Made by a program: the position numbers and the translations under genes
Source: a virus
Virus record (IMG/VR): IMGVR_UViG_3300021197_001584
Span: 1-64,000 of that record
DNA length: 64,000 nt
Reading direction: 5' to 3' (one strand)
The notes under the pieces: generated by a model
The model's input: only the letters and a program-made list of their open reading frames with translations
Told to the model about the DNA's origin: nothing
Database searches by the model: none
Part shown: positions 1 through 64,000 of the stretch, one piece after another
Layout of the letters: the number at the start of each line of letters is the position of its first letter
How positions within the stretch are numbered: position 1 is the stretch's first letter

Positions 1-71
1 GCTGCGACCGCTGATTGGTCGATTTCTCTTAGTTCAATTCCTGGGGACAAAAAGTCAAACTTGGTAGGCAT
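1..71 (-). CDS. Tail sheath protein, N-terminus only (runs off the left edge)
   Basis: The first 23 codons of a gene cut by the window edge. The ATG at 71 follows an AAGGAG ribosome site and reads MPTKFDFLSPGIELREIDQS, which matches the very start of contractile tail sheath proteins (T4 gp18 begins with the same LSPGIEL core). The gene follows a gp15-like sheath terminator, as expected for a neck-to-tail order. Sheath protein polymerises around the tail tube and contracts on infection. It is preceded by the ACTATTTA motif at 106-113, so it probably has its own late promoter. Only the N-terminus is visible, so domain content and length cannot be judged. Confidence 0.85.
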   Translation of the reverse strand, partial: MPTKFDFLSPGIELREIDQSAVA

Positions 72-105
72 TAAAAACTCTCCTTTTTAAAATTCATTTT
101 CCTAG

Positions 106-113
106 TAAATAGT
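106..113 (-). promoter_or_regulatory. Putative late promoter octamer ACTATTTA
   Basis: Minus-strand ACTATTTA, 34 bases before the sheath start codon and downstream of the gp15-like gene. It is one of a set of exact intergenic copies, all in transcription orientation. Confidence 0.5.
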
Positions 114-130
114 GCTCTGAAACCTCAAAG

Positions 131-946
131 TCACAAATCTCGGTATTTCTCGCCGTTCTTATTCCACGGCTTTTCTTCACCCACAATGACGCGCTCTCTT
201 GAGATCTTGACTTCAACAATTGTTTCTTCTCTTTTGATGAATGGCTCTTGAGCCTCAACGCTAGATTGGTTGATGTATCCGAGCACTTTAATTTGGACTT
301 TTGCATTAAACATTCTTTCGTCTTGACCAAGGTTTGCTTGGTTGCTGTTGATTCCGTAGTCATCTTGGATGAAGGCTTCATACTGATAGCCGTTGTTCTC
401 GACGATAAAATAATTCTTAACACTGTTCATGAACAATGGTAGCACTTCATTCATCTGTTGTTGATATTCTGTTCTTATGTTGATCTCGAACATACATGTC
501 AAATAAGTGGGTTTTGGTATCGAAATTGTCTCGTAGACAATCTTTTTTGTAGAAACAGGTCCTGTATCATCACCTGTTTCCGCTCGCTTTCTAGAAGCGT
601 TTTGAAAATTCTGTGTTTTATCTTGTTGAATGACTTTTCGAATAACAATTCGTTCATCGTCTCCAACATAAGCAGCTTGCACGGATCCTTTAAATGCGTC
701 ATCTCTAGAGACAGATGTTCTAGAGATTGTAATCAATGGCAAACGAAGCTTTCCAACCTTGTCTCTCAACTCTTTGTTGTTCTTGATTTGGAAAGTTCTC
801 TCAGTTCCCATCCATAGGACGTTAACCTTCTCTGTTCCAGCATTTGTTCTGGTGTGAGGGCTTAGTGTCTCGTCAATAAAGCGATAGATTGCTGTATCGA
901 TGTTCTCAAGGGTTGAGGGGTGTGAGATTTCGTTGTTAGCCTGCAT
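131..946 (-). CDS. Tail terminator / sheath stabiliser, gp15-like
   Basis: A 271-residue protein, almost the length of T4 gp15 (272). The segment around residues 145-175 (a predicted strand followed by IRTEYQQQMNEVLPLF) corresponds to the gp15 segment IFTRYEDDMFQIVEQILPYF, and the gene lies between a gp14-like neck gene and the sheath gene, the T4 order. gp15 caps the tail tube and sheath and contacts the neck. The start ATG overlaps the end of the upstream gene by 11 bases, implying translational coupling. The identification rests on pattern, length and position. Confidence 0.75.
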   Translation of the reverse strand: MQANNEISHPSTLENIDTAIYRFIDETLSPHTRTNAGTEKVNVLWMGTERTFQIKNNKELRDKVGKLRLPLITISRTSVSRDDAFKGSVQAAYVGDDERIVIRKVIQQDKTQNFQNASRKRAETGDDTGPVSTKKIVYETISIPKPTYLTCMFEINIRTEYQQQMNEVLPLFMNSVKNYFIVENNGYQYEAFIQDDYGINSNQANLGQDERMFNAKVQIKVLGYINQSSVEAQEPFIKREETIVEVKISRERVIVGEEKPWNKNGEKYRDL

Positions 947-1421
947 TGAATAGTCCGTCTCTTGCTCTTATACATTCAGCTCCAACTTCAAATCTTGTTT
1001 CGGGTTGTCCAAACAGAATTTTTGGTTCAAGAAGCTTTACAATCTCGTAGAATATGCTTCCGAATCTTACGAAGTCACCTTCTCGGACAAACAAGTTCTG
1101 ATCTTCTGTCAATCTTCGCTTATGAAAGTTCACTTTGATCTTTGTTGCTTTGTCGAGAGCGATGTTCTCCATGTCGGAGGTCTCTACTCCTTGAAATTCA
1201 ACCAAAGCAAAGACTCTGATTGGATGCAAGAAGTTTTTCTCGATTGCTTCTCCATAAATAGGGTGGAAATCTGTCGATTCCACATCAATCGGAAAGTAAA
1301 GTACTTGTTGTCCAACGACTCTCTCGATAATCTCGTCGTTTATTTGTTTGACGAGGTCTTTTTCTTTCTCTCCAAAGAACATTGGAGATGGCGGTTGAGT
1401 TGGTCTTTCCCATTCTGACAT
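936..1421 (-). CDS. Head completion / neck protein, gp14-like
   Basis: A 161-residue protein, shorter than T4 gp14 (256). Its N-terminal half carries the pattern EKE+DLVKQINDEIIERVVGQ, then YFPID, FHPIYGEAIEK and a C-terminal FGQPETRFEVGAECIRAR, a combination I recognise from gp14-like neck proteins of T4-type marine phages. The neck complex of gp13- and gp14-like proteins seals the filled head and receives the tail. It lies five bases after the gp13-like gene and overlaps the gp15-like gene. The ATG follows a GGGG-type ribosome site. Confidence 0.72.
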   Translation of the reverse strand: MSEWERPTQPPSPMFFGEKEKDLVKQINDEIIERVVGQQVLYFPIDVESTDFHPIYGEAIEKNFLHPIRVFALVEFQGVETSDMENIALDKATKIKVNFHKRRLTEDQNLFVREGDFVRFGSIFYEIVKLLEPKILFGQPETRFEVGAECIRARDGLFNAG

Positions 1422-1426
1422 CTATG

Positions 1427-2695
1427 TTACCCCACGAAGATCTTTAAAGGTGTTTTCCCTACAATAGCATCGGCATTGTCAACCATTGCTTTATCTGTCT
1501 CTGCTAATTTAGCATATAACATCTCGTCAAGTTGCTTGTTGAGTTCTTCTCGAAGGTTTTGTTGTTCTGTCGATGCTTGAGATAAAAGATCAGATGCATT
1601 CAATTGAATGTTGTCTCCGGGAATTGGCACGTTGCCACCGAACTTGCCTCGGATTTGTCCGAGAGTCTCTTTTGAAAGAGCCAAAGCAAAGCGTCGGATC
1701 CATTGCTTACCAATCGAGTTGATGCTTTCATAAGGAAGGTTCTCCATTGGCATGGTGTTCATGTTGTTTACACCATCGAGTCCTGAGTCATACTCTCCCT
1801 CTGTGAATGCTTGGTTTCCACCATCGATAGAGAATCTAAACCAAAAGGTTTTCTGAGTTACATTGTCTGGCATTGGGTAAAGTCTAAGCTTGTTGTCGAT
1901 GATCTCATAAGAATAGTGAGATGTTCTTGTGTAAAGGTGATCTTCATAAGCCATAGCTTGCAGCTTATTCTGCCAAGCAGGGATGACTTCAAAGGTAGAG
2001 CCGTCTGCATACTGTCCATAGTTATGGAAGTTACCAACGACGTTCAGGCCGCCATAGTATCCATAGAATCTCCACATCTGTCGAGGAGTCACGTAGTACA
2101 TTTGGCGAATCTTAATTCTATATTTCTTATCTCCGTCTCCAATTGCATCAGCAAAAGGTGGAGGGTTGACGGTGTCTGCTGCAAGATCCTCGACTATCTC
2201 CTGAAGATCATAATCTTGATTCAAAGGAGTGATGTCGAACGAAGCAGAGTAGATTGGCGTGGTTCCACCAACAACTGATTCTGTCGAGAACTTGTCTGCG
2301 ATCTTGAAAGCATAGTCAAACTGAAACTTTGGATATTTGAGAGCAACGTTCTCACCATCAGTGATGGCACCTGTCTCATCAAAAGACCCTGTAGGAGAGC
2401 CTAGAGCGCTCCCTAAGGCGTTTCTAGCTTGATGGAGGTTAACTATGTAAGAATACTCTAAACATGCCTCCTCGTAGTTGTTATAGACCTCCTTGGCGGT
2501 CAATTCAATGTCAAGGACATCTCCACCAAGTCTGTTGTAAGTGTATGCAACTTGTGATGCTGCTCCGTCTCGAAAGACACTGTCGTCCTTGTAGAAGCCA
2601 ATTGCCAATGATGTTTGAACATCTGCTGCGGTACCTTCGGATGGTAACGTAATTGCCGATGTTGTCGATGCCGGCGTTAATGTTGGGAAAGCCAT
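1427..2695 (-). CDS. Neck protein, gp13-like
   Basis: A 422-residue protein, longer than T4 gp13 (309). The C-terminal third has the recognisable run of a helix with ALSKETLGQIRGKFGG, a VPIPGDNIQLNA loop and a long helix (LLSQASTEQQNLREELNKQL), a pattern seen in gp13-type neck proteins. The first gene of a neck unit (gp13-gp14-gp15-sheath), it is preceded by a terminator and the ACTATTTA motif, with a GGAGG ribosome site ahead of the ATG. Its role is inferred from family resemblance and from the T4-like gene order. Confidence 0.68.
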   Translation of the reverse strand: MAFPTLTPASTTSAITLPSEGTAADVQTSLAIGFYKDDSVFRDGAASQVAYTYNRLGGDVLDIELTAKEVYNNYEEACLEYSYIVNLHQARNALGSALGSPTGSFDETGAITDGENVALKYPKFQFDYAFKIADKFSTESVVGGTTPIYSASFDITPLNQDYDLQEIVEDLAADTVNPPPFADAIGDGDKKYRIKIRQMYYVTPRQMWRFYGYYGGLNVVGNFHNYGQYADGSTFEVIPAWQNKLQAMAYEDHLYTRTSHYSYEIIDNKLRLYPMPDNVTQKTFWFRFSIDGGNQAFTEGEYDSGLDGVNNMNTMPMENLPYESINSIGKQWIRRFALALSKETLGQIRGKFGGNVPIPGDNIQLNASDLLSQASTEQQNLREELNKQLDEMLYAKLAETDKAMVDNADAIVGKTPLKIFVG

Positions 2696-2714
2696 AGTAA
2701 ATCCTCCGTCTTAC

Positions 2715-2722
2715 TAAATAGT
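2715..2722 (-). promoter_or_regulatory. Putative late promoter octamer ACTATTTA
   Basis: Minus-strand GACTATTTAG, 19 bases before the gp13-like start and directly after a terminator hairpin. The terminator-then-motif arrangement is the main reason to read it as a promoter. Confidence 0.55.
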
Positions 2723-2730
2723 CGAAATAA

Positions 2731-2765
2731 AAGGAAACCCCCGAGCAACGAATCACTCGAGGGCA
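2731..2765 (-). terminator. Rho-independent terminator
   Basis: On the minus strand CCCTCGAG pairs with CTCGGGGG (one G-T pair) across a 10-base loop, followed by a T-rich tract. It ends transcription after the gene at 2787-3137. Confidence 0.7.
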
Positions 2766-2786
2766 AGGAGGTTAAATGAAACAAAC

Positions 2787-3137
2787 TTAATTCTTTTTCT
2801 TGGAGGATTTGCGAGTTGTTTTCTTTTTGCGAGTTGCTTTCTTTTCCTTAACTTCTTCTACTGCTTCCTTTGTCTCTTCGACAATGTCTTCAGTAGTTGC
2901 TTTGACTTCTTCGATTGCTTCTTCGACTTTTTCAACAATCTCTTCAGCGATCTCTTCTGCTTTCTCTGCAGCTTCGACAACTTCTTCTTTTATTTCTTTT
3001 GCAATCTCTACAGCCTTTTCCGCTACTTCTTCAACGGTTTCGGTGATTGCTTGTTTTGCTTCGAGAGCAGCTTTGCGAGCAGCAAGAGCGCGTTCTCTAA
3101 TCATTTTTCTTTTCATTTTTTTTCTATTGCTAGCCAT
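2787..3137 (-). CDS. Lys/Glu-rich helical protein with basic ends
   Basis: A 116-residue protein of unknown function with very biased composition. Residues 1-30 are basic (NRKKMKRKMIRERALAARK). Residues 30-95 are a continuous, strongly acidic amphipathic helix with E-x-x-E-x-A-E-E spacing and no Pro. The last 18 residues are almost all Lys, Arg, Ser and Thr, like a histone H1 tail. It could be a DNA-binding internal head protein, a coiled-coil structural protein or a scaffold-like factor. It sits between a small fibre-type gene and the neck module. The ATG follows AGGAG. Confidence 0.6.
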   Translation of the reverse strand: MASNRKKMKRKMIRERALAARKAALEAKQAITETVEEVAEKAVEIAKEIKEEVVEAAEKAEEIAEEIVEKVEEAIEEVKATTEDIVEETKEAVEEVKEKKATRKKKTTRKSSKKKN

Positions 3138-3155
3138 GTTATTCTCCTATCTTTA

Positions 3156-3557
3156 TTATGACTGTGCCCACGTTACGCCGTGAGTCATTCCTTGAACATA
3201 CCATTTGTCTCCATCGCAAATTAAATCAATGTAAGATCCACTTGCAGCGCCATTTGGTAATACGATGGTTGTCTCTGTGTTGTCACCAAGCGACAAGACG
3301 CCAACTCCACTATTGTCATAAATGACCACTCCTTCCATTGCTGGAAGTGTTAGTGTTAAGTCATATCCTGTTTCAGTTAGAATGATCTTCATGTAAGATC
3401 CTTTCTCAGAATAGTTCACTGTTAAAGTTACAGCATTGCTTGATGCATCAACAAATAGACAATATCCGCTGAGCTTATTAGAGATTGAAGAATCAGATGA
3501 GATGTTTTGAGTAAGCCATCGAGCGGCATTGAATGGTGTTCTTGCGATTTTAGCCAT
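3156..3557 (-). CDS. Small beta-rich virion (fibre-type) protein
   Basis: A 133-residue protein with no identified family. Residues 35-125 read as alternating beta strands with Gly/Asn/Asp turns, ending in CDGDKWYVQGMTHG. A similar turn (G-N-Q-W-F-I-W) closes the N-terminal domain of the fibre encoded just upstream (3654-7691), and similar strand/turn patterns occur at the C-terminus of the fibre at 16009-18168. This suggests a small tip or head-decoration protein. It carries its own ACTATTTA motif upstream. Confidence 0.55.
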   Translation of the reverse strand: MAKIARTPFNAARWLTQNISSDSSISNKLSGYCLFVDASSNAVTLTVNYSEKGSYMKIILTETGYDLTLTLPAMEGVVIYDNSGVGVLSLGDNTETTIVLPNGAASGSYIDLICDGDKWYVQGMTHGVTWAQS

Positions 3558-3578
3558 TGTTTTAATTCCTTTTGTTAT

Positions 3579-3586
3579 TAAATAGT
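3579..3586 (-). promoter_or_regulatory. Putative late promoter octamer ACTATTTA
   Basis: Minus-strand AACTATTTAA, 21 bases ahead of the ATG at 3557, with AAGGAA as ribosome site between them. Confidence 0.5.
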
Positions 3587-3617
3587 TTGTTTATCAGAAG
3601 ATGGAGTGATTATTTCA

Positions 3618-3648
3618 ACGCCAACTCCAGTTGTAAAATGGTTGGCGT
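3618..3648 (-). terminator. Inverted repeat after the 3654-7691 fibre gene
   Basis: ACGCCAAC and GTTGGCGT form a perfect 8-bp stem with a 15-base loop, five bases after the stop codon of the fibre gene. There is no T-run behind it, so it may be a weak terminator or a 3' end stabiliser. Confidence 0.35.
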
Positions 3649-3653
3649 AAGAA

Positions 3654-6600
3654 CTAGCATGCTCCATTACCAGCATTGTATCTTGTGGTCACCTCTGTGG
3701 GAGACAAGACTTGGTTCAAAACCTCCACTCTTGATATTTCACCATCGAAGAAGTCATATGGTCCGCTGTTGACATTGTTGATTGCACCAATATAGAGAGG
3801 TTGACCAGCCACATACCCAGTAGCAGCGGTGTTACCAGCATTTTGCTGATGGTAAAGTGAATTATCAACATATAGTTTTCTATTGGGACTCCCAAGGGTC
3901 CAGGTTACAACAATGTGATGCCATTGACCATTATTTAGACCATTTGGGCCATCGGTTTGAACGTTGGTCTGATTCGGAGTTCTGTATTGAAGTTTTCCAT
4001 TGTTCAATCCTATGAAAAATCCATTATTCCCAGCACCAGCAATGTGAGAAGAGATTATCCTACTAGTTGAATCTGATGTCTTGAACCACAGAGAGATGGA
4101 AATTGAGTCTGTATATCTAAAGCCATCAGAAACTGTAGCATAGTCACCATTCCCATCAAGATGTAAGGTGCAGTTTGCAATAGATGCATTATCAAACAGT
4201 GTTGCTGACTGCTCTATAAAAACAGGCAATGCTGCAGCTTCTGCAATAGTCATTTGGCGATCTGTTTGGTTGTAAATTGCGACGACTTGAGACTCTGCCA
4301 ATGCTGTCCCTGAAGCGATTTGCCATGAGTCGGATGAGTGATCCAAGGTGTTTCCACTAATATTTCCACCGCTAGAATATCCACCAATCCCAAATGTTCG
4401 ATCTGTTATCTTCTTAAGAAGATTGTTGCTTAAGTTTAGAGTTTCGCTTACTTTTTCTCCATTCACAAACATCTTCAAATCATGATTTGATGGATTTGAT
4501 GCATTTTGAGAATATGTTACAGCAAGGTGGTACCACTCACCCACGTTCAGTGCACTAGTGCTACTACCAAATTTTTGCTGATTATTAAAGAAAATGCATC
4601 GAAATTCTAGATTACCATTCCCCAATAAAGAAGTGGCGAGTCTAAATTCATTATTTGAATCTTGAGCATTACCTCCAACATATCTCCAATTGTTAGCCCA
4701 AGTTTGATCAGGTCTAAACCAAAAAGAAACAGTAAGCTCTTCGTCTACTCGCGTTCCGTCTGAATTAAAATCAACAACACCTTCTGTCTCCAAGTTAAAC
4801 GTGGCTCCATGTTGCCCGCCATGTCCATTGTTCCTAGAAAATATACCAGAAGAAACGGTCGCGTTACCAACGATTGCCAGCCCAGACAAGTCTTCTAGGA
4901 ATAGATCAGTTCGTTCTATTGTTATTTGATTATCGAAGCCTGCATTATATAAATCTGAGACTTCTTGATCTGTCCAAATAAAGTTATTAATCACCATGTT
5001 GGTCATCTTTCCTCTGAATGCTTCTCCTGCTCGGATTCCACCAGCGGTACCGGTACCGGTTCCAATGATTAATCCGTAAACATCATCTCCGTCTCTAAAT
5101 GGATCTGACTTGGAATTGAAGGTCACAGTGCTCCCAAGCTGTTGACCGTCGTAATAAAATTTCTTTTCTCCGTCGATGTTATCCCAAGTCAAGGTTAGCA
5201 TGTGCCATTGTTCATCATTCCAATCACCAGATGGTACTGCTTCATCGATTACTCCACCACTAGGTGTGATGACTCTAAATCCATTATATGGACTGCTTGT
5301 CTGGTTTCCTATTACGTGGGCAAATTTCTGATTTCCTGAATGTGCCCAACCAAGAGACACAAACTTGTTGACTGCATCTTGAGTATTTTCTGTTGATTTA
5401 ATCCAAAAACTAATAGATAAATAATCTTGATACATATATTCGGCAATGTCACCATTTATAATATATTCATCTTCCGTTATTTCCAGAATTGAATTGGTTA
5501 GTGTAGGCGACCCGACTATCGTAGAAGATGGATCGTTATAAACCTCGTCTATGATGCTGGCAATACCAACTTCTGATGTGCCCCCTCCTGCACCTGTGAC
5601 AGTGACACCACCAGTTGCTGAGCTTTGAGTCGACTCTTCATCAACAGAGTTGACGGTTGAGGCTTCAAAAGTGTATTCACCAGCACTCAATGTCAATGTT
5701 GCACTGAAAGTTCCGTTAGTGACTTGGAACTCTACGTCGACATTGTTCTCTTGGTAAACTTCTTCCAAGCCATTGCTGTCTGTGACATAGATTTTAACAC
5801 TAAGATTGTCGGCATAAGTTCCAGTAACGTCACCAATAACGACCGCCTCTAGAGAACTGGCTGTTGCTTCAATGTTTGTTGGGACAACTACTTGTGTAGA
5901 AACATTCACGGTTCTGGCTGCATTTGCAGAGTTGCCTGCGTTGTCTGTGGCGTTGTAGGTAACAGTGTAAGAGCCTTCTGCCGACAACACTTGTGCATCC
6001 CAGTTTGATGTCTGCGTTGCAACTCCTGATCGCGCATCTGAAACACTAAACCCAGCGTCGTTACTAGAATCGATGTTTCCTAGATAAACTGTTTGTGTTC
6101 CATCAGCCAATGTGATCTCTGGTGGAACACGGTCTACATTCAATTGGAAGCTTGCTGCTTGCGATTGGTGATGGTTCGGAAGAGTTGCCTTGACTGATAG
6201 CGATGTGACTGATTCATCTGCAACAGCAATGGTCGCTGACCATTGGCCATCAACAGCAACTGTTGGACCAGAAACTAGTGTCGCTGGATTTGCTCCATCA
6301 AATACTTCAATCGTTGCACCGATCTCTGTCGTCCCTAAGATCGTAAGTGAATTGCTGGTGTTTGTCCACACGCTCGTTTGTTCTCCGTCAACTCCAATAG
6401 TCGGTGTGTCCGTAACTGGCTGAACATGATTAAAAGCAGGGGAATATTCTCCGAAATCACTTAGGTTTGGATTGCCAACGCCGGCTTCGCTTGCTTGGGC
6501 TTTTAGTGTAAAAATTCCGTTGAAAGCAAGGACTATGGGTCCAATCGACCATTGACCAGTAACTGAATCTGAGACAACTGTGGGGCTTAATGGTTGATTG

Positions 6601-7691
6601 TCTCTAAATAAAGTAATCGTCTTGCCCGGCTCTGCTGTCCCATTCGCAGACAACTCATTTATGTTTGTAATAGAAGCTGCTAAAAATACTGGTGCTGCAG
6701 GTGGTGTGTCATCAACGATTGTTCCTGTCACAGTTTGAGAAACAGTAACTCCACCGTTAACAGCAGGGTCTGTGATTGAGTAGATGATGTCGAAAGTATC
6801 TCCATGAACTAGATTTTCGGTCCATGCATTGCTATCAACAGCTACGGTTATCTGTGTTCCATCGGGCTTAGCAGCACTGGCTCCTGATGCGAAATTAACA
6901 ACCTCCGCAGGATCTGGGGAAAATGCTGAAGGGACAGTGAAAGTGATCGGACCAGTGTCTCTAAAGAATGACCTATTTTGAACGCCGTTTCCTCTAGAAG
7001 TATTAAAGTCGAACGTGTAAGTCGCATTTGGAAGATCAGTTGCTCTCGTCACAGTCCAGCGACCTGTTGATGGTATTGTAATATCTATCGGAGTAATTGC
7101 TCCTCCGTCTTCAGTGATAGTTAAGGATGCACCAGGTTCGCCTTCACCTGAAAAAGTCAAGTCATGTCGTGCTTCCAGTGCACTTCCAACAAAACGAACA
7201 TCAGATGTTATTACAACATTAGTGATGTCTGCATAAGTAGGCCCCGTAGGCGTTGGCGTGTAAGTTGTAATAGTGCCACCTGCTCGAACATTTATTGTTC
7301 CACCTGTTGCAATAGACCAAATAAACCATTGATTCCCATTTGACAATGTCTGAATATAGCATCCATCTTTGACATCGCCTTCGAGAGTTATCTCATCGGT
7401 TCCAATTTGAATTGGATTAATTGACAATGATCCGTTATCAGTGTTGAGAACTAGACCTCTAAGGGATGCACCACTTGATGTTTTTAATGTGATATCTCCA
7501 GTCATCTCGGCTGTATTGATTATGTTGTAGGTGTAGGTCTTTGATAAATTTGGAAGTTTAATAAATAAATCATCTGATCCGATAGGGATCACAGTTTCTC
7601 CAAAGTTTTGATTTGGAGCCAGTTCCTTATTTGCTCTAGTTTTAGAAATGACGTTCTTAAATGATTTAACAGTTGATTTTGTAGACTTCAT
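3654..7691 (-). CDS. Large fibre/adhesin with Ig-like repeats and three LamG-like domains
   Basis: A 1345-residue protein. Residues 1-135 form a beta domain probably used for attachment. Residues 150-700 hold consecutive Ig-like repeats; one near 515-600 has the PPEITLADG...VTYNATDNAGNSA pattern of HYR/DUF5011 domains. Residues 710-1345 are three concanavalin/LamG-like domains, each with the FWIKS or FWF strand, a Q-W-H/W-Y-H strand and V-N-G/Y-Y-D-G hairpin. Such domains bind sugars. It is a virion adhesin for host surface polysaccharide, or a head-mounted fibre, since it follows the capsid gene. The ATG follows GGAG and the gene has its own terminator-motif pair upstream. The first two LamG domains are duplicated in the gene at 11021-12814. 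Confidence 0.75.
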   Translation of the reverse strand: MKSTKSTVKSFKNVISKTRANKELAPNQNFGETVIPIGSDDLFIKLPNLSKTYTYNIINTAEMTGDITLKTSSGASLRGLVLNTDNGSLSINPIQIGTDEITLEGDVKDGCYIQTLSNGNQWFIWSIATGGTINVRAGGTITTYTPTPTGPTYADITNVVITSDVRFVGSALEARHDLTFSGEGEPGASLTITEDGGAITPIDITIPSTGRWTVTRATDLPNATYTFDFNTSRGNGVQNRSFFRDTGPITFTVPSAFSPDPAEVVNFASGASAAKPDGTQITVAVDSNAWTENLVHGDTFDIIYSITDPAVNGGVTVSQTVTGTIVDDTPPAAPVFLAASITNINELSANGTAEPGKTITLFRDNQPLSPTVVSDSVTGQWSIGPIVLAFNGIFTLKAQASEAGVGNPNLSDFGEYSPAFNHVQPVTDTPTIGVDGEQTSVWTNTSNSLTILGTTEIGATIEVFDGANPATLVSGPTVAVDGQWSATIAVADESVTSLSVKATLPNHHQSQAASFQLNVDRVPPEITLADGTQTVYLGNIDSSNDAGFSVSDARSGVATQTSNWDAQVLSAEGSYTVTYNATDNAGNSANAARTVNVSTQVVVPTNIEATASSLEAVVIGDVTGTYADNLSVKIYVTDSNGLEEVYQENNVDVEFQVTNGTFSATLTLSAGEYTFEASTVNSVDEESTQSSATGGVTVTGAGGGTSEVGIASIIDEVYNDPSSTIVGSPTLTNSILEITEDEYIINGDIAEYMYQDYLSISFWIKSTENTQDAVNKFVSLGWAHSGNQKFAHVIGNQTSSPYNGFRVITPSGGVIDEAVPSGDWNDEQWHMLTLTWDNIDGEKKFYYDGQQLGSTVTFNSKSDPFRDGDDVYGLIIGTGTGTAGGIRAGEAFRGKMTNMVINNFIWTDQEVSDLYNAGFDNQITIERTDLFLEDLSGLAIVGNATVSSGIFSRNNGHGGQHGATFNLETEGVVDFNSDGTRVDEELTVSFWFRPDQTWANNWRYVGGNAQDSNNEFRLATSLLGNGNLEFRCIFFNNQQKFGSSTSALNVGEWYHLAVTYSQNASNPSNHDLKMFVNGEKVSETLNLSNNLLKKITDRTFGIGGYSSGGNISGNTLDHSSDSWQIASGTALAESQVVAIYNQTDRQMTIAEAAALPVFIEQSATLFDNASIANCTLHLDGNGDYATVSDGFRYTDSISISLWFKTSDSTSRIISSHIAGAGNNGFFIGLNNGKLQYRTPNQTNVQTDGPNGLNNGQWHHIVVTWTLGSPNRKLYVDNSLYHQQNAGNTAATGYVAGQPLYIGAINNVNSGPYDFFDGEISRVEVLNQVLSPTEVTTRYNAGNGAC
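4234..5560 (-). repeat. Two-LamG cassette, copy 1
   Basis: This segment encodes a pair of LamG-like domains that also occurs, in the same order, at 11038-12330. The proteins share SKSDPFRDGDDVYGLIIGTG exactly and the ending T/S-D-R-Q-M-T/S-I-x-x-A-A-A. Base-level similarity is obvious around 5040-5120 against 11845-11930. Boundaries are approximate. Confidence 0.7.
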
Positions 7692-7722
7692 CGATGTGCT
7701 CCGATTGTTTTTTTATTCTCAA

Positions 7723-7730
7723 TAAATAGT
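7723..7730 (-). promoter_or_regulatory. Putative late promoter octamer ACTATTTA
   Basis: Minus-strand GACTATTTAT, 31 bases ahead of the fibre ATG at 7691 and just after the terminator of the capsid gene. Confidence 0.5.
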
Positions 7731-7749
7731 CTTCCAAAGCCTTAAGAAA

Positions 7750-7785
7750 CAAAAAAACCCCAACTCCGAAGAGAAGGGGTTTTTG
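7750..7785 (-). terminator. Rho-independent terminator after the major capsid gene
   Basis: AAAACCCC and CTC pair with GAG and GGGGTTTT around a TTCG tetraloop, with a T7 tail on the minus strand. The A-tract on the other side makes it potentially bidirectional. Confidence 0.85.
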
Positions 7786-7814
7786 AGTTACCTAGAAAAG
7801 GACTAGGTTATGGC

Positions 7815-9674
7815 TCAGGGTTGACCTCCGTCAGCAGCACCAAGAAGGTCACGAACGATAACCAATCCGTACATATCCGGACGGACCATCTTCTTTCCGT
7901 AACGTGTCATGACACCTTTACGAGGAACGAAGTCTTCAGGTCCAAAGATAGTTGGAGTTGTTTGCAATGGCACGTATGGTGCATAAACATATCCACTTTC
8001 CAAGAAAGAAGAACCTTTACGTCCAACCAAGATAGCATTACGTGGGAAGTAAGGATCAACGATAACGTCGAACTTACGGTTCAAAGAACCAACCTTAACA
8101 GCACCGATGTCGCCTTTGTCAGCGTCAGCAGTAACGTTTGCACGGAAACCAGCAGTGAACTCAAGAATGTTTGCAACTTCAGGAGAAAGAACTACGAAGT
8201 TAGCGCCACCACGCAAAGTCTTGCGATGGATTTGTGCAGAAACGTCGTTGATAGTTTCGATCAAAGTTTCATACCATTCAGAAACAGTACCCGTGAAGTC
8301 AGGAGTAGTTGCTTGAGCGCCAATCTCAGCACCAGTCAAGCGATTAACGAAACGACCAGGAGCACGAGACCAGTAGAATGAACCAGCTGTTGCGCCGTTG
8401 ACCAAGTCACCCAAGATTTCGCGATCGATTTCCAAAGCAATTTGTTCAGACAAGATAGAAGTCAATTCAACTTCAGCATCCAAGTTGTGATAAGCGTTCA
8501 AGTCTTGTCCCAATTCAGGAGTCCACTTTGCTCTCAACTTTTTGGTCACTGCGGTGATTGCGATTGAGTCAACCTTGATGTCGATCTCTGGGATATCAGT
8601 GTTGTCTTCAAGGCCCCAGTTATCGATACCTTTTACAGAACCAAGAGCATTAGATCCAGTCAGTCCATCGATCATTGGGAATTCAATCTTACCCATTGCA
8701 GAAGTGGAAGTCCCAACAGTTCCAACATAGGCAGCGACAGCAGCACTAGCTTTACTTGCATCATCGGCACAAACATAGTAGAATGTGAAAGCATCTGCAT
8801 CAACATCGTATTCAGTCAGGCGACGAACTTGAGTAAAGTTAGTAACCGTTACAACATTCCCCGATGCATCAGTCAAGGCTGCTGCATGATTAGTTAGGTT
8901 CAATGGAGCAACGATTTGAGACAACATTTTCAAATTGATTTTGCTCTCTGATGATGATGAAATAGATTCAATTTGAGAACGAAGAACAGTCAAAGAAAGC
9001 AAGAAACCAGCATTAGGGTTTGCTTCAGCTGAAAATTCTCCAAGAACATCTGCATCCCATTGGATTGCCTTGAACGCTGTGACGTTAGGACCACTTGGAT
9101 CACTCAACAATTCAGCACCAGTCGCACCGGCCGTAAAACCATCAAAGGCAACAGCTGAAATTTGAGCACCAGCTGCTTTAGATCCAGTTGGTGAAGAATA
9201 AGCAGAACCAAGACCATATGGTTGAAGATCCATGGTTTCATTGTTCAACAAAACACCACCAGTGATCTGAGAAGCAATTCGTCCTTGACCATAAATTGAT
9301 TCGCGATCTTGACCGGATCGTGGAGACCCATCGGTGTCAGAAAAAGTGAAATCCATGAAGAAGATCAAACCAGAAGGCAAAGACATTGGTTGTACAGAAA
9401 CCAAATCGTTAGCAATCAATCCGGCGAATACACGACGAACGATTGGGAAAGCAACAGCAGCGAAACCTTCAACGTCGCCACCAGCCATAGTGTTAGACTC
9501 ACGCAATAATTCGCGAGCTTGATTTTCCAAAAGGCGAGCCATGCCAGCCTTTTGTTCGTCGCTAGACAAGCCTTCCAAAAGACCAGTCTGTGACCATTTA
9601 TTCAAAAGTGATGCACCTTCTTGTTGCATGTTGCGGTGTACCATCCCTTCTGTAAGAGTTTCGATAATTGACAT
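7815..9674 (-). CDS. Major capsid protein, gp23-like
   Basis: A 619-residue protein (T4 gp23 is 521). Colinear matches to gp23 that I can see: LLNKW...LLEG near residues 23-34, ENQ at 50-52, RR..A.LIA.D...VQPM..P+G at about 80-110, a P-ELGQDLNAYHNLDAE-EL..IL segment followed by E-I-D-R-E, then YAPYVPL..TP near 580 and a VMTRYGKKM ending. By analogy with gp23 maturation, a likely protease cut is after Glu59 (LLRE/SNTM), an L-x-E site. It forms the head shell, is assembled on the scaffold encoded just upstream and is trimmed by the protease at 20265-20888. GGAG precedes the ATG. Confidence 0.93.
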   Translation of the reverse strand: MSIIETLTEGMVHRNMQQEGASLLNKWSQTGLLEGLSSDEQKAGMARLLENQARELLRESNTMAGGDVEGFAAVAFPIVRRVFAGLIANDLVSVQPMSLPSGLIFFMDFTFSDTDGSPRSGQDRESIYGQGRIASQITGGVLLNNETMDLQPYGLGSAYSSPTGSKAAGAQISAVAFDGFTAGATGAELLSDPSGPNVTAFKAIQWDADVLGEFSAEANPNAGFLLSLTVLRSQIESISSSSESKINLKMLSQIVAPLNLTNHAAALTDASGNVVTVTNFTQVRRLTEYDVDADAFTFYYVCADDASKASAAVAAYVGTVGTSTSAMGKIEFPMIDGLTGSNALGSVKGIDNWGLEDNTDIPEIDIKVDSIAITAVTKKLRAKWTPELGQDLNAYHNLDAEVELTSILSEQIALEIDREILGDLVNGATAGSFYWSRAPGRFVNRLTGAEIGAQATTPDFTGTVSEWYETLIETINDVSAQIHRKTLRGGANFVVLSPEVANILEFTAGFRANVTADADKGDIGAVKVGSLNRKFDVIVDPYFPRNAILVGRKGSSFLESGYVYAPYVPLQTTPTIFGPEDFVPRKGVMTRYGKKMVRPDMYGLVIVRDLLGAADGGQP

Positions 9675-9692
9675 TTTAAAATCTCCTTAAAA

Positions 9693-10871
9693 TTATTTTT
9701 TTATGCCTGCAAGCTTTTGCATCTTCTCCATAAAAGGATCAGCGCTTTGCTTGCTTTCGTTAATGTTTTGCCTAGAATTCAGCATTGAACTTAAGTTCGA
9801 ACGACGGTTGACTGACTCGCTCAGTGATTGTGGACCTCTTTTGCTATTAGGCGACGATCCCACTGTGGCTTTGAGTGTCTCGTGAAGTTGCTTTGCTTCT
9901 TTCGTAGACTCCGCATTTGCGATGGCTTCGACAATTTTAGATTTTTGTCGCTCATTCAGGGAGGCATCACCCAGAGTGCGGTTCTGGTATAGTAATTTTG
10001 CATTGGACAATAGAGCCTCGTCAAGATGGTTTTCAAGTCTCTCAAGGACGTCAACCAACTTATCGTTTTGTGAGCTCAAGGCTTCAATTGTCTCATATAA
10101 TTCTGTTTGTTTGTTTTCGGCGGAATCATCTTCAGAAGATTCTTCTTCGTCTTCTTCGAGCATGTTTTCTTCGTAAGCTTCTCGATGATCCATTTCTCTT
10201 TTCTTGTCAGTTGGATTAACTGCTGATCCGCCAAGGCTCTTGCCGTTTGGTCGGACTTCTCCGCCTTCTTCCATGTGAAGTTCTTCTTCTAACATGTCAA
10301 GAATTTCTTGAAGTTGAACATCTTCTTCGTTTGTTTCTTCTTTTCCTTCTTGGAGTGTCGCCAATAGGTCGTCAAGGCTTTCATCACCACCGGAGGTGTC
10401 ATCACCTTCTGGTTCTGCTGCAAGGTCTCCTGATGGCTCTGAGGGGCTGTCAAGGCCCAATCCGTCATCTGATCCACCCATTGCTTCTTCTTCCTCTGCA
10501 GACATCTCAAGTTCTCCGAGATCGAGATCTACCATACCATCGTCTGTTTGAGGTAAAGAGTCAACAAGAGCGCTGAACTTTACAGACATGTCTTCATAGC
10601 GAGAGTCCCATGCTGGAGGAGCTTCGATTGTTGCTCCTTCTTGACCACCACCAAAAGATGAAGGCATTGCATCTGCTTCTTCGTTAAGTTCTTCTTCAGC
10701 TTCTGAGATCATGTTGTTGGCTGCTTCGAGGTTTTGGTTCTCAAGCATTGCATCAACTGCATCTTTAATCTGGTGAGAATACTTTTCAATTACAGATTGC
10801 TCTGCGTTCTTAATCGCCTGTTCTCGCAGCGCTGCAGCGTCGGCGATGGCTTGCTCTAGCATGTTTGACAT
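9693..10871 (-). CDS. Prohead core scaffolding protein, gp22-like
   Basis: A 392-residue, highly acidic, helical protein directly upstream of the capsid gene, the T4 gp22 position (gp22 is 269). Residues 1-75 are helical (MLEQAIADAAALREQAI...), residues 115-260 are dominated by Glu/Asp/Gly/Ser, and residues 265-392 contain a coiled-coil segment (LYETIEALSSQNDKLVDVLERL) and a basic end. Scaffolds shape the prohead and are then degraded; L-x-E/I-x-E motifs that could be cut are frequent. I start it at 10871 because the ATG there follows AGGAGAAAA; a longer reading from 10967 would run across the promoter motif at 10901. Confidence 0.8.
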   Translation of the reverse strand: MSNMLEQAIADAAALREQAIKNAEQSVIEKYSHQIKDAVDAMLENQNLEAANNMISEAEEELNEEADAMPSSFGGGQEGATIEAPPAWDSRYEDMSVKFSALVDSLPQTDDGMVDLDLGELEMSAEEEEAMGGSDDGLGLDSPSEPSGDLAAEPEGDDTSGGDESLDDLLATLQEGKEETNEEDVQLQEILDMLEEELHMEEGGEVRPNGKSLGGSAVNPTDKKREMDHREAYEENMLEEDEEESSEDDSAENKQTELYETIEALSSQNDKLVDVLERLENHLDEALLSNAKLLYQNRTLGDASLNERQKSKIVEAIANAESTKEAKQLHETLKATVGSSPNSKRGPQSLSESVNRRSNLSSMLNSRQNINESKQSADPFMEKMQKLAGIKK

Positions 10872-10900
10872 CAATTTTCTCCTAGAATTCTTTTCTCCTT

Positions 10901-10908
10901 TAAATAGT
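10901..10908 (-). promoter_or_regulatory. Putative late promoter octamer ACTATTTA
   Basis: Minus-strand ACACTATTTAAAGGAG, 29 bases ahead of the scaffold start and after a terminator. It would drive the scaffold-capsid unit. Confidence 0.55.
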
Positions 10909-10939
10909 GTTGCGAGAAACAAAACTCCAAAAGGGCGCT

Positions 10940-10975
10940 TAAAAAGAAAATGCCTCGATGCTTTCACGTCGAGGC
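10940..10975 (-). terminator. Rho-independent terminator after the 11021-12814 gene
   Basis: Minus-strand GCCTCGACGTG/CATCGAGGC-type hairpin with an A-rich loop, followed by ATTTTCTTTTT. It separates the fibre island from the scaffold-capsid unit. Confidence 0.8.
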
Positions 10976-11020
10976 AAGATGACTTTCAAAGTTTAATTGA
11001 AATTAAGGAGTTGGCGATGC

Positions 11021-12814
11021 TCAAGAAGCCGCAGCAGTCTCAATAGACATTTGACGGTCAGACTGAGCTGCGATCATCGCTACTTGTGATTCCGTCAACG
11101 CAACGCCATCGCTGATTTGCATTGAGTCAAACTGTCCTTTTACAGATTTTGTCTGATATCCACCTCCGAAAATGAAGGTTTGGTGCGATGCTGGTGGGAA
11201 AAATTTAGTTCCAAGCGGATAGCTAATGCTATTGTTCAGTTTGGATCCATTCAGATACAGACTAGCAATAATATTAGAGCCATCATTTGCTATAACGATT
11301 GCAACATGAGTCCATGCTCCAGCCATTGGTATGCCTGTGCTCAAGTTGTTTGTTGTTCTTGGTCCTCGAGTATATGAAATAAAGTGAGGATTGGTGAGCG
11401 AACTACCTCCTCCAAGATCAAATGCGAATCTTCTGACTTCGTCATTCACTGAACCTACATTCATACCTGCTAATCCCAAATTGTTTGCTGCTTGAGATGA
11501 GTCTAAATTCATCCACCACGAAATAGTAAACTCATCATTTACTGTTTCATTTGTGTTTAAGTCATATTCTAGAACGCCATCATCCTTCAGTAAGACTTGC
11601 ATCCCTCCAGTCCTTGCGGAATTGTTATCGGTATAAATTCCGTTTGAGAACTTAGAAGGATCTCGAGCTATAACGGAGTCAATGTCTTCCAAGAACGTTC
11701 CAGCAATTACTTCCGGCCCTTCAGCAGGAGCTTCTGTGACATAGCCTTCGGCAAACTTGGATGAGATTTGAGTTTGATCCCAAACAGCATTCTCAATAGC
11801 CATTTTGGTGAATTGTCCCATGTAGGCTTCGTGGCCTCTAACGGATCCCGCTCCAGTTCCAGTTCCAATAATCAATCCGTAAACATCATCTCCATCTCTA
11901 AATGGGTCTGACTTAGATGCGAATGTAATATCTGAACCGAGTTGCGTGCCGTCCAAATAAAGCCTCTTGACTCCATTTACATTATCCCAAACAGATGTGA
12001 TCATATGCCATTGACCATCATCAACGGAACTGTGAGTTGGGTCGGAGGTTGCACCGGCTGCGGTCACAAATCGAAGATCCACATCTGTGTTTTGTTGCAG
12101 AACATGAGCATATTTGTTCTCCGAAGTTCTAGCCATTCCGAAAGACCAAAATTTAGATTTTCTAGAGCCTCCGGTATTCTTGAACCACAAATTTGTCGTC
12201 ATAACATCTTGATACATGAATTCAGCTATGTCTCCATGAATCATGTAGGATGATCCATCAAGAGTTAAGATGTTGTTTTCATAAACAGGATTACCAACGA
12301 TTGTTGTGTTCGGATGAGCTAGAACATCAGCGATTAAACTTTCCGGCTCTCCTCCAGTTCCAATAACCTCAACGACATAAGATTCGTTGATACCAAGCCA
12401 AGATAAAGACCCATCAGTTCTAACGGTTAAAAACTTTCCTTCGTCGGATGAAGTGTAAATAGGAACTTCATCAACGTCATAAAGTTTAACCCCTCTATTG
12501 ACACCAGCCAATGTTGGGATCGACCCTTGGTATCTACCTGTAGAGAAGAAAGAAACAGACACGGTTTCTTCACTTCCAGTCAAGGATTTTACGTAATAAT
12601 TTTGATAAGTATTTGGAAATGAAAACTGCTTATCATCGCCAGTTCTCGAATAAATGGTAGACCATACTGATCCATCCCATCCATGAATAGAAACATCGGA
12701 CCCACGGAACACAATTGATATGTCTCCATTGTGGGTTGATGGTGCCTCAAAGGCGCCTTCTAAATTAGGATTGGAAGGAGAAGCGGTCATTTTTAAAGTT
12801 TTTTGCTTTCTCAT
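11021..12814 (-). CDS. Fibre/adhesin: small N-terminal scaffold domain plus two LamG-like domains
   Basis: A 597-residue protein. Residues 1-160 resemble the whole 133-residue protein encoded immediately upstream (12830-13231): both have an I-x-F/G-F-x-x-x-V-x-x-G-x-x-G-S-W/V-W start, an S-G/T-G-x-E-E-T-V strand, then Y-T/S-A-S-D-x-G-K-x-L-x-V and a closing S/L-x-W. Residues 161-375 and 380-597 are LamG/concanavalin-like domains (FMYQD, GQWHMI, LYLDGTQLG; then WTHVAIVI, LYLNGSKL). Inferred role: virion-surface carbohydrate binding. ATG at 12814 follows GGAGG; an internal Met at residue 9 lacks a ribosome site. Confidence 0.7.
   Translation of the reverse strand: MRKQKTLKMTASPSNPNLEGAFEAPSTHNGDISIVFRGSDVSIHGWDGSVWSTIYSRTGDDKQFSFPNTYQNYYVKSLTGSEETVSVSFFSTGRYQGSIPTLAGVNRGVKLYDVDEVPIYTSSDEGKFLTVRTDGSLSWLGINESYVVEVIGTGGEPESLIADVLAHPNTTIVGNPVYENNILTLDGSSYMIHGDIAEFMYQDVMTTNLWFKNTGGSRKSKFWSFGMARTSENKYAHVLQQNTDVDLRFVTAAGATSDPTHSSVDDGQWHMITSVWDNVNGVKRLYLDGTQLGSDITFASKSDPFRDGDDVYGLIIGTGTGAGSVRGHEAYMGQFTKMAIENAVWDQTQISSKFAEGYVTEAPAEGPEVIAGTFLEDIDSVIARDPSKFSNGIYTDNNSARTGGMQVLLKDDGVLEYDLNTNETVNDEFTISWWMNLDSSQAANNLGLAGMNVGSVNDEVRRFAFDLGGGSSLTNPHFISYTRGPRTTNNLSTGIPMAGAWTHVAIVIANDGSNIIASLYLNGSKLNNSISYPLGTKFFPPASHQTFIFGGGYQTKSVKGQFDSMQISDGVALTESQVAMIAAQSDRQMSIETAAAS
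11038..12330 (-). repeat. Two-LamG cassette, copy 2
   Basis: Paralogous to the segment at 4234-5560: the same two LamG-like domains in the same order, with nearly identical stretches at DNA level around the SKSDPFRDGDDVYGLIIGTG codons. Boundaries are approximate. Confidence 0.7.
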
Positions 12815-12829
12815 GTTAGGGATCCTCCG

Positions 12830-13231
12830 TTATCTTGCGATCCATGTTAAGTTCCCGCTGTTATCAACAGAGAGTACTTTTCCAGCATCTGATGCTGAAT
12901 ATGCCGGCATGTCGCCAATCTCTTCGATTGAAGCCGGTGCCGGCGCTGCCGACTTTACGAGCGAATCTTCCATGAAGACTGCTCTAACTGTCTCTTCTTG
13001 TCCAGAGTTGGACTTGAAGAAGGCTTCCGAATAAGTTTCGAAAGGAACGAAAACGATTTTGTCATCTGTGTTTGTGGTTCCGATAAGTTCCCAAGATGAA
13101 CCGTTCTTTCCATAAACCTCAACCTCTGAGAATCCGATACAGATCATTGTGTTGTGATTTGCTTCAGGTGGAATTCCTTCTGATTGAGCTGTTGGTGCCG
13201 ATGTTCCGGCTGTAAATTTAGTAATAGACAT
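12830..13231 (-). CDS. Small virion protein, stub paralogue of the 11021-12814 fibre
   Basis: A 133-residue protein equivalent to only the N-terminal domain of the next gene, without the LamG domains. Beta-strand-rich, with a Gly/Ser linker of Ala-Pro repeats near residue 98 and the ending GKVLSVDNSGNLTWIAR, typical of short hub or attachment domains in fibre networks. It may be the attachment subunit on which the long paralogue substitutes. ATG follows AGGATTTAAA. A terminator lies upstream at 13263-13296, yet no exact late motif is visible. Confidence 0.55.
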   Translation of the reverse strand: MSITKFTAGTSAPTAQSEGIPPEANHNTMICIGFSEVEVYGKNGSSWELIGTTNTDDKIVFVPFETYSEAFFKSNSGQEETVRAVFMEDSLVKSAAPAPASIEEIGDMPAYSASDAGKVLSVDNSGNLTWIAR

Positions 13232-13262
13232 TTTAAATCCTCCAAAGATATTTTGTCTTAAT

Positions 13263-13296
13263 AAAAAAGGGCCTCGAAAGTTTCCCCTCGAGGCCC
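13263..13296 (-). terminator. Rho-independent terminator after the coiled-coil fibre
   Basis: Minus-strand GGGCCTCGAGGGGAAACTTTCGAGGCCC hairpin (read in two arms, GGGCCTCGA and TCGAGGCCC) followed by T6. Confidence 0.85.
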
Positions 13297-13338
13297 AAGG
13301 TCATTACCTCTAAGGCATTGCACTTAGCTAATCAAAGA

Positions 13339-15825
13339 TTAGAACAAGTACATAACTCCACCTTTCTTAACGAACATAGCAGAAGTTCCACCATGAAGAA
13401 CAACGTTTCCGTCAGATTCACCGTCGATAGACTCACCAACAGCAGCGTTGAATGTAACAGAGTTAGATCCTTCAGCAACTTTAACCATGATGAAGTATTC
13501 TTCAGTCATGACTGGCAAAGTGAAAGACTTCGGAGAAGATGCATCCACGATGTAGTGAGTAGCAGCACCCATTGCAGCAGAAGTTTCAGTCAAGAAAGCA
13601 ACCTTAACGAAACCGTCAAAGTGTGCATCATGCTTAGCTTCGATGCGTGCTTCTTCACCAGACGCGCGAGTTACTTCAGCAGCCAAGTTGGCAGTCAAAG
13701 TAGCTTCAGCAGCATCAGACTCAGACTCAACGCGAGCAATCTCACCCAAGAAGTCAGTTTCCATAGAAGCGAAGTCAGCTGCAACAGCACCAGACAATGC
13801 GTCAATGTTACCTTGAAGAGTAGAGTCACCAGCGATTCGTGCAGCTTCTTCAGTAGTGATAGAAGCAGACAAGATAGCTTCAGCAGCCAATGCACGAGCA
13901 TCAGCATCATCAATGTTGCTTTGAAGAATTACATCAGCAGCATCACGGTCAAGAAGTTCTTGAGCCAAACCAGCAGTCAAAACTGCATCAGCAGCTTCAA
14001 ATGCAGAAGTTACAACTGCGTCAGCAGCAATGTAGGCAGATTCCATTGCAGCGAAATCAACAGCAACAGCACCAGACAATGCACTCAATTCAGAAGTGTG
14101 AGTAGCAGCCAAAGTAGTGATAGCAGCATTCAAGTTACCATCTTCAGCTTGGAAAGCAGCAACAATCTCAGTCATAGAATCCAAAGCAGCTGGATCTGTG
14201 TTAGAGATGATGTCGTTGATTTGAGATTGAAGACCACCTTCAACACCTTGAGCACGAATTACTTCAGCAGAAACCAAACCTTCGATACGAGTATCTTCGG
14301 CAGCAAACTCACTACGAATAGCAGCTTCTTGACCTAAAGCACGAGTCTCTTCAGCAAGGATAGCAGCGTCAGCGTCAGCTTCATTACCATCAACGTCAGC
14401 TTGAAGAGCAGAGATTTCACCAGCAAAGAAAGTTTCCATTCCAGTTCTTGCAGCAAGAGCAGATGAAGACAATGCAGTGATGTTACCTTGAAGAACACCT
14501 TCAGCACCAGTCGCACGAGTTACCTCGGCAGCCAAGTCAGCAGTCAAAGTAGCTTCAGCAGCATCAGATTCTGATTCAACGCGACCGATTTCAGCCAAGA
14601 AGTCAGTTTGCATTTGTGTAAAGTCAGCTTCAACAGCGCCAGAAAGGGCATCGATGTTACCTTGAAGAGTAGAATCTCCGGCAATACGAGCAGACTCTTC
14701 AGAGTCAATGTTACCTTGAAGAACGCTATCGGCATTTGAACGAGCAAGTGCTTCTGCGGCTTCGCGAGTATCAGTGTAAGCTTTTGCGTCAACCAAAGTT
14801 TGAGCATCACCAGCAGCACGGTCAAGAACTTCTTGAGCCAAGTCAGCAGTCAAAGTAGCTTCAGCACCCTGAGCACGAAGAACTTCAGCGTCGATGTTAC
14901 CTTGAAGGACACCATCAGCAGCCAATCGAGCAGCAGCTTCAGAAGCGTCAGCATTTGCAAACTCGGTACGGATCGCAGCACGATCAGTGGTTGCAGTAGC
15001 GTCAGCAGCAGAACGAGCATTTGCTTCATTAGTGATGTTAGCTTGAAGAATACCTTCGGCAGCAAGAGCGCGCAGTTCTTCAGCATCAACGTCAGCACCA
15101 CGATCGATGATCTCTTGGTCAATCTTGCCATCAAGAGTAACGATTTGAGAAAGGATAGAAGTGTCAGCCAATTGATAAGCATCAGCAATTTCTTTCAAAG
15201 TGTCGAAATCAACATCAGCACCAGCTAAAACAGCATCCAAACGACCTTTTTCAATGTCGATTGCAGATTGAAGACCAGCGTCAGCAGTAGTTCGAGCCAA
15301 TTCTTCAGCATCCATAGCAGCTTGGAAGTCAAGCTCCAACTGGCTAAAGTCACCAGCTACAGCACCAGACAAAGCATCAATGTTGCCTTGAAGAGTAACG
15401 TCATCAGCAAGACGAGTTGCAGCTTCAGCAGCCAAAGCAGCGTCATTAGAAAGAACATAAGCATCATGCTTATCTTCGATGCGAGTTTCTTCGCCTTGAG
15501 CACGAATTACTTCGTTAGAGATAGCAGTAGCGTTTGCTGACTCAGCACCTTGAGCACGAACGATTTCGCCATCAAGAGCAGATTGAATACCTTGACGGCC
15601 CAATTCTGCTGCTGCTTCAACATTTTTTAAGTGTTTTTCTTGTACAAGTTTGTCTCCGTCAACGACAGGAGCATTTGCGACACCAACTTTAACAGCATCA
15701 GAAATTTCTGAAATGTTCTTTACGGCGCCAACTGGAAGTGTAAGTTTACCTTCCGCCAATCCTAACATATCAAATTCAGTAACCTGATCGTCAATCTTGA
15801 CTTTTCCTAAGAATAATTTTGACAT
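13339..15825 (-). CDS. Ala-rich coiled-coil tail fibre with long internal repeats
   Basis: An 828-residue protein. Residues 1-45 form a small N-terminal attachment domain (LFLGKVKIDDQVTEF). Residues 50-730 are a nearly unbroken series of Ala/Glu/Asp-rich helices in which units such as LQGNIDALSGAVAADF, ESESDAAEATLTADLA and EEARIEAKHDAH recur many times. Residues 735-828 form a beta tip (FTLPVMTEEYFIMV...VLHGGTSAMFVKKGG). Such repeats make trimeric rod-like fibres with a receptor-binding tip. ATG at 15825 follows GGAGG; an upstream alternative start lacks one. Its tip resembles the small protein at 3156-3557 in style. Confidence 0.75.
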   Translation of the reverse strand: MSKLFLGKVKIDDQVTEFDMLGLAEGKLTLPVGAVKNISEISDAVKVGVANAPVVDGDKLVQEKHLKNVEAAAELGRQGIQSALDGEIVRAQGAESANATAISNEVIRAQGEETRIEDKHDAYVLSNDAALAAEAATRLADDVTLQGNIDALSGAVAGDFSQLELDFQAAMDAEELARTTADAGLQSAIDIEKGRLDAVLAGADVDFDTLKEIADAYQLADTSILSQIVTLDGKIDQEIIDRGADVDAEELRALAAEGILQANITNEANARSAADATATTDRAAIRTEFANADASEAAARLAADGVLQGNIDAEVLRAQGAEATLTADLAQEVLDRAAGDAQTLVDAKAYTDTREAAEALARSNADSVLQGNIDSEESARIAGDSTLQGNIDALSGAVEADFTQMQTDFLAEIGRVESESDAAEATLTADLAAEVTRATGAEGVLQGNITALSSSALAARTGMETFFAGEISALQADVDGNEADADAAILAEETRALGQEAAIRSEFAAEDTRIEGLVSAEVIRAQGVEGGLQSQINDIISNTDPAALDSMTEIVAAFQAEDGNLNAAITTLAATHTSELSALSGAVAVDFAAMESAYIAADAVVTSAFEAADAVLTAGLAQELLDRDAADVILQSNIDDADARALAAEAILSASITTEEAARIAGDSTLQGNIDALSGAVAADFASMETDFLGEIARVESESDAAEATLTANLAAEVTRASGEEARIEAKHDAHFDGFVKVAFLTETSAAMGAATHYIVDASSPKSFTLPVMTEEYFIMVKVAEGSNSVTFNAAVGESIDGESDGNVVLHGGTSAMFVKKGGVMYLF
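13650..13860 (-). repeat. Coding repeat, copy 1 (partner at 14505-14710)
   Basis: About 200 bp inside the coiled-coil fibre gene recurs with few differences at 14505-14710, including the codons for ESESDAAEATLTADLAAEVTRA and a following LQGNIDALSGAV unit. Several shorter units recur elsewhere in the gene. Limits are approximate. Confidence 0.7.
14505..14710 (-). repeat. Coding repeat, copy 2 (partner at 13650-13860)
   Basis: The second near-identical copy of the ~200 bp repeat in the coiled-coil fibre gene. It encodes the same heptad-type segment and is likely to recombine with copy 1, changing fibre length in multiples of the repeat. Confidence 0.7.
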
Positions 15826-15952
15826 TATTATTTTCCTCCAAATAATGTTTATAACACCCTCGGACACAGGTCCAAGAGTTACACCTAACTATTTCGATAA
15901 TATCTAAAAAGAAATTTTATTTTGACTAGTTTAGCAATGCTCTTTCTAAACG

Positions 15953-15995
15953 CTAAAAAAAGTTTACAAAAACCCTAGATGTTCGATTCTAGCGG
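15953..15995 (-). terminator. Rho-independent terminator after the 16009-18168 fibre
   Basis: Minus-strand CTAGA/TCTAG hairpin with a T5 and a further T7 tract behind it, 14 bases after the fibre stop codon. The remaining sequence to 15868 contains a second imperfect hairpin (15850-15885) without a T-run and no gene. Confidence 0.65.
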
Positions 15996-16008
15996 AAAGA
16001 TAGAGGAA

Positions 16009-18168
16009 TTACATTATGAAGAATTTGGATTGTCCATCAGTGTAAATGTTGATGGATGATCCGGGAGAAACGAAAGTCAAACTTGATCTGTTTTCAACCA
16101 ACTGATTTGACTGTGGTATGATGGTGATTGTGAACTGGTCTGCGTTTTCAGCCTCATCTTTAATTACGAAGATTTGGCCATTGAACAATGTTGATGCATC
16201 AGGTAAAGTTACGGTCGTATTTTGTGTTGCTTGTAAGCCAACAAAGTAGTCTGTGTTCAACATGCTGTAGTTTGAGGCTACGACCACTCTGTTTCTAACT
16301 TCTATACCAGATTGAACTGCTGGTGACATGATGACGTTACCGTTTGCATCCAGAGACAAGAAGTTGCTAGATGACCCTTGTTGGACATTTGTTAGGTTTA
16401 GAGATGGAATGATCACCTTTCCCGATGATGGTTCAAGCGATAAGTCTCCTGCTGGAGTCGCATTGAGATCTGCATATCTGTATTGAGATATTCCAAATAC
16501 AAACTCTGAGTTGGTTAATCTTAATTGAGGATTTGTTGTGTCTTTGATCTCGACCATCTTGGATGGGTTGTTGATGTTGATTCCGAGAGGTCCTCCAATG
16601 TTTGCTGCATTTGCAACATTAAGTGAAGTTAGCGTCCCCAAACTTGTTACGTTCGGCTGAGCAGCGGTGCTAAGTGTGCCTCCAAGATTTGTAGAATTCA
16701 CTGTTGTTGCGTCAAGAGTTGGAGTCGCAATGTTGTCACTATTGATCGTTGTGTTGCCATTCGTGATTGTCGTCGATGTGATGTTTGTAAAATATCCCGC
16801 AGCAGAGGAAACAGATACTGATGATGACACTTGTCCGATGTTATTAAGAACTATGTCGCCATTAGAGCCTACCACAAGCTCACCAAGAACGTTTGTGTCG
16901 TTGCCTATGTCTAGTGTCGTAGAGTTCGTTGAAAGAGTTGTGGAGCCATTGTTGACGCTTATAGATAGTTTTTCGGTTGTGGTTCCGACTTTAAATTGAT
17001 TTGATGGTGCTTCTATCTCAAACTTTGCACCGTCAGAGTAATCTCCAACGCCAATGAGTCCGTTGTTGATAAATAACCCATTGTCAATTGCAAGACCATT
17101 AGGAACAGAGATTGTGTCTGCGTTGACGATAATCGTGTCTGTTGCTTCATCTCCAAGAGTCAAAGTGTCTGCCGATACTGCAAAGTCTGTAGTTCGCGCA
17201 GTGAAGGATCCTGTAACCACAAGATCACCAGAGACGTTAAGATCTCCTGTGACATTTGTTTGACCGTTAGAAGGACTTATGGTAAAGTCTCCGTCTGTGT
17301 TTGTGTGTAGATCTGTGTATTCGTGATCTTGTACTCCGAAAACTCCTCGTTGACTTGTCAAGCGCAATTGAGTCGAAGTGGAAAGAATTTCCGATGTTGC
17401 TTGAGGATCGGAGACGTTAACTCCAATCTTGTTCTCTGATGACTTCACATAGAATGTCCCATTAAAGGTTGCATCGTTTGCAACATTAAGATTCGTTAGT
17501 GTTCCGACATCGGTTATGTTCGTTTGAGATGGTGATGTTAATAGTCCCTCAAGGGTTGTTGATTGGATGTGAACTGCATTAGCAATTGTTCCAGTCTCCA
17601 TAGTAAGGGTTCCATCTGTAAGTTGGTCAGCTTGAATGTCGCCAACGTCCATGGATTCGAAAAGTCCAATTGAGCTACTGATTTGCGAGGCGTCGATCTC
17701 TAGAGCTTGTATGTCTCCAATGACATCTAATAGTGCGCCATCGAATGTTAGATTCTCTTCTGCATTGACGGTGTTGTCAGTCACAGAAGTTACAAGCCTG
17801 TTATCGCCGTGGTTCGTGTAGTAGTTGATTGGTACACCATCAAGGTCTCCACCCCATCCGTAGAAGTTCTGAGCGGTTACGTTGCCGTTTACATCCACTG
17901 AGCCGGTAAATTGATGAAGGTCATCTGGTGTGTCTCCAAACACTGAAGATCCTGAGACTTCAAAGTGGAAGACTGTTTGAGTTTGGTTTTGGATCTCGAA
18001 GTTGTGAGCAACGATGTTTCCGGAAACTAGCAGTGAGTTTAAGTCATCAGACCAAATTAAATTTGGATCGTGCTCGAGTTCGGTTCCAGGACCAGCAAGT
18101 TGGATTGATCCTTTAGGACCCGATCCTTGACGGCCGACAACATATGCCCATCCAAATTCCTTCGCCAT
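16009..18168 (-). CDS. Tail/head fibre with beta-helix-like repeats
   Basis: A 719-residue protein rich in Asn, Thr, Ser, Gly and Val with the short-strand periodicity of beta-helical fibres (DLNVSGDLVVTGSFTAR, LGTLTSLNVANAANIGG). Two long internal repeats are visible, near residues 215-310 and 525-620: both run V/L-G-T-L-T-x-L-N-V-A-N, then QLRLT, VFG, a Y-D-L segment and S-P/P-S-N/S-G. The C-terminal 90 residues form a separate strand-rich tip. It starts in a TAATG overlap with the upstream gene, so it is translationally coupled to the two YSVGL proteins. Likely a long fibre shaft. Confidence 0.68.
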   Translation of the reverse strand: MAKEFGWAYVVGRQGSGPKGSIQLAGPGTELEHDPNLIWSDDLNSLLVSGNIVAHNFEIQNQTQTVFHFEVSGSSVFGDTPDDLHQFTGSVDVNGNVTAQNFYGWGGDLDGVPINYYTNHGDNRLVTSVTDNTVNAEENLTFDGALLDVIGDIQALEIDASQISSSIGLFESMDVGDIQADQLTDGTLTMETGTIANAVHIQSTTLEGLLTSPSQTNITDVGTLTNLNVANDATFNGTFYVKSSENKIGVNVSDPQATSEILSTSTQLRLTSQRGVFGVQDHEYTDLHTNTDGDFTISPSNGQTNVTGDLNVSGDLVVTGSFTARTTDFAVSADTLTLGDEATDTIIVNADTISVPNGLAIDNGLFINNGLIGVGDYSDGAKFEIEAPSNQFKVGTTTEKLSISVNNGSTTLSTNSTTLDIGNDTNVLGELVVGSNGDIVLNNIGQVSSSVSVSSAAGYFTNITSTTITNGNTTINSDNIATPTLDATTVNSTNLGGTLSTAAQPNVTSLGTLTSLNVANAANIGGPLGININNPSKMVEIKDTTNPQLRLTNSEFVFGISQYRYADLNATPAGDLSLEPSSGKVIIPSLNLTNVQQGSSSNFLSLDANGNVIMSPAVQSGIEVRNRVVVASNYSMLNTDYFVGLQATQNTTVTLPDASTLFNGQIFVIKDEAENADQFTITIIPQSNQLVENRSSLTFVSPGSSINIYTDGQSKFFIM

Positions 18169-19187
18169 TACTCATCGATTCCCGGTCCGGTTAATTCATA
18201 CATGCGAGATGCAGGAATGCCTGTGAGTGGTGCGTCTATTCCAACTTCTAAAGCGCCGATGGCATGCAAAAAGACTTGCTTACATTTGGCAGATAAGGTT
18301 ATCTGCTCTTGGCCTGACAATGTTATTTTGTGTCTTGCTTCGGCGTTTTCGATTAAACGACCGTCAACGAAAAATAAGGGAGTAGAACCACCGATAAGGG
18401 AAAGATCGTTTGCTGATATTCTGTCATAAATAAGATTTGTTGCATCTGGGGTTGCATAGAAGTTTTTGTAATTATTGTCTTCGAAGGCCCAATGCGACAC
18501 TAAACTAGAAGCTTGGGAGTGGTTCTTGATTTTCATAGCAGCACCATCATTGTAAAGCTCTGCCACCTCACTATCTCCGAGAGCAGTTGAGAACAAAACT
18601 AGTTCATCGTAGATTCCATCATAACCAGTCCCTCCAGTCCCTCCGATGTCTAGACCAGTAAATCCTACACCAGCATCATGGGTGTTTTCTACTGCAAAAT
18701 TTCCATTAAGATAAAGTCGATTGGATGTACCGTTTATAGAAAGTGTTACGTTGATCCAATCTCCAGAAGACAATAAAGTAGCATCATCGGCATTGTTTCC
18801 ATCTACTCTTAGTCTTAGCCTGTTAGTCGATGTCGTTTGAATTCTCACTGCATTGCCGCCAATCAACTCGAATAATCTTAGTCCTGTAATTGGGTTCTGT
18901 AATTTTATCCAAGCAGAAACTGTAAACTGATCGATGGAGGAAAATGTTGAAGACAAATATTCAGTCGTACCACCAAAGTCAATAGCACGTTTTGGTTCGC
19001 AAAACATAATCTCTAACGAGTGTCCAGCACCATTGTGATCATTGCAAATTTTAATTTTGTTTGTTACACTAGGAAACTCAACAAGAACCTTTTGACCACT
19101 TGTCAAGTTCAAATCTTTAAGAAAAGGCCTACCAGAAACCTGATAAGATCCTACATTTTGCAACCCTACGCTATATCTAAAAGTCAT
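18168..19187 (-). CDS. YSVGL-family virion protein with an inserted LamG domain
   Basis: A 339-residue protein. Residues 1-63 (YSVGLQNVGSYQVSGRPFL, then V-E-F-P-S-V-T) and residues 280-339 (KCKQVFLHAIGALEVG..., L-T-G-I-P-A-S-R-M-Y-E-L) match the N- and C-terminal parts of the 141-residue protein encoded just upstream. Between them, residues about 68-275, is a LamG/concanavalin-like domain (IDFGGTTEYL, FTVSAWIKLQNP, DWINVTLSI, RLYLNG, YDGIYDELVLFS) that the short paralogue lacks. It looks like a domain inserted into a loop, giving a sugar-binding variant of the same subunit. TAATG overlaps join it to both neighbours. Confidence 0.7.
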   Translation of the reverse strand: MTFRYSVGLQNVGSYQVSGRPFLKDLNLTSGQKVLVEFPSVTNKIKICNDHNGAGHSLEIMFCEPKRAIDFGGTTEYLSSTFSSIDQFTVSAWIKLQNPITGLRLFELIGGNAVRIQTTSTNRLRLRVDGNNADDATLLSSGDWINVTLSINGTSNRLYLNGNFAVENTHDAGVGFTGLDIGGTGGTGYDGIYDELVLFSTALGDSEVAELYNDGAAMKIKNHSQASSLVSHWAFEDNNYKNFYATPDATNLIYDRISANDLSLIGGSTPLFFVDGRLIENAEARHKITLSGQEQITLSAKCKQVFLHAIGALEVGIDAPLTGIPASRMYELTGPGIDE

Positions 19188-19612
19188 TATGAACTTACTC
19201 CATCCAACCCTTCTAGGTCATACATTGAACCAGCCGGAATATTCGTTAATTCTGCAAAAACTTCCACATCACCAGCCTGTAAAGCAGCTACGTTGCCGAT
19301 AGAGAAAAACACTTCTTTGCATTTAACATCAAAAGTGTGTGTTGTGTTTGCCAAGACAATAAAATAATTTCCACTTGTTGAAGCGTCAGTTGTGAAATCA
19401 AATGTTGGTGCAATTGTGCGGTCATAAGGTGCAAAATGAACTTTAATTTGATGCTTTACTTTGAATGTGATGCTTTTTGTCACATTAGGAAATTGAATTC
19501 TAGCAGACTCATCATTCAATGTTGGCAATGTCGGAACCAGCAAGAATGGTTTGCCGCTTACTTGATATGCTCCAACGTGATTTAGACCTACGCTATAGAT
19601 ATTTGAACTCAT
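19187..19612 (-). CDS. YSVGL-family small virion protein (stub)
   Basis: A 141-residue beta-rich protein of unknown fold, the first gene of the fibre island. It has the YSVGLNHVGAYQVSGKPFL start and a K-C-K-E-V-F-F-S-I-G...L-T-N-I-P-A-G-S-M-Y-D-L end shared with the following, longer gene. Possible roles are head decoration, fibre hub or attachment subunit. The ATG follows AGAGAGGAG and the AACTAGTTAG motif lies 21 bases upstream. Confidence 0.6.
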   Translation of the reverse strand: MSSNIYSVGLNHVGAYQVSGKPFLLVPTLPTLNDESARIQFPNVTKSITFKVKHQIKVHFAPYDRTIAPTFDFTTDASTSGNYFIVLANTTHTFDVKCKEVFFSIGNVAALQAGDVEVFAELTNIPAGSMYDLEGLDGVSS

Positions 19613-19633
19613 GATTGTCTCCTCTCTTTAGGA

Positions 19634-19643
19634 CTAACTAGTT
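19634..19643 (-). promoter_or_regulatory. Variant late motif AACTAGTTAG
   Basis: Overlaps the stop codon of the bS21 gene and lies 21 bases before the first fibre-island gene. It differs from AACTATTTAG at one base, and an identical decamer precedes the packaging operon at 29052-29061. Confidence 0.45.
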
Positions 19644-19836
19644 ATTGCTTCTTCTTCTTAAGGTTTGCTCTCCATTTTTTGCGAGCAAGACGCTTCTTTT
19701 CGGACTTCGAAGTGAAGTGTTTGTTGTCTCGGATTTCTTGCATGATTCCGAGCTTTTTGCATTTCTTTGTGAAACGCTTGATAAATCTTTCCATGTTCTC
19801 GCCTTTGCGAGGCTTGTCTTTAAAATTGGTAGCCAT
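19642..19836 (-). CDS. rpsU: Ribosomal protein bS21, phage-encoded
   Basis: A 64-residue, strongly basic protein. Residues 15-60 (ERFIKRFTKKCKKLGIMQEI, then R-D-N-K-H-F-T-S-K-S-E-K-K-R-L-A-R-K-K) match the bacterial 30S protein bS21: the R-F-K-K-C-x-K-x-G-I-x-x-E-I/L-R core, the K-H/Y-x-x-x-S-E-K turn and the Lys/Arg tail. In bacteria bS21 sits near the anti-Shine-Dalgarno end of 16S rRNA and influences initiation. Phage bS21 genes are known in large marine phages. It starts at 19836 (AAGGGATAACA before ATG) immediately after the upstream stop, within a late head operon. Confidence 0.88.
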   Translation of the reverse strand: MATNFKDKPRKGENMERFIKRFTKKCKKLGIMQEIRDNKHFTSKSEKKRLARKKWRANLKKKKQ

Positions 19837-19838
19837 TG

Positions 19839-20264
19839 TTATCCCTTTGCTAATTTTGACCATAGAGCCGAAGATGTTCCGAAAGCTGACAAGTCAACGC
19901 CGGGATCATTTGGTGCAACGCCATCAAGAGCTTTCGCTCCTTGTGGTGATGTTGCTGATCTCCCGCTATCTCTGCTAGACAAAGGCGTTGTTCCTTCGAA
20001 CAAGTCGACTCCGTTAAAAGAGTCTCTACCAATTGAGTCAAGCATTTTGCGACGTTGTTCTTTACGCTTCCGCTCTTGGGCTTCGTAATCGATTTGTGGT
20101 TTTTGATAAGTTGGTTGTGCTTGAGTCTCGACGATACGCTGACCACCAGTCCCTTTCACAACCTCTGAAATAATTCCGGAGAGAACTCCTTCTTCAAAGA
20201 TTACTTCTTTTATGCACTCTTTTATGAGTGGCTTTAAAGTTTTTCTTAATTGTTCTTTGTTCAT
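19839..20264 (-). CDS. Small head-module protein with a candidate capsid-targeting N-terminus
   Basis: A 141-residue protein of unknown function between the prohead protease and bS21. Residues 1-38 form a basic/amphipathic helix with repeated I-x-E and L-x-E triplets (PLIKE, CIKEV, VIFEEG), the type of site cut by gp21-like proteases. The middle is Gln/Arg/Lys-rich and the last 55 residues are Gly/Ser/Ala-rich. The leader resembles, without matching, the MKLTK.TLK.IIKEEL leader found elsewhere in this window. Probably an internal or core protein. Its ATG follows the protease stop codon directly. Confidence 0.6.
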   Translation of the reverse strand: MNKEQLRKTLKPLIKECIKEVIFEEGVLSGIISEVVKGTGGQRIVETQAQPTYQKPQIDYEAQERKRKEQRRKMLDSIGRDSFNGVDLFEGTTPLSSRDSGRSATSPQGAKALDGVAPNDPGVDLSAFGTSSALWSKLAKG

Positions 20265-20888
20265 TTAGTCTCCAAGAATCTTCTTAAATAGATTGTCAAT
20301 GTTATTTTCTTTTTGTTCTCGCAACTTTGTTGAGAAACGAGATGGCTTATTAGGGCCTCCTTTCGGATAAACATAGGCATCTGGCGTTGACGGTTCTGAC
20401 ACAATGTCAAAGCAGATAAGTTGGAAATCTTCTTGAACAACGGTCTGTCCTCTTGACTCTGATACGGATCCAAGTCCACGAGATGAAATTCCAAGTTTCA
20501 CACCAGCATTGATGAGGTCCTTTAGAATTCTACCGCTAGGAGTGTCGAGGATCTTGATCTTGCCCATTACATCTCTTCCCTCCCACCAACACTCTGTGAC
20601 GATGTGAGAAACGTTTTTAAGGTTAATTACGGAGTCGTCAGGGTGATCTAATTCACCTGTCGCTCTGTTATCCTTGATAATTTTTTGATAGTTTTCGATT
20701 TCACGTTTGAGGACTTTGTCTGGATACACACGACCATTACCGTTTTGCTTCTCGGCAGTTTGGATGCGACCAGTTAAGTACATCGCACCATTGTCTGTGA
20801 TGTCTCTCTTTTCTCTTTCGGTAAGCAAGTCTTGACACATTCCATCTGGACATAGTGCATGAAATTCTCTTAGCAATTTTTTTGACAT
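20265..20888 (-). CDS. Prohead core protease, gp21-like (peptidase S78/U9 type)
   Basis: A 207-residue protein, close to T4 gp21 (212). It shows NGRVYPDKVLKREI, the catalytic-His segment ATGELDHPDD and the catalytic-Ser segment LGISSRGLGSV, spaced as in the prohead protease family, with a C-terminal P-S-T-P-D-A-Y-V. It should cleave scaffold, capsid and internal proteins after L/I-x-E during maturation. I start at 20888 because the ATG follows GGAG at the right distance; a TTG in frame at 20900 overlaps that ribosome site. A terminator and a GC-rich structured segment lie directly upstream. Confidence 0.9.
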   Translation of the reverse strand: MSKKLLREFHALCPDGMCQDLLTEREKRDITDNGAMYLTGRIQTAEKQNGNGRVYPDKVLKREIENYQKIIKDNRATGELDHPDDSVINLKNVSHIVTECWWEGRDVMGKIKILDTPSGRILKDLINAGVKLGISSRGLGSVSESRGQTVVQEDFQLICFDIVSEPSTPDAYVYPKGGPNKPSRFSTKLREQKENNIDNLFKKILGD

Positions 20889-20901
20889 TTCTTTCTCCAA
20901 T

Positions 20902-20930
20902 AAAAAAACGGGCAGAGATTAACTCCGCCC
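20902..20930 (-). terminator. Rho-independent terminator
   Basis: Minus-strand GGGCGGAG / CTCTGCCC stem (8 pairs, one G-T) with a 5-base loop and T7. It closes the structured segment 20909-20999 and sits only 14 bases before the protease start, so the protease must be expressed from read-through or from a signal I cannot see. Confidence 0.8.
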
Positions 20931-20999
20931 TTAGCGGGCACTACCCGCGCGAGCTAGGAGCCGCTGCAACAGCGACGGACAGGTTGTAAAACCCAGCGC
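20909..20999 (-). ncRNA. Candidate structured small RNA or 3' leader element
   Basis: Ninety-one bases without a plausible reading frame, about 64% G+C by hand count in a surrounding of clearly lower G+C. On the minus strand four consecutive hairpins can be drawn: GGTT/AACC (20982-20993), GTCGCTG/CAGCGGC with a 3-base loop (20960-20976), GCGGG/CCCGC (20934-20948) and the terminator (20909-20930). It could be a processed 3'-end RNA of the upstream operon, an independent sRNA, or a regulator of the protease gene. I do not recognise a known RNA family. Confidence 0.45.
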
Positions 21000-21329
21000 T
21001 TAATCATCAACATGCTCACCCCCTGATCTTGATGATAGTCTAAGGCCGAAATCATCGACCAAGACCGAAATTAAATAGGATGTTCCAGCTGACAAACAGC
21101 CAAGCAGGAACGCATTCACGAATGAACGCTCGTAACTAAATAGTTCAGTATACGGAGAAAGGCATGAAATAAACACACCAGTCCAGAAGCCCATGCATAA
21201 CGGACAGTTCCATAGAGTGTTCCACTTCTTTGTATAGTCTTTTTTTGGCCTGATGTCTTCAAAGATTTTTCCGTAGACCATGATAAAAGTCATGCCGTAG
21301 CAAATCAAGATAAAATGTAGTGTGCCCAA
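21000..21329 (-). CDS. Small membrane protein with NCPLCMGFW motif (DUF1360-like)
   Basis: About 109 residues from a TTG start at 21329, which follows a GAGG ribosome site just after the upstream gene's stop. Three hydrophobic segments are visible (residues about 4-18, 45-62 and 72-95) with W-N-C-P-L-C-M-G-F-W-T-G between them, a C-x-x-C motif seen in small phage and bacterial membrane proteins of the DUF1360 type. Function unknown. An in-frame ATG at 21449 would extend it 40 residues inside the upstream gene, which I think less likely. It is the last gene before the structured RNA segment. Confidence 0.6.
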   Translation of the reverse strand: MGTLHFILICYGMTFIMVYGKIFEDIRPKKDYTKKWNTLWNCPLCMGFWTGVFISCLSPYTELFSYERSFVNAFLLGCLSAGTSYLISVLVDDFGLRLSSRSGGEHVDD

Positions 21330-21339
21330 GAGAACCTCG

Positions 21340-21975
21340 TTAGTAAGTGTAGCGGCCGTAGAGATAGGGAGCAAACAAGTTTCGTTGACGGATAGATCCC
21401 TTTTGATCTTCATGAGGGACCTCGCCAAGCTCTGTTGAGTATTCTCCATCAGGATTGACCATGTGCTTCTCTACGTCTTCATCGTGACCCTTGAGTCGCT
21501 TGACGTAAGGCTCTTCGTCCTTCATCCATTCGTGAATTGCTAGCAACGTAATCTTGTTTACATCGTGCTCTTTGGCATCCATGAGTTTGCCTTCCATGGA
21601 TCCATAGATGTTCCCGCCTTGAATTGAGTCAAATTCGAGTACACCTTTCTTTCTTAGAAACTCAAACAATCTAGATTCAGCACCATAGACGAAGTCTGAA
21701 TTCATTTCTTTGGCAAATGCCGTGACCTTTCGGTCTTTCTGATTGAGTACGATATCGATGTCTCTGTGAGCGAAGATCATGAGGTCTCCATTAACTGCTG
21801 ATTTTGCTTGAAGTTCGAACTCAATACGTTCTTTGTCTAGGATCTCGATCTTCACAGTTGGTTCCTGAGGTTCTTCCGGTCGATCAACTTGCTTGATTTT
21901 AATCTTTATGTTTGAACCTTCTTCTTCCGCTTCAACGATTGGCTCTTCTCGAGTAACTTTGACTTTAACTGACAT
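21340..21975 (-). CDS. Conserved-type structural/packaging-operon protein, unknown function
   Basis: A 211-residue acidic protein. Residues 1-65 are charged strands with alternating Lys/Glu (VKVKVTREEP, IKIKIKQVDRP). Residues 65-150 look like a compact mixed domain (NGDLMIFAHRDIDIVLN, FVYGAESRLFEFLRKKGV), and the C-terminus ends in a Tyr/Arg-rich tail (FAPYLYGRYTY). I recognise no family. It is translated from an overlap with the gene upstream (GGAGG ahead of the ATG) and lies two genes after the portal, so a role in head assembly is plausible but unproven. Confidence 0.6.
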   Translation of the reverse strand: MSVKVKVTREEPIVEAEEEGSNIKIKIKQVDRPEEPQEPTVKIEILDKERIEFELQAKSAVNGDLMIFAHRDIDIVLNQKDRKVTAFAKEMNSDFVYGAESRLFEFLRKKGVLEFDSIQGGNIYGSMEGKLMDAKEHDVNKITLLAIHEWMKDEEPYVKRLKGHDEDVEKHMVNPDGEYSTELGEVPHEDQKGSIRQRNLFAPYLYGRYTY

Positions 21976-22780
21976 TGCGCTTTACCTCCGCTAAAAGGTC
22001 TTGAATGTAAAATATCTCTTCGACTACGGCCTCATTTAAAGGCTGAGATGCGTAGTTGTCCAGCTTTGCCTTAACTTTTTTAAAATTTTCATTTAAGGCA
22101 CTATTACGTCCTTCTACAATCTCGGCGCTTACGGCTTCTTTGAGACGTCCGATTTCCGAATTTAGATAAGACTTAAGTCCCAATCCATTATCGGAAAATG
22201 ATGTAATAAAGTTTGTCAAAAGCTCTTTCTGCTCTGTTAACAAAGAATGTTCATAAGTGTCGTTAAATCTGTTAACGAACATTTTGAATTCTAACTTGTC
22301 GAGATGTTTCATTTCTGTTAAAACCTTTTCTGATCTACAAAGGTATCTCACACAATTGTCTTCAAGCATTATGCGCTTCTTTGCAGAGAGATTGTCTTGT
22401 TGCAAGAACAAGCCTACTGTTGCAAGGTCTTTGTAGTTTGGAACGAAGATCCCAAATGAGTCAGAACCCAGTGCTTTATTGATTCTGTTAATGAGCTTTG
22501 TTTGCTCATTGAACACTTCTCTTCGATCTATGGAATCAAAGTCCTTCTTTGTTTCAGCCAATAGACGGCGTGAGTAATTAGCTTTCAAATCCTTTGACTC
22601 AAGAAGAGATCGATAGATCTCAAGTTCACGAGCTAGTGTTGTTCCTTTTGTAAAGAACTCTTTTAGGATTGCTTTTACGATTTGCTGCTCTTGTTTGTTT
22701 TCGCGAATGACAGACTTTGTCAATGAGCGAACAAGGCATTCGTAAAGAAAAGCGGTATTTCTTTTCTTATTGTGTTTCAT
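21965..22780 (-). CDS. Helical protein after the portal gene, unknown function
   Basis: A 271-residue, mostly alpha-helical, basic protein with coiled-coil potential at residues 205-271. Features include MKHNKKRNTAFLYECLVRSL at the start, a KEFFTKGTTLARELEIYRSL helix near 45 and a FGIFVPNYKDLATVGLFL segment near 110. The order portal, this gene, 21340-type gene, protease recalls head modules of marine T4-type phages, but I can name no function. Its ATG overlaps the portal gene by 14 bases with GGAG in front. Confidence 0.6.
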   Translation of the reverse strand: MKHNKKRNTAFLYECLVRSLTKSVIRENKQEQQIVKAILKEFFTKGTTLARELEIYRSLLESKDLKANYSRRLLAETKKDFDSIDRREVFNEQTKLINRINKALGSDSFGIFVPNYKDLATVGLFLQQDNLSAKKRIMLEDNCVRYLCRSEKVLTEMKHLDKLEFKMFVNRFNDTYEHSLLTEQKELLTNFITSFSDNGLGLKSYLNSEIGRLKEAVSAEIVEGRNSALNENFKKVKAKLDNYASQPLNEAVVEEIFYIQDLLAEVKRNVS

Positions 22781-24659
22781 CCTGATCTCCTTTCATGGTT
22801 AGTGATTCTAATAGTGTTCTAATTTCAGCTTCAGATTTAAATAGTTGGCTTTCTTCGAAATCGGTAGATTCTGTTACACCTCGAGCTAATGAGTCTAAAC
22901 CACCAAATCCGACTTTGCCGGGAAAGGTCTTGCGAGCAGTTCCGATCTCACCAGAAGCAGTGTTGTTCATTTGTTTTTTCATTCCACCTTTTCTATAAGT
23001 CAACTTGTGCCGCTTGTAAGGTCCTCGGGGTTTTGCATCATCATCACGCTTTGCTGGAGGTTCTGCCATTAGATCGGGTTCGCCACCAGAATCACCACCA
23101 GCGTCATCGCCAGCGTCATCGCTTCCTGTATCTAAGTCCCCACCTAAATCATCCCCGCCTAGGTCGAGGTCTCCACCTCCACCGCCAGAGTCACCGCCGC
23201 CTTCATCTCCTTGACCAGCCCCTTCGAGAGCGTTCATGAACTTCTTATCGCTAAACATTTCACGTTGCATTCGCAAGTATTCTTCTTGTGACAAACCGAG
23301 TAAGTTTTCAGAAACCCAACGACGAGAGAAGTAGCCTTCTGTTGCTGCTCCTGCAATGTCAAACTTTGTCTTCCAATGTTCGAGTTCTTGCATCTCGGCA
23401 ATCTTTGATGGATTATTAAGACGAAGCTTGAAGTTCAACAGATCATCATCGCGATATCCCATTGTGTAAAGATGAACAATTCCAACTTTCTCAAGTTCCG
23501 AAATGAGAACTCGTTGAAGTCTCTGAATGGTTCTTGCGAATCGGATGTCCTTTTGAGCAAGAGTTGTCTTGTCTTCAGTTGCTCCTTCACCCATCGATAG
23601 ATATGATTGTGGAACTTTGAGAGCAGAAAATAGTTTGTCTCGAAGATATTTGACATCTTCGATCTGTGCTGTAAATTGTCCTCCAGGAAGGTTCTCAATG
23701 TTCGTAGAGGACTGTCCGCCTCTAACTGGGATAAAGTAGTCCTCTTCAATCGAAAGTGGGTTGTAGCGTAAATCTACGCGACCTGTGGTTGGGTCAACAA
23801 CTTGGTGACGCTTCATCTGAGTCATGACTTTTTGCATGTATTGTTCAACGTCTTGAGGTGCGATTCCACCAACGTCAATCTTGAAAACACGACGCTCTGG
23901 TGAGCGAGTGATTCTGTAAGCCATCATGGCATCTTCCAATAGCGTAAGTTGTCTCCAGATCCGTCTAGCGGGCTCTAGGACGCTTGTTCCGTAAGGAGCA
24001 TGTTTGTCATTACCTAACACTCTAAAGTGCGCTATTTGCCAATTTTCGAGCGTTAAAGAGGCATTGTTCCATTGGTATTGAACATAGTTGGGATTTGTTG
24101 GATCCTCGCCTTCAAGTCTCTCGACTTCTTGAGGAGGAAGTCCGATGCAGTTTTGGATTCCTTTGCTCTCGTCAATGTCGAGATAGACAAATAGGTCTCC
24201 GTACTTACACATGGTTCTCGCCCAGCCGAAGAGGTTGTGTTCAACATTCATGATGTTGTAGTAAAGATTGTGCAAAATGTATTTGATTTCATCATTTGTG
24301 CAATTGATGTGGAGCATTGGAGTCAATGCTGAGTGAGTTGTCATCTCGTCTGCGTAAATGTCGAGAGAAGATGCAATCTCTGGTGTAAATTCCATTTGGT
24401 CGAAATCGATGTAACGCTCTGCTCGGTTTCTGTTCGAGATCATGTTGAGCGTCATGATGTTCATTGGGTTGTATTCGGTCTTCTTGAACTGCTGACCTGA
24501 TGCGGACTTGAAACGCTTTGCGTAAATATCCAAGTGGCGTCGTCGGAGTTGTCGTCCTGATTGTGTTCGTCGTTGGGTCAGAGGCCCCGAGAACATTCTA
24601 GTTAAAGCTTTGAATAAATCGTTTTGATTGTTATTCGGGTTTCTTTCGTTGCGAGCCAT
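22767..24659 (-). CDS. Portal vertex protein, gp20-like
   Basis: A 630-residue protein (T4 gp20 is 524) directly after the terminase gene. Residues 1-475 follow the gp20 pattern: an Arg-rich start, YIDFDQMEFTPEIASSLDIY, a helical stem region (YRITRSPERRVFKIDVG), and KVPQSYLSMGEG then FARTIQRLQRVLISEL. Residues about 475-558 are an unusual Gly/Asp/Ser tract followed by a basic Lys/Arg stretch, with a helical end. The portal ring is the DNA entry channel and binds the terminase motor. AAGGA precedes the ATG, four bases after the terminase stop. Confidence 0.92.
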   Translation of the reverse strand: MARNERNPNNNQNDLFKALTRMFSGPLTQRRTQSGRQLRRRHLDIYAKRFKSASGQQFKKTEYNPMNIMTLNMISNRNRAERYIDFDQMEFTPEIASSLDIYADEMTTHSALTPMLHINCTNDEIKYILHNLYYNIMNVEHNLFGWARTMCKYGDLFVYLDIDESKGIQNCIGLPPQEVERLEGEDPTNPNYVQYQWNNASLTLENWQIAHFRVLGNDKHAPYGTSVLEPARRIWRQLTLLEDAMMAYRITRSPERRVFKIDVGGIAPQDVEQYMQKVMTQMKRHQVVDPTTGRVDLRYNPLSIEEDYFIPVRGGQSSTNIENLPGGQFTAQIEDVKYLRDKLFSALKVPQSYLSMGEGATEDKTTLAQKDIRFARTIQRLQRVLISELEKVGIVHLYTMGYRDDDLLNFKLRLNNPSKIAEMQELEHWKTKFDIAGAATEGYFSRRWVSENLLGLSQEEYLRMQREMFSDKKFMNALEGAGQGDEGGGDSGGGGGDLDLGGDDLGGDLDTGSDDAGDDAGGDSGGEPDLMAEPPAKRDDDAKPRGPYKRHKLTYRKGGMKKQMNNTASGEIGTARKTFPGKVGFGGLDSLARGVTESTDFEESQLFKSEAEIRTLLESLTMKGDQDETQ

Positions 24660-24662
24660 TTT

Positions 24663-26240
24663 CTATCCTTTGTAAATCCAGAGAAATTCTTTTGTCTTCT
24701 CTATTTCCTCCCTATGTTTTTCGTTAAACGTTTCGTTATAGAACTTTTGACCTTTGATTTGCGTGTTCATGGTTGTGGTGCTTTTAAAAACACCTCCAAG
24801 CATTGCTTTCTTATATGCCATGTCTCGTTCGTTTTCAGCCAAGGCAGTGTCTCTAACCCAGCAAGCGATTGCCAAAGACATTACGAGATCATCATTGTAA
24901 GAACGCATTGCTTGAGGTTTACCATTGAACCAAATAAAAGTCTTCAATTCGTGAAAAACTCTAGCGGAGTGCATAGTAATTAGTTTGTTTCTGACGTACT
25001 CCTCCAATTTAGCCACGATTAAAGGTCTTGTTTTGGTAGATGTGGTGAAGCCCATGACTGCTCGGTCGTCATTCTCAGCAAGGTAGGCTTCGACATATTC
25101 GTGAGTTGACTTGATAGAATAGTAAAGTTTTTTATAATTCATATCTTTTAGCTTCTCGAGAACAGCAATTCCAACACCAACATTTTCAACAACGAGCAAA
25201 CATGTGCCATACTCTGTTCCTGCATCATAAAGGATCTTTGAGTACATGTCAAGGTCTGGTTTGCCTTGATATTCTGCAACAACAGTCATTGTGTCAACGC
25301 GGAGGATGTGAAAGCAACTATAGTCAGCTCCGTCACCTCGAGCAACATCGGCCGACAAAAGGTAAGGAACGCCTTCTTCAAATTTTTCCCAAATCCAAAA
25401 GTTACGATCATAGCCCACTCGATATTGTGGATCGCAGACATCGCTATGGATTCTCTGTAGATCCTCGGGATTAACAACAGTCTCACCAGAAGCATTGAAT
25501 GAGCACTCCAACTCCTGTGCGATTTGTCTCTTGGACATGTTGTTTGTCTCTTTGTCGAACCATGCTTGGTCTCGATCTGGGTGAACATCCCAATGGAGTT
25601 TCGTTGGAAAGAAATCGTTGTTCCCTGATTCAGATTCCGTGTAGGTTTTGTGGAACCAGTTTCCAACGCCGTTAGGGGTGCTTAGAGCGATGCAGCGGCC
25701 CCCTGTAGACAAAGTAGGGTAAAGACCCGTCCAAAGCTCGTCGAGGCCGTCAACGAACGCTGCCTCGTCTATAATAAGAAGCGACAAAGCTTCCGAACGA
25801 CCAGCGTCACCTGATGTGGTTCCAGCTTTTACTTGAGAGCCGTTTGTAAGTTCGAATGATTGTTTGTTGTCCGTTTGGATCTTTGCGATTAGCATCCAAG
25901 ACGGAAGGTTCTTGAAGATCATCTTGACCTTCTTTACAAGATTTGTTGCTGTGGATAGTTTGGTTGCGATGACGAGAACATTCTTTTCTCGGTGAAATAA
26001 CATAAACCAAGCAACATAGGCAGCCGAGATGGTTGAGATCCCGAGCTGTCTTGCTTTTAAGATTACGTTAAAACGATAATCGTTAAAGGACTTGAGCATG
26101 TCTTTCTGATAGTCATAAGTCTTGAAAGGAATTTGACCATGCATAGGATGCGAGATCTTACAATAATTGTCAATGAAGTATTGAGGATCCTTTCCGCACT
26201 TTACAAGTTCTTTAACGATTTCATTTTTTGTAAGTTTCAT
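24663..26240 (-). CDS. Terminase large subunit, gp17-like
   Basis: A 525-residue packaging motor (T4 gp17 is 610). ATPase: K-A-R-Q-L-G-I-S-T at residues 62-70 takes the Walker A place (T4 has SRQLGKTT; here the usual Lys is Ile and a Lys stands at the front), Walker B LLIIDEAAF near 154-162, and ALSTPNGVGNWF near 185-196 as coupling motif. Nuclease: DVARGDGADYS, VVENVGVG and a final NDDLVMSLAI. It cuts concatemers and translocates DNA into the head through the portal. Its first residues MKLTK repeat the start of three small proteins in this window. Confidence 0.93.
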   Translation of the reverse strand: MKLTKNEIVKELVKCGKDPQYFIDNYCKISHPMHGQIPFKTYDYQKDMLKSFNDYRFNVILKARQLGISTISAAYVAWFMLFHREKNVLVIATKLSTATNLVKKVKMIFKNLPSWMLIAKIQTDNKQSFELTNGSQVKAGTTSGDAGRSEALSLLIIDEAAFVDGLDELWTGLYPTLSTGGRCIALSTPNGVGNWFHKTYTESESGNNDFFPTKLHWDVHPDRDQAWFDKETNNMSKRQIAQELECSFNASGETVVNPEDLQRIHSDVCDPQYRVGYDRNFWIWEKFEEGVPYLLSADVARGDGADYSCFHILRVDTMTVVAEYQGKPDLDMYSKILYDAGTEYGTCLLVVENVGVGIAVLEKLKDMNYKKLYYSIKSTHEYVEAYLAENDDRAVMGFTTSTKTRPLIVAKLEEYVRNKLITMHSARVFHELKTFIWFNGKPQAMRSYNDDLVMSLAIACWVRDTALAENERDMAYKKAMLGGVFKSTTTMNTQIKGQKFYNETFNEKHREEIEKTKEFLWIYKG

Positions 26241-26252
26241 TTTTGGTGAGTT

Positions 26253-26771
26253 TTAATTTCGATTCATAACCGTGCCTCTTTCATCTTGAGACAATCTTAA
26301 GATTTCATTAAATTCTTCTCTAATCCTCTTTTTTTCTCTTTGCATCGTTGGTTTACTGCTCCCACTGCAGTAATGATTGATCTTATTACTGTATAGGCGT
26401 AAAATCCCACTCATAATTCTTGCATCGCAGGGGTCGATTTTTTTAGATTCAATGGCATCGAACAAATATTTTTCTTGTTCATCGGCAGTGGGAAACCTAG
26501 ATTTCATGTTGAATGCATTCTTGAATGCATTCAAACCTGCTTTTTTTAAATTTTTAGATGTAAGCTCTGGATTGTCGTCAAAGGGGTCTAATGGTTGTCC
26601 AGATGGACCTAGTGGAATAAATTCGAATGACTCTGGTGCTTGTTGTTGAGGCTCTTCCTTATTCTTTTTTTTCCCAAAACCGAAGAATCCTTCGTCAAGA
26701 TCTTGTTCGTTAACAACGGCGTCAAGCTCTTCTTTGATGATTCGTTTTAAAGTTTCTTTTGTAAGTTTCAT
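26253..26771 (-). CDS. Small protein with MKLTK...IIKEEL leader, candidate internal capsid protein A
   Basis: A 172-residue protein. Residues 1-16 are the shared leader MKLTKETLKRIIKEEL, containing I-K-E, a legal site for a gp21-like protease. It continues with D/E-rich residues, a GFFGFGKKKNKEE patch, a Pro/Gly/Gln-rich linker (25-65) and a helical C-terminal half (LTSKNLKKAGLNAFKNAFNM, IMSGILRLYSNKINHYC). Function unknown. It is the gene just before the terminase large subunit, so an alternative is a small-terminase-type protein. The ATGA overlap with the upstream gene indicates coupling. Confidence 0.6.
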   Translation of the reverse strand: MKLTKETLKRIIKEELDAVVNEQDLDEGFFGFGKKKNKEEPQQQAPESFEFIPLGPSGQPLDPFDDNPELTSKNLKKAGLNAFKNAFNMKSRFPTADEQEKYLFDAIESKKIDPCDARIMSGILRLYSNKINHYCSGSSKPTMQREKKRIREEFNEILRLSQDERGTVMNRN

Positions 26772-27328
26772 TTTTGATTATCTCCAGCCTTAATCTTTTC
26801 GTTTTGAGGACGCTTTGCTTTTGCGAACTCTAAAAACTTTTTTGTAATGTCATTAGTGGTATTTTCCGAAGGCTCCAACATCTCATCCATTTGTAAGCCG
26901 CCAATCTTGTAGTGTTGATAGGCTTGAACAAATGTTCGAACGTTTGAGGTTGTCTGAACGATAACCTGTGGTTCGCCCTTTGCAGTCAAGGAGACAGACT
27001 TTCCAGTGATTGCTTTGTATTCTTTTTGTAAGAACTTCTTAACTTCATTAATGGTTCTCATGATTTCATTTTCAAAACCACTTTCTTTCAAGTCTCGCAT
27101 CATGACATCTGATTGGTAATTGATGATCATGGAGTTTCCGTAAAACTTTACTTTAAAGCCATCGATGACTCGCTTGTCGAGCAAAGGGATGCCTTGCTCT
27201 CGCATAAGTCCGGTCTTTCGTGCTTTGCCATCATGGGAGTAGTTCTCCATGTGTTGTCCGCCGTCGTATGAACCGTTGGCGGCTGCTTGGGAAAGTCCCT
27301 GTATGATTTCTAATGTTTCTTTGCTCAT
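26768..27328 (-). CDS. Hypothetical protein near the terminase genes
   Basis: A 186-residue protein of unknown function. Residues 1-50 are Gly/Asp/His-rich and probably flexible. Residues 50-115 form an alpha/beta segment with VKFYGNSMIINYQSDVMMRD, then a basic helix (IMRTINEVKKFLQKEYKAI). Residues 115-160 have VIVQTTSNVRTFVQAYQHYKIG, and the tail is charged. Being two genes upstream of the terminase large subunit, a packaging or head-related role is possible. The ATG at 27328 follows an AAGAGGC-type site. Confidence 0.55.
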   Translation of the reverse strand: MSKETLEIIQGLSQAAANGSYDGGQHMENYSHDGKARKTGLMREQGIPLLDKRVIDGFKVKFYGNSMIINYQSDVMMRDLKESGFENEIMRTINEVKKFLQKEYKAITGKSVSLTAKGEPQVIVQTTSNVRTFVQAYQHYKIGGLQMDEMLEPSENTTNDITKKFLEFAKAKRPQNEKIKAGDNQK

Positions 27329-27344
27329 TTGTTTTTAGCCTCTT

Positions 27345-27656
27345 TTATTGATTCATTTTTTCTTTGATTGCCGAAACTAATTTCTGCACTTCTGGTGGGA
27401 GAGTCTGGATATAATCCGTTGCCATCTCGCTACCCTGGACAAGAATGGTTCCAGGAGAACCATCTTTTGGATAATAAGCTATAACATTTGTTCCTCTATC
27501 ATCTACAACTTTAATTTGGTCACCAAGACCTAGTTTTTCTGCAGCTAATTTGGCAAACTCCATAACGTCTGCGCCCATGTCTTCTGGTCCTTCCGCCATC
27601 ACTGCAGCTAATTCTTCTTTGATGATTTGTTTTAATGTTTGCTTTGTAAGTTTCAT
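27345..27656 (-). CDS. Small protein with MKLTK...IIKEEL leader, candidate internal capsid protein B
   Basis: A 103-residue acidic protein. Residues 1-16 (MKLTKQTLKQIIKEEL) are the shared leader with the I-K-E site. The rest is a small alpha/beta unit: an amphipathic helix DVMEFAKLAAEKLGLG, two strands IKVVDDRGTNVIAYY and a closing helix LPPEVQKLVSAIKEK. It starts at 27656 in an ATGA overlap with the zinc-ribbon gene; a longer reading from 27731 would run through that gene. Unknown function; cargo delivered with the DNA is one possibility. Confidence 0.6.
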   Translation of the reverse strand: MKLTKQTLKQIIKEELAAVMAEGPEDMGADVMEFAKLAAEKLGLGDQIKVVDDRGTNVIAYYPKDGSPGTILVQGSEMATDYIQTLPPEVQKLVSAIKEKMNQ

Positions 27657-28021
27657 TTGTTTGGTCTCCAGCCTTTTTTCCATCTTTCTTCTCGGCCTTC
27701 TATCCATTGGATGTAACATTTGTAGCAACAATCAAATTTCGTCATGTAAAGATCATCAACGGATTTGAATGAATAAGTGTTGCAAGTTGGACATGAACGC
27801 TCGGATTCTTTATTAAGTAGTTCTTTTGAGATTAAAACTCCATCTAGATCTACCTTTTGAGCCTCGGCTTTACCAAGTCTATAGTTGGACTTGAGTTCGT
27901 CGAGATACTCTTTTTCTTTCTCGTCATCCCAGTGGGACTTGGGATTGGCTACTGCTTCTTGGCCGTACTTTTCTGCAATTGCTTTTTCGACCTTTACGGC
28001 GTAATTTGGATCTTTGCTCAT
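27653..28021 (-). CDS. Small zinc-ribbon protein, unknown function
   Basis: A 122-residue protein. Residues 1-45 (MSKDPNYAVKVEKAIAEKYG, then W-D-D-E-K-E-K-E-Y-L) are helical. The C-terminal part has C-P-T-C near residue 77 and C-C-Y-K-C near 97, forming a likely four-cysteine zinc ribbon, then a W-x-x-G-W tail. Similar proteins occur in large marine phages, as far as I remember. Neighbours on both sides overlap it by four bases (ATGA), so it is co-translated with the candidate lysis genes and the leader-peptide gene. Confidence 0.6.
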   Translation of the reverse strand: MSKDPNYAVKVEKAIAEKYGQEAVANPKSHWDDEKEKEYLDELKSNYRLGKAEAQKVDLDGVLISKELLNKESERSCPTCNTYSFKSVDDLYMTKFDCCYKCYIQWIEGREERWKKGWRPNK

Positions 28022-28428
28022 TTAACACTCACTTCTATTTGATTTGCAGCATAGTAAGTCAAAAGAGATGCTGATGTTCCGAGGACAAAGCCACCGAAGA
28101 ACACCCAAGTTTGCCTTTTGGTGTTTGAGTTTCTTCTAAGAACCTCGATCTCTTCGTCTTTGATTTCGATCATCGCATCGTATTTTGTTTGCAATGCTGT
28201 CTTTTCTATATCTAAATAGTCAATTTGACGCTGTTTTTCCGCAAGTTGAAGTGAAAAATCTAAAGCAGCATTGATCGTACACTGTTCTTCTGTGAACTCT
28301 TTCATGGCTATTATAGATACAACCGCCTCATCATTAAACAGTCTACCGGCAAAAGGTGCAACTTCTCCTTCAGATAAAGGAGTCATCAACGGGGTTGCAG
28401 TTGCGAGTGCAGTCAAAAGCCAAATCAT
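28018..28428 (-). CDS. Signal-peptide, coiled-coil, membrane-anchor protein (spanin-like candidate)
   Basis: A 136-residue protein. Residues 1-15 look like a short signal sequence, followed by a conserved-looking block (APFAGRLFNDEAVVSII). Residues 55-105 form a coiled coil (SLQLAEKQRQIDYLDIEK...) and residues 110-128 a membrane span (TWVFFGGFVLGTSASLLTYY). A periplasmic coiled coil linked to the inner membrane is the layout of spanins, which complete outer-membrane lysis. There is no lipobox, so it is not a standard unimolecular spanin. It overlaps its neighbours by ATGA on both sides. Confidence 0.5.
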   Translation of the reverse strand: MIWLLTALATATPLMTPLSEGEVAPFAGRLFNDEAVVSIIAMKEFTEEQCTINAALDFSLQLAEKQRQIDYLDIEKTALQTKYDAMIEIKDEEIEVLRRNSNTKRQTWVFFGGFVLGTSASLLTYYAANQIEVSVK

Positions 28429-28814
28429 TTTAGCCTCGAGATGTTTAACTCTTCCATTAGAATGCGATCAATGGCATCCGGGTCTTCCTTGGCTAGCTCA
28501 ATCAATTCAAGCTTTCGATTTACCGTCTCTCTCTCGAGTTCGGTCTGGGCTTGTCTATGTTGTCTTCTCAAGGCTGTTCGAGACTGCATGTATTTTTTGT
28601 TGGCTCGAGCAAGTCTCAACTTTTCCTCAGCTGAAATCTCTTCGATTACTTCAATTTCTTTTTCTTTTGCTTTGACGGTTGCTTCTGCGGCTTCGACTTG
28701 CTTCTCTTTACTTTTACGTCCGAGAACGAAAACGGTCAATACGACAACACCGGAAGCGATCAGCTCCCACTTATCCTTAATCCAATCCCACTTATCCTTA
28801 ATCCAGTTCGACAT
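28425..28814 (-). CDS. Membrane-anchored coiled-coil protein (i-spanin-like candidate)
   Basis: A 129-residue protein. Residues 1-20 hold a tandem W-I-K-D-K-W repeat, residues 20-36 are a membrane span (LIASGVVVLTVFVLG), and residues 38-120 a long charged coiled coil (KEKQVEAAEATVKAKEKEIE and on). N-terminal anchor plus long helix fits an inner-membrane spanin subunit, yet similar layouts occur in unrelated proteins. It begins in a one-base TAATG overlap with the holin-like gene, with GGAGG in front. Confidence 0.5.
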   Translation of the reverse strand: MSNWIKDKWDWIKDKWELIASGVVVLTVFVLGRKSKEKQVEAAEATVKAKEKEIEVIEEISAEEKLRLARANKKYMQSRTALRRQHRQAQTELERETVNRKLELIELAKEDPDAIDRILMEELNISRLK

Positions 28815-29029
28815 TATCCGTGCCTCCATGTTCTTGCGAAGTCAATCGCAGTTTGGCCACCAATATAAGTCATGGCAATCATTCCCCATGTTTCGGCATC
28901 GAGACCAACGCCCAAATACAAAAGGGCAGTAGCGACAGCGAACACAAGGAGCTTTCGTGAAATTGCCCTCTCCATTACGCTATCGATAATGCCCTTCTTT
29001 TCATTTTTATTCTCATTAGAGTCTTGCAT
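28814..29029 (-). CDS. Small two-span membrane protein (holin-like candidate)
   Basis: A 71-residue protein. A hydrophilic start (residues 1-24) is followed by two closely spaced hydrophobic segments (LLVFAVATALLYLGVG and WGMIAMTYIGGQTAI) and a short charged tail (DFARTWRHG). Size and layout fit a small holin, and the two following genes look spanin-like, so a lysis function is a reasonable guess. No endolysin is seen in this window. First gene of the packaging operon, 22 bases after the AACTAGTTAG motif; AGGAG precedes the ATG. Confidence 0.5.
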   Translation of the reverse strand: MQDSNENKNEKKGIIDSVMERAISRKLLVFAVATALLYLGVGLDAETWGMIAMTYIGGQTAIDFARTWRHG

Positions 29030-29051
29030 AGTATTTCTCCTTTGCTTGGCC

Positions 29052-29061
29052 CTAACTAGTT
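29052..29061 (-). promoter_or_regulatory. Variant late motif AACTAGTTAG
   Basis: Identical to the decamer at 19634-19643 and one base off ACTATTTAG. It lies upstream of the first gene of the long packaging operon. Confidence 0.45.
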
Positions 29062-29068
29062 CTTAACG

Positions 29069-32000
29069 CTACAATTTGACTTGTGCATAGCCATCAGTCT
29101 TATCTATATCGATTGACATATCGACTATGTCTTTCAATCCTTCTAGGTGAGTAATCAATAGAACAGTCTTGAATTGTGCTTTGATCATTTGCAACAGTCT
29201 CGTGAAGCCTTCCATGTGCTCTGCATCCAACGCTGTGGCTGGTTCATCAAGAACAAATATGTTTGACTTTGGCAAAGATGAAACAGAAATCAACGCAAGA
29301 CGAACAGCCATCGATGCAATTGTCTTCTCGGCACCTGAACCCATAGATAAAGGTCGTGGATCATAGTTTGGATGCTTCAGATAGACTTCAAGCTTATCTC
29401 CATCTTCTGCAAAGAATACTTGGAACTCAACAATTGACGAAAGAACTTTTTGGATCTCATCATTGATTACTGGGAGCATTGACTTGATAACCTCATAAGA
29501 GATTCCATTTGCATGTGTCGCCTTTACAAAGATGTCGTAAGCAATGTAGTCACGTTCGGCAGCAGAGATTTGATCGATTTTTTCTTTTGCTTCTTCAATA
29601 ATTCGCTTTGCAGATCCCTTCTCGGACATGAACTCTAGAACTTTTGACTCACAAATTTTGATCTCCGCTGCTTTTAGTGACACAGTCTTATTGATTGCTT
29701 GTAGATCTCGACGCAATGAGGATAGGTTTTCATAGGCCTCGATGTTGTCGTTGTAGTAAGCGATGTCGGCTTGACGATCATTGATTCTTCGTTCCATTAG
29801 AGACACTTTGCCTTCACAATTTTCCCACTGCAAAGACATGTTGCGAACTTCAGATTGTTCTCTCGCAAGAGTGTCGCGTTGGGCTTCGTAGTCTCGAACA
29901 ACTGCTTGTGAATAAGTTTCGTTGATCAACGATGCTTTCATCTTTAAATCAAGCATTTGAGAATTAAGAGTCTCGATAAGTTCACTAACCTCAACGATTG
30001 TGACCTTTGCTTCTTCTGCTTTCTTTACAAACTCGTTGTTACTGCAGAATTTGCAGTCAGGATCATACTCGTGATCATGGAGCATGTCGATCTTGCTTTG
30101 CAACCTTTGCTTCTCACGTAAAGCCTTGTCTCTAGACTTGGCCGTCTTTTTGATTTCATCTTTAATAATCTTGAAAGTATCAAGATCAGATTGAGCAACT
30201 ACCGACTCCTCAAGCAGAGATGGCAATCTAGCCGTTAAATCTTCGATTCTAGAGCGCTTAGAAGAGATCTCGGTAGATAACCTATCCATCTCACTAGAGT
30301 TCTTTAGAAGAGATTTTTGAGCCTTTGAGAGCGCGTCTTTCAACATATCTATGTCAAGGTCTCTTTGCGAAGCTGCTTCTACTTGATCTCGAATCAATTG
30401 CTGGTCTTCTTTGAGAACTGTCAATCTAGCAGTGTGTTTCTCGCAAAGAGTCTGTTGTGTTTCGATATCCTCAAGGATCTCTGCAAACTCGGCTTGGGCT
30501 CTTGAGAGCTTCTTCTGCCAATCGACTGATGTTAAGTGCTTGATAACTCCTCGCATCTCAGATGAGTCGGTCTTCGCAAGTTTATGCATTTGGTCGAAGA
30601 TCTGGAGATCTAGGAACTTTGCAAGGATCTCTTTGCGTTTTGTCGATCCTTCGTTAATGAATCCGAAAGATTCATTTTGAGCGGCGAGGGAAGTCATCAT
30701 GAAGTCTTCAAGCGAACCAAAGACATTTCTAATATTGTCGTCTGTCTTGTTGCGAGTGTCTCCGTTCTTTGACTCTGCTCTTGTACCAAGCGTTAGTTTT
30801 CGGAAGTTGAGTTCCGTTTTGGCTGAGACGACTTCTCTACCTTTAGACCTTCCGGTTGTTTTTTCGAGGCTTCGATCAATTTTGTAAACATCATCGCCGA
30901 CAGCGATCTCGAGTTTACAAGAAGCTTGTTCTTGGTTTTGATTGATGATATGGACATTCTTTCTTTCTCCTTTTGATGTCGTATTGAAAAGACCAAACAG
31001 TGCAGCATCAATAATAGATGATTTACCTGAATAGTTCTTTCCGAAGATTCCAACAAGGCCGTTTAGCCGGCTGAAATCTAAAGTATTACCTTTTCCGTAA
31101 TTAAATAGGTGGTCCCAACTCATTTTCTTAATATCCCACACAACATTTCTAGCGATAGGCGAGGATGAATCTATCTTCTTTAGATAGTCTCGGGACAATT
31201 CGACAACACGATCTCGAACGGAATCATCGATTTCTCTGCCTTCCATGAATTCTCTGAGGAACTTTTCTTGGTTATCAGGGTTTCTCATGTTCAACGACTT
31301 TCCGTTCTTCGCAGATGCCACATCGTTTGACAATGTGGAATTGTTCACGAAACTGACAGAATGTGTTGACCATTTGACTTGAGCATAGTCACACGCTCTT
31401 TTTAATTTTGCCATTGGCAAGTTGTGATTGCACACAAGTCTCAGACGCGAGTTCTTTGGAACATCGGTCACAGGTAGTGTCCCATCTTGATTGATGTGGA
31501 CAGTAATGAATGGTCGAGGCGATTGGAATAATCTCTTATCGATTGAGTGCTTATCTTTCGAGTGAATGTTCCACATGAGATAACCTTTCAACCTAGATTC
31601 TCCAAAGTTCTGTTGGACGGTCGAACCGGCGTACCAAACTCTTTGATTGAGGTCCATTGATTGGATCTTGTGAATGTCTCCGAGCATTGCATAGTCAAAA
31701 TCTAAAAAGATTGACATGTCATCCTCTCCGTGATCCAGAGAGAATCCAGAGCCAACCTGAGATCCTCGAATAGCACCATGATAAAGAGCGATGTTAATGT
31801 CATTGTTGTTCGATGGCATCTGCCAATTGTCTCTATCAAAGACAGACAAGACATTAAATGTCAAACCATCTTCGGGAGAATATTCTCCTGAGTTCTTCAG
31901 CAAAGTAAAGTTCGGATGCTGCATAGCATCTGCAATGGGCGTTACTGCATCTTGTCGATCACCATTCTTTAAGTTGCCATCGTGATTACCTAAAATCATA

Positions 32001-32236
32001 ATGGTTGGGGCGATGTCTGCCAGAGACTTGAGAAAGTTTGATGCCATCTCGAAGTACTCGGGAGACAACTGTGTCTTCGTGTGAGCTAGATCACCGGTGT
32101 GAACGATGTAGTCTGGCTGCTCTTGTTTCAAGCTATCGTAAATCTGATTGAAAACGTGGCGATATTCATCATGATATTTAAGATTGCGAATGTGTGTGTC
32201 ACTAATGTGAGCGATGCGGAACATTTTGTTCGACAT
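29069..32236 (-). CDS. Single-chain SbcD-SbcC (Mre11-Rad50-like) recombination nuclease, gp47-gp46 fusion
   Basis: A 1055-residue protein joining two proteins that are separate in T4 (gp47 and gp46) and in bacteria. Residues 1-260 are the calcineurin-type nuclease: SDTH (D13, H15), TGD (D49), GNHD (N84, H85), YHG (H153) and GDIH (H189). Residue 375 on is the SMC-type ATPase: Walker A GKNYSGKSS (399-407), long coiled coils around a zinc-hook C-x-x-C near 727, signature LSMGSG near 962 and Walker B VLDEPAT near 995. It processes DNA ends for recombination-dependent replication. ATG at 32236 follows AGGAGGACTT; an early-type promoter lies at 32265-32293. Confidence 0.9.
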   Translation of the reverse strand: MSNKMFRIAHISDTHIRNLKYHDEYRHVFNQIYDSLKQEQPDYIVHTGDLAHTKTQLSPEYFEMASNFLKSLADIAPTIMILGNHDGNLKNGDRQDAVTPIADAMQHPNFTLLKNSGEYSPEDGLTFNVLSVFDRDNWQMPSNNNDINIALYHGAIRGSQVGSGFSLDHGEDDMSIFLDFDYAMLGDIHKIQSMDLNQRVWYAGSTVQQNFGESRLKGYLMWNIHSKDKHSIDKRLFQSPRPFITVHINQDGTLPVTDVPKNSRLRLVCNHNLPMAKLKRACDYAQVKWSTHSVSFVNNSTLSNDVASAKNGKSLNMRNPDNQEKFLREFMEGREIDDSVRDRVVELSRDYLKKIDSSSPIARNVVWDIKKMSWDHLFNYGKGNTLDFSRLNGLVGIFGKNYSGKSSIIDAALFGLFNTTSKGERKNVHIINQNQEQASCKLEIAVGDDVYKIDRSLEKTTGRSKGREVVSAKTELNFRKLTLGTRAESKNGDTRNKTDDNIRNVFGSLEDFMMTSLAAQNESFGFINEGSTKRKEILAKFLDLQIFDQMHKLAKTDSSEMRGVIKHLTSVDWQKKLSRAQAEFAEILEDIETQQTLCEKHTARLTVLKEDQQLIRDQVEAASQRDLDIDMLKDALSKAQKSLLKNSSEMDRLSTEISSKRSRIEDLTARLPSLLEESVVAQSDLDTFKIIKDEIKKTAKSRDKALREKQRLQSKIDMLHDHEYDPDCKFCSNNEFVKKAEEAKVTIVEVSELIETLNSQMLDLKMKASLINETYSQAVVRDYEAQRDTLAREQSEVRNMSLQWENCEGKVSLMERRINDRQADIAYYNDNIEAYENLSSLRRDLQAINKTVSLKAAEIKICESKVLEFMSEKGSAKRIIEEAKEKIDQISAAERDYIAYDIFVKATHANGISYEVIKSMLPVINDEIQKVLSSIVEFQVFFAEDGDKLEVYLKHPNYDPRPLSMGSGAEKTIASMAVRLALISVSSLPKSNIFVLDEPATALDAEHMEGFTRLLQMIKAQFKTVLLITHLEGLKDIVDMSIDIDKTDGYAQVKL

Positions 32237-32260
32237 AAGTCCTCCTGTTTGTTTGGCTAC

Positions 32261-32566
32261 TTATAATGTAACATGTTTTGTTTTGAGTGTCAAGTATTTT
32301 TCTTCAAATTCATCATAAAAAATTGGACCTCCATCCATGAAAGTCAAGTCAAAAATGTTGTAGTCAAACCACTCTAGCGCCATTACAGCATCCCATCCGT
32401 AGGCATCTTTTAGACACTGGAGTAACGCGTCAACATTGTAGACCAATCGACTTTCTTTTCTATGAAATTCTTTTAAAGAGTCCTCGAACACTTCTTTTGG
32501 CTCCAAGACCATAAACTCATGACCATCTTCAATGGCATCTTCTATTATTTTATCAGCTAAATTCAT
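32261..32566 (-). CDS. Small acidic hypothetical protein
   Basis: A 101-residue acidic protein of unknown function: a helical first half (NLADKIIEDAIEDGHEFMVL), a central Y-N-V-D-A-L-L-Q-C-L-K-D-A-Y-G-W-D-A-V segment and a Tyr/Phe/Asp-rich end. It has its own early-type promoter and a strong AGGAGG site, so it is probably an early accessory protein. Its last 30 bases contain the promoter for the SbcDC gene. Confidence 0.55.
   Translation of the reverse strand: MNLADKIIEDAIEDGHEFMVLEPKEVFEDSLKEFHRKESRLVYNVDALLQCLKDAYGWDAVMALEWFDYNIFDLTFMDGGPIFYDEFEEKYLTLKTKHVTL
32265..32293 (-). promoter_or_regulatory. Early sigma70-type promoter for the SbcDC gene
   Basis: TTGACA (32288-32293), exactly 17 bases, TACATT (32265-32270), with ATGT directly before the -10. 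It lies inside the end of the preceding gene. Confidence 0.8.
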
Positions 32567-32591
32567 CGTAACCTCCTAAAGTTCACATTAT

Positions 32592-32620
32592 AATATAACA
32601 TGATTTAGGAACGTTGTCAA
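32592..32620 (-). promoter_or_regulatory. Early sigma70-type promoter for the 32261-32566 gene
   Basis: TTGACA (32615-32620), 17 bases, TATATT (32592-32597), again with ATGT before the -10. Confidence 0.8.
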
Positions 32621-32621
32621 A

Positions 32622-32828
32622 TCAATTGAGAAGAATTATCATTTCGGATGACACTACAATATCAATTCTTCCAAACCTAACAGAATACCACTTTATTTCT
32701 TTTCCAAAATCTACATCTGGTAAGTTATCGAAAGAGACAATAGACAACACAATACCTATGTTTGGCGTTGTTTCGCTCTTGAAATCTTCTAAAAACTCAA
32801 CCAAACTTCCAATTTGAATGTTCTCCAC
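32622..32828 (-). CDS. Small beta-rich hypothetical protein
   Basis: A 68-residue protein that looks like a small beta barrel (IGSLVEFLEDF, IGIVLSIVSF, KWYSVRFGRIDIVVSSEMIIL), comparable to SH3-like phage proteins. Function unknown. It starts with GTG at 32828 behind GGAGG; an ATG two bases earlier is out of frame. It carries the late-type ACTATTTA motif and not the early promoter of its neighbours, which suggests late expression. Confidence 0.5.
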   Translation of the reverse strand: MENIQIGSLVEFLEDFKSETTPNIGIVLSIVSFDNLPDVDFGKEIKWYSVRFGRIDIVVSSEMIILLN

Positions 32829-32845
32829 ATGAAGCCCTCCACTAC

Positions 32846-32853
32846 TAAATAGT
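32846..32853 (-). promoter_or_regulatory. Putative late promoter octamer ACTATTTA
   Basis: Minus-strand CACTATTTAG, 17 bases ahead of the GTG start at 32828. Confidence 0.45.
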
Positions 32854-32871
32854 GTCGAGACTAGCGATGAT

Positions 32872-33780
32872 CTACTCGATGTGACCTGTTCCTACAACAG
32901 ACCATTCAAGTTGGACATCAACATAGCCATTAAGGCCTTCGTATGGAACTCTTTGTTGAGAAAATCTTGTCATGTGAATAGCAGTTAATGACCACGTAGG
33001 ATATGATTGGAAATAAGATCCATCAAACATAAAGTATCCACTGTCATTAGTGGAGCACGACACTACACCAAGCAGTTGGCTACCGTCGGGAGAATAGGTT
33101 GCGATTGTAATGTTAAACAAGTCTTGTCCACCAGAAGGGCCCCACGAAAATTGTGTTCCAAACTTTGAGACAACTGCTGCAAAGGCATAGGAGATGTCTA
33201 CATAGCGCATCTCGTATGGCTCGATAAAGTCGAACCCGTGAATTGAACGAAACTGGAATGATGATCCATCTTGGAGTTGGACATTCATATTGACATCTCG
33301 ATCATATTGATATTCTTGAATAAAACCAGTGTAAACGTTCATTCCATTGTTGAAGGCACTAAAGGAGTTCGGATTTCCAAAGACATTAATTGACTGTCCA
33401 ACGTTTTGTGTTGAGACTCCGATTTGGACTGGATTTACGTTGTTAGTGCATTGCCCTGCTTGAGGAAACCGAGTCGGGTGAGTTTCGTTGATTTTGCTAT
33501 GGAACTTAGAATCAAACTGTATTGTGATCTCTTGGCTAACACCCATGCATGCTTGACATGCAACTTGCTCTAGATTAAAGTTTGTAAGCCCAACAGTGCC
33601 CCCTAAGGGCTCTGAGGACGGCTCGGTTGATGGTTCAACTGTTGGTTCGTTTGCCGGTTCTGAAGATGGTTCTATCGACGCTGTGTCGACTGTTTGCGTT
33701 GCCGTCTCTGTTGATTGGACCTTTTCTGTTGTTCTAATTCCGATGTCTCCACCGCAGGCCAAAAATAAGGCTAATAGCAT
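32872..33780 (-). CDS. Secreted lipoprotein with EP-rich repeat linker
   Basis: A 302-residue protein. Residues 1-9 (MLLALFLAC) give a very short signal ending in a lipobox with Cys9, followed by Gly-Gly-Asp. Residues 30-65 are a Ser/Thr/Glu/Pro linker with tandem S-S-E-P / P-S-T-E-P repeats. Residues 70-302 are a strand-rich domain with paired cysteines (C-Q-A-C near 74-77) and many aromatic residues. A lipoprotein would sit in the membrane of an infected Gram-negative cell, where superinfection exclusion or lysis-related roles are known for phage lipoproteins. The function is not established. ATG follows TAGGAG; it is flanked by the Smr-like gene and the 32622 gene. Confidence 0.65.
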   Translation of the reverse strand: MLLALFLACGGDIGIRTTEKVQSTETATQTVDTASIEPSSEPANEPTVEPSTEPSSEPLGGTVGLTNFNLEQVACQACMGVSQEITIQFDSKFHSKINETHPTRFPQAGQCTNNVNPVQIGVSTQNVGQSINVFGNPNSFSAFNNGMNVYTGFIQEYQYDRDVNMNVQLQDGSSFQFRSIHGFDFIEPYEMRYVDISYAFAAVVSKFGTQFSWGPSGGQDLFNITIATYSPDGSQLLGVVSCSTNDSGYFMFDGSYFQSYPTWSLTAIHMTRFSQQRVPYEGLNGYVDVQLEWSVVGTGHIE

Positions 33781-33788
33781 GATAACTC

Positions 33789-33998
33789 CTAGTGTTCGAT
33801 AACAATTATGTAGCCGAGGAACTCTCCTCGCTCATATTCTAGATCGTAGTAGTTCAATAGAGAACAGACAAGATCTTTCATAGCTTCTGAATTTCCGGTA
33901 ATGACCTTCATTCTACGTCGCCAATTGCTATTAATAAATAGTTCGAGTTTGCGTTTAGCGTCTCTATGTGTAGACCCGTGAAGATCAAGTGTCAACAT
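33789..33998 (-). CDS. Small Smr-domain-like protein
   Basis: A 69-residue protein with the start L-T-L-D-L-H-G-S-T-H-R-D-A, the LDLHG motif of Smr (small MutS-related) domains, then a helix ending in a basic patch (NWRRRMKVITGNS) and a C-terminal strand GYIIVIEH. Smr domains can nick DNA or RNA. It is close to the lower size limit for the domain, and the usual H-G-x-G loop is replaced by I-T-G-N-S, so activity is uncertain. ATG at 33998 follows GGAGG; longer readings would overlap the terminator upstream. Confidence 0.62.
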   Translation of the reverse strand: MLTLDLHGSTHRDAKRKLELFINSNWRRRMKVITGNSEAMKDLVCSLLNYYDLEYERGEFLGYIIVIEH

Positions 33999-34011
33999 CG
34001 AGCCTCCAAAA

Positions 34012-34038
34012 TAAAAAACCTTGCCGAAGCAAGGTTTT
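34012..34038 (-). terminator. Rho-independent terminator with TTCG loop
   Basis: AAAACCTTGC / GCAAGGTTTT around TTCG, with a T-rich tail, after the 34058-34513 gene. Confidence 0.85.
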
Positions 34039-34057
34039 GTAAGTAATCGATTATGAA

Positions 34058-34513
34058 TTAGTAGTATTCGTAACCTTGACCCGTGAATGGTCCGCTCATG
34101 GTGTAACCCGCTGTCTCTATAGCATATTTTGTCCAATCAAAGGTGTTATCCATCTGAACTGCATCAGTTGTGCGATTGCCTTCTTGGGCTGTGTGCTCAC
34201 CGTTCGAGCGCCAATGTAAATCAATAGTTTCCCCTGCAGATGCACTGTCTTCATGGCGATAAGGAATTTGAAAACTAACTTCCCAAACGGTCTCATCGTA
34301 ATTGTCATCAATTCTACAATCGTCCATTTTTAATTCACCAATAGAAGCAACTCTTTCTGTAAATTCAGAGCCTTTTAACTGCATGAATAGTCCATTCGCC
34401 CATTCTTGAGCTGCTTGTTTGTGCTCTGGAGGACATTCCTCTTCGTTTTCCATCATTACTCTTTCGAGTTCTTCTTTGATGATTCTTTTTAATGTTTCTT
34501 TTGTAAGTTTCAT
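34058..34513 (-). CDS. Small protein with MKLTK...IIKEEL leader, candidate internal capsid protein C
   Basis: A 151-residue acidic protein. Residues 1-16 are MKLTKETLKRIIKEEL, identical to the leader of the gene at 26253-26771, and the first ~48 bases are nearly identical at DNA level. The remainder is unrelated: helical (residues 25-45), then strands with W-E-V-S-F-Q-I-P-Y-R-H-E-D and a Gly/Tyr-rich end (GYTMSGPFTGQGYEYY). It stands outside the head operons yet has a late-type motif upstream and a terminator downstream, which fits a late, packaged protein. Function unknown. Confidence 0.6.
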   Translation of the reverse strand: MKLTKETLKRIIKEELERVMMENEEECPPEHKQAAQEWANGLFMQLKGSEFTERVASIGELKMDDCRIDDNYDETVWEVSFQIPYRHEDSASAGETIDLHWRSNGEHTAQEGNRTTDAVQMDNTFDWTKYAIETAGYTMSGPFTGQGYEYY

Positions 34514-34551
34514 TTGTGGACTCCTAAGTCTTTCGTTTGACGATCTTCACT

Positions 34552-34559
34552 TAAATAGT
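34552..34559 (-). promoter_or_regulatory. Putative late promoter octamer ACTATTTA
   Basis: Minus-strand GACTATTTAA, 38 bases ahead of the ATG at 34513 and just after a terminator. Confidence 0.5.
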
Positions 34560-34576
34560 CACCAAACATCTATAAT

Positions 34577-34604
34577 GCAAAAAAAACCTCTCCGAAGAGA
34601 GGTT
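34577..34604 (-). terminator. Rho-independent terminator with TTCG loop after tRNA-Ala
   Basis: AACCTCTC / GAGAGGTT around TTCG followed by T8, 43 bases after the tRNA 3' end. Confidence 0.88.
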
Positions 34605-34647
34605 AAGAGGAGGCGTGAGAGCTCCGATGAACCTAGGTTCTAAAAGA

Positions 34648-34723
34648 TGGTGGAGATGAGGAGAGTCGAACTCCTGACCCCTTGCGTGCAAAGCAAGTGC
34701 TCTCCCAACTGAGCTACACCCCC
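34648..34723 (-). tRNA. tRNA-Ala(UGC)
   Basis: Seventy-six bases including an encoded CCA end. The cloverleaf is complete: acceptor GGGGGTG/CATCTCC with the G3-T70 pair that identifies tRNA-Ala, a GTAGCTCAGTTGGGAGAGC D arm, anticodon stem CTTGC/GCAAG with loop TTTGCAC (anticodon TGC) and T arm AGGAG/CTCCT with TTCGACT. The only tRNA in the window. It has a late-type motif ten bases before its 5' end and a terminator after it, so it may be a separate transcript. Confidence 0.97.
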
Positions 34724-34732
34724 ACATCACTT

Positions 34733-35566
34733 TTAAATAGTGTGTGTCAGTACATTTGGAATCTTTTCTTTCTGTGTCTTGAGGATCTCGCGATATCGAG
34801 AAACAACTCTGAAATAAGCGCTCGAATTGCTTCTAAGCAGCCAAGAATGCAATTGAGCGAATGTTTGAGTTTGGCTATGCTCTACCATTCCGTAGTGCTT
34901 CGAAAGCAAACGTAGTGCATCCTCGGGGGTCGTAATTGTCCATTCTTTAGACTTCTTCTCTTTAATTCCACTGAAGTGATTAAACGTATATCCAATCTCA
35001 GAGAATAATGCGACAAGAAATTGCGTGCGGTGTAGTCCTTTTAGACTTATCTCACCATGAGAATAGTAAGACCATCGCAACCAGTCGACGTCTCCGACCA
35101 TCCAATCTATTTGAACATAGTCTCCAGTTGGGCCGTTCTCATCATGTTGTTCAAAACAAGTGAAGATGTTACCAGCCGTCACTCTATCGTTTACTTGTAT
35201 GTTATTCTCCGCAAGTTTTGCGGCGATTAGGGTTAACAAAGCACGCATCTTGCTCATTTGTTGAGTCGCAGTCCTTGCTCTTTTGTCAATCTTTAAATAA
35301 AGAAGGTTCCAGTCTTCCCAATCAACATCCCACTTTTCCAACTCTGTGCTCGTGAATGATCGAACTATGTGCAATGCATCGATTGCAAGATCAAGATCGC
35401 CTGATATTTCCTTCTTGCCTGCTGAACCTACTGGTTCGAAGAATGTTAGAGAGTGCTCTTTCATTGGAAAGATTTCCCCTAGAGCCTTGGTGTAGGCCTT
35501 GATTGTTGGTTCGATCCTATCTCTAGGAATTGATGTTGCTGTGCTTTTAAAGATGTTACCACCCAT
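34733..35566 (-). CDS. Nucleotidyltransferase-fold protein
   Basis: A 277-residue protein. Near residues 46-62 it has G-S-A-G-K-K-E-I-S-G-D-L-D-L-A-I-D, the G-S/x-G/D-x-D pattern of the polymerase-beta-type nucleotidyltransferases, with two aspartates in the DLD unit and a probable third in a later V-Q-I-D-W-M strand. Target unknown; members of the fold modify RNA ends, nucleotides or proteins. ATG at 35566 follows GGAGGACAAC and has an early promoter upstream; the longer reading from 35617 would pass through that promoter. Similar genes occur in large marine phages. Confidence 0.72.
   Translation of the reverse strand: MGGNIFKSTATSIPRDRIEPTIKAYTKALGEIFPMKEHSLTFFEPVGSAGKKEISGDLDLAIDALHIVRSFTSTELEKWDVDWEDWNLLYLKIDKRARTATQQMSKMRALLTLIAAKLAENNIQVNDRVTAGNIFTCFEQHDENGPTGDYVQIDWMVGDVDWLRWSYYSHGEISLKGLHRTQFLVALFSEIGYTFNHFSGIKEKKSKEWTITTPEDALRLLSKHYGMVEHSQTQTFAQLHSWLLRSNSSAYFRVVSRYREILKTQKEKIPNVLTHTI
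34734..34741 (-). promoter_or_regulatory. Putative late promoter octamer ahead of tRNA-Ala
   Basis: Minus-strand CACTATTTAA overlapping the stop codon of the nucleotidyltransferase gene, ten bases before the tRNA. The distance would place a transcription start close to the tRNA 5' end. Confidence 0.45.
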
Positions 35567-35588
35567 GTTGTCCTCCGTTGTTTTATAT

Positions 35589-35617
35589 AACTTAACATGT
35601 TTCAATTGACTTGTCAA
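35589..35617 (-). promoter_or_regulatory. Early sigma70-type promoter for the nucleotidyltransferase gene
   Basis: TTGACA (35612-35617), 17 bases ending ATGT, TAAGTT (35589-35594). The -35 overlaps the stop codon of the primase gene. Confidence 0.72.
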
Positions 35618-36549
35618 ATACTTTCTAAAAGTTTTTCGAAAAAATACATTTCATTCTTGATAGGGCTTGATGATCCGAGTCTTTGTTTGAACTCTTTCTC
35701 TCCCATCTCTGAAACATCTTCTTCGTCGATTGGAACCTTAAAGACTTCAAGGTCATACTTAAGCATGGATTTAATGATCCACTCAGCTTTCTTCTCGGCG
35801 TCATAATCAAGAGCCATATAGACTGGTGTGTCATGGATGGCGATTGCTTGGAACAAGCGTGACTGCTCTCTAAGAGTTGAGCCAAGAATCGGGATGGCGT
35901 TACCTCCGGCTGCGATTGCATCGAAGACACCTTCGACGAGAACGATTGGCTCGTCCCAGTCAATCATCAGTTCGTTAAATACGATATCACGATCCGCTGG
36001 AGGGTTGAGGTACCTATAAGAATGCCCAACGTAACTGCGAGCGATGAAGTAATTGCAATCTCCATCCACGTCAAACGACGGTATAATAACTCTTCCTGCA
36101 TAACGGCCCTCCTTACAATAGCCAATCTTCCATTTTAATATTTCTCTCCGACCAATCCCTCGAGATGATAAATAGCGGAACACATCCGTTGTCTCTATTG
36201 GCAGGTCTTTGTTGCATAGTGAGATGAACTCTTCGGGTAAAGCGATGTGTTGCTTCTCTTCTATGTTGTGTAATTCTTTGAACAAATCGTCAAACTCGTT
36301 TAGATCGAGCCTGCCTTGTAGTTCAAGATACTTTTGTCGTTGCTGGTAGTTGCCGAACTTTCTTACAATTCGGTAAATGTTCTTGCCTCTTGCATCACAA
36401 ATCCAGCATTTCCAGTAGCCGTTTGCGAAGTTCACCGACATTTTCTTTTTGTGGTGATTGCAATAAGGGCAATGATACAAATGTTCGTCGCCCTTTTGAT
36501 AGTAACTCCCAAGAACTTGGGTTACAATTTGTCTTTTGTCCTCGATCAT
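35614..36549 (-). CDS. DNA primase, DnaG-type with zinc ribbon and Toprim
   Basis: A 311-residue protein. Residues 27-51 carry the zinc ribbon C-P-Y-C ... C-W-I-C. A central helical part with YLSSRGIGRREILKWKIGYC resembles the primase core. The Toprim motifs are I-V-L-V-E-G-V-F-D-A-I (acidic E in VEG) and Y-M-A-L-D-Y-D-A-E (DxD). It would make RNA primers for lagging-strand synthesis with a helicase not encoded here. Length is near T4 gp61 (342). Start 36549 is chosen for GGAGGACATT; an upstream reading overlaps the promoter. Confidence 0.88.
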   Translation of the reverse strand: MIEDKRQIVTQVLGSYYQKGDEHLYHCPYCNHHKKKMSVNFANGYWKCWICDARGKNIYRIVRKFGNYQQRQKYLELQGRLDLNEFDDLFKELHNIEEKQHIALPEEFISLCNKDLPIETTDVFRYLSSRGIGRREILKWKIGYCKEGRYAGRVIIPSFDVDGDCNYFIARSYVGHSYRYLNPPADRDIVFNELMIDWDEPIVLVEGVFDAIAAGGNAIPILGSTLREQSRLFQAIAIHDTPVYMALDYDAEKKAEWIIKSMLKYDLEVFKVPIDEEDVSEMGEKEFKQRLGSSSPIKNEMYFFEKLLESI

Positions 36550-36566
36550 AATGTCCTCCTGTTTAT

Positions 36567-36595
36567 AATGTAACACGTCACAGAAGGTTTGTCAA
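36567..36595 (-). promoter_or_regulatory. Early sigma70-type promoter for the primase gene
   Basis: TTGACA (36590-36595), 17 bases ending CGTGT, TACATT (36567-36572). Confidence 0.82.
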
Positions 36596-37104
36596 GTAAA
36601 AAGTGCCCTAACGTCTTCTTCATTAACTCCGTCGGGCAAAAACTTTGAGATTGGGGTATTGTTTCTCAACGCCGCTCGGAAGTCGGTTGCAGATAGATCG
36701 TCAGTCATCTGGAACATTGGAGCCGTTACGTAATTATCATTTCCATAAAAGTAATCGCCAAATGATGCTTGATAGTTACAATCTTTGCCGGAGCAACCAA
36801 GACCGAACTTAGCATCTTCATTCTCATCACCCCAGTCAAAGCAATCCGCCAAAGGGTTCGTGTAGGTCTTCTTCTTGCCCTCTCTAATCTTCGCACGTCG
36901 ATAGTCTAGCTTAGGGTGCTCCATCAATCCATAAAGGCTTAGAATGGCTTCTGTTTGCTCTAACGTGATGTTGTCTCGAGACTTATCTCCGCAAAACAAG
37001 ATGACCTTTTCGACCTCGGGATTATCAAGATAAAACTTGATGTAGTCGTAGTGGCCTTTGTGTGGCGGCTTGAAACCACCGGGAATTAAAATTGTATATT
37101 GCAT
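36592..37104 (-). CDS. Cytidylyltransferase-like enzyme (NMN/FAD/pantetheine adenylyltransferase type)
   Basis: A 170-residue protein. Residues 7-18 (GGFKPPHKGHYD) are the nucleotide-binding G-x-F-x-P-x-H-x-G-H motif, and near the C-terminus D-L-S-A-T-D-F-R stands in the place of the I-S-S-T-x-x-R motif, with Ala-Thr in place of Ser-Ser. Such enzymes join a nucleotide to a phosphorylated cofactor; phage versions are often assigned to NAD metabolism but the substrate cannot be read from sequence. A cysteine-containing insert (DCFDWGDENEDAKFGLGCSG) near 95 is unusual. ATG at 37104 follows GGAGGACAC. Confidence 0.75.
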   Translation of the reverse strand: MQYTILIPGGFKPPHKGHYDYIKFYLDNPEVEKVILFCGDKSRDNITLEQTEAILSLYGLMEHPKLDYRRAKIREGKKKTYTNPLADCFDWGDENEDAKFGLGCSGKDCNYQASFGDYFYGNDNYVTAPMFQMTDDLSATDFRAALRNNTPISKFLPDGVNEEDVRALFT

Positions 37105-37124
37105 GTGTCCTCCATGATGTTTAT

Positions 37125-37153
37125 AATGTAACACGTTTTGAGGAGCTTGTCAA
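37125..37153 (-). promoter_or_regulatory. Early sigma70-type promoter for the cytidylyltransferase-like gene
   Basis: TTGACA (37148-37153), 17 bases ending CGTGT, TACATT (37125-37130). Confidence 0.82.
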
Positions 37154-37163
37154 GTTAAAAGTT

Positions 37164-37682
37164 TTATTTTTCTCGAACATCAAAATGAGACATCGCAACA
37201 ATGATTGCATCTGCTTCATCATCAAGTCCCGGCTTTGGATTTCCATGTCTTGTGTAGACCATTTCAAACTGATCGATGTTGTTATCGACCCACTCAAGGA
37301 CGACAACCTTTGCCTTTGTTCCTCTTGGGACCTTAATGCCGCATCTAGAGCGTGCTGTAGTGGCTCCAACAAGCGTTGGAGGTTTGCCTAGGTGTTGATA
37401 GGCCAAGAGACTTACCATCCCGTTAAACCTCTGTAGAGAGCTCATAGTCTTTGCTGTTGTCTTTCCACCAGAAAACATTGAGAACGGCTCTTCGATTCTG
37501 ACTTCGTTGATTTGATACTTTGCAAAGAGAGGCTCAAGGACTTTCTGCTCTAGAGACTCTGCTCGTTCTTCTAAAGGTGTCTTTGGTTTGGTCTTGAAGA
37601 AGTCTGAATCAACATATTCTCCGTCGTCCGTGATTATTGCCCAGCCAATTCTTGTGGTTGAGACATCTAGTCCTAAAATCAT
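37164..37682 (-). CDS. RuvC-like Holliday junction resolvase
   Basis: A 172-residue protein, the length of E. coli RuvC (173). Residues 2-14 (ILGLDVSTTRIGW) contain catalytic Asp6, V-R-I-E-E-P holds the catalytic Glu, and D-D-E-A-D-A-I-I-V-A near the end provides the last acidic residues. The R-G-T-K-A-K and F-S-G-G-K-T-T blocks also fit the RuvC family. It would resolve recombination and replication junctions before packaging, working with the SbcDC fusion. Start 37682 follows CGGAGCTAAA. First gene of the early block, downstream of the leftward promoter at 37795-37823. Confidence 0.88.
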   Translation of the reverse strand: MILGLDVSTTRIGWAIITDDGEYVDSDFFKTKPKTPLEERAESLEQKVLEPLFAKYQINEVRIEEPFSMFSGGKTTAKTMSSLQRFNGMVSLLAYQHLGKPPTLVGATTARSRCGIKVPRGTKAKVVVLEWVDNNIDQFEMVYTRHGNPKPGLDDEADAIIVAMSHFDVREK

Positions 37683-37737
37683 TTTAGCTCCGATTGTTCT
37701 GTTTCTAATCATTTTAGTCAAAAAGTAACAGTTTTTG

Positions 37738-37766
37738 TTGACATATTTAAAATAATATGTTATAAT
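37738..37766 (+). promoter_or_regulatory. Perfect sigma70-type promoter on the plus strand
   Basis: TTGACA (37738-37743), exactly 17 bases, TATAAT (37761-37766) with a TGT extended -10. It is the best consensus promoter in the window and the only signal I find pointing right, where no plus-strand gene exists. A transcript would be antisense to the late genes from 37829 on. Confidence 0.75.
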
Positions 37767-37806
37767 ATAAGTATAGTATTGGTAAGATAATATAAGTATA
37801 ACATAT
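37755..37806. repeat. Direct and inverted repeats between facing promoters
   Basis: The 14-mer ATAATATAAGTATA occurs at 37762-37775 and 37787-37800, and ATATGTTATA (37755-37764) is inverted as TATAACATAT (37797-37806). Both span the two -10 boxes and could be operator half-sites or by-products of AT-rich sequence. Confidence 0.5.
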
Positions 37807-37823
37807 TAAAAGGAGTATATCAA
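37795..37823 (-). promoter_or_regulatory. Leftward sigma70-type promoter for the RuvC-like gene
   Basis: TTGATA (37818-37823), 17 bases ending ATGT, TATACT (37795-37800). Its start point would be within ~15 bases of the opposing promoter's start. Confidence 0.7.
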
Positions 37824-37828
37824 GTAAA

Positions 37829-38902
37829 TTATAGATCTATTTTCATTTTAAATAAATATTCTTTAGCTTCTGTTTTTCTTATTGGAGTAGCTAACTTACA
37901 TACACCTACTAGTCTTCTATGTTCATCATAGAGACAGATCTTAGATATGTACGTTTCTTTCTGAAAAGGAGGCTCCACATCAGTTTGTTCTGATGGAACT
38001 ACGTTCTTTACTTTGCGTCGTTTCTCGATGAACTCATAAGATGAAGTGTGATAGTGAACAAACGGATTTTCAGACTGTTGAAGGTAAGTTGGGTTGTTCG
38101 AGTGATTAAGCATGCCTTCAGGTGCTTTTGCTAAGATTGTCATGTTTTGAAACTGCGACACTCCTTGAAAGTCTAGAGCAAATGACACTTCTCCTGCAGC
38201 ATTCAAGTCTGCAAAATCTGTCCATGCATAGTTAGCCGCATTGATTGTGGCAACGGTGTCTGTATTGTTCAAGAGGATCACTCCTTCGTCATAGAGGATG
38301 TTCCCTACAATGTTTCCATCGTGAACTAGTTCTCCTCTCCGATTTGAATCTGTAGCTTCCACAGACAAGATTCCTTCGTCAAAAATCTTTAAACTTAAAG
38401 ATCCTTTCTTGATTGATGAACCATAAAAGATAGATGGAATGTTGATCATTGTCACATCCGATTGATAATTTGCATAGTCAAATGATTGAGACCAAAACGC
38501 ATAGTGATTTAGAGATGACCTAAGTGCTCTGAGTTTGGCAGATGGAGAAGTCATCGTTTCTCTCGAGATCGAAGCGGACATATTATAAGATCCGGTTATA
38601 ACCTCGCCATCGTAATTGAATTCCGTGTTCCATGATGTTTTCGAGATAGACTTGAAAGTCTGCTTGTGACCACCTTTTGTAATGAAGGGGTGGATGAGCT
38701 CGCTTGGATCTCGATTGACATTGTATTCAAATAGAGAAACATAGCCTTCAGGGACGCCAAGAATGTTGTCAGAGTAAGTTCCCGACACTGCTTGATGGTT
38801 GTTTAGATAAATGTTTCCATCGTGCACATAGAAGCTCTGCTGAGGGTTAGTCTCGATTGTGTTGACAAATACGTCATTGTCCTTTAGTTCAAAATAAGAC
38901 AT
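37829..38902 (-). CDS. Structural protein, paralogue of the following upstream gene
   Basis: A 357-residue beta-rich protein, the last gene of the late tail/baseplate block. It shares with 38916-39986 the elements N-H/Y-S-x-N-P-T-Y, a Y-I-S/T-x-I/V-x-L-Y-D/N-x-x-x-x-L/E-L segment and the final K-M/R-I/A-x-x-D-L/Y strand, so the two are duplicates that have diverged. Repeated family members of this kind are found in structural blocks of large marine phages. Exact role (baseplate, tail tip or fibre connector) unknown. A GAGGGCTC-type site precedes the ATG. Confidence 0.6.
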   Translation of the reverse strand: MSYFELKDNDVFVNTIETNPQQSFYVHDGNIYLNNHQAVSGTYSDNILGVPEGYVSLFEYNVNRDPSELIHPFITKGGHKQTFKSISKTSWNTEFNYDGEVITGSYNMSASISRETMTSPSAKLRALRSSLNHYAFWSQSFDYANYQSDVTMINIPSIFYGSSIKKGSLSLKIFDEGILSVEATDSNRRGELVHDGNIVGNILYDEGVILLNNTDTVATINAANYAWTDFADLNAAGEVSFALDFQGVSQFQNMTILAKAPEGMLNHSNNPTYLQQSENPFVHYHTSSYEFIEKRRKVKNVVPSEQTDVEPPFQKETYISKICLYDEHRRLVGVCKLATPIRKTEAKEYLFKMKIDL

Positions 38903-38915
38903 GAGCCCTCCGAAA

Positions 38916-39986
38916 TTAGTAGTCGAGACGAGCGCGGATTGTAAATTCTGTGCTTGGTGATTTCTTCAATGCTTCCGATAGTTTAGCTGTTGCCAACAAT
39001 TCGTTACGGTCATTATAGAGACCAACGGTTGTGATGTAAGCAACTGGCTCATCTGTTGATTGTGTCTTGACTCGAACTCTCGAGTCCTCTGTGTAAGTTG
39101 GGTTCGATGAATAGTTGAACTCGTTATGATTAACACGACAGAAGTAAACAGTTGAGTTCAATTCGGTTGTGTTGTTGAATTGGATGTTTTCGATTCTGTG
39201 AAGCAATCCGTTTCCACAATTATCAATCGAAGTATCGGCAAGGGCATCATCCAAGTCAACACCGCCATAGAAATCAGTTGGAGCAGATGTTAACAAACTA
39301 CTGAAAACAGAACCAGTTAAAACAACAATCCCTGCTTGGTAAAAAATTAATCCACATTTAGATGCTTGAGTGCCCAAGGGAGTTCCATTGGCATAAAGAA
39401 TACCGTAATCCCCAGCTGGTGAGTTTACTCGATATTCTGTAGATGCACTGGTGTCAGTAATTGTCACAAGGTCTGTGCTTGGAAATTGACCACCTGCTAC
39501 GTAAGTTGCAACGTCAACTGTCATTGAAAATGTCTCTTTCTTGATTTCGTCTTTTACAAGAAGTCGAGAAAAGGGAAGAACAAAAACTTCCTTCATTTTA
39601 TCAGTTGTGCTTCCATATAGGTCTCCGTCTTCATCGAACAATTGAACAGAACCGGTAAGGTCGTAACCCATTAAGAGTTGCGCCATTTGGCCATAGATAT
39701 TGTTCTTTTTAGATTGCATTCCATTGGTGCTAATGCTTAGAGCACTCTGAGAAGAGATTCCACATGTGACATCGAAGATGTGGTTTGCCGAGGAACTTAG
39801 GTAATTGTAATCGTAAACTGTCTGAAACATTCCATGTGGATAACTTTTTAAATTTGTTGGGACTACTGGGTTCACGTTGGTGTTGACATATGACCCAGAA
39901 ATAATTGATCCAGTCAAGGGGATTGCCTCATGAAGGAGTGTTCGAGTGCTTACAGCATCATTTTCGTTTAGTGGTTTGAAAGTCAT
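38916..39986 (-). CDS. Structural protein, paralogue of 37829-38902
   Basis: A 356-residue beta-rich protein. The N-terminal part reads TFKPLNENDAVSTRTLLHEA, a central segment has S-L/V-Q-L-F-D-E-D-G-D-L-Y-G-S, and the C-terminus (residues 280-356) holds the paralogue-defining N-Y-S-S-N-P-T-Y, ITTVGLYNDRNELLATAKLS and TIRARLDY. Such proteins form repeated layers in tail/baseplate assemblies, which is an inference here. It follows the 39997 gene by ten bases and precedes its paralogue by 13. Confidence 0.6.
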   Translation of the reverse strand: MTFKPLNENDAVSTRTLLHEAIPLTGSIISGSYVNTNVNPVVPTNLKSYPHGMFQTVYDYNYLSSSANHIFDVTCGISSQSALSISTNGMQSKKNNIYGQMAQLLMGYDLTGSVQLFDEDGDLYGSTTDKMKEVFVLPFSRLLVKDEIKKETFSMTVDVATYVAGGQFPSTDLVTITDTSASTEYRVNSPAGDYGILYANGTPLGTQASKCGLIFYQAGIVVLTGSVFSSLLTSAPTDFYGGVDLDDALADTSIDNCGNGLLHRIENIQFNNTTELNSTVYFCRVNHNEFNYSSNPTYTEDSRVRVKTQSTDEPVAYITTVGLYNDRNELLATAKLSEALKKSPSTEFTIRARLDY

Positions 39987-39996
39987 TTTAGTTTCC

Positions 39997-40953
39997 TTAT
40001 GCTAATCTTACGTATCTTACTGGGACGTCAATCATCACACCTGTTTTGACACCAGTCAATCGAATGTTTGAATCGATGAATAAGCAGTTGTTAGATGGGC
40101 TTGAGCCAGCGTCGGCTAAAGTTGTTGTTCCGCCAAGTTGTTCAAATAGGAACGAACTGGTGTTCAAATCCATTGAGGATTGGATGCGAAATTCAATTCG
40201 AGTGCCGCGTGGCCCACGAATAACTTCTTTAGGGTCCTTGGTGTCGACAGTTATTTCTGAGACAAAAGTATCTCCGAGGTCGACGGTGTAGTAGGCAATG
40301 TTATCGTCATCAATGTAATCGAATGCTGCGAGAGTTCCTTGAGTGTCAACCAGTTTTCCTAGCCGGTTATCAATTTGAAGAATGTAGCTAGTTTCTTTAA
40401 GATCATCATCTAAACGACGTTTTGGAGAGATCTCCGTTGTATCTAAACCTTGATCTACTTTTATCGATGTTCCACCAATTGTTTCTCCAAGCATGAAGCC
40501 TTGTCGAACACTACCATCAGCTGTCACAGCGACTCCAGTGTCTGTACTTCCACCGTTTCCATCTTCTGTTGATGCGTCAACTGCTACAATGAAAGGTCCA
40601 TCGATTGTTCCATCGCCGTCAAGATCAACTCGCTTGTTCATCTGCAAAGACTCATTGAGTCTCAAGGTTGGGAGAAACAACAGTTCAAGATTGGTGTAGG
40701 TTTGCAATCTTGTCTTCATCGAAGAAGAGTTGTTCGTAAAAGCCTCTAAAATTGGAGTTTGCAAGATCTCAAGATCGTAGTAGGCGCTACCATTTACGTG
40801 CAATTTGTTGTAAAGAGAATAGTCGATCTCTTCATCTCCGAGAGCAAATTTTGTAATTTGAAATGATCCGTCACCTTTTGCTAAAAGCATTCGACCATGA
40901 TCGGTGAGAACAACGTCTAAGATGATGTCACCACTGTTATCTAAAAAACCCAT
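39997..40953 (-). CDS. Structural protein of the MGFLDNS/LTDHGR family
   Basis: A 318-residue protein. Residues 1-45 (MGFLDNSGDIILDVVLTDHG, then R-x-L-L-A-K-G-x-G-x-F-x-I-T-K-F-A-L-G-D-E-E-I-D-Y) are a start I recall from virion proteins of marine T4-type phages. The same pattern, D-V-L-x-I-x-L-T-x-x-G-R-x-L-L-x-x-G and a D-D/E-x-I-x-Y, opens the gene at 45736-46707, so this is a shared N-terminal module. The rest is beta-rich, with the C-terminus ending in VPVRYVRLA. Probable baseplate or tail component. Promoter-like motif upstream at 40980. Confidence 0.6.
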   Translation of the reverse strand: MGFLDNSGDIILDVVLTDHGRMLLAKGDGSFQITKFALGDEEIDYSLYNKLHVNGSAYYDLEILQTPILEAFTNNSSSMKTRLQTYTNLELLFLPTLRLNESLQMNKRVDLDGDGTIDGPFIVAVDASTEDGNGGSTDTGVAVTADGSVRQGFMLGETIGGTSIKVDQGLDTTEISPKRRLDDDLKETSYILQIDNRLGKLVDTQGTLAAFDYIDDDNIAYYTVDLGDTFVSEITVDTKDPKEVIRGPRGTRIEFRIQSSMDLNTSSFLFEQLGGTTTLADAGSSPSNNCLFIDSNIRLTGVKTGVMIDVPVRYVRLA

Positions 40954-40979
40954 TGTGTTTTCTCCTAATATTTCTTCCC

Positions 40980-40987
40980 TAAATAGC
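40980..40987 (-). promoter_or_regulatory. Late motif, one mismatch (GCTATTTA)
   Basis: Minus-strand AGCTATTTAGG, 26 bases ahead of the ATG at 40953, behind the 40995-42977 gene. Confidence 0.35.
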
Positions 40988-40994
40988 TCTCTTT

Positions 40995-42977
40995 TTAGAA
41001 TTCTTCTTTAGTTTTGTTTTTTGTCAGCTCAAAATTGATGTTTAGATCTATGATCTTTCCTGAAGTCTTAGATCGAACGCGAAGTTTAATTTTACGCCCC
41101 CATACGGACTCTTTTTGAATGCCCAACTTAAGTTCGTCGAGCTTTCCCTTTATCGATGCATTGTCAGATAGGTTGTTTTGTTCTTCCAAAAACAGCATTT
41201 GCTCTACTGCTGGTTTTATTTGCATAATAGATTTGAAATTAGTTCTCGGCTGACTTATAATTCTTTCCGGAAACTCATAAGTGTCAAGCATCACTTTTGC
41301 ATCGTCTGCATCCACAACCAATCTTGTTTTGAAAATAGAAGTAGGATTTGAGACTAGTCCTTTCTCGTTGACTTGTCGAAACATATAGTAATAGTCTTCG
41401 TTGCTATCGACCATATCGCGAAAGATCGCATCAGTTGATCGGTAAGGCATTCTTACTTCCCCAAGCTTTGCGCTTGAAAAGTCTGCGATAGACTTTGGAG
41501 GATAAGATAGTCTGAAGACTTCATAGAGACCTGAATCAACTTCTGTGTGAAACTTGAATTTACCATCTTTCATTGAAAAGAATCGCTCCATCAATTGCCG
41601 TTGGTCGCTATCGTTCGCTGTTATCTCAACAAAGTCGGACTTAATGCTGTTCTTTGTCGGAGACAAGTAAATCTGAATCTCACTATTTGAGTTGTTCTCG
41701 GTTTTGAATGTGACCTGCGGGTGCACTGGTGGTGGTTGGATAATCGACTTTGAAACCGTGAATAATTCGAATGGCACAACCATTATGCTCGGCCTATTTA
41801 TGACTTCAGCAGTTGCGTAAGTTATGTCATCTTCTTTATAATAGCGAACATTCCTATAAGAATAAGAGTTCCCTATGATCATATAATGAGCTTTGACCCT
41901 ATAAAGGTAAGTTGCACCATATTTTACTTGAGTGTCACTAAACGCAGTTGCTAATGCACCAGCAGGTGCATAAATGTTTTGAAGTTTTGCTGAGTCAAGT
42001 TCGAACTCATTGAACTTTTCAAATGAATAACAAAGAGCTTCTTTGTGACATTCGATGTTGTTTAAAATGTCAGAAAAGCCTCTGAAGCCTGTTTTCGTGA
42101 CACCCTTAATGTAGCCCTTGAAGAGGTGTTTGCGTAGGTCAAGACTCATTTTTGAGGCCTTAGCGTCTTGATTTAGACCATAGAAGTTGTCTAAATCAAC
42201 ATTGATGTCAGAATCGAAAAATGATGTAATGTCATATCCCATAACCTCCGCTTCTTCTCTTACGATTCTACCATCTTGAATGTTGAATTGTAAAGCTGTT
42301 TTATCAGATTGTAAATAATCATTTAATACTTCATCGTAGATTGAGATCTTCTGGAGAAACTTTGAAATGTCCCCTCTTACTCCATCGTTGATACCTATGT
42401 GCACCTTATAGGGAGCGGACTTGGAAAATTTGTCTTGAGATCCTTGAGGAACAACAAAGTTCTTCATTTGATCTCCTCTCGAGAATGTGCTTAGCCTAGA
42501 GTTTTTGCGCTTCTTAAAGTTCAAGATCTCGTCTTGTGTACATTCGTCCAAAAAGGAGTTGAGATTATGCTCGGGGATGCTGACTTGTAGGTCATCGTAA
42601 TCCTGCGAGACATAGTTGAATTGCGCGTCTATTGAGTACGTTGGGGTTGCTTGTGTTATGTTTCCTTGATCTATTGAGTTTAAGTCGACCATTTTTACGA
42701 CCGAGGTAACGTGATTGCTGGTAGTTCGACCGCTACTGAGTGCTGAAGCGATTGTAGATCTTTTCCCATCAACAGCAGTGACTTTGATTTTTGCTATTTC
42801 ATAAATGTTTTCGTCGTCTTCAATCATTTCACTAGACAGCATGTGGATTTTGACTTTCATGTCTTTTGAGTTTTCAATCTTGCTATCGTTGTTGCCTGAT
42901 TGTGTTACGACTTTCGCTTTTCCGAATGCTTGCAATAGTGGGTCGATTCTGAAATCTGCAATCTTAAGTTTCGCCAT
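40995..42977 (-). CDS. Structural protein of the late block, unknown function
   Basis: A 660-residue protein with no family I can name. Residues 1-45 are KLKIADFRIDPLLQAFGKAK followed by a polar stretch. The middle contains a helical segment (EVLNDYLQSDKTALQFNIQD) and long beta segments with Y-R-V-K-A-H-Y-M-I-I-G; fibronectin-type features are possible near residues 340-420. The C-terminus is basic and strand-rich (KIKLRVRSKTSGKIIDLNIN). It is two bases from the 42980 gene and is probably a large tail or baseplate part. Confidence 0.55.
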   Translation of the reverse strand: MAKLKIADFRIDPLLQAFGKAKVVTQSGNNDSKIENSKDMKVKIHMLSSEMIEDDENIYEIAKIKVTAVDGKRSTIASALSSGRTTSNHVTSVVKMVDLNSIDQGNITQATPTYSIDAQFNYVSQDYDDLQVSIPEHNLNSFLDECTQDEILNFKKRKNSRLSTFSRGDQMKNFVVPQGSQDKFSKSAPYKVHIGINDGVRGDISKFLQKISIYDEVLNDYLQSDKTALQFNIQDGRIVREEAEVMGYDITSFFDSDINVDLDNFYGLNQDAKASKMSLDLRKHLFKGYIKGVTKTGFRGFSDILNNIECHKEALCYSFEKFNEFELDSAKLQNIYAPAGALATAFSDTQVKYGATYLYRVKAHYMIIGNSYSYRNVRYYKEDDITYATAEVINRPSIMVVPFELFTVSKSIIQPPPVHPQVTFKTENNSNSEIQIYLSPTKNSIKSDFVEITANDSDQRQLMERFFSMKDGKFKFHTEVDSGLYEVFRLSYPPKSIADFSSAKLGEVRMPYRSTDAIFRDMVDSNEDYYYMFRQVNEKGLVSNPTSIFKTRLVVDADDAKVMLDTYEFPERIISQPRTNFKSIMQIKPAVEQMLFLEEQNNLSDNASIKGKLDELKLGIQKESVWGRKIKLRVRSKTSGKIIDLNINFELTKNKTKEEF

Positions 42978-42979
42978 GG

Positions 42980-45736
42980 TTAGCTCCTTGGTTGTTTTAC
43001 GATGTTACCAGCTGTGTAGGCCACTTCTGATACTTCAGGTAGATTTTCTACAGCGTCAGGAATTATAGTTGGGTCAGTAGCATTGACACTACTTCCTTTG
43101 ACGATAAATGTCGAGTTTAGAACTGGCATCTTAAACTCTGCTGCTGGAACAACACCTGTTGCTGCGTCTTCTACATAAGACATTTTGCACAAAATCTCTG
43201 CTCTTTCGTCAAGAAGCTCGCTCGTCAACTCAACCCAAATTGGTTTGGACATGATTGATTCGCCATTACTGTTCTTTTCGTAGCCATGAAGTGCTTCGAT
43301 CTTTTGGTTTGCGTGGAAAATCATCTCTGTTGCAACTTTTGTGTCAACTTCTTTTAAGATATCGGATTCGGCTTCGTGGATGTTGTTATTTGCAGCTCTC
43401 GATCTTGAATTAAACAAGGCCTTTGTTGCAAGTGGTAGTTTGCGCAACCTCTCAGGGCTGTAGTGTTTCGACGACTTTAGTTTCTCATAAAAAGATCCTT
43501 TCTCGGTTAAATCGAATTGCTTTTTGCTTCTTTTTACTGAAACTTCGTTTGCAATAGAGAAACGCAACAGAGCTTGTTTCGTGTCTTTTGCATTAATCGA
43601 TCGATCTGTTTTTGTTTCAATGTTTACGAATTCAGAGTTGTCTCCGAGATATTCTGACGACTCGCGATAGTCATCCCTCTTTTTGCTGATTTGATTGATT
43701 TTTAAAGCAATGGGTCTAAAGTTGAATTTGAAGCGACTCTTTTTGAATCTCGACTTTCTCATTGTTTTGCGTTTGCTTGTCGTCTTAGCTTTCATTGGCT
43801 TTCGGTTCAAACGAGGCATTGACCGAGATGAAACTTTACGTTCAGTTTTCTTGTGTTTTGATTCGATGAATTTAATTGAAATACGATCAGTATCAATGTT
43901 AGAGATTGTTTTGGTCGACATTGGCTGTCCTTGAAAATGGAATGCCAATGGTGCGAGGAACATCATCTTGGTAGCCCCAAGATCCCTGAGTGCTTCGGAA
44001 TCATTGTCGTCAATCATGAAAGTGTCATCAGATGAGACAGCCTTTGATGTATCGAAGAATCTTTCAATCTCTTGATCGGCTCTCGCTTCCATCTCTTCTC
44101 TTTCGAGAATTAGAATTTCTTTATTGTCAGTTTTACCAAGAACATCGTAAGATGATTCTACATTGCTGAACTGGACAAGCTCTTCGAATGTCTTTGAGAT
44201 GTTAATGATGTTGGGTGGATAACTGTAAGATGGGTTTCCTTTATTGAACTTCAACTCTTTCGGCGAAACACCGAAACGAAGTGAAAGAAGGTTGTAGAGT
44301 TTTTGATAATCGTCAATAAATCTAAGACCATAGTTGCGTTTATAATTTGACAAATTGAAAGATGATTGTTTCGCTTCTTTCATTTCCATCAAATCTAATT
44401 GATCAATATCTTTAATCATTCCAATGTACTTGTAGTAGTCTCCAACATAGGCTGTCAGAACGTCAGGAATGACCGCTGAAGGTCTTAATGAGTCTAAGGA
44501 GTCATTGTAGTTATTCGGAGAGTTGAGGCGTCTTACAACGTCTTTGAGGCCGTTTAGGTTTGTCTTCACATTCAAGAGAAAACTCTCGATCAATTCTTGA
44601 GTCTTGTCAATAAATGTCATTTTGACTTCATAAACAAACTCTCCACGGTCTCCCTCGTTTTTTCCGGAATCAGTAAAGCTATAAGTTTTGATAAAGTCAT
44701 CGTTTGCGACCTGCAATTCTTTCAAGTCAGCCATTGAGGCAACCATTTCTTTCGGCAACACGTCCTCTTTTGCGAACATGGGTGTTCCGAGATAATTTGT
44801 TTGTCGACGAAATCGAACTTGCCTTCTGTAAATCTCAACAGAGTTGATGACCATTGCATTTGCAACATCAAGAAACAGAGCGTCATCGAGTCCATAGATT
44901 TGCATTCCAAACTTTGTCTTTGACAAAACAAGATTCTTCATATCAATCGAGAAAACACCGAACAGATCGGCTTCTGAATTCAAAGAATAGTGAACATCAG
45001 AGATTATAGGTAAATCTTGGAACATCAAAGATGATCGGTTTGCCAAAGTTTTTGCTCTAAAGTCCACAATCTTTGAGTTCTTGACTCGCTCTCGAGTAAG
45101 TTCTAGACTGCCTTCACTAGGTTGGGGACCAGAGTACCAGTCGCTGTCGATTTGATGGACAGGTCCAGACCAAACTTCACGGTCTGATTTTCTAAATAAA
45201 TTAGAGGTTTTTGGAATCACACCGCCTTCCATTACAATTTCAGAGACAACAGGGCCCATGTAATGCGATAGGAGGCCCGTGAGCTTGATGTGAAGGTAGT
45301 TTGACAACTCTTTGTGGTCAATGTAGGTGTAAGCAAACAAAGCCAGCTCAGAGGCATCCTTGGGCTTCACAATGGATGCTTTTAATTTAAAGTGTTTATC
45401 GTCGATATCCTCAGATTTGTGAAGGTCGCCATATCCATAGACATGAAGCATGCTTCGATTATCCCAATTTGAGGACATCTTTAGTTTTGTTGGGTGAAGA
45501 TTCTCACCAATTGTCAACTCATCTCTCATTTCAGGGTTCGATGTTGAAATCAATGCAATCTTCATGAAGCCGGATAAGAGAGGATCGTTCGACCAAATGA
45601 AGTTTGACTCGTCAAGTTCGTCGAGAGCAATCAAGTGAGAAACAACTCGAAACGATTTTTCATCGTGATCTTCGAGAGTTATCTTTTCAAAATAAACATT
45701 CGGCAATTTGCCAAGTCCAACATTCTCAATAGCCAT
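42980..45736 (-). CDS. Large structural protein, unknown function
   Basis: A 918-residue protein. Residues 1-120 are beta-rich (MAIENVGLGKLPNVYFEKIT, ALDELDESNFIWSNDPLLS). Residues 250-560 mix helices and strands. Residues about 650-690 are a very basic Arg/Lys/Ser-rich patch (SRSMPRLNRKPMKAK) in an otherwise acidic protein, and the C-terminal part is helical. Members of this kind recur in tail blocks of marine phages, but I know no assigned role. I start it at 45736, where TAATG couples it to the upstream stop behind GGAG. Confidence 0.58.
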   Translation of the reverse strand: MAIENVGLGKLPNVYFEKITLEDHDEKSFRVVSHLIALDELDESNFIWSNDPLLSGFMKIALISTSNPEMRDELTIGENLHPTKLKMSSNWDNRSMLHVYGYGDLHKSEDIDDKHFKLKASIVKPKDASELALFAYTYIDHKELSNYLHIKLTGLLSHYMGPVVSEIVMEGGVIPKTSNLFRKSDREVWSGPVHQIDSDWYSGPQPSEGSLELTRERVKNSKIVDFRAKTLANRSSLMFQDLPIISDVHYSLNSEADLFGVFSIDMKNLVLSKTKFGMQIYGLDDALFLDVANAMVINSVEIYRRQVRFRRQTNYLGTPMFAKEDVLPKEMVASMADLKELQVANDDFIKTYSFTDSGKNEGDRGEFVYEVKMTFIDKTQELIESFLLNVKTNLNGLKDVVRRLNSPNNYNDSLDSLRPSAVIPDVLTAYVGDYYKYIGMIKDIDQLDLMEMKEAKQSSFNLSNYKRNYGLRFIDDYQKLYNLLSLRFGVSPKELKFNKGNPSYSYPPNIINISKTFEELVQFSNVESSYDVLGKTDNKEILILEREEMEARADQEIERFFDTSKAVSSDDTFMIDDNDSEALRDLGATKMMFLAPLAFHFQGQPMSTKTISNIDTDRISIKFIESKHKKTERKVSSRSMPRLNRKPMKAKTTSKRKTMRKSRFKKSRFKFNFRPIALKINQISKKRDDYRESSEYLGDNSEFVNIETKTDRSINAKDTKQALLRFSIANEVSVKRSKKQFDLTEKGSFYEKLKSSKHYSPERLRKLPLATKALFNSRSRAANNNIHEAESDILKEVDTKVATEMIFHANQKIEALHGYEKNSNGESIMSKPIWVELTSELLDERAEILCKMSYVEDAATGVVPAAEFKMPVLNSTFIVKGSSVNATDPTIIPDAVENLPEVSEVAYTAGNIVKQPRS

Positions 45737-46707
45737 TAGCACTTCTCCACATCGGTGACACGAGTTCGATAGATATCGAAGTCATCACCTTGTTCATCTG
45801 GACACTCAACTTCAATGTCGAGAAGAATGTCTTCTTTCTTAAGTCTCGCAATTCCTTTACATAGATCAGAATCTGGAATGTCATCGTCAAAAAAGATCGA
45901 TAACCAATATTCTAGATAGCTCTTATCTATATCGATGAATGAATCTTCATCATTATTATCTACCAACATGTCGTTGACGATGTTTTTCGTACGAGGAGTC
46001 ATTTTTAATGGGATTAGCTTTTCTTCGTCTTCAAAGATGAAGGCTTCGATCTCGAGACCTTCTTTGAATGTGAAGCCGTTCTTTTCGATGATTCGAGTGA
46101 TTATTTGATCATCCATTACTTCAAGATAGGTTCCATCATCGAATACTCGAGAGGCTGGAACTGATGGAGAAATCGCTTGACCTCGAACAGGTGAGTCATC
46201 TCTAATGTTGCGAACTTGCATTGTGTATTCTACTGTCATGTTGACTTGTGGAATCTGTCGGAGATAAGACCCTGATGCTTCATAAGTTGACTCAACCTCA
46301 AGTCGCTCTTCGTCTATGTTGTAATCAATCTCTCCGAGAATAGCTGTTAGGTGCCACGAGGATGCCTCTCTCTCTGTTCCATCACTTGTCCCAAGGGGCT
46401 CGGTTAGGTAATTGAGTTGCACATGAGAGAATGGCCGTGAGGAGTTGTCACCTTGTTCGAAGTTTGAGATTAGATTCTCTGGAGATGTTAGATCTCTCTG
46501 AGGTCTTAATCGGGGAGTCTCGTTGAGAATGCGATTTTTGATCCCATCTTGAGTTTCGGTTCCGCCAATAGCGGAGATGTCATAGACGATGTCGTCGTCA
46601 AAGAAGGCGTAATACTTTGGCATCAACTTCCCATTGGACAACAAGGAGCGTCCATAAGGTGTTAATTCGATTTTGAGAACGTCTTGTTTTTTGTCAAAGA
46701 ATGTCAT
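45736..46707 (-). CDS. Structural protein of the FFDKK/LTPYGR family
   Basis: A 323-residue acidic protein. Residues 1-45 (MTFFDKKQDVLKIELTPYGR, then S-L-L-S-N-G and YYAFFDDDIVYD) match the N-terminal module also seen in 39997-40953. The rest is beta-rich with acidic tracts (EDEEKLIPLKM, DNNDEDSFIDID). I recall the same start in virion proteins of marine phages, where its role is not assigned. Four-base ATGA overlap with the 46704 gene and one-base TAATG overlap with the 42980 gene. Confidence 0.62.
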   Translation of the reverse strand: MTFFDKKQDVLKIELTPYGRSLLSNGKLMPKYYAFFDDDIVYDISAIGGTETQDGIKNRILNETPRLRPQRDLTSPENLISNFEQGDNSSRPFSHVQLNYLTEPLGTSDGTEREASSWHLTAILGEIDYNIDEERLEVESTYEASGSYLRQIPQVNMTVEYTMQVRNIRDDSPVRGQAISPSVPASRVFDDGTYLEVMDDQIITRIIEKNGFTFKEGLEIEAFIFEDEEKLIPLKMTPRTKNIVNDMLVDNNDEDSFIDIDKSYLEYWLSIFFDDDIPDSDLCKGIARLKKEDILLDIEVECPDEQGDDFDIYRTRVTDVEKC

Positions 46708-49700
46708 TTCTTGGGCTTACCTTTTCCTCTTGCAATGTTGATGCCTCGGGCAGCAGCTCGAGTTTTCGAAACTTCAAGAGGATTCTTCTTTTCAACTTTC
46801 TTGATCGTCTTCTGTCCCTTATCGTCATTTTCGATGTTCGCAAACGTTACTTCAGCATCTATTTTAACTAGTTCTACGAGAGAAAAGAAATCGTAAGGCC
46901 AGTTGTAAGTGATCCCCAAATCGTCACCAGTTTGACCTTGAGCGTTCTCAAGTTGTTCAGATGACGTGTCTTTAGTCGTTCCTTTCTTTGCCACGACCTT
47001 GTCGAAGTAATTTGTCTTTGCTCGTTTCTTTGCCTTGAAGATCATCCACTGAATGTTCGACGGGATTCCGTTTCCTTCAGCGTTATCGTCGAGAACACCA
47101 TTCTTAACAACTGATCCGCCACCAAGAAGTTCATGAGCAAGCAACTCATGAGAGATTGTTGCTTCGGCTTCTTCCATTCTTGTTCCGATCTCTGGAGGAA
47201 GGTTTTGCCAAATGTCGGCAAGGTCTTGCTTTGTCAAGTTGTGCTTGAACTCAAAGACGTACATTGCGAATGGATCAATTTCTTTGTATTTTACGAAGTC
47301 CATTGATGGAGGGAACACGTACTTTTGCATCTTCTTGACCATTTGATAAACAGAGTCTCCGGCTTTTGGTGTCTGTCCTGCTGTAAAGTTGCCGGGTGAT
47401 GATTCCAACAAAGATGAATTGATGCAAGAATCGATGTCTTCTCGAGGAATTGAGAAGAATTGTCGAGTTCCATCTTTCTCGATGAACGGAACGGCAACAA
47501 CAGCTTCGGAGATCTGTTTAACATCGGCAACCTCTCCTAGTCGGACTGGGTCTTTTGAGAATCCGACAAGGTCCGCAAGAGACTTGATTTTGCTTCTTGC
47601 AGTGTCTACTGGTATGTTCAGAGCGTTTGTTAGCCAAGATTCCGGAATGTCTGTTATTTGCAAAGAAACGCTTTGATCTTTTCTTGGTAGAAATCCATAT
47701 TGATGCCACATTCCTCTAGCTGCACTCTCAGCTGAATATAGAGGGCTGGACCCTACATAAGGTTTGCGAAGATTAACATAGCTTCCAAAATCCAAAATAG
47801 GAGTTTCAAACTTTGTTTGAATAATCCATCTAGATTTAGAACTTTTTGTTTCAGAGGAGGCTACTTCTACAACTCTCTCATCGACATTGTCTAATTTTAT
47901 CTTCTTAATAGTTCCTTTTGCGAATAAATTTATGCTAGAATCAAGCTGCATAGCATTATAGTTTACCAGCGGCGGAGATTGAGGTGCGATGATGACCTTG
48001 GTCTCCGAGCTGTAAGCATCTGTCGTATAATTAGTGTTGGCCCACGGATCCCTCCATTGGTTGGAGTCAAGAGCAGTCATGTCATCTAGGTTTGGGTCGT
48101 TATTATCAGTACCGCCTTGTTCAACAACGCTGACGTCCAGGTCGACGAATCCAAGTTCCAACAAGTCCTTCCATTTACTGTTAGCATATGATGAAAACTT
48201 TCCGCTTGAGATGTATGGCTCGGCATCTCCGTCATTGGAGCCAGAATATCCAGTCAAATCTCTAAGTATTTCTCCATATCCTGGTTCCCAAAACCTAGTC
48301 ATGTATGGAAACTGGGAGACTTCGTTAAGAATTTCATCTAGGCTATATTTTTTCGTCCTAGTCGCATAAAAAATTAAGTCACACCACGACTCTCCATGAT
48401 AGTAAGGCGGTGTAAAAAGAAAATTGTAGCCGTGGCTTGGGCCTAGTGGAACGCCATTGGTTGATGTTCCGTAAGCATCTGTACCCCAAGCTGGTGGACC
48501 AAATGCTGTTGGTCTCGAGTACATTGTTAGATTTTCATTGCCATTGATTGTTTGTGGCGGATAAGCATCGTTTAAAGTGCCATTGATAGAATCTGTGGTT
48601 CTTGTCATTTTTACTCTAGCCAAGTAGTAATTACCAGAAACAGCATTTCCAAAATTTGGATCGCTGTTCTCAAGAGAGGATAGCGTCTTAAAATTTCCAT
48701 CCATCATAAAGAAATTCGCTGTCTCTGCTAGAAAGTTGTTCATCTTCTTTTTGTAGAGAGAAATATCTCCTCCATTCCACTTTAGCTTCACTTCATTATC
48801 CGATAGCCCAAATGGATGTGTTTCTTGGACGCTCATGAAAACATCTTGCAAATACAATTCTGGTTCCAAAAGAGCTTCGAATGGAATTCGTCGAGAAAAG
48901 AAAGAATTCAACGTTCGAGGATCTGCGCCGATCAACCAACCTTGCAGGTTGGATCCAATGTTGAAAACATTTATTTCATCATAAACGGAACTCGCTCCCG
49001 CTTTACCATCTTGATCTACGTTGATTCGCGATGGATCATCTTCTGGTAGTACAATTGGATAGTCAACTGCAACACCAGATTTGATTGTGTTGAATAAGAT
49101 CCCCGGAGCAAATAGTGGCTCTAAAATTCCTTGTAGGCCGAGCTCTGGAATACCGGTGACACCAGCGTTACCACTGATCTCAACATTTTTCTTGATAGAG
49201 TCGTAAAATTCTTGCGACAAGTCAACGGTTCTTTGAGCAGGGTAAAATCCATCGTAAGGGATGAATTTCTTTAACCCTTTGCACTTTAAGGTGAGGATTT
49301 TTTCTCTAGATAGATCTTTGTGATCACTCTTGACTAAGTCAAAGTGTTTTAAAAAATCGGTTGTAGATAGGATTTGATAGAAATGATCTTGATTTTCCGT
49401 TGTCGAATCTTGACTCAAAGCACCAGATAACTCAAAGATCTCTTCTAGTTCTTCGGTAATTCCTTTGGTCAAATAGCGTTCTACATGGTTACTAATTCTG
49501 AATTCTGGAACTTTTCCGAAGCCTTTGCCTTTTAGCCTTAGTTCTTCAGCAAACTCTCCATAGGAGTCTCTGAATGGTGACTTATCTACACCTTGTTCAT
49601 TCGATGCTATCTTGGCAGCATCCCAAGCAGGGATACCTTGAAATAACGATCCCGTTGGGATATGGGTCATTCCAGCCATTTCGTTGATAGTCATTCCTGT

Positions 49701-50927
49701 TGGTGAAACAACTGAATTAATTCCATTTATTGCATGTCTTCGAGAGTAAAAACATGACGCCGTTAGTGCATTTTTCAAAGCATTTGAGGAAAGAGTGTCG
49801 TAAACTGGTCTAACGTAACCACTTAAGTAACTGTAGTACCCTCTGGAGAATTGAGAATAAGAATTTACCAAAATTCCAGAGCCTCCCTCAGATGGAGGAG
49901 GAGACAAAATGGTGTCTTCACCGGTGTTGTGGGCTCCAATCCTGTAGATAAGTGTTGGGCCGGTGTTACTGATTAGTTCAAAGTTGGAGCCTTCTTCCCC
50001 GCCGATGTAGTACTCATAGACTCTATAATCATAAGATGTATTATACAGGTTATTGTAGGTTGATATTTGATTATTGTAAATTTGATTTTCGGATGGTTCT
50101 TGCCTAGTGGTCCAATCCGACGCAACATCGAGAGGCCACATGGATTGAGAAGGAACTATTCCTGCAAATCCTGTATCGACATTTGTTTGGGTTCTATCTA
50201 ACCTGTCTGCTCTCCAGAAAGTATTAACATAGTATTTTCTAATTCTTGTTTCGTCAAGGTAAGCGTATTGTTGTTTAGGGTAGATAGACTGTCGGTAAAC
50301 GAACATGTTAAAAGAATCGATTGGTGAACCTTCGTCTTCAAGTCCACCGTCAAGATAGAGGTCTTTTAGTTGCTCGTAGTTCTCATCTGTCTCTGCAATT
50401 GTTTCGAAGTAATCGTTGATCTTGGAGTTTGCAAAGAATGCAGTTTCATTTCCAAACGATGTCTTAAGTTCGACGGATCGGTTTTGGAACTCGTTGGTTT
50501 TATTGTTGTAAACCTTCATTTCTCCAACAAGAGACACTGGCTTATACGAGTCAACTACAACTGGTTCGATAAACGATCTTGTGTTTCCAAATCTTCCGTC
50601 GTGCTCTTCTACGTATGTGAAAATGTTTGATTTTCTTTGGTATCTCGTTAAGTGATTTTCACCAGCTCGAATTTGCTTCCATGTCGGGTACCCATAAGGG
50701 CCGTTGCGATGAAGGTTGAGTAAAATCATCGTAGATCTAGGATTGTGTCTAGTTAATGATGTTATGTTTGAATTCGACTCGTTGCCTTCAATATAGCCGA
50801 TTGTGCCATGCAGGTCGTATCCGATGTAATTACCTTCAATTCCATCTGAATTCATTGTTCCTGCGTCATTAGCAGTCGGGTCATAAATGCCAGAGTTCAA
50901 TCCGACAAAATCTTTAAAAGTTGACAT
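46704..50927 (-). CDS. Very large structural protein of the tail block, unknown function
   Basis: A 1407-residue protein. Residues 1-130 include STFKDFVGLNSGIYDPTAND and many Gly/Tyr/Asn turns. The body is rich in Tyr, Asn and Ser with Trp-containing loops (FWRADRLDRT, YYHGESWCDLIFY) and helix-rich segments near 505-660. The C-terminus (1290-1407) has a basic end (RAAARGINIARGKGKPKK). Size and location suggest a baseplate or tail-fibre-network protein. No domain is recognisable by eye. The start ATG lies behind AGGATAGCAA. Confidence 0.55.
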   Translation of the reverse strand: MSTFKDFVGLNSGIYDPTANDAGTMNSDGIEGNYIGYDLHGTIGYIEGNESNSNITSLTRHNPRSTMILLNLHRNGPYGYPTWKQIRAGENHLTRYQRKSNIFTYVEEHDGRFGNTRSFIEPVVVDSYKPVSLVGEMKVYNNKTNEFQNRSVELKTSFGNETAFFANSKINDYFETIAETDENYEQLKDLYLDGGLEDEGSPIDSFNMFVYRQSIYPKQQYAYLDETRIRKYYVNTFWRADRLDRTQTNVDTGFAGIVPSQSMWPLDVASDWTTRQEPSENQIYNNQISTYNNLYNTSYDYRVYEYYIGGEEGSNFELISNTGPTLIYRIGAHNTGEDTILSPPPSEGGSGILVNSYSQFSRGYYSYLSGYVRPVYDTLSSNALKNALTASCFYSRRHAINGINSVVSPTGMTINEMAGMTHIPTGSLFQGIPAWDAAKIASNEQGVDKSPFRDSYGEFAEELRLKGKGFGKVPEFRISNHVERYLTKGITEELEEIFELSGALSQDSTTENQDHFYQILSTTDFLKHFDLVKSDHKDLSREKILTLKCKGLKKFIPYDGFYPAQRTVDLSQEFYDSIKKNVEISGNAGVTGIPELGLQGILEPLFAPGILFNTIKSGVAVDYPIVLPEDDPSRINVDQDGKAGASSVYDEINVFNIGSNLQGWLIGADPRTLNSFFSRRIPFEALLEPELYLQDVFMSVQETHPFGLSDNEVKLKWNGGDISLYKKKMNNFLAETANFFMMDGNFKTLSSLENSDPNFGNAVSGNYYLARVKMTRTTDSINGTLNDAYPPQTINGNENLTMYSRPTAFGPPAWGTDAYGTSTNGVPLGPSHGYNFLFTPPYYHGESWCDLIFYATRTKKYSLDEILNEVSQFPYMTRFWEPGYGEILRDLTGYSGSNDGDAEPYISSGKFSSYANSKWKDLLELGFVDLDVSVVEQGGTDNNDPNLDDMTALDSNQWRDPWANTNYTTDAYSSETKVIIAPQSPPLVNYNAMQLDSSINLFAKGTIKKIKLDNVDERVVEVASSETKSSKSRWIIQTKFETPILDFGSYVNLRKPYVGSSPLYSAESAARGMWHQYGFLPRKDQSVSLQITDIPESWLTNALNIPVDTARSKIKSLADLVGFSKDPVRLGEVADVKQISEAVVAVPFIEKDGTRQFFSIPREDIDSCINSSLLESSPGNFTAGQTPKAGDSVYQMVKKMQKYVFPPSMDFVKYKEIDPFAMYVFEFKHNLTKQDLADIWQNLPPEIGTRMEEAEATISHELLAHELLGGGSVVKNGVLDDNAEGNGIPSNIQWMIFKAKKRAKTNYFDKVVAKKGTTKDTSSEQLENAQGQTGDDLGITYNWPYDFFSLVELVKIDAEVTFANIENDDKGQKTIKKVEKKNPLEVSKTRAAARGINIARGKGKPKK

Positions 50928-50978
50928 TTGCTATCCTTTTTTCCTATAATTAGTTTCTTATTTCGAAACTTTTGTAAA

Positions 50979-53900
50979 TTATGGTGGGCTAACTTGGACC
51001 AGTGCTGCATCTTGAATAGTTAGTGTTATCTCATCAGTGTATGGGTTTCCGGCACTATCTGTGCATTGTTCAACAATAACTCGGAAAGAAACGCTGTCAC
51101 CAGCAGAATATTCAACATTAGGTCTAGAATTTGTCGGGTCTATGCCATCGTCTTCCACGACGCCGTCCTCATCGGTGGTGTATAACTGATAAGTTGCCGA
51201 TGAAGCACAAGGCATGTTGGTGGCAACTGATGAGAATGTGAGATCATTATTCGCTTGAGTCTCAGTTATTAAGTTTGCAGAATTTATTGGCGTTGAAGAT
51301 GAAGGATCTTTAAGAGTTATAGTTTGCGTTACACCGCCGTTGACTCTTGAACCATCACTGGTAATTGTCCTTGTTGCCCAACCTGATGTTCCATAATTCG
51401 GATATGAAACAGTTGATTCCAAAAGGGTGTTGTCGAGCGTAGCATTTTCGAAGATAATAGTAGAATCATCTTCAACGATAAGTCCAGTCCCAGTTGATCT
51501 AGATGTCAGAGTAAGGATTACTTGATCACTAGAGTTTGATGAATAGTAAATCTGACTAAACGAAGATGGAACAGTTGCTTGTGGTCCAAATGTCTGACTT
51601 AAATTGAGTGTGGCATCACTCTCAGACAGTTCAAACTCTAGCGATCCATCGATGTTATCTGCTAAGTGAGAAGATGCCACATAACCAAATGTTGTTAAGT
51701 TTGCTTCCGCTTCAGAAACTTGATTTGCTCCCGGCGAAGAGCTTCCCGGAACCACCGTTGTTGTTTTAGACTCCGCTGTTGATGTTGCTCGACCACCTGA
51801 ACCATCATCGTCATAGAAAGTTACGTTACTAACTAATGTCGGCGCGGTCGTTGTTGCATTTGAAAATGAGTTTGAAATTGTGTCTTCAAAATAGCCACTA
51901 CACATGTAAACCGTAGAATCGACCTGTGTAAAGACACCTGATGAATAATAAAGCGTGGGGAGCAGGTTGTTCCAAGGAGGAGCGGTGCTATCATTGCCTA
52001 TAAAGACAGAGTCCACCTCAAGTCCCTGATAGGCATCAGCACATTGAATGTTTTGAGAAGAGAATGAGTGATAAGACTGGTTTGCTTCTGCAATTGTGAC
52101 CTCAAATGCTCCCGGTGTGGAGGAGAACGGAACCAACTCGATGATGTCATTTGGTGTTCTCGTGACAACAGTTGTTGCACCACCGGGCGTTGTTCTTTGC
52201 AAATAATTGATTTCAGACTCTAGAGTCGGTTCGCCAGTGCTAACATTTACCAGTGTTACTTCTTGATCTTCAATGTATCCAGATCTTTTTGTGGCATAAT
52301 CAAAAATGGCACTATTGTCTGGATTGAAATAAAGAGTCGGCAATGACACTGATGACTCGAAGCTTCTTGGTTGACCATTTTCAACTAGGCTTTGTAAAGC
52401 CGACACAGTACTGCAACCAAGGTTATTAAAGGAAAATTGCAATGTTCCAATTTCTGAGAAATCCAAAATAGTTTGGCTTGTTGTTGAGTTTTCTTGAATG
52501 AACAGTGAAAAGTCTTCGTCGTCTGTAAACTGACCTGTACTGCCCCAAGTTACAAAGGGATCGGCAATCGGATCCTGTGTGCAATCGTCGAGTTCTACCC
52601 CAAGACCATTAAACTTTATTGCTTCTTCATAACCATTGGTGGTCCCAATCAGTCCGTTCTTTGGAGCAGTGTTGATAATGTCTTGTTGTGGTGCATCATC
52701 GCCATTCAATGCATTGTGAATCCAAGAGTATTGAAAGTCGGTAGCAGGCATCGGTCGATGAAAATGATCATTGTCTCTTCTTTCGTAAATACCGACAGTA
52801 GGGACTCCACTATCACTAAATTGCTCAGATGGGAATCTTGAAGTGTTTCGGTGTTGTTTGTGAAACGAGGGTTCTTCGTTATAAGTAATTTCTTCATTTG
52901 GATAATTTACAATCGGCGTGGCATGTTGAGGATCTAGTCCAAATTTAGCCGAATGTCTTGATCTTAAAGTTCTTAGGCCCTCTCTGTGGTTTGCATGGGA
53001 CACGACTCTAATTTCGCCATCTTCACCGGAACCATTTAAGCGAACAGAGAGGTTTCTAAAATTCAAAGAGTTGTGAACAGAATATTGTTGAGTCGCAATG
53101 TCGAGATAACCAGACGAATTAATCTCGGGCCCGCCGGGTGCAGAAAATCTTGTGCGGATTACGTTGGCCGACCCTGTTGAGCGGTCTTGTCTATCTATGA
53201 TGTTTGTAATGCCGGGAACAAAATAAGAAGGGACGGAGGCAACATAGTCAACACCATCAATTGAATTGGATGGGTTGATAAAGGAATTATTTGCGCCCAA
53301 TAGAGCTATGTCGAAGTTGCCATAAATCCCATTGTTGAGAGGAACGATTGTGAATTGTGCCTCAGAATCATTTTCAGCGGGAGCAAAATCTACGCCACCG
53401 GTTGAGTCTTGGGGATTCGAAAATGAATTACCAGTTCCTATCGCAACATTGAAATTTCCAAAAGAACCATTACTATTTGGAGTTATTGTGAATTCGGCTT
53501 CAGAGCTATAAACTGCAGAGATAGGATCAGCACCATTTATTGAGTCACTTATCTCGTTGTTTGCAGATGGAAATGACGAGTAATTTGGATCCACGCTTAT
53601 CGCGAAGTTCCCGTAAGTTCCATCGTTGATTGGCACAATTGAGAACTCTGCGTGGTAAACTATCGTACCAGCAGACGTGGGTGGTCCTGAGAAGGATGTT
53701 GATATTCTGTCGCTAGAGTTATCATAAACAGTGAGGTTTTCGCTGTTTGCTACCTTGTTGTGAATGGTGTCGCCGTTGGTGAAACCATCATTTGTTTCAG
53801 AAAATGTATAGAAAGCTTTTGCGTTAGCATATGTTGTTAAGTTGCTTAGGTTACTATAATCAAGCTGGTTGCCGTTATTGTAAATTTCATCGATTAAGTT

Positions 53901-56900
53901 TTGATTGCCACCGAAATAAGCATCAAAAATCATGAATTCATCTAAAATCGTTGTCTCGTTGGGCTGAGAAATTCCACGTGTGTTGGAGAGGGATGTGGTG
54001 TAAGTTCCAATATAGAACTTGTAGATCTCTGGTGATAAATGCGGAAAATTAGGATCTGCTTCGGCATAATAATCTTCGGGAACGCCGCCGTTTAGATTTT
54101 GATCAACGTAGGCATCCCAATTCTGGTATACTCCATTTATATATAGTTTTGTCTGGGTGTTCCTTGAAATTATGTTACCGTTGATGTCATAGGTAGAGTG
54201 ATTCATAGTCCCTTCAGTTGTTATCAAGACGTGTGTTAAATGTCCGCCATATTGGCCCAAAAAGTTATGAAAATCGTGTCTGAAGATTGTGAGTTGTCCT
54301 CCATCCCGTCGGTATCCTATGCTAAAACTTAAAGTCCATCCATTATTTGTTGAATAGGTGAGATTTAACAGCTTAGATGCAGTGTTTATCTGTTGAGTTC
54401 CAGTTGTCCAAAATTCACTATAAATGGTCATTACGCTATTAGTGTTTAAGGCGGGGACAGGTGCATTGATATAGAAGGACATAGTGAATGGCTGTGATGT
54501 TGCTCCCGGTGCTGTTGGCGACCACGATGGCTTTCCAACGAATTCAAGTCCAATGTCTGCATCAGCACCGGTTATTGTCAATGCTTGACCTGCTGAGCCA
54601 GGCGGCTGGCCGCCATTGTCTCCCTCTGTGAAAGTAACGGTAAAGTCATTAACAGGAAAGTTGGCTACCAATAAAGTCTTTAAACTATTAAAGAAATCTG
54701 TGTTTGAGGCCGGTGTGGGAGTCGTCAATAACGTTTGTCCACCTTGAACTGATGTGTCTATTTCATAGTCTATTGAGTCAATGGTTATAAATTCACCAGA
54801 TACAACATCGTCAAAACCTAAGATCTTAAAAGTACCACCCGAGGCTGTCTGGCCAGGCTGGGGTGATTGTATCTGCGTGAGAGTTTCGTTATATGCAATT
54901 GTAAAGTCATTTGAAAAGTTGTTTACCAATAGAGATTGGATGTTGTTATAGAAGCCTATATTCGTAGAGGGTACTGCAATTGTTTGTCCACTTTGAGAGT
55001 TGGTGCCTATTTCATAGTCTACCAAGTCGATAGTTATAAAGTCTCCTGATGCAATGTCATCAACACCCAGTACTCTAAAGGATCCGCCACTCGCGGGTTC
55101 AGATGCGACCTCTGCAAGTGTCTCTGTCAAAAATTCAACATAGTTGACCGTAAAAGTGTTGATTGGGAAGTTTACTTCTAATGCTGATTTTAATCCATTG
55201 TAAAATGCAACATTTGTAGACTCCAGAGGAAATGCAACATCACCTTGTATAGATGTTTCTATTTCGTAAATAATAGAATCGATAGTTATGTATTGACCTT
55301 GTGCGACCCGATCAATGTCTAGGATAGTGAATCCACCACCAGTTGCGGTTTGACCAGCGACACCTTGAACTGCTGGAACAGTATAGCCAGTGTCATTATA
55401 TCTATTGTTTGGCCCTGCAAACAGGTTTCCAACGGTAGTCACGAACTGGCTTGCTAGGGTGTAATAATTCGTCGTCTCGGGCAAAGCGCTTTCAATAATG
55501 TCAGGCAACAGATCACCGGCTCTTCTCAAGAAGTAACCTTGATCTCCAAATGTCGACATGGCTTCGTAGTTTCGAATGAAGTTGCCATAGTTACCTTCTT
55601 GATGCCAATCTCCATTTTCGTCCTGATATAGGTTAGTTTGAATGTTTTTGATATTTACGGGTCGCTTTGCTCTCTCTTCTCGATAAAGAGTTGCTTTTTG
55701 TTGATCAGAATCAAGACTTCCCACAGAGTAGTCTGGGGTTGTGAAACCAATTGCCCCATCGCCAACTCCAGACCCCTCTTGTGTTTCGGTTGCATCAAGT
55801 TCGGCAATGTAAATGTTCCACGATTCTGGTCTATCTGCTATGTTTGGGATGTTCCCAACAGTTTCGTCAAAGCCTTCCATGTAGTGAACGTGTCGTGACT
55901 GACGACCTCCAATGTGAGTGTGAGTAAATGGGCCTTGAATTGAGATTTCATTCGTGATGTCTGTAGTATCTGAGTGGAGGTTGACCAAGTCGAACCCCTC
56001 GCCAAAACCGCCATCGGCGGCAGGACTGTTTATTAAAGCAGAATAACCAGTGTTAACGCTTGATGAAACAATGTTTCCGGGAATGATTTTTGAAATCTTT
56101 TGTCGATATGCATATTGATCATCGTCACTCTTTGGCTCTTGCGACGATAGAATTGCATGTCGACCAAGCACAGCGAATCCGTCATATTTGTATTTTCTCA
56201 ATTCTTCAGGTCTATGTTCATCTATGCATGCAGGCTTGGGATTTGTTCCTGTTCCATCACCCGCGCCGATGATGACAACATTCTCGGGTGTTCCTGCGGT
56301 GGATGCATTACCCACAGCTATCTGAGATGTAATCATGTCTCGATCTTTGTTTGCCGAGTAGTTGATTCCTCCATGAATTGAGTTGCTGAATCCGATATCT
56401 AATGCGTAAGGTTTCGAGAATCTACGTGCAGCGTAAGACCCAGAGATCAATTGAGTTGAGCCAGAAAGAACAACAGGGTTTGTGAACTCTTGGTCGTTTT
56501 GTCTCACAAGAACTTGACGAATCGCCTCTTCTTCGACAACACTATTCTCTTTACGTTCTTTTTGCCATAAGCAGTTTTCGTTTTCGTCTCCGGACAATGG
56601 TGCATGTCCAACTCTCCAGTTGTACTTCAACTCTTGAACACCACGAATTGATGCCTCAGTTGAAGTGATAGTGTTGAGAAGTCCAACTTGACGTTGATAT
56701 TTGTCTCTCTCAAGGAGATGAGGTTCGATGACGTCAACGATCCCACCAGCAAAGTTTGCTGACATTGGAACCAATTGATTGACCATTGAGGAGATGCTTG
56801 AATCGATCCATTTGAAGTACTCGAAGAATTTGTCGAAATCCATGTCGCTCTCGACCTTATCAAAGAACAGCTGTCTTGCTTTTGCTAAGTCTTTGTATTC

Positions 56901-59900
56901 TAAGCGGAATCTCTCAACAGGGCGACCAACTAGGTTGGCGAACTCTAATGTTGTCGAGAACGACTTCAGCATTTCTTCAGAGATCAAAGCAGATGGAGAC
57001 TTCTCCATTATGAAAAGGTTGTCACTGACATCATCGTCATTTGAGAAGTTTATTTCTTGATCACCCTTGATGTAGATGTTTTGAGCGTCATAGGCGCTCT
57101 CTGGCAACTGTTTCTTGTAAGCTTGGATGAACTCATAGCCAACGACCGAAGTGTCGTCAAGAGGGAAATTTGAGCCCTTAGCTTTGTGTTCTCGACGAAT
57201 CAGATCGTCAATCCATCCATAGACTGTGTCGGAGTGTCCACCAGTGGTATCTTCAACTTCAAACTCTCCAATTGAATCAGATGTTGAAACTGTGTCAAAA
57301 TCCCAATTGAGAATTGTCAAGTCCTGTGATGGGATTTGAACGTCATCGATCAAATAAAGGTTTGACCCGTCAATAGAAGAGCTTTGTCCATAATTCAAGA
57401 CATCTTTATTGTGGTTTAAGATTTCGTTGTTCTCGACATAGTCCAGCCATGCTCGCACACCGCCAACTTGGATATCTGTTTCTTGCAGAACTGTTCCTGT
57501 GAAGTCTTGAGCGTGAGCTCCGACATAGACTCTCTTGGATGCATTCATTAGTGCCAATCCATCTGAGTTTGAAACAGTTGTTGACAATAGAACTTCGTTT
57601 TCGATCTCGCCAAAGTTGGTTGTTACGGCATAAAGCTCGATGTCATAGTCTGGGGTCGTATTTGTGACACCACCAGCATATGGATAAGTCTGTGGTTTAA
57701 TTCGCAAAGCAACATTATAATGCTCATTCTCGTAAATGTCGTAAATGTAGTCAGATTCTTCTTCGATATTTCCCGCAATGTCTCGCATTACAAACTTGGC
57801 ATGTCGCGAATTTAAAGAGTCTCGAACAAGATAGACAGACAGATTTTGAGTTCCCCACGTTAAATCAGCAGGGTCGGTTTGTGCTTCGTGGAATCCCATG
57901 ACAGAAGAAGATAGGAATGGAGTGGCGAAATAGCCTCTCTCGTCAATTTCTTTCTTGTAGGGCACCACTATGTCCGCTTCAAGCGTAAAAGCGTTTCTAG
58001 AGGCATCTACGGCGCTTGAAATGAATGATCTGCTGCTTGTTGACGTTATTGATTGAAAAATGCTTGCATCAAAGCTCTCTGGGTGATTAAAATTGACATA
58101 TTTCTTCTTAACAGATGTTGGTCGAGATTTATCGGTGAAGTACTGAACTCCTCCGTCTGTGTAAAGATTGAGTCGAATGAGTTCGTCGTCGATACCATAG
58201 CACCTGATAAGATTGCGAATGGAACTTTCTGTTCCTTTCGTCTTATAGATCTTCTCGAGGTTGTTGTAAATGTTTGTGTAGATGATGTTCTTGATTTCAT
58301 GAAGCTCGGTCTCGAATTGAGCATCTTGAAGGTTTACAGATGCTAGTTTCTCATAGACCTCATTGCTTTCGAACATGTTCGAGATCATAAATCCTTTATC
58401 TTTCAAAAGATCAGCAGCCATTGTCGAGGTCTTCACGCCTTCCATTGGATAGCGCTTTGTCTTCAGTTCGGTCAACTCTTTGATCTGGACGTGAAGCGTG
58501 TCCATGTAAGAACCAAGAATCTGAGCGAATAAACGAAGATTGCCGTTGTCCTCTTCTTGAAGCCATGTTGGCATTGATCTAAAGAATGATTGACCACGGT
58601 CTGCGTCGTAAGAGAGACCTTTGGTTTTCATTTCCGAGATCAAGCTTTTGACATCGGAGTGTTCTTTGTAGATGATCGGTGTTGGAGTTTCGGTGTAACC
58701 CATTGATTCCATTGCACTATCTGTTGAGCGAGCATTCGTTGTGCTTTCGTAGCCGACCCATACGCCATTTGCTAAACGTCCGGAATAGTCGAGCACAACA
58801 GAGTCTGCCGCGTTTGTTCCGACGATACCTTCGTTGAATTTAAGATAGACTCCAAGGTCCGATGTTGCATCGTCAGTGTTGGCTCCACCACCGATGGCGT
58901 TAAACCAGTTAAGCTTAATTTGTCGAGAAGTGCGGTTGGTTTTCCAAAAACGGAATTCATCCATCTGAGCGGACAATTTACCATAACCCAGTCCGCCATC
59001 ACCATTGTCGTCTTGTGTCTGTAGTGCTCCAATGAAGCCATCCATCTTTCCAACAAAGCTGGTGATCGATGTTGACATTGTAAAAGTCTCAAATTCATTC
59101 CCGTTAACATAAACGGTGATCTCAATACCAGAAGAGACCCTAATGAAAGAGAGGGCGTAGTGCTTCCAAGTTGTAAAGTCAATCGAAGTAGAAGTTATTT
59201 GAAATACTTGATCTCCTATGGTTACAACGAAATCTCCCGTTGTCGCTGTAGCTGCATCGAGAGAAATTGTAAATCTACCATAATCACTCAAGGGCAACAA
59301 AGGATTCCCATTCCAGAGATCCAAAACAACTTCTCTTGGCTCGGTGGCTGGATTGAATTGATCTTTCTTTAGCCAGAATTCAACTGTCACACCTTTCTCA
59401 AAATCACAGTTCCAGTTTTGATTGCGATTCTTGTCATTGTCATATTTCGCAGAAGATGCAAAATGATCATTAAGGTTCTTGGCGGAAGAGTCAGTGTGCA
59501 ATCCGCCCCAAATCTTAATGTATTCATTCACGCTTGTTGGAGCCCATGGTCCGCTTGGGGCACCACTAATGGCAGCAGTTGTTCCAAGTTGCACATGTCC
59601 AGTTGTCTTTGGATACTTGGTCTCGAACATCCACCGCTCTAAAGCAGAGGCTTTTTCTTCAAAGGCAATCTGTTCGGACTTCGAACCATCATAAGGATAG
59701 TCTTCGTAAATTCGACGAATAGCGGCGTCATAGTAAAGCTCAGCAGAGCCGTAGTAGACAAAGTTCTCGGGGTCGGAGAAGTCAATTTGAGGATGATAGA
59801 CTTGGTCTGCTTTAGTCTTTTCTTCTACAAATGCGACACTCTCGACATCTTGGACGGTCTCTTCAAGGTTTGGGGAAGTTTTACCAAATAAATCTTTAAT

Positions 59901-59906
59901 ACTCAT
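50979..59906 (-). CDS. Giant modular structural protein with LamG domains and three repeat arrays
   Basis: A 2975-residue protein. Residues about 128-335 are a LamG-like domain (VTVEFWLKKDQF, WKHYALSFI, VYVNGNEF, QMDEFRFWKT). About 400-620 is a helical part with SFFRSMPTWLQEEDNGNLRL and IRNLIRCYGIDDELIRLNLY that recalls baseplate-associated proteins of marine phages. About 1520-1767 holds three ~80-residue repeats (F-x-I/V-L-x-x-D-x-x-x-x-G-x-x-I-T-I-D). About 1800-2035 is a second LamG domain, 2083-2225 three ~45-residue repeats (NDGTYGNFAIS type), and 2536-2975 long ~190-residue repeats. It probably links baseplate and fibres. It overlaps the upstream gene by 11 bases. Confidence 0.7.
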   Translation of the reverse strand: MSIKDLFGKTSPNLEETVQDVESVAFVEEKTKADQVYHPQIDFSDPENFVYYGSAELYYDAAIRRIYEDYPYDGSKSEQIAFEEKASALERWMFETKYPKTTGHVQLGTTAAISGAPSGPWAPTSVNEYIKIWGGLHTDSSAKNLNDHFASSAKYDNDKNRNQNWNCDFEKGVTVEFWLKKDQFNPATEPREVVLDLWNGNPLLPLSDYGRFTISLDAATATTGDFVVTIGDQVFQITSTSIDFTTWKHYALSFIRVSSGIEITVYVNGNEFETFTMSTSITSFVGKMDGFIGALQTQDDNGDGGLGYGKLSAQMDEFRFWKTNRTSRQIKLNWFNAIGGGANTDDATSDLGVYLKFNEGIVGTNAADSVVLDYSGRLANGVWVGYESTTNARSTDSAMESMGYTETPTPIIYKEHSDVKSLISEMKTKGLSYDADRGQSFFRSMPTWLQEEDNGNLRLFAQILGSYMDTLHVQIKELTELKTKRYPMEGVKTSTMAADLLKDKGFMISNMFESNEVYEKLASVNLQDAQFETELHEIKNIIYTNIYNNLEKIYKTKGTESSIRNLIRCYGIDDELIRLNLYTDGGVQYFTDKSRPTSVKKKYVNFNHPESFDASIFQSITSTSSRSFISSAVDASRNAFTLEADIVVPYKKEIDERGYFATPFLSSSVMGFHEAQTDPADLTWGTQNLSVYLVRDSLNSRHAKFVMRDIAGNIEEESDYIYDIYENEHYNVALRIKPQTYPYAGGVTNTTPDYDIELYAVTTNFGEIENEVLLSTTVSNSDGLALMNASKRVYVGAHAQDFTGTVLQETDIQVGGVRAWLDYVENNEILNHNKDVLNYGQSSSIDGSNLYLIDDVQIPSQDLTILNWDFDTVSTSDSIGEFEVEDTTGGHSDTVYGWIDDLIRREHKAKGSNFPLDDTSVVGYEFIQAYKKQLPESAYDAQNIYIKGDQEINFSNDDDVSDNLFIMEKSPSALISEEMLKSFSTTLEFANLVGRPVERFRLEYKDLAKARQLFFDKVESDMDFDKFFEYFKWIDSSISSMVNQLVPMSANFAGGIVDVIEPHLLERDKYQRQVGLLNTITSTEASIRGVQELKYNWRVGHAPLSGDENENCLWQKERKENSVVEEEAIRQVLVRQNDQEFTNPVVLSGSTQLISGSYAARRFSKPYALDIGFSNSIHGGINYSANKDRDMITSQIAVGNASTAGTPENVVIIGAGDGTGTNPKPACIDEHRPEELRKYKYDGFAVLGRHAILSSQEPKSDDDQYAYRQKISKIIPGNIVSSSVNTGYSALINSPAADGGFGEGFDLVNLHSDTTDITNEISIQGPFTHTHIGGRQSRHVHYMEGFDETVGNIPNIADRPESWNIYIAELDATETQEGSGVGDGAIGFTTPDYSVGSLDSDQQKATLYREERAKRPVNIKNIQTNLYQDENGDWHQEGNYGNFIRNYEAMSTFGDQGYFLRRAGDLLPDIIESALPETTNYYTLASQFVTTVGNLFAGPNNRYNDTGYTVPAVQGVAGQTATGGGFTILDIDRVAQGQYITIDSIIYEIETSIQGDVAFPLESTNVAFYNGLKSALEVNFPINTFTVNYVEFLTETLAEVASEPASGGSFRVLGVDDIASGDFITIDLVDYEIGTNSQSGQTIAVPSTNIGFYNNIQSLLVNNFSNDFTIAYNETLTQIQSPQPGQTASGGTFKILGFDDVVSGEFITIDSIDYEIDTSVQGGQTLLTTPTPASNTDFFNSLKTLLVANFPVNDFTVTFTEGDNGGQPPGSAGQALTITGADADIGLEFVGKPSWSPTAPGATSQPFTMSFYINAPVPALNTNSVMTIYSEFWTTGTQQINTASKLLNLTYSTNNGWTLSFSIGYRRDGGQLTIFRHDFHNFLGQYGGHLTHVLITTEGTMNHSTYDINGNIISRNTQTKLYINGVYQNWDAYVDQNLNGGVPEDYYAEADPNFPHLSPEIYKFYIGTYTTSLSNTRGISQPNETTILDEFMIFDAYFGGNQNLIDEIYNNGNQLDYSNLSNLTTYANAKAFYTFSETNDGFTNGDTIHNKVANSENLTVYDNSSDRISTSFSGPPTSAGTIVYHAEFSIVPINDGTYGNFAISVDPNYSSFPSANNEISDSINGADPISAVYSSEAEFTITPNSNGSFGNFNVAIGTGNSFSNPQDSTGGVDFAPAENDSEAQFTIVPLNNGIYGNFDIALLGANNSFINPSNSIDGVDYVASVPSYFVPGITNIIDRQDRSTGSANVIRTRFSAPGGPEINSSGYLDIATQQYSVHNSLNFRNLSVRLNGSGEDGEIRVVSHANHREGLRTLRSRHSAKFGLDPQHATPIVNYPNEEITYNEEPSFHKQHRNTSRFPSEQFSDSGVPTVGIYERRDNDHFHRPMPATDFQYSWIHNALNGDDAPQQDIINTAPKNGLIGTTNGYEEAIKFNGLGVELDDCTQDPIADPFVTWGSTGQFTDDEDFSLFIQENSTTSQTILDFSEIGTLQFSFNNLGCSTVSALQSLVENGQPRSFESSVSLPTLYFNPDNSAIFDYATKRSGYIEDQEVTLVNVSTGEPTLESEINYLQRTTPGGATTVVTRTPNDIIELVPFSSTPGAFEVTIAEANQSYHSFSSQNIQCADAYQGLEVDSVFIGNDSTAPPWNNLLPTLYYSSGVFTQVDSTVYMCSGYFEDTISNSFSNATTTAPTLVSNVTFYDDDGSGGRATSTAESKTTTVVPGSSSPGANQVSEAEANLTTFGYVASSHLADNIDGSLEFELSESDATLNLSQTFGPQATVPSSFSQIYYSSNSSDQVILTLTSRSTGTGLIVEDDSTIIFENATLDNTLLESTVSYPNYGTSGWATRTITSDGSRVNGGVTQTITLKDPSSSTPINSANLITETQANNDLTFSSVATNMPCASSATYQLYTTDEDGVVEDDGIDPTNSRPNVEYSAGDSVSFRVIVEQCTDSAGNPYTDEITLTIQDAALVQVSPP
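53230..53660 (-). repeat. Three tandem ~45-residue coding repeats
   Basis: The giant gene encodes three copies of A-E/Q-F-S/T-I-x-P-x-N/S-x-G-x-Y/F-G-N-F-x-x-A/S in succession, each followed by an Asn/Ser/Asp-rich linker with I-N/D-G-A/V-D. Confidence 0.75.
54605..55345 (-). repeat. Three tandem ~80-residue coding repeats
   Basis: Successive units of G-G-x-F-x-I/V-L-x-x-D-x-x-x-x-G-x-x-I-T-I-D-x-x-x-Y-E-I, an S-N-x-x-F-Y/F-N-x-L/I-x-x-L helix and N-F-x-x-x-F-T-V/I end, in the middle of the giant structural gene. Confidence 0.8.
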
Positions 59907-61275
59907 TATTTACCACTCTGAATCTATGTTTGAAAGGAAGCTCTTGGTAGCTCTTGGTCATTACATTAAATAGAGCTAATTTGATTTCATAAACATAATT
60001 AGGCTCCAACATACTAATGTCAAGATCGAAAAAGTTTCCATTTGAATCATAGGAAAGAGTAGTTGAGTCGTCGGTCAAGTCGTAGTCAAAGATAATTTCA
60101 TCTGTGACGACTTTTGATATTTTAAATTTGAGGTTGTCATAAACCTTAGAGTCTGGTCTCGACGTTGCCACAGTGTGGATATTTGGAGACCAATCCTTCT
60201 CGCGGATGTAAAAGTAGAAGCGAGATGTTTGATTAGCATAGTGAACGTCTTGGTTGTTCAGAACGGAAACAACAAGGTCGCCAATGCTAGGTATTCCAGA
60301 GGGTGCTTGTGTTGTGACCGTAATTGACCCTGTAACGACTTCCGTGCCGTTGTTGGACCAAACGTCATAGAGAGTGCTAGCAGACGTTGTAGGGTTCACC
60401 ACGGCCTTATAAACACCTGTTGTTCCTGCAGGTGATGTTGCTGTTTCTGTGGCAATAGGTGATCCTCCTAGGGTTTCATATAGAGAAACTGTCACTGGTC
60501 CAGCTAGATTTGTTAGTGCTCCCCTCAACTCATTGTAGAGATAGATGTCGTTTGACTGACCAGACAAAAATGTCTTGCGATGATCTGTTGTTTGAGAATC
60601 CCATCTCGCTTCCAACAAAGGCTTCTTGAAGAAATTGCTTGTTCCTCGAGCATAGAACATCTTTGTGTAGTATGAGCGAGTCTCTGCGGTTGCAGTGCTT
60701 GGGAGTTTAATGATGAGGCCATAGTTACTGGATAGATTATTTAACCAGTCCGACACGAAACTGGTAACATTTATTACCAGATCCTCATAGCCTTCTTCGA
60801 ATTCGGCTATTGATGGTGTCCCTGTAAAGTCTCCACCTTCAGTAGTCCAAGCGTTGCCTGCGCCACTTTCATTCCAGCTTGAACCTTTGTTATATGTGAG
60901 ATCCGTGTAGTTCTCCATGTCCATTCCTGTGCCTTCTTCCCATGAGGTAGTTAGCGCAGACACTTCAAGTTGAAAGTCTCTAGGTAAGGTTCGGCCGTGT
61001 TCGGCGTTAAACAATCTGAGATAAAATTCAGTCTTGCTTAGATCTACAATCTCAGCGTCGATGTCTTCTTGGATTTGTGAGATGTCGAACTCAATAAGAA
61101 TTCTAGCTTCTTCAGTAGAATAAGCATCGTTCTCATCAAGAACTTGACCATAGATCGAGAAAACCTCAAGAATGTCTGATGCTCCCATGTTCGCATCGGT
61201 CCCTCTAATTGCAAGGCTCTCTCGGAAAGCATTGGTGATCGTGTTGTCCTTTGTTGCATAGTAACGTTTAATCAT
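59896..61275 (-). CDS. Baseplate-region protein with DNRLRE-like N-terminal domain
   Basis: A 459-residue protein. Residues 1-230 have the jelly-roll pattern of DNRLRE-type domains: A-T-K-D-N-T-I-T-N-A at the start, R-I-L-I-E-F-D-I-S-Q-I with a following F-Y-L-R-L-F strand, L-T-T-S-W-E-E-G-T-G-M and V-T-S-F-V-S-D-W-L. Residues 235-335 look like an Ig-like domain with an APSGIPSIGDL linker, and 340-459 another strand domain ending KHRFRVVNNEY. It follows the gp6-like gene with an ATGA overlap. Probable baseplate wedge or fibre connector. Confidence 0.6.
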   Translation of the reverse strand: MIKRYYATKDNTITNAFRESLAIRGTDANMGASDILEVFSIYGQVLDENDAYSTEEARILIEFDISQIQEDIDAEIVDLSKTEFYLRLFNAEHGRTLPRDFQLEVSALTTSWEEGTGMDMENYTDLTYNKGSSWNESGAGNAWTTEGGDFTGTPSIAEFEEGYEDLVINVTSFVSDWLNNLSSNYGLIIKLPSTATAETRSYYTKMFYARGTSNFFKKPLLEARWDSQTTDHRKTFLSGQSNDIYLYNELRGALTNLAGPVTVSLYETLGGSPIATETATSPAGTTGVYKAVVNPTTSASTLYDVWSNNGTEVVTGSITVTTQAPSGIPSIGDLVVSVLNNQDVHYANQTSRFYFYIREKDWSPNIHTVATSRPDSKVYDNLKFKISKVVTDEIIFDYDLTDDSTTLSYDSNGNFFDLDISMLEPNYVYEIKLALFNVMTKSYQELPFKHRFRVVNNEY

Positions 61276-63074
61276 CTGACCAATACTCCTTTGATGTCAG
61301 TCGTTGGAAACTTCAATTCCATAATAACATTCTTTGGTGTCTTAATGAATGTTCCATCTTGAGACATTGCTTCTTTAAAGTTCATTCGCACCATTGAATA
61401 GTTCCCGCCTGTCTTCTGATAGACATTGACTCTTTTGACATCTGCGACTCCGTCGACCTTCGATAGGATTGCATAAAGCCTTGTGATGTAGATCGGTTCT
61501 CCAATGTAAGATTGGTTCGAGAAATAGTCCCTAATTGCGGCGTTGCATCGGGCTAAAATGTTTTCGTTCGAGAACTGTGGGTCTATGGAGACTTTAAAGT
61601 TCACTCCGAAGTTCACAATTTTTGCGTCATAAATATCAATGACATCATTGAGAGACTTATATTGCGATAACCAGTTCTTAATGTTTTGCTTAAGTCTATC
61701 GTTTGCTGTTGCAAGCTTGCCGTCGTTTCCTTCCGATGCGATGTAGATCGCCATTCTACGGTTGGTGGCAGATGGATCATTTACAACACTAGCTCTCTTT
61801 ATGATCCCAAACTTGTTGGGCATGTTGTAAATTAGCGACTCGTAATCTTGACGAGTTACGGCTCGACCTTGAGTTGCATAGTAGCTTTTCGCTCTTTGTT
61901 TTAATTCTTCGTTTGTCATTCTCTCGGCTGAACCAATGATCGGTTCTTCGTTTGTAAGTTCGAGAGAGCTAACAACTGCGTTCTTCTTTGAAGAGATTAA
62001 GTTGATTTCTGATGGAAACTTCATTCGTGCAGTTCCAACGGATGTTATGCTATTTGCGCCGGCACTTGAGAGGTCTGTAGTGTTTGCTTTTGCAATAACG
62101 GTCAAGGTTGTACCAGACGGAGCAATTCCGAGCTTGGTAGTTCCGATGAGTTTTGATGGATCAAATGTTTGAGAAGATATGTAGTTCTTCCCATGCATCT
62201 CTAGAAAGACCTTTGAAGGATCAGCTATTTCTTCAGCCTCAGAATCCTCTGAGCCGAATCCAAACTGTAAGTAGGTCCCAGTGTCGTCCTGCTCTACAAC
62301 AAAGCGTCTGGTGGCAACGAAGGGCTTTAAAATAGACCTTACACCTTCACTTGATGCTTCTCTGTTCGTAGTTTCTTTGAAAACGACTTCTTGAGCTAGA
62401 TTGTCAACTTCATAATATGTGTTGCCATCTGAATCTTTTACAGATAGGACTTCGCTGAAAGTTGCATCTCCAATTCGGATCTTCTTGAATTTCTCGAATG
62501 CTGAATTCGTCAAGTCAACTGTGATTCTCGAGAACACACCAGAGACAATCTGCCCGACAGCCTTGATGGCAAAATGGGTTGTTTGTCCGCTTGAAGAATC
62601 AAATCGGGCTGCAACCATGTCATTAGTCGGTGTGTCAAATGCAACGTCTTCCGTCAACGTGAACACTCCTCCGCCGGATGCTGTAAAAGATGATCCCTTT
62701 TGAAGGATGGGCATGTAATTAAAATCAGGTGCTGTGCCGTCTAGATTCGATGGAACAAGAACGAACAGGGAGACAAACCCATAAGAGTTAGCTGAGCCTG
62801 CGAATTTATAGCCCATTGATCTCGCATGTTTACGGATATTGTTGAACTCAATTGCCGAGTCCATGAACGATTCATTGGCTTGGTAATCTAGATAGTAAGA
62901 AAGAACGTCTCCAACATAGGCAACCGAATCAACTAATAGCGAGTTAATAGTTCCCTTTGTGAAGTCTTTCCATTGTTCTGGATAGAATCTTTTGGCATGC
63001 TCAACGATGTCTGACTTTATCGAATCGAAGTCTCTGCTGGTGTACTTAATGGGTGTTTTCTTTTGTTTTGACAT
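61272..63074 (-). CDS. Baseplate wedge protein, gp6/J-like
   Basis: A 600-residue protein (T4 gp6 is 660). Residues 1-80 show the family start: Y-T-S-R-D-F-D-S-I-K, W-K-D-F-T-K-G-T-I-N-S-L-L-V-D-S-V-A-Y-V-G-D-V-L-S-Y-Y (read in parts) and ANESFMDSA. Near 390-410 is the conserved ERMTNEELKQRAKSYYATQG, with RAVTRQDYESLI following, and residues 500-560 form the small C-terminal alpha/beta domain. gp6 builds the wedge ring that surrounds the baseplate hub. It lies downstream of gp25-like, the usual order, with its own motif at 63096. Confidence 0.88.
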   Translation of the reverse strand: MSKQKKTPIKYTSRDFDSIKSDIVEHAKRFYPEQWKDFTKGTINSLLVDSVAYVGDVLSYYLDYQANESFMDSAIEFNNIRKHARSMGYKFAGSANSYGFVSLFVLVPSNLDGTAPDFNYMPILQKGSSFTASGGGVFTLTEDVAFDTPTNDMVAARFDSSSGQTTHFAIKAVGQIVSGVFSRITVDLTNSAFEKFKKIRIGDATFSEVLSVKDSDGNTYYEVDNLAQEVVFKETTNREASSEGVRSILKPFVATRRFVVEQDDTGTYLQFGFGSEDSEAEEIADPSKVFLEMHGKNYISSQTFDPSKLIGTTKLGIAPSGTTLTVIAKANTTDLSSAGANSITSVGTARMKFPSEINLISSKKNAVVSSLELTNEEPIIGSAERMTNEELKQRAKSYYATQGRAVTRQDYESLIYNMPNKFGIIKRASVVNDPSATNRRMAIYIASEGNDGKLATANDRLKQNIKNWLSQYKSLNDVIDIYDAKIVNFGVNFKVSIDPQFSNENILARCNAAIRDYFSNQSYIGEPIYITRLYAILSKVDGVADVKRVNVYQKTGGNYSMVRMNFKEAMSQDGTFIKTPKNVIMELKFPTTDIKGVLVR

Positions 63075-63095
63075 TTAATGGTCCCTCACAAAGAC

Positions 63096-63103
63096 TAAAT
63101 AGT
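63096..63103 (-). promoter_or_regulatory. Putative late promoter octamer ACTATTTA
   Basis: Minus-strand AACTATTTAG, 21 bases ahead of the gp6-like ATG and after the gp25-like gene. Confidence 0.5.
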
Positions 63104-63108
63104 TTGAC

Positions 63109-63537
63109 TTAAATAACTTCCAATTCAAAAACTTCTGGAATTGTGAGTTCATTATAGAAGAATTCGATGCGAATTCTCATCATTGAGTTAATAGGTTCCA
63201 ATGTAACCGATAGATTCGTGATTGTCATGTAGGGCATGTAGGTTTCTGCTTGGGAACGGATTTGGGACTCAAGGCCGCCTGTGTCGACTTCTTGTTCTTG
63301 CAAGAACAAATAGTCTTGCAAGCCGATGCCATAGTTGGCATCCATAACATATTCTCCAGGCCTAGTCAACAGAAGCATTTTTAGATTCTGCTTGATGGCA
63401 TCTGTTTGTGTCCAGTCTGGGTAAGATGCTGCTCCGAACGATGTAGAAGAAACGGCGTATTGACCTGTGATTCCGAGTTTGGGATTCGGCACAACTGGTG
63501 CACCGAGCTCAATGGGAAAAATAATTGAAATTGGCAT
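63109..63537 (-). CDS. Baseplate wedge protein, gp25-like (GPW/gp25 family)
   Basis: A 142-residue protein (T4 gp25 is 132). It shows the family signature in order: a helix before L-L-L-T-R-P-G-E-Y-V-M-D-A-N-Y-G-I-G-L (residues about 53-72), a Y-L-F block, a helix starting at I-R-S-Q-A-E-T-Y-M-P-Y and strands I-T-N-L-S-V, R-I-R-I-E-F-F-Y. gp25 joins the baseplate wedge to the sheath. It precedes the gp6-like gene, as in many contractile tails. A CCTTAAAAAGTT-type leader with AAGGATTAAATT precedes the ATG. Confidence 0.88.
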   Translation of the reverse strand: MPISIIFPIELGAPVVPNPKLGITGQYAVSSTSFGAASYPDWTQTDAIKQNLKMLLLTRPGEYVMDANYGIGLQDYLFLQEQEVDTGGLESQIRSQAETYMPYMTITNLSVTLEPINSMMRIRIEFFYNELTIPEVFELEVI

Positions 63538-63540
63538 AAT

Positions 63541-64000
63541 TTAATCCTTAAAAAGTTTTTGAAAATCATTCAGGCAATCGTCGCCATCTTCACCGAAAGG
63601 TTTGACGCTTACGACCCTGACTGATTGCCACCAACGGACGCTACCGTCTAGTCCTATATAAGAGTCTGGTAGTAAATTACTCAACCATCTCGCATCAAAT
63701 TGTCGCTTCTCTTGTCTACCGCCTTCATATTCATCGTCATCAGATCGATAAGTAGACCTGAATTGTCTCTTAAGTGTTGTCTTGACTTTGTCAAAAACCT
63801 TTCTTTTCCACTTACCTTTGATTTTTCTTCTTCGAGTTGGGTCCACTTCGTTATCACCAAGGCCAATTGATTCAAAGAAATTGTAGTAAGAGTAGATCCC
63901 AAACAACGATGTGAATGTTGTGGTTTTAATAATCGTTTCGAATATAAACTTGAAGTCGTCCGTCTCCACTAGTTTGTCAACATAGCACTTGAGATCTTCG
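63541..64000 (-). CDS. C-terminal part of a structural protein running off the right edge
   Basis: An open frame continues from the window edge without a start; a GTG at 63969 lies inside it (the frame reads EDLKCYVDKLVETDDFKFIF around it), so I treat the gene as truncated. About 152 residues are visible: a helical, aromatic region with TTTFTSLFGIYSYYNFFESI, a Lys/Arg-rich stretch (RRRKIKGKWKRKVFDKVK) and a C-terminal W-W-Q-S-V-R-V-V-S-V-K-P-F-G-E-D-G-D-D. No family recognised; it stands ahead of the gp25-like gene and is probably another structural protein. Confidence 0.6.
   Translation of the reverse strand, partial: EDLKCYVDKLVETDDFKFIFETIIKTTTFTSLFGIYSYYNFFESIGLGDNEVDPTRRRKIKGKWKRKVFDKVKTTLKRQFRSTYRSDDDEYEGGRQEKRQFDARWLSNLLPDSYIGLDGSVRWWQSVRVVSVKPFGEDGDDCLNDFQKLFKD

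Follow-up and report, generated by a model that had tools for sequence, protein, structure and literature searches.

A shared N-terminal leader on unrelated small proteins of uncultured T4-like phages is a candidate capsid-targeting propeptide

Three small genes share a 22-residue leader

The window analyzed here is a stretch of 64,000 nucleotides (positions 1 to 64,000) of the 79,471-base IMG/VR virus record IMGVR_UViG_3300021197_001584. Genes for a gp17-type terminase large subunit (24663..26240), a gp20-type portal protein (22767..24659; PF07230, E 2.5e-82), a gp21-type prohead protease of family S77 (20265..20900; PF03420, E 2.3e-33) and a gp23-type major capsid protein (7815..9674) are all read from the minus strand, and the protease confirms an assignment made in a first-pass annotation of the sequence. 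With homologues of gp17, gp20, gp21 and gp23 in one record, the phage is T4-like. The nearest cultured terminases, those of Microcystis phage Mel-JY01, Flavobacterium phage immuto and Rhodothermus phage RM378, are at most 46% identical, and RM378 is a Far-T4 phage (PMC4360716). The record is that of a T4-type phage of an uncultured group, for which "Far-T4" is a label of convenience given without a tree.

Just upstream of the terminase gene are two small genes (26253..26771, encoding 172 residues and immediately adjacent to it, and 27345..27656, encoding 103 residues), and a third is found 7 kb further on (34058..34513, 151 residues), all on the minus strand. A mechanical list of open reading frames has the 103-residue gene start at a TTG that lies ahead of its ATG at 27656. 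The three proteins, with starts at 26771, 27656 and 34513, begin with MKLTKETLKRIIKEEL, MKLTKQTLKQIIKEEL and MKLTKETLKRIIKEEL, respectively, and share a leader of 22 residues, MKLTK[EQ]TLK[RQ]IIKEELxxV[MV]xE, encoded at 26706..26771, 27591..27656 and 34448..34513 on the minus strand (leader-profile E values 2.0e-11, 8.7e-12 and 5.7e-10), beyond which their sequences are unrelated. A BLOSUM62 scan of all six frames of the window scored the three leaders at 75, 68 and 75 and the next best frame at 30, leaving no close fourth copy, and the leader profile found none beyond these three in the whole record. The earlier observation that three small proteins have one N-terminal leader and nothing else in common was thus borne out; the 16 residues then assigned to it were too few, as the likeness reaches about residue 22. 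Near-identity of the first 48 or so bases also held, with 41–44 of 48 positions identical among the three copies. Some of the base differences are synonymous, indicating that it is the protein, not the DNA, whose likeness has been kept.

The bodies behind the leaders have almost no close relatives among 2.9 million IMG/VR viral contigs by the method used. The body of the 151-residue protein had no relative in IMG/VR, and its gene matched no PHROG and no significant Pfam family; the 103-residue protein resembles a leader-bearing protein at position 10006 of another IMG/VR locus (L034). Two further proteins of the window were considered as carriers of the leader and rejected. The terminase begins MKLTKN, and from there on its N-terminus is of a sequence conserved among terminases. 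The 141-residue protein at 19839, credited in the first-pass annotation with a related helix, is only superficially alike; it has a conserved family of its own and does not match the leader profile.

The leader recurs near head genes in other phages

Scanning IMG/VR with a degenerate DNA pattern for leader residues 1–16 matched at least 80 stretches. Together with the window, these loci hold at least 216 leader proteins in at least 141 clusters whose bodies are mutually unrelated; the search of the remaining genome and of related phages suggested at the outset thus yielded three copies in the record itself and a large, diverse set outside it. Information content is high at residues 1–16, moderate at 17–22 and at background from about 24. 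Conservation at background after residue 22–23 is contrary to a homologous domain running through the whole proteins. As a control for bias, proteins were picked on residues 1–8 alone and the seeds of the pattern removed, the loci themselves still being seed-found. Among the matches listed, [ILV]12-x-E14 was kept in 98 of 115 unrelated non-seed clusters, against about 1.5% expected from composition. A slightly looser pattern run over 257 Gb of bacterial and archaeal genomes matched two contigs only.

An S77 protease is encoded in 20, a T4-type portal in 24 and a gp23-type capsid protein in 14 of the 36 records with the leader, all of which are fragments. Wherever a contig has a complete portal gene and extends over the region downstream of it, the protease is present; G001 and G003, which have an intact portal gene and no protease, stop within 3 kb of the portal on the protease side. 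A record without head genes, G014, encodes a baseplate protein close to that of the window (E about 1e-170), and three others (G005, G006 and G032) have the leader and no typed head gene within the fragment. Leader genes keep close to the portal gene: 55 of 59 lie within 15 kb of it versus 26 expected, a result equaled in none of 20,000 circular shifts, which preserve the clustering of leader genes (12 non-redundant records, each 40 kb or longer). One record, G004, has eight leader genes between the protease and capsid genes. The leader was absent from all 41 records of a podophage control comprising one lineage and about 0.6 Mb.

Related starts occur in the cultured relative immuto (vB_FspM_immuto, grown on Flavobacterium sp. 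LMO8), one such being MKKSQLRQIIKEAL, and a second group there, MENFDLKKFLVENKL, is encoded near the primase, terminase and head genes. The first group comprises gp072, gp080, gp084, gp094 and gp095, and the second gp076, gp077 and gp092. In the uncultured jumbo phage LR756508 (484 kb), at least 19 leader genes lie near those for the S77 protease and the terminase. A contig from a bin assigned to Halobacteriovorax has more than twenty leaders in about 10 kb, with an S77 gene on another contig of the same bin. Tagged proteins number from 3 to about 20 per record. A tblastn search of INPHARED with the 22-residue leader gave no match, probably through the low-complexity filter, and is not counted as a negative. 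The leader is undescribed in the open-licence papers that we searched.

The median body is 94 residues long, and most bodies are acidic and lack cysteine. Pfam identifies 2 of 135, as DUF3293 and RNase_T. Some body modules also occur in other phages behind different N-termini, and one 603-residue protein is a fusion of two leader proteins. T4-GC119 was considered as a proven virion protein with the same modules and was not used; the proteomics paper lists it as a hypothetical protein.

Two triplets in the leader are candidate protease sites

The leader contains two triplets of the type cut by gp21, I12-x-E14 and, at its end, [LIVM]20-x-E22, the latter with M or V in place of L or I in the three window proteins. 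Conservation stops at E22. Among the matches listed, a [LIVM]-x-E triplet with its glutamate at residues 18–26 is present in 108 of 131 leaders, compared with 9–21% deeper in the same proteins; shuffling gives 50 of 131 and at most 61. When strictly L or I is required, 62 of the 131 listed leaders have such a triplet. E14 hardly varies within the marine group. In LR756508, 4 of 19 leaders have K, R or Q there instead, and 14 of the 19 have [LIVM]20-x-E22 at the same place. Residues E15, L16, V19 and L20, beyond E14, are also conserved, and a cut at E14 alone leaves them unexplained. The residue following the first site is in most cases E, as against A or S at the T4 sites seen here.

Other proteins give a view of processing sites in this lineage. 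In its capsid protein, the place that corresponds to the T4 propeptide cut, where a cut is expected, has a conserved L-L-[RK]-E followed by S or A, and the same L-L-R-E-S is found in the N-terminus of T4 gp24, MAKINELLREST. The S77 protease of the lineage begins MSK[KQ]LLRE, with a conserved L-L-[RT]-E. Judged by these capsid, protease and gp24 sequences, the basic residue ahead of the glutamate in I-I-K-E is not unusual for sites of this kind. In cyanophage S-SM2 a small protein, MKTLKQFLKE-TPTNSVGNGGYTS, matches the phage's own capsid protein, MIAE-QPTNAVGNGGYTS, suggesting that one kind of site terminates both a short leader and the capsid propeptide. One family of bodies keeps [IL]-D-E followed by lysines at the junction in three loci (L064, L035 and L048), where it sits behind two leaders of this type and one unrelated N-terminus. 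Several cut sites within one propeptide are described for giant phages in PMC9026906 and PMC10052503. From the positions of these triplets, the leader may be cut at E14, at E22 or at both. I-K-E, the site initially named, is well conserved, but it is not the sole candidate, E22 being an equally good site.

The leader as a possible counterpart of the T4 capsid-targeting sequence

T4 internal proteins IPII and IPIII begin with MKTYQEFIAEA. Mutants of the T4 signal assign targeting to residues 4 and 7 and processing to residues 8 and 10, according to PMC9026906. In spacing, residues 4, 7, 8 and 10 of MKTYQEFIAE correspond exactly to L8, I11, I12 and E14, the most constant residues of the leader, and in both a hydrophobic residue stands 6 and again 3 positions ahead of the glutamate (L8 and I11 versus Y4 and F7); L8 formed part of the selection pattern (residues 1–8), whereas position 11 did not. 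Like the signal of IPI, IPII, IPIII and Alt, the leader is a short N-terminus common to unrelated, variable small proteins, it contains or ends in [L/I]-x-E, and the phage encodes a gp21-type S77 protease. Unlike that signal, it has 22 residues rather than 10, a different consensus (MKLTKExLKQIIKEELxxVLxE versus MKTYQEFIAE), often two triplets and, in each record, from 3 to about 20 tagged proteins that would be packaged. Agreement between the two is limited to M, K and the spacing. Because the sequence families differ, the leader would be a variant that works like the T4 signal, not the same signal.

N-terminal propeptides on head proteins of giant phages (phiKZ, and gp45 and gp225 of SPN3US) are closer in length, at 20–24 residues, and are cut after glutamate by a gp21-like protease (parts of PMC10052503 and PMC9026906). 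Their motifs, S/A-x-E or A-x-E, are unlike those of the leader, and these parts of the two papers describe no common leader on unrelated proteins. T-even internal proteins are non-essential, highly variable and partly anti-restriction cargo behind a constant signal (PMC12373910), and the near absence of close relatives of the window bodies fits such behavior.

We consider the leader to be probably a capsid-targeting propeptide that is removed by the S77 protease, with the cargo left in the head, and put the probability at roughly 0.7. The capsid-targeting role proposed in the first-pass annotation is supported by the unrelated bodies, the confinement to T4-type phages with S77, the proximity to head genes, and the T4 residue spacing together with the triplet. 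As an amphipathic helix formed by the first 22 or so residues, the leader would carry any attached protein into the prohead core during head assembly. The S77 prohead protease would then remove the leader after the glutamate of an [L/I]-x-E triplet, at E14 (I-I-K-E), E22 or both. Freed cargo would remain in the head alongside the DNA and probably be delivered to the host cell, where fast-changing small proteins could have an early effect, against host defenses for example. Prohead entry, cleavage, injection and cargo action are what we infer from sequence and gene context; the literature yielded no virion proteomics for any leader-bearing phage. The best reading is of a lineage-specific equivalent of the T4 signal that would tag a large, fast-changing set of injected proteins.

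An uncut helix that binds a common partner (prohead core, inner capsid face, DNA or membrane), with the glutamates on its binding face, could account for several of the same observations. Such a helix would explain the conservation of E15, L16, V19 and L20 past E14 and the presence of K, R or Q in place of E14 in some leaders of the jumbo phage. Residues 5–22 are predicted to be helical at low confidence; a single-sequence AlphaFold2 model of the 34058 protein (mean pLDDT 51.8), a weak hint, places a linker after this helix. However, [LIVM]-x-E triplets are strongly enriched at the right place, the spacing agrees with the processing residues of the T4 signal, and the capsid protein and protease of the lineage bear the same kind of site. 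We therefore regard binding without cleavage as unlikely.

Less probable still is that the leader is a domain or oligomerization helix of one homologous family, without a targeting role, whose bodies have drifted past recognition. Duplication within such a family predicts small, neighboring and often tandem proteins, as are found, and the 603-residue fusion of two leader proteins is in keeping with it. It is difficult to reconcile with at least 141 clusters lacking similarity past residue 22–23, RNase_T-type and DUF3293 proteins among them, and with cargo modules that stand behind different N-termini in other phages. The DNA-level identity of the window copies might instead point to a nucleotide element, such as a translation or recombination signal, with the protein likeness a by-product. 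Yet where residues are identical, their codons differ in about 30% of comparisons within a locus and 38% of those between loci, and amino acids 8, 12 and 14 are kept across phages while their codons vary. This synonymous variation largely refutes a nucleotide element, which we consider very improbable.

If the leader is a packaging tag, one short motif would predict which proteins of an uncultured phage are carried in the virion and are first into the host. First-entering virion proteins are where anti-defense proteins are expected, and for most of the proteins that uncultured phages encode no role has been assigned. The leader would also provide a second, independent targeting signal to set beside that of T4, and a handle for loading proteins into the heads of a different phage group. 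The balance tips slightly toward a wider proposal, that a common head-loading code distinct in sequence from that of T4 runs through uncultured marine T4-like and jumbo phages, with several to some twenty tagged proteins per virion and hundreds of families as injected cargo, largely of likely anti-defense function.

A candidate promoter element

The 34058 gene had been described as carrying a late-type motif. The T4 late promoter TATAAATA is absent from the window, and the motif meant was probably CTATTTA (34552..34558, minus strand), a candidate late-promoter element 44 bases upstream of the start at 34513. This phage has 21 copies of CTATTTA in the sense direction, and because 10 of the 21 sit 15–75 bases before a gene start (5% expected), the element may be a promoter.

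Leader arrangements in other records

A tandem array of more than 20 leader genes lies at about 53–64 kb of a contig binned as Halobacteriovorax (PBIO01000025.1; contig C25 of record G037). NifU- and IscA-like genes adjoin this array, and a gp21-type prohead protease (S77) was found in a different contig of the same bin. The array-bearing contig is possibly that of a phage, binned together with its host. In record G006, two leader proteins are fused into a single product of 603 residues (L138:7073-8881) with the second complete leader internal; in locus L032, a separate gene encodes a relative of this protein's second half. A leader-like start, MPISKQDVMRIIKEELEKFLDE, also precedes a likely RNase_T exonuclease domain in a 354-residue protein (L021:2062-3123); a nuclease inside the head would be unexpected.

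Other short N-terminal sequences were also observed. The small protein SSM2_108 of cyanophage S-SM2 (L107:16377-16805) opens with MKTLKQFLKE, after which it repeats the part of S-SM2 gp23, the major capsid protein, that lies downstream of the expected cut. Three otherwise different proteins of Flavobacterium phage immuto (gp076, gp077 and gp092; L106) have a second common start, MENFDLKKFLVENKLTxNSxxLxE, which also includes L-x-x-F-L-x-E and is possibly a second targeting signal.

Additional features of the window

On the minus strand, 10 of the 21 copies of CTATTTA are found shortly upstream of gene starts versus 5% expected (for example, at 34552-34558, 20285-20291, 10901-10907 and 3579-3585), and this motif may be a late-promoter element of the phage. 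The first 15 bases of the terminase gene (24663-26240, minus strand), ATGAAACTTACAAAA, are identical to the start of two leader genes; the remaining N-terminus is that of an ordinary terminase. A tRNA-Ala gene (34648-34723) is located just upstream of the leader gene starting at 34513. The protein encoded at 32872-33780 has a stretch rich in Ser, Glu and Pro and resembles a secreted lipoprotein.
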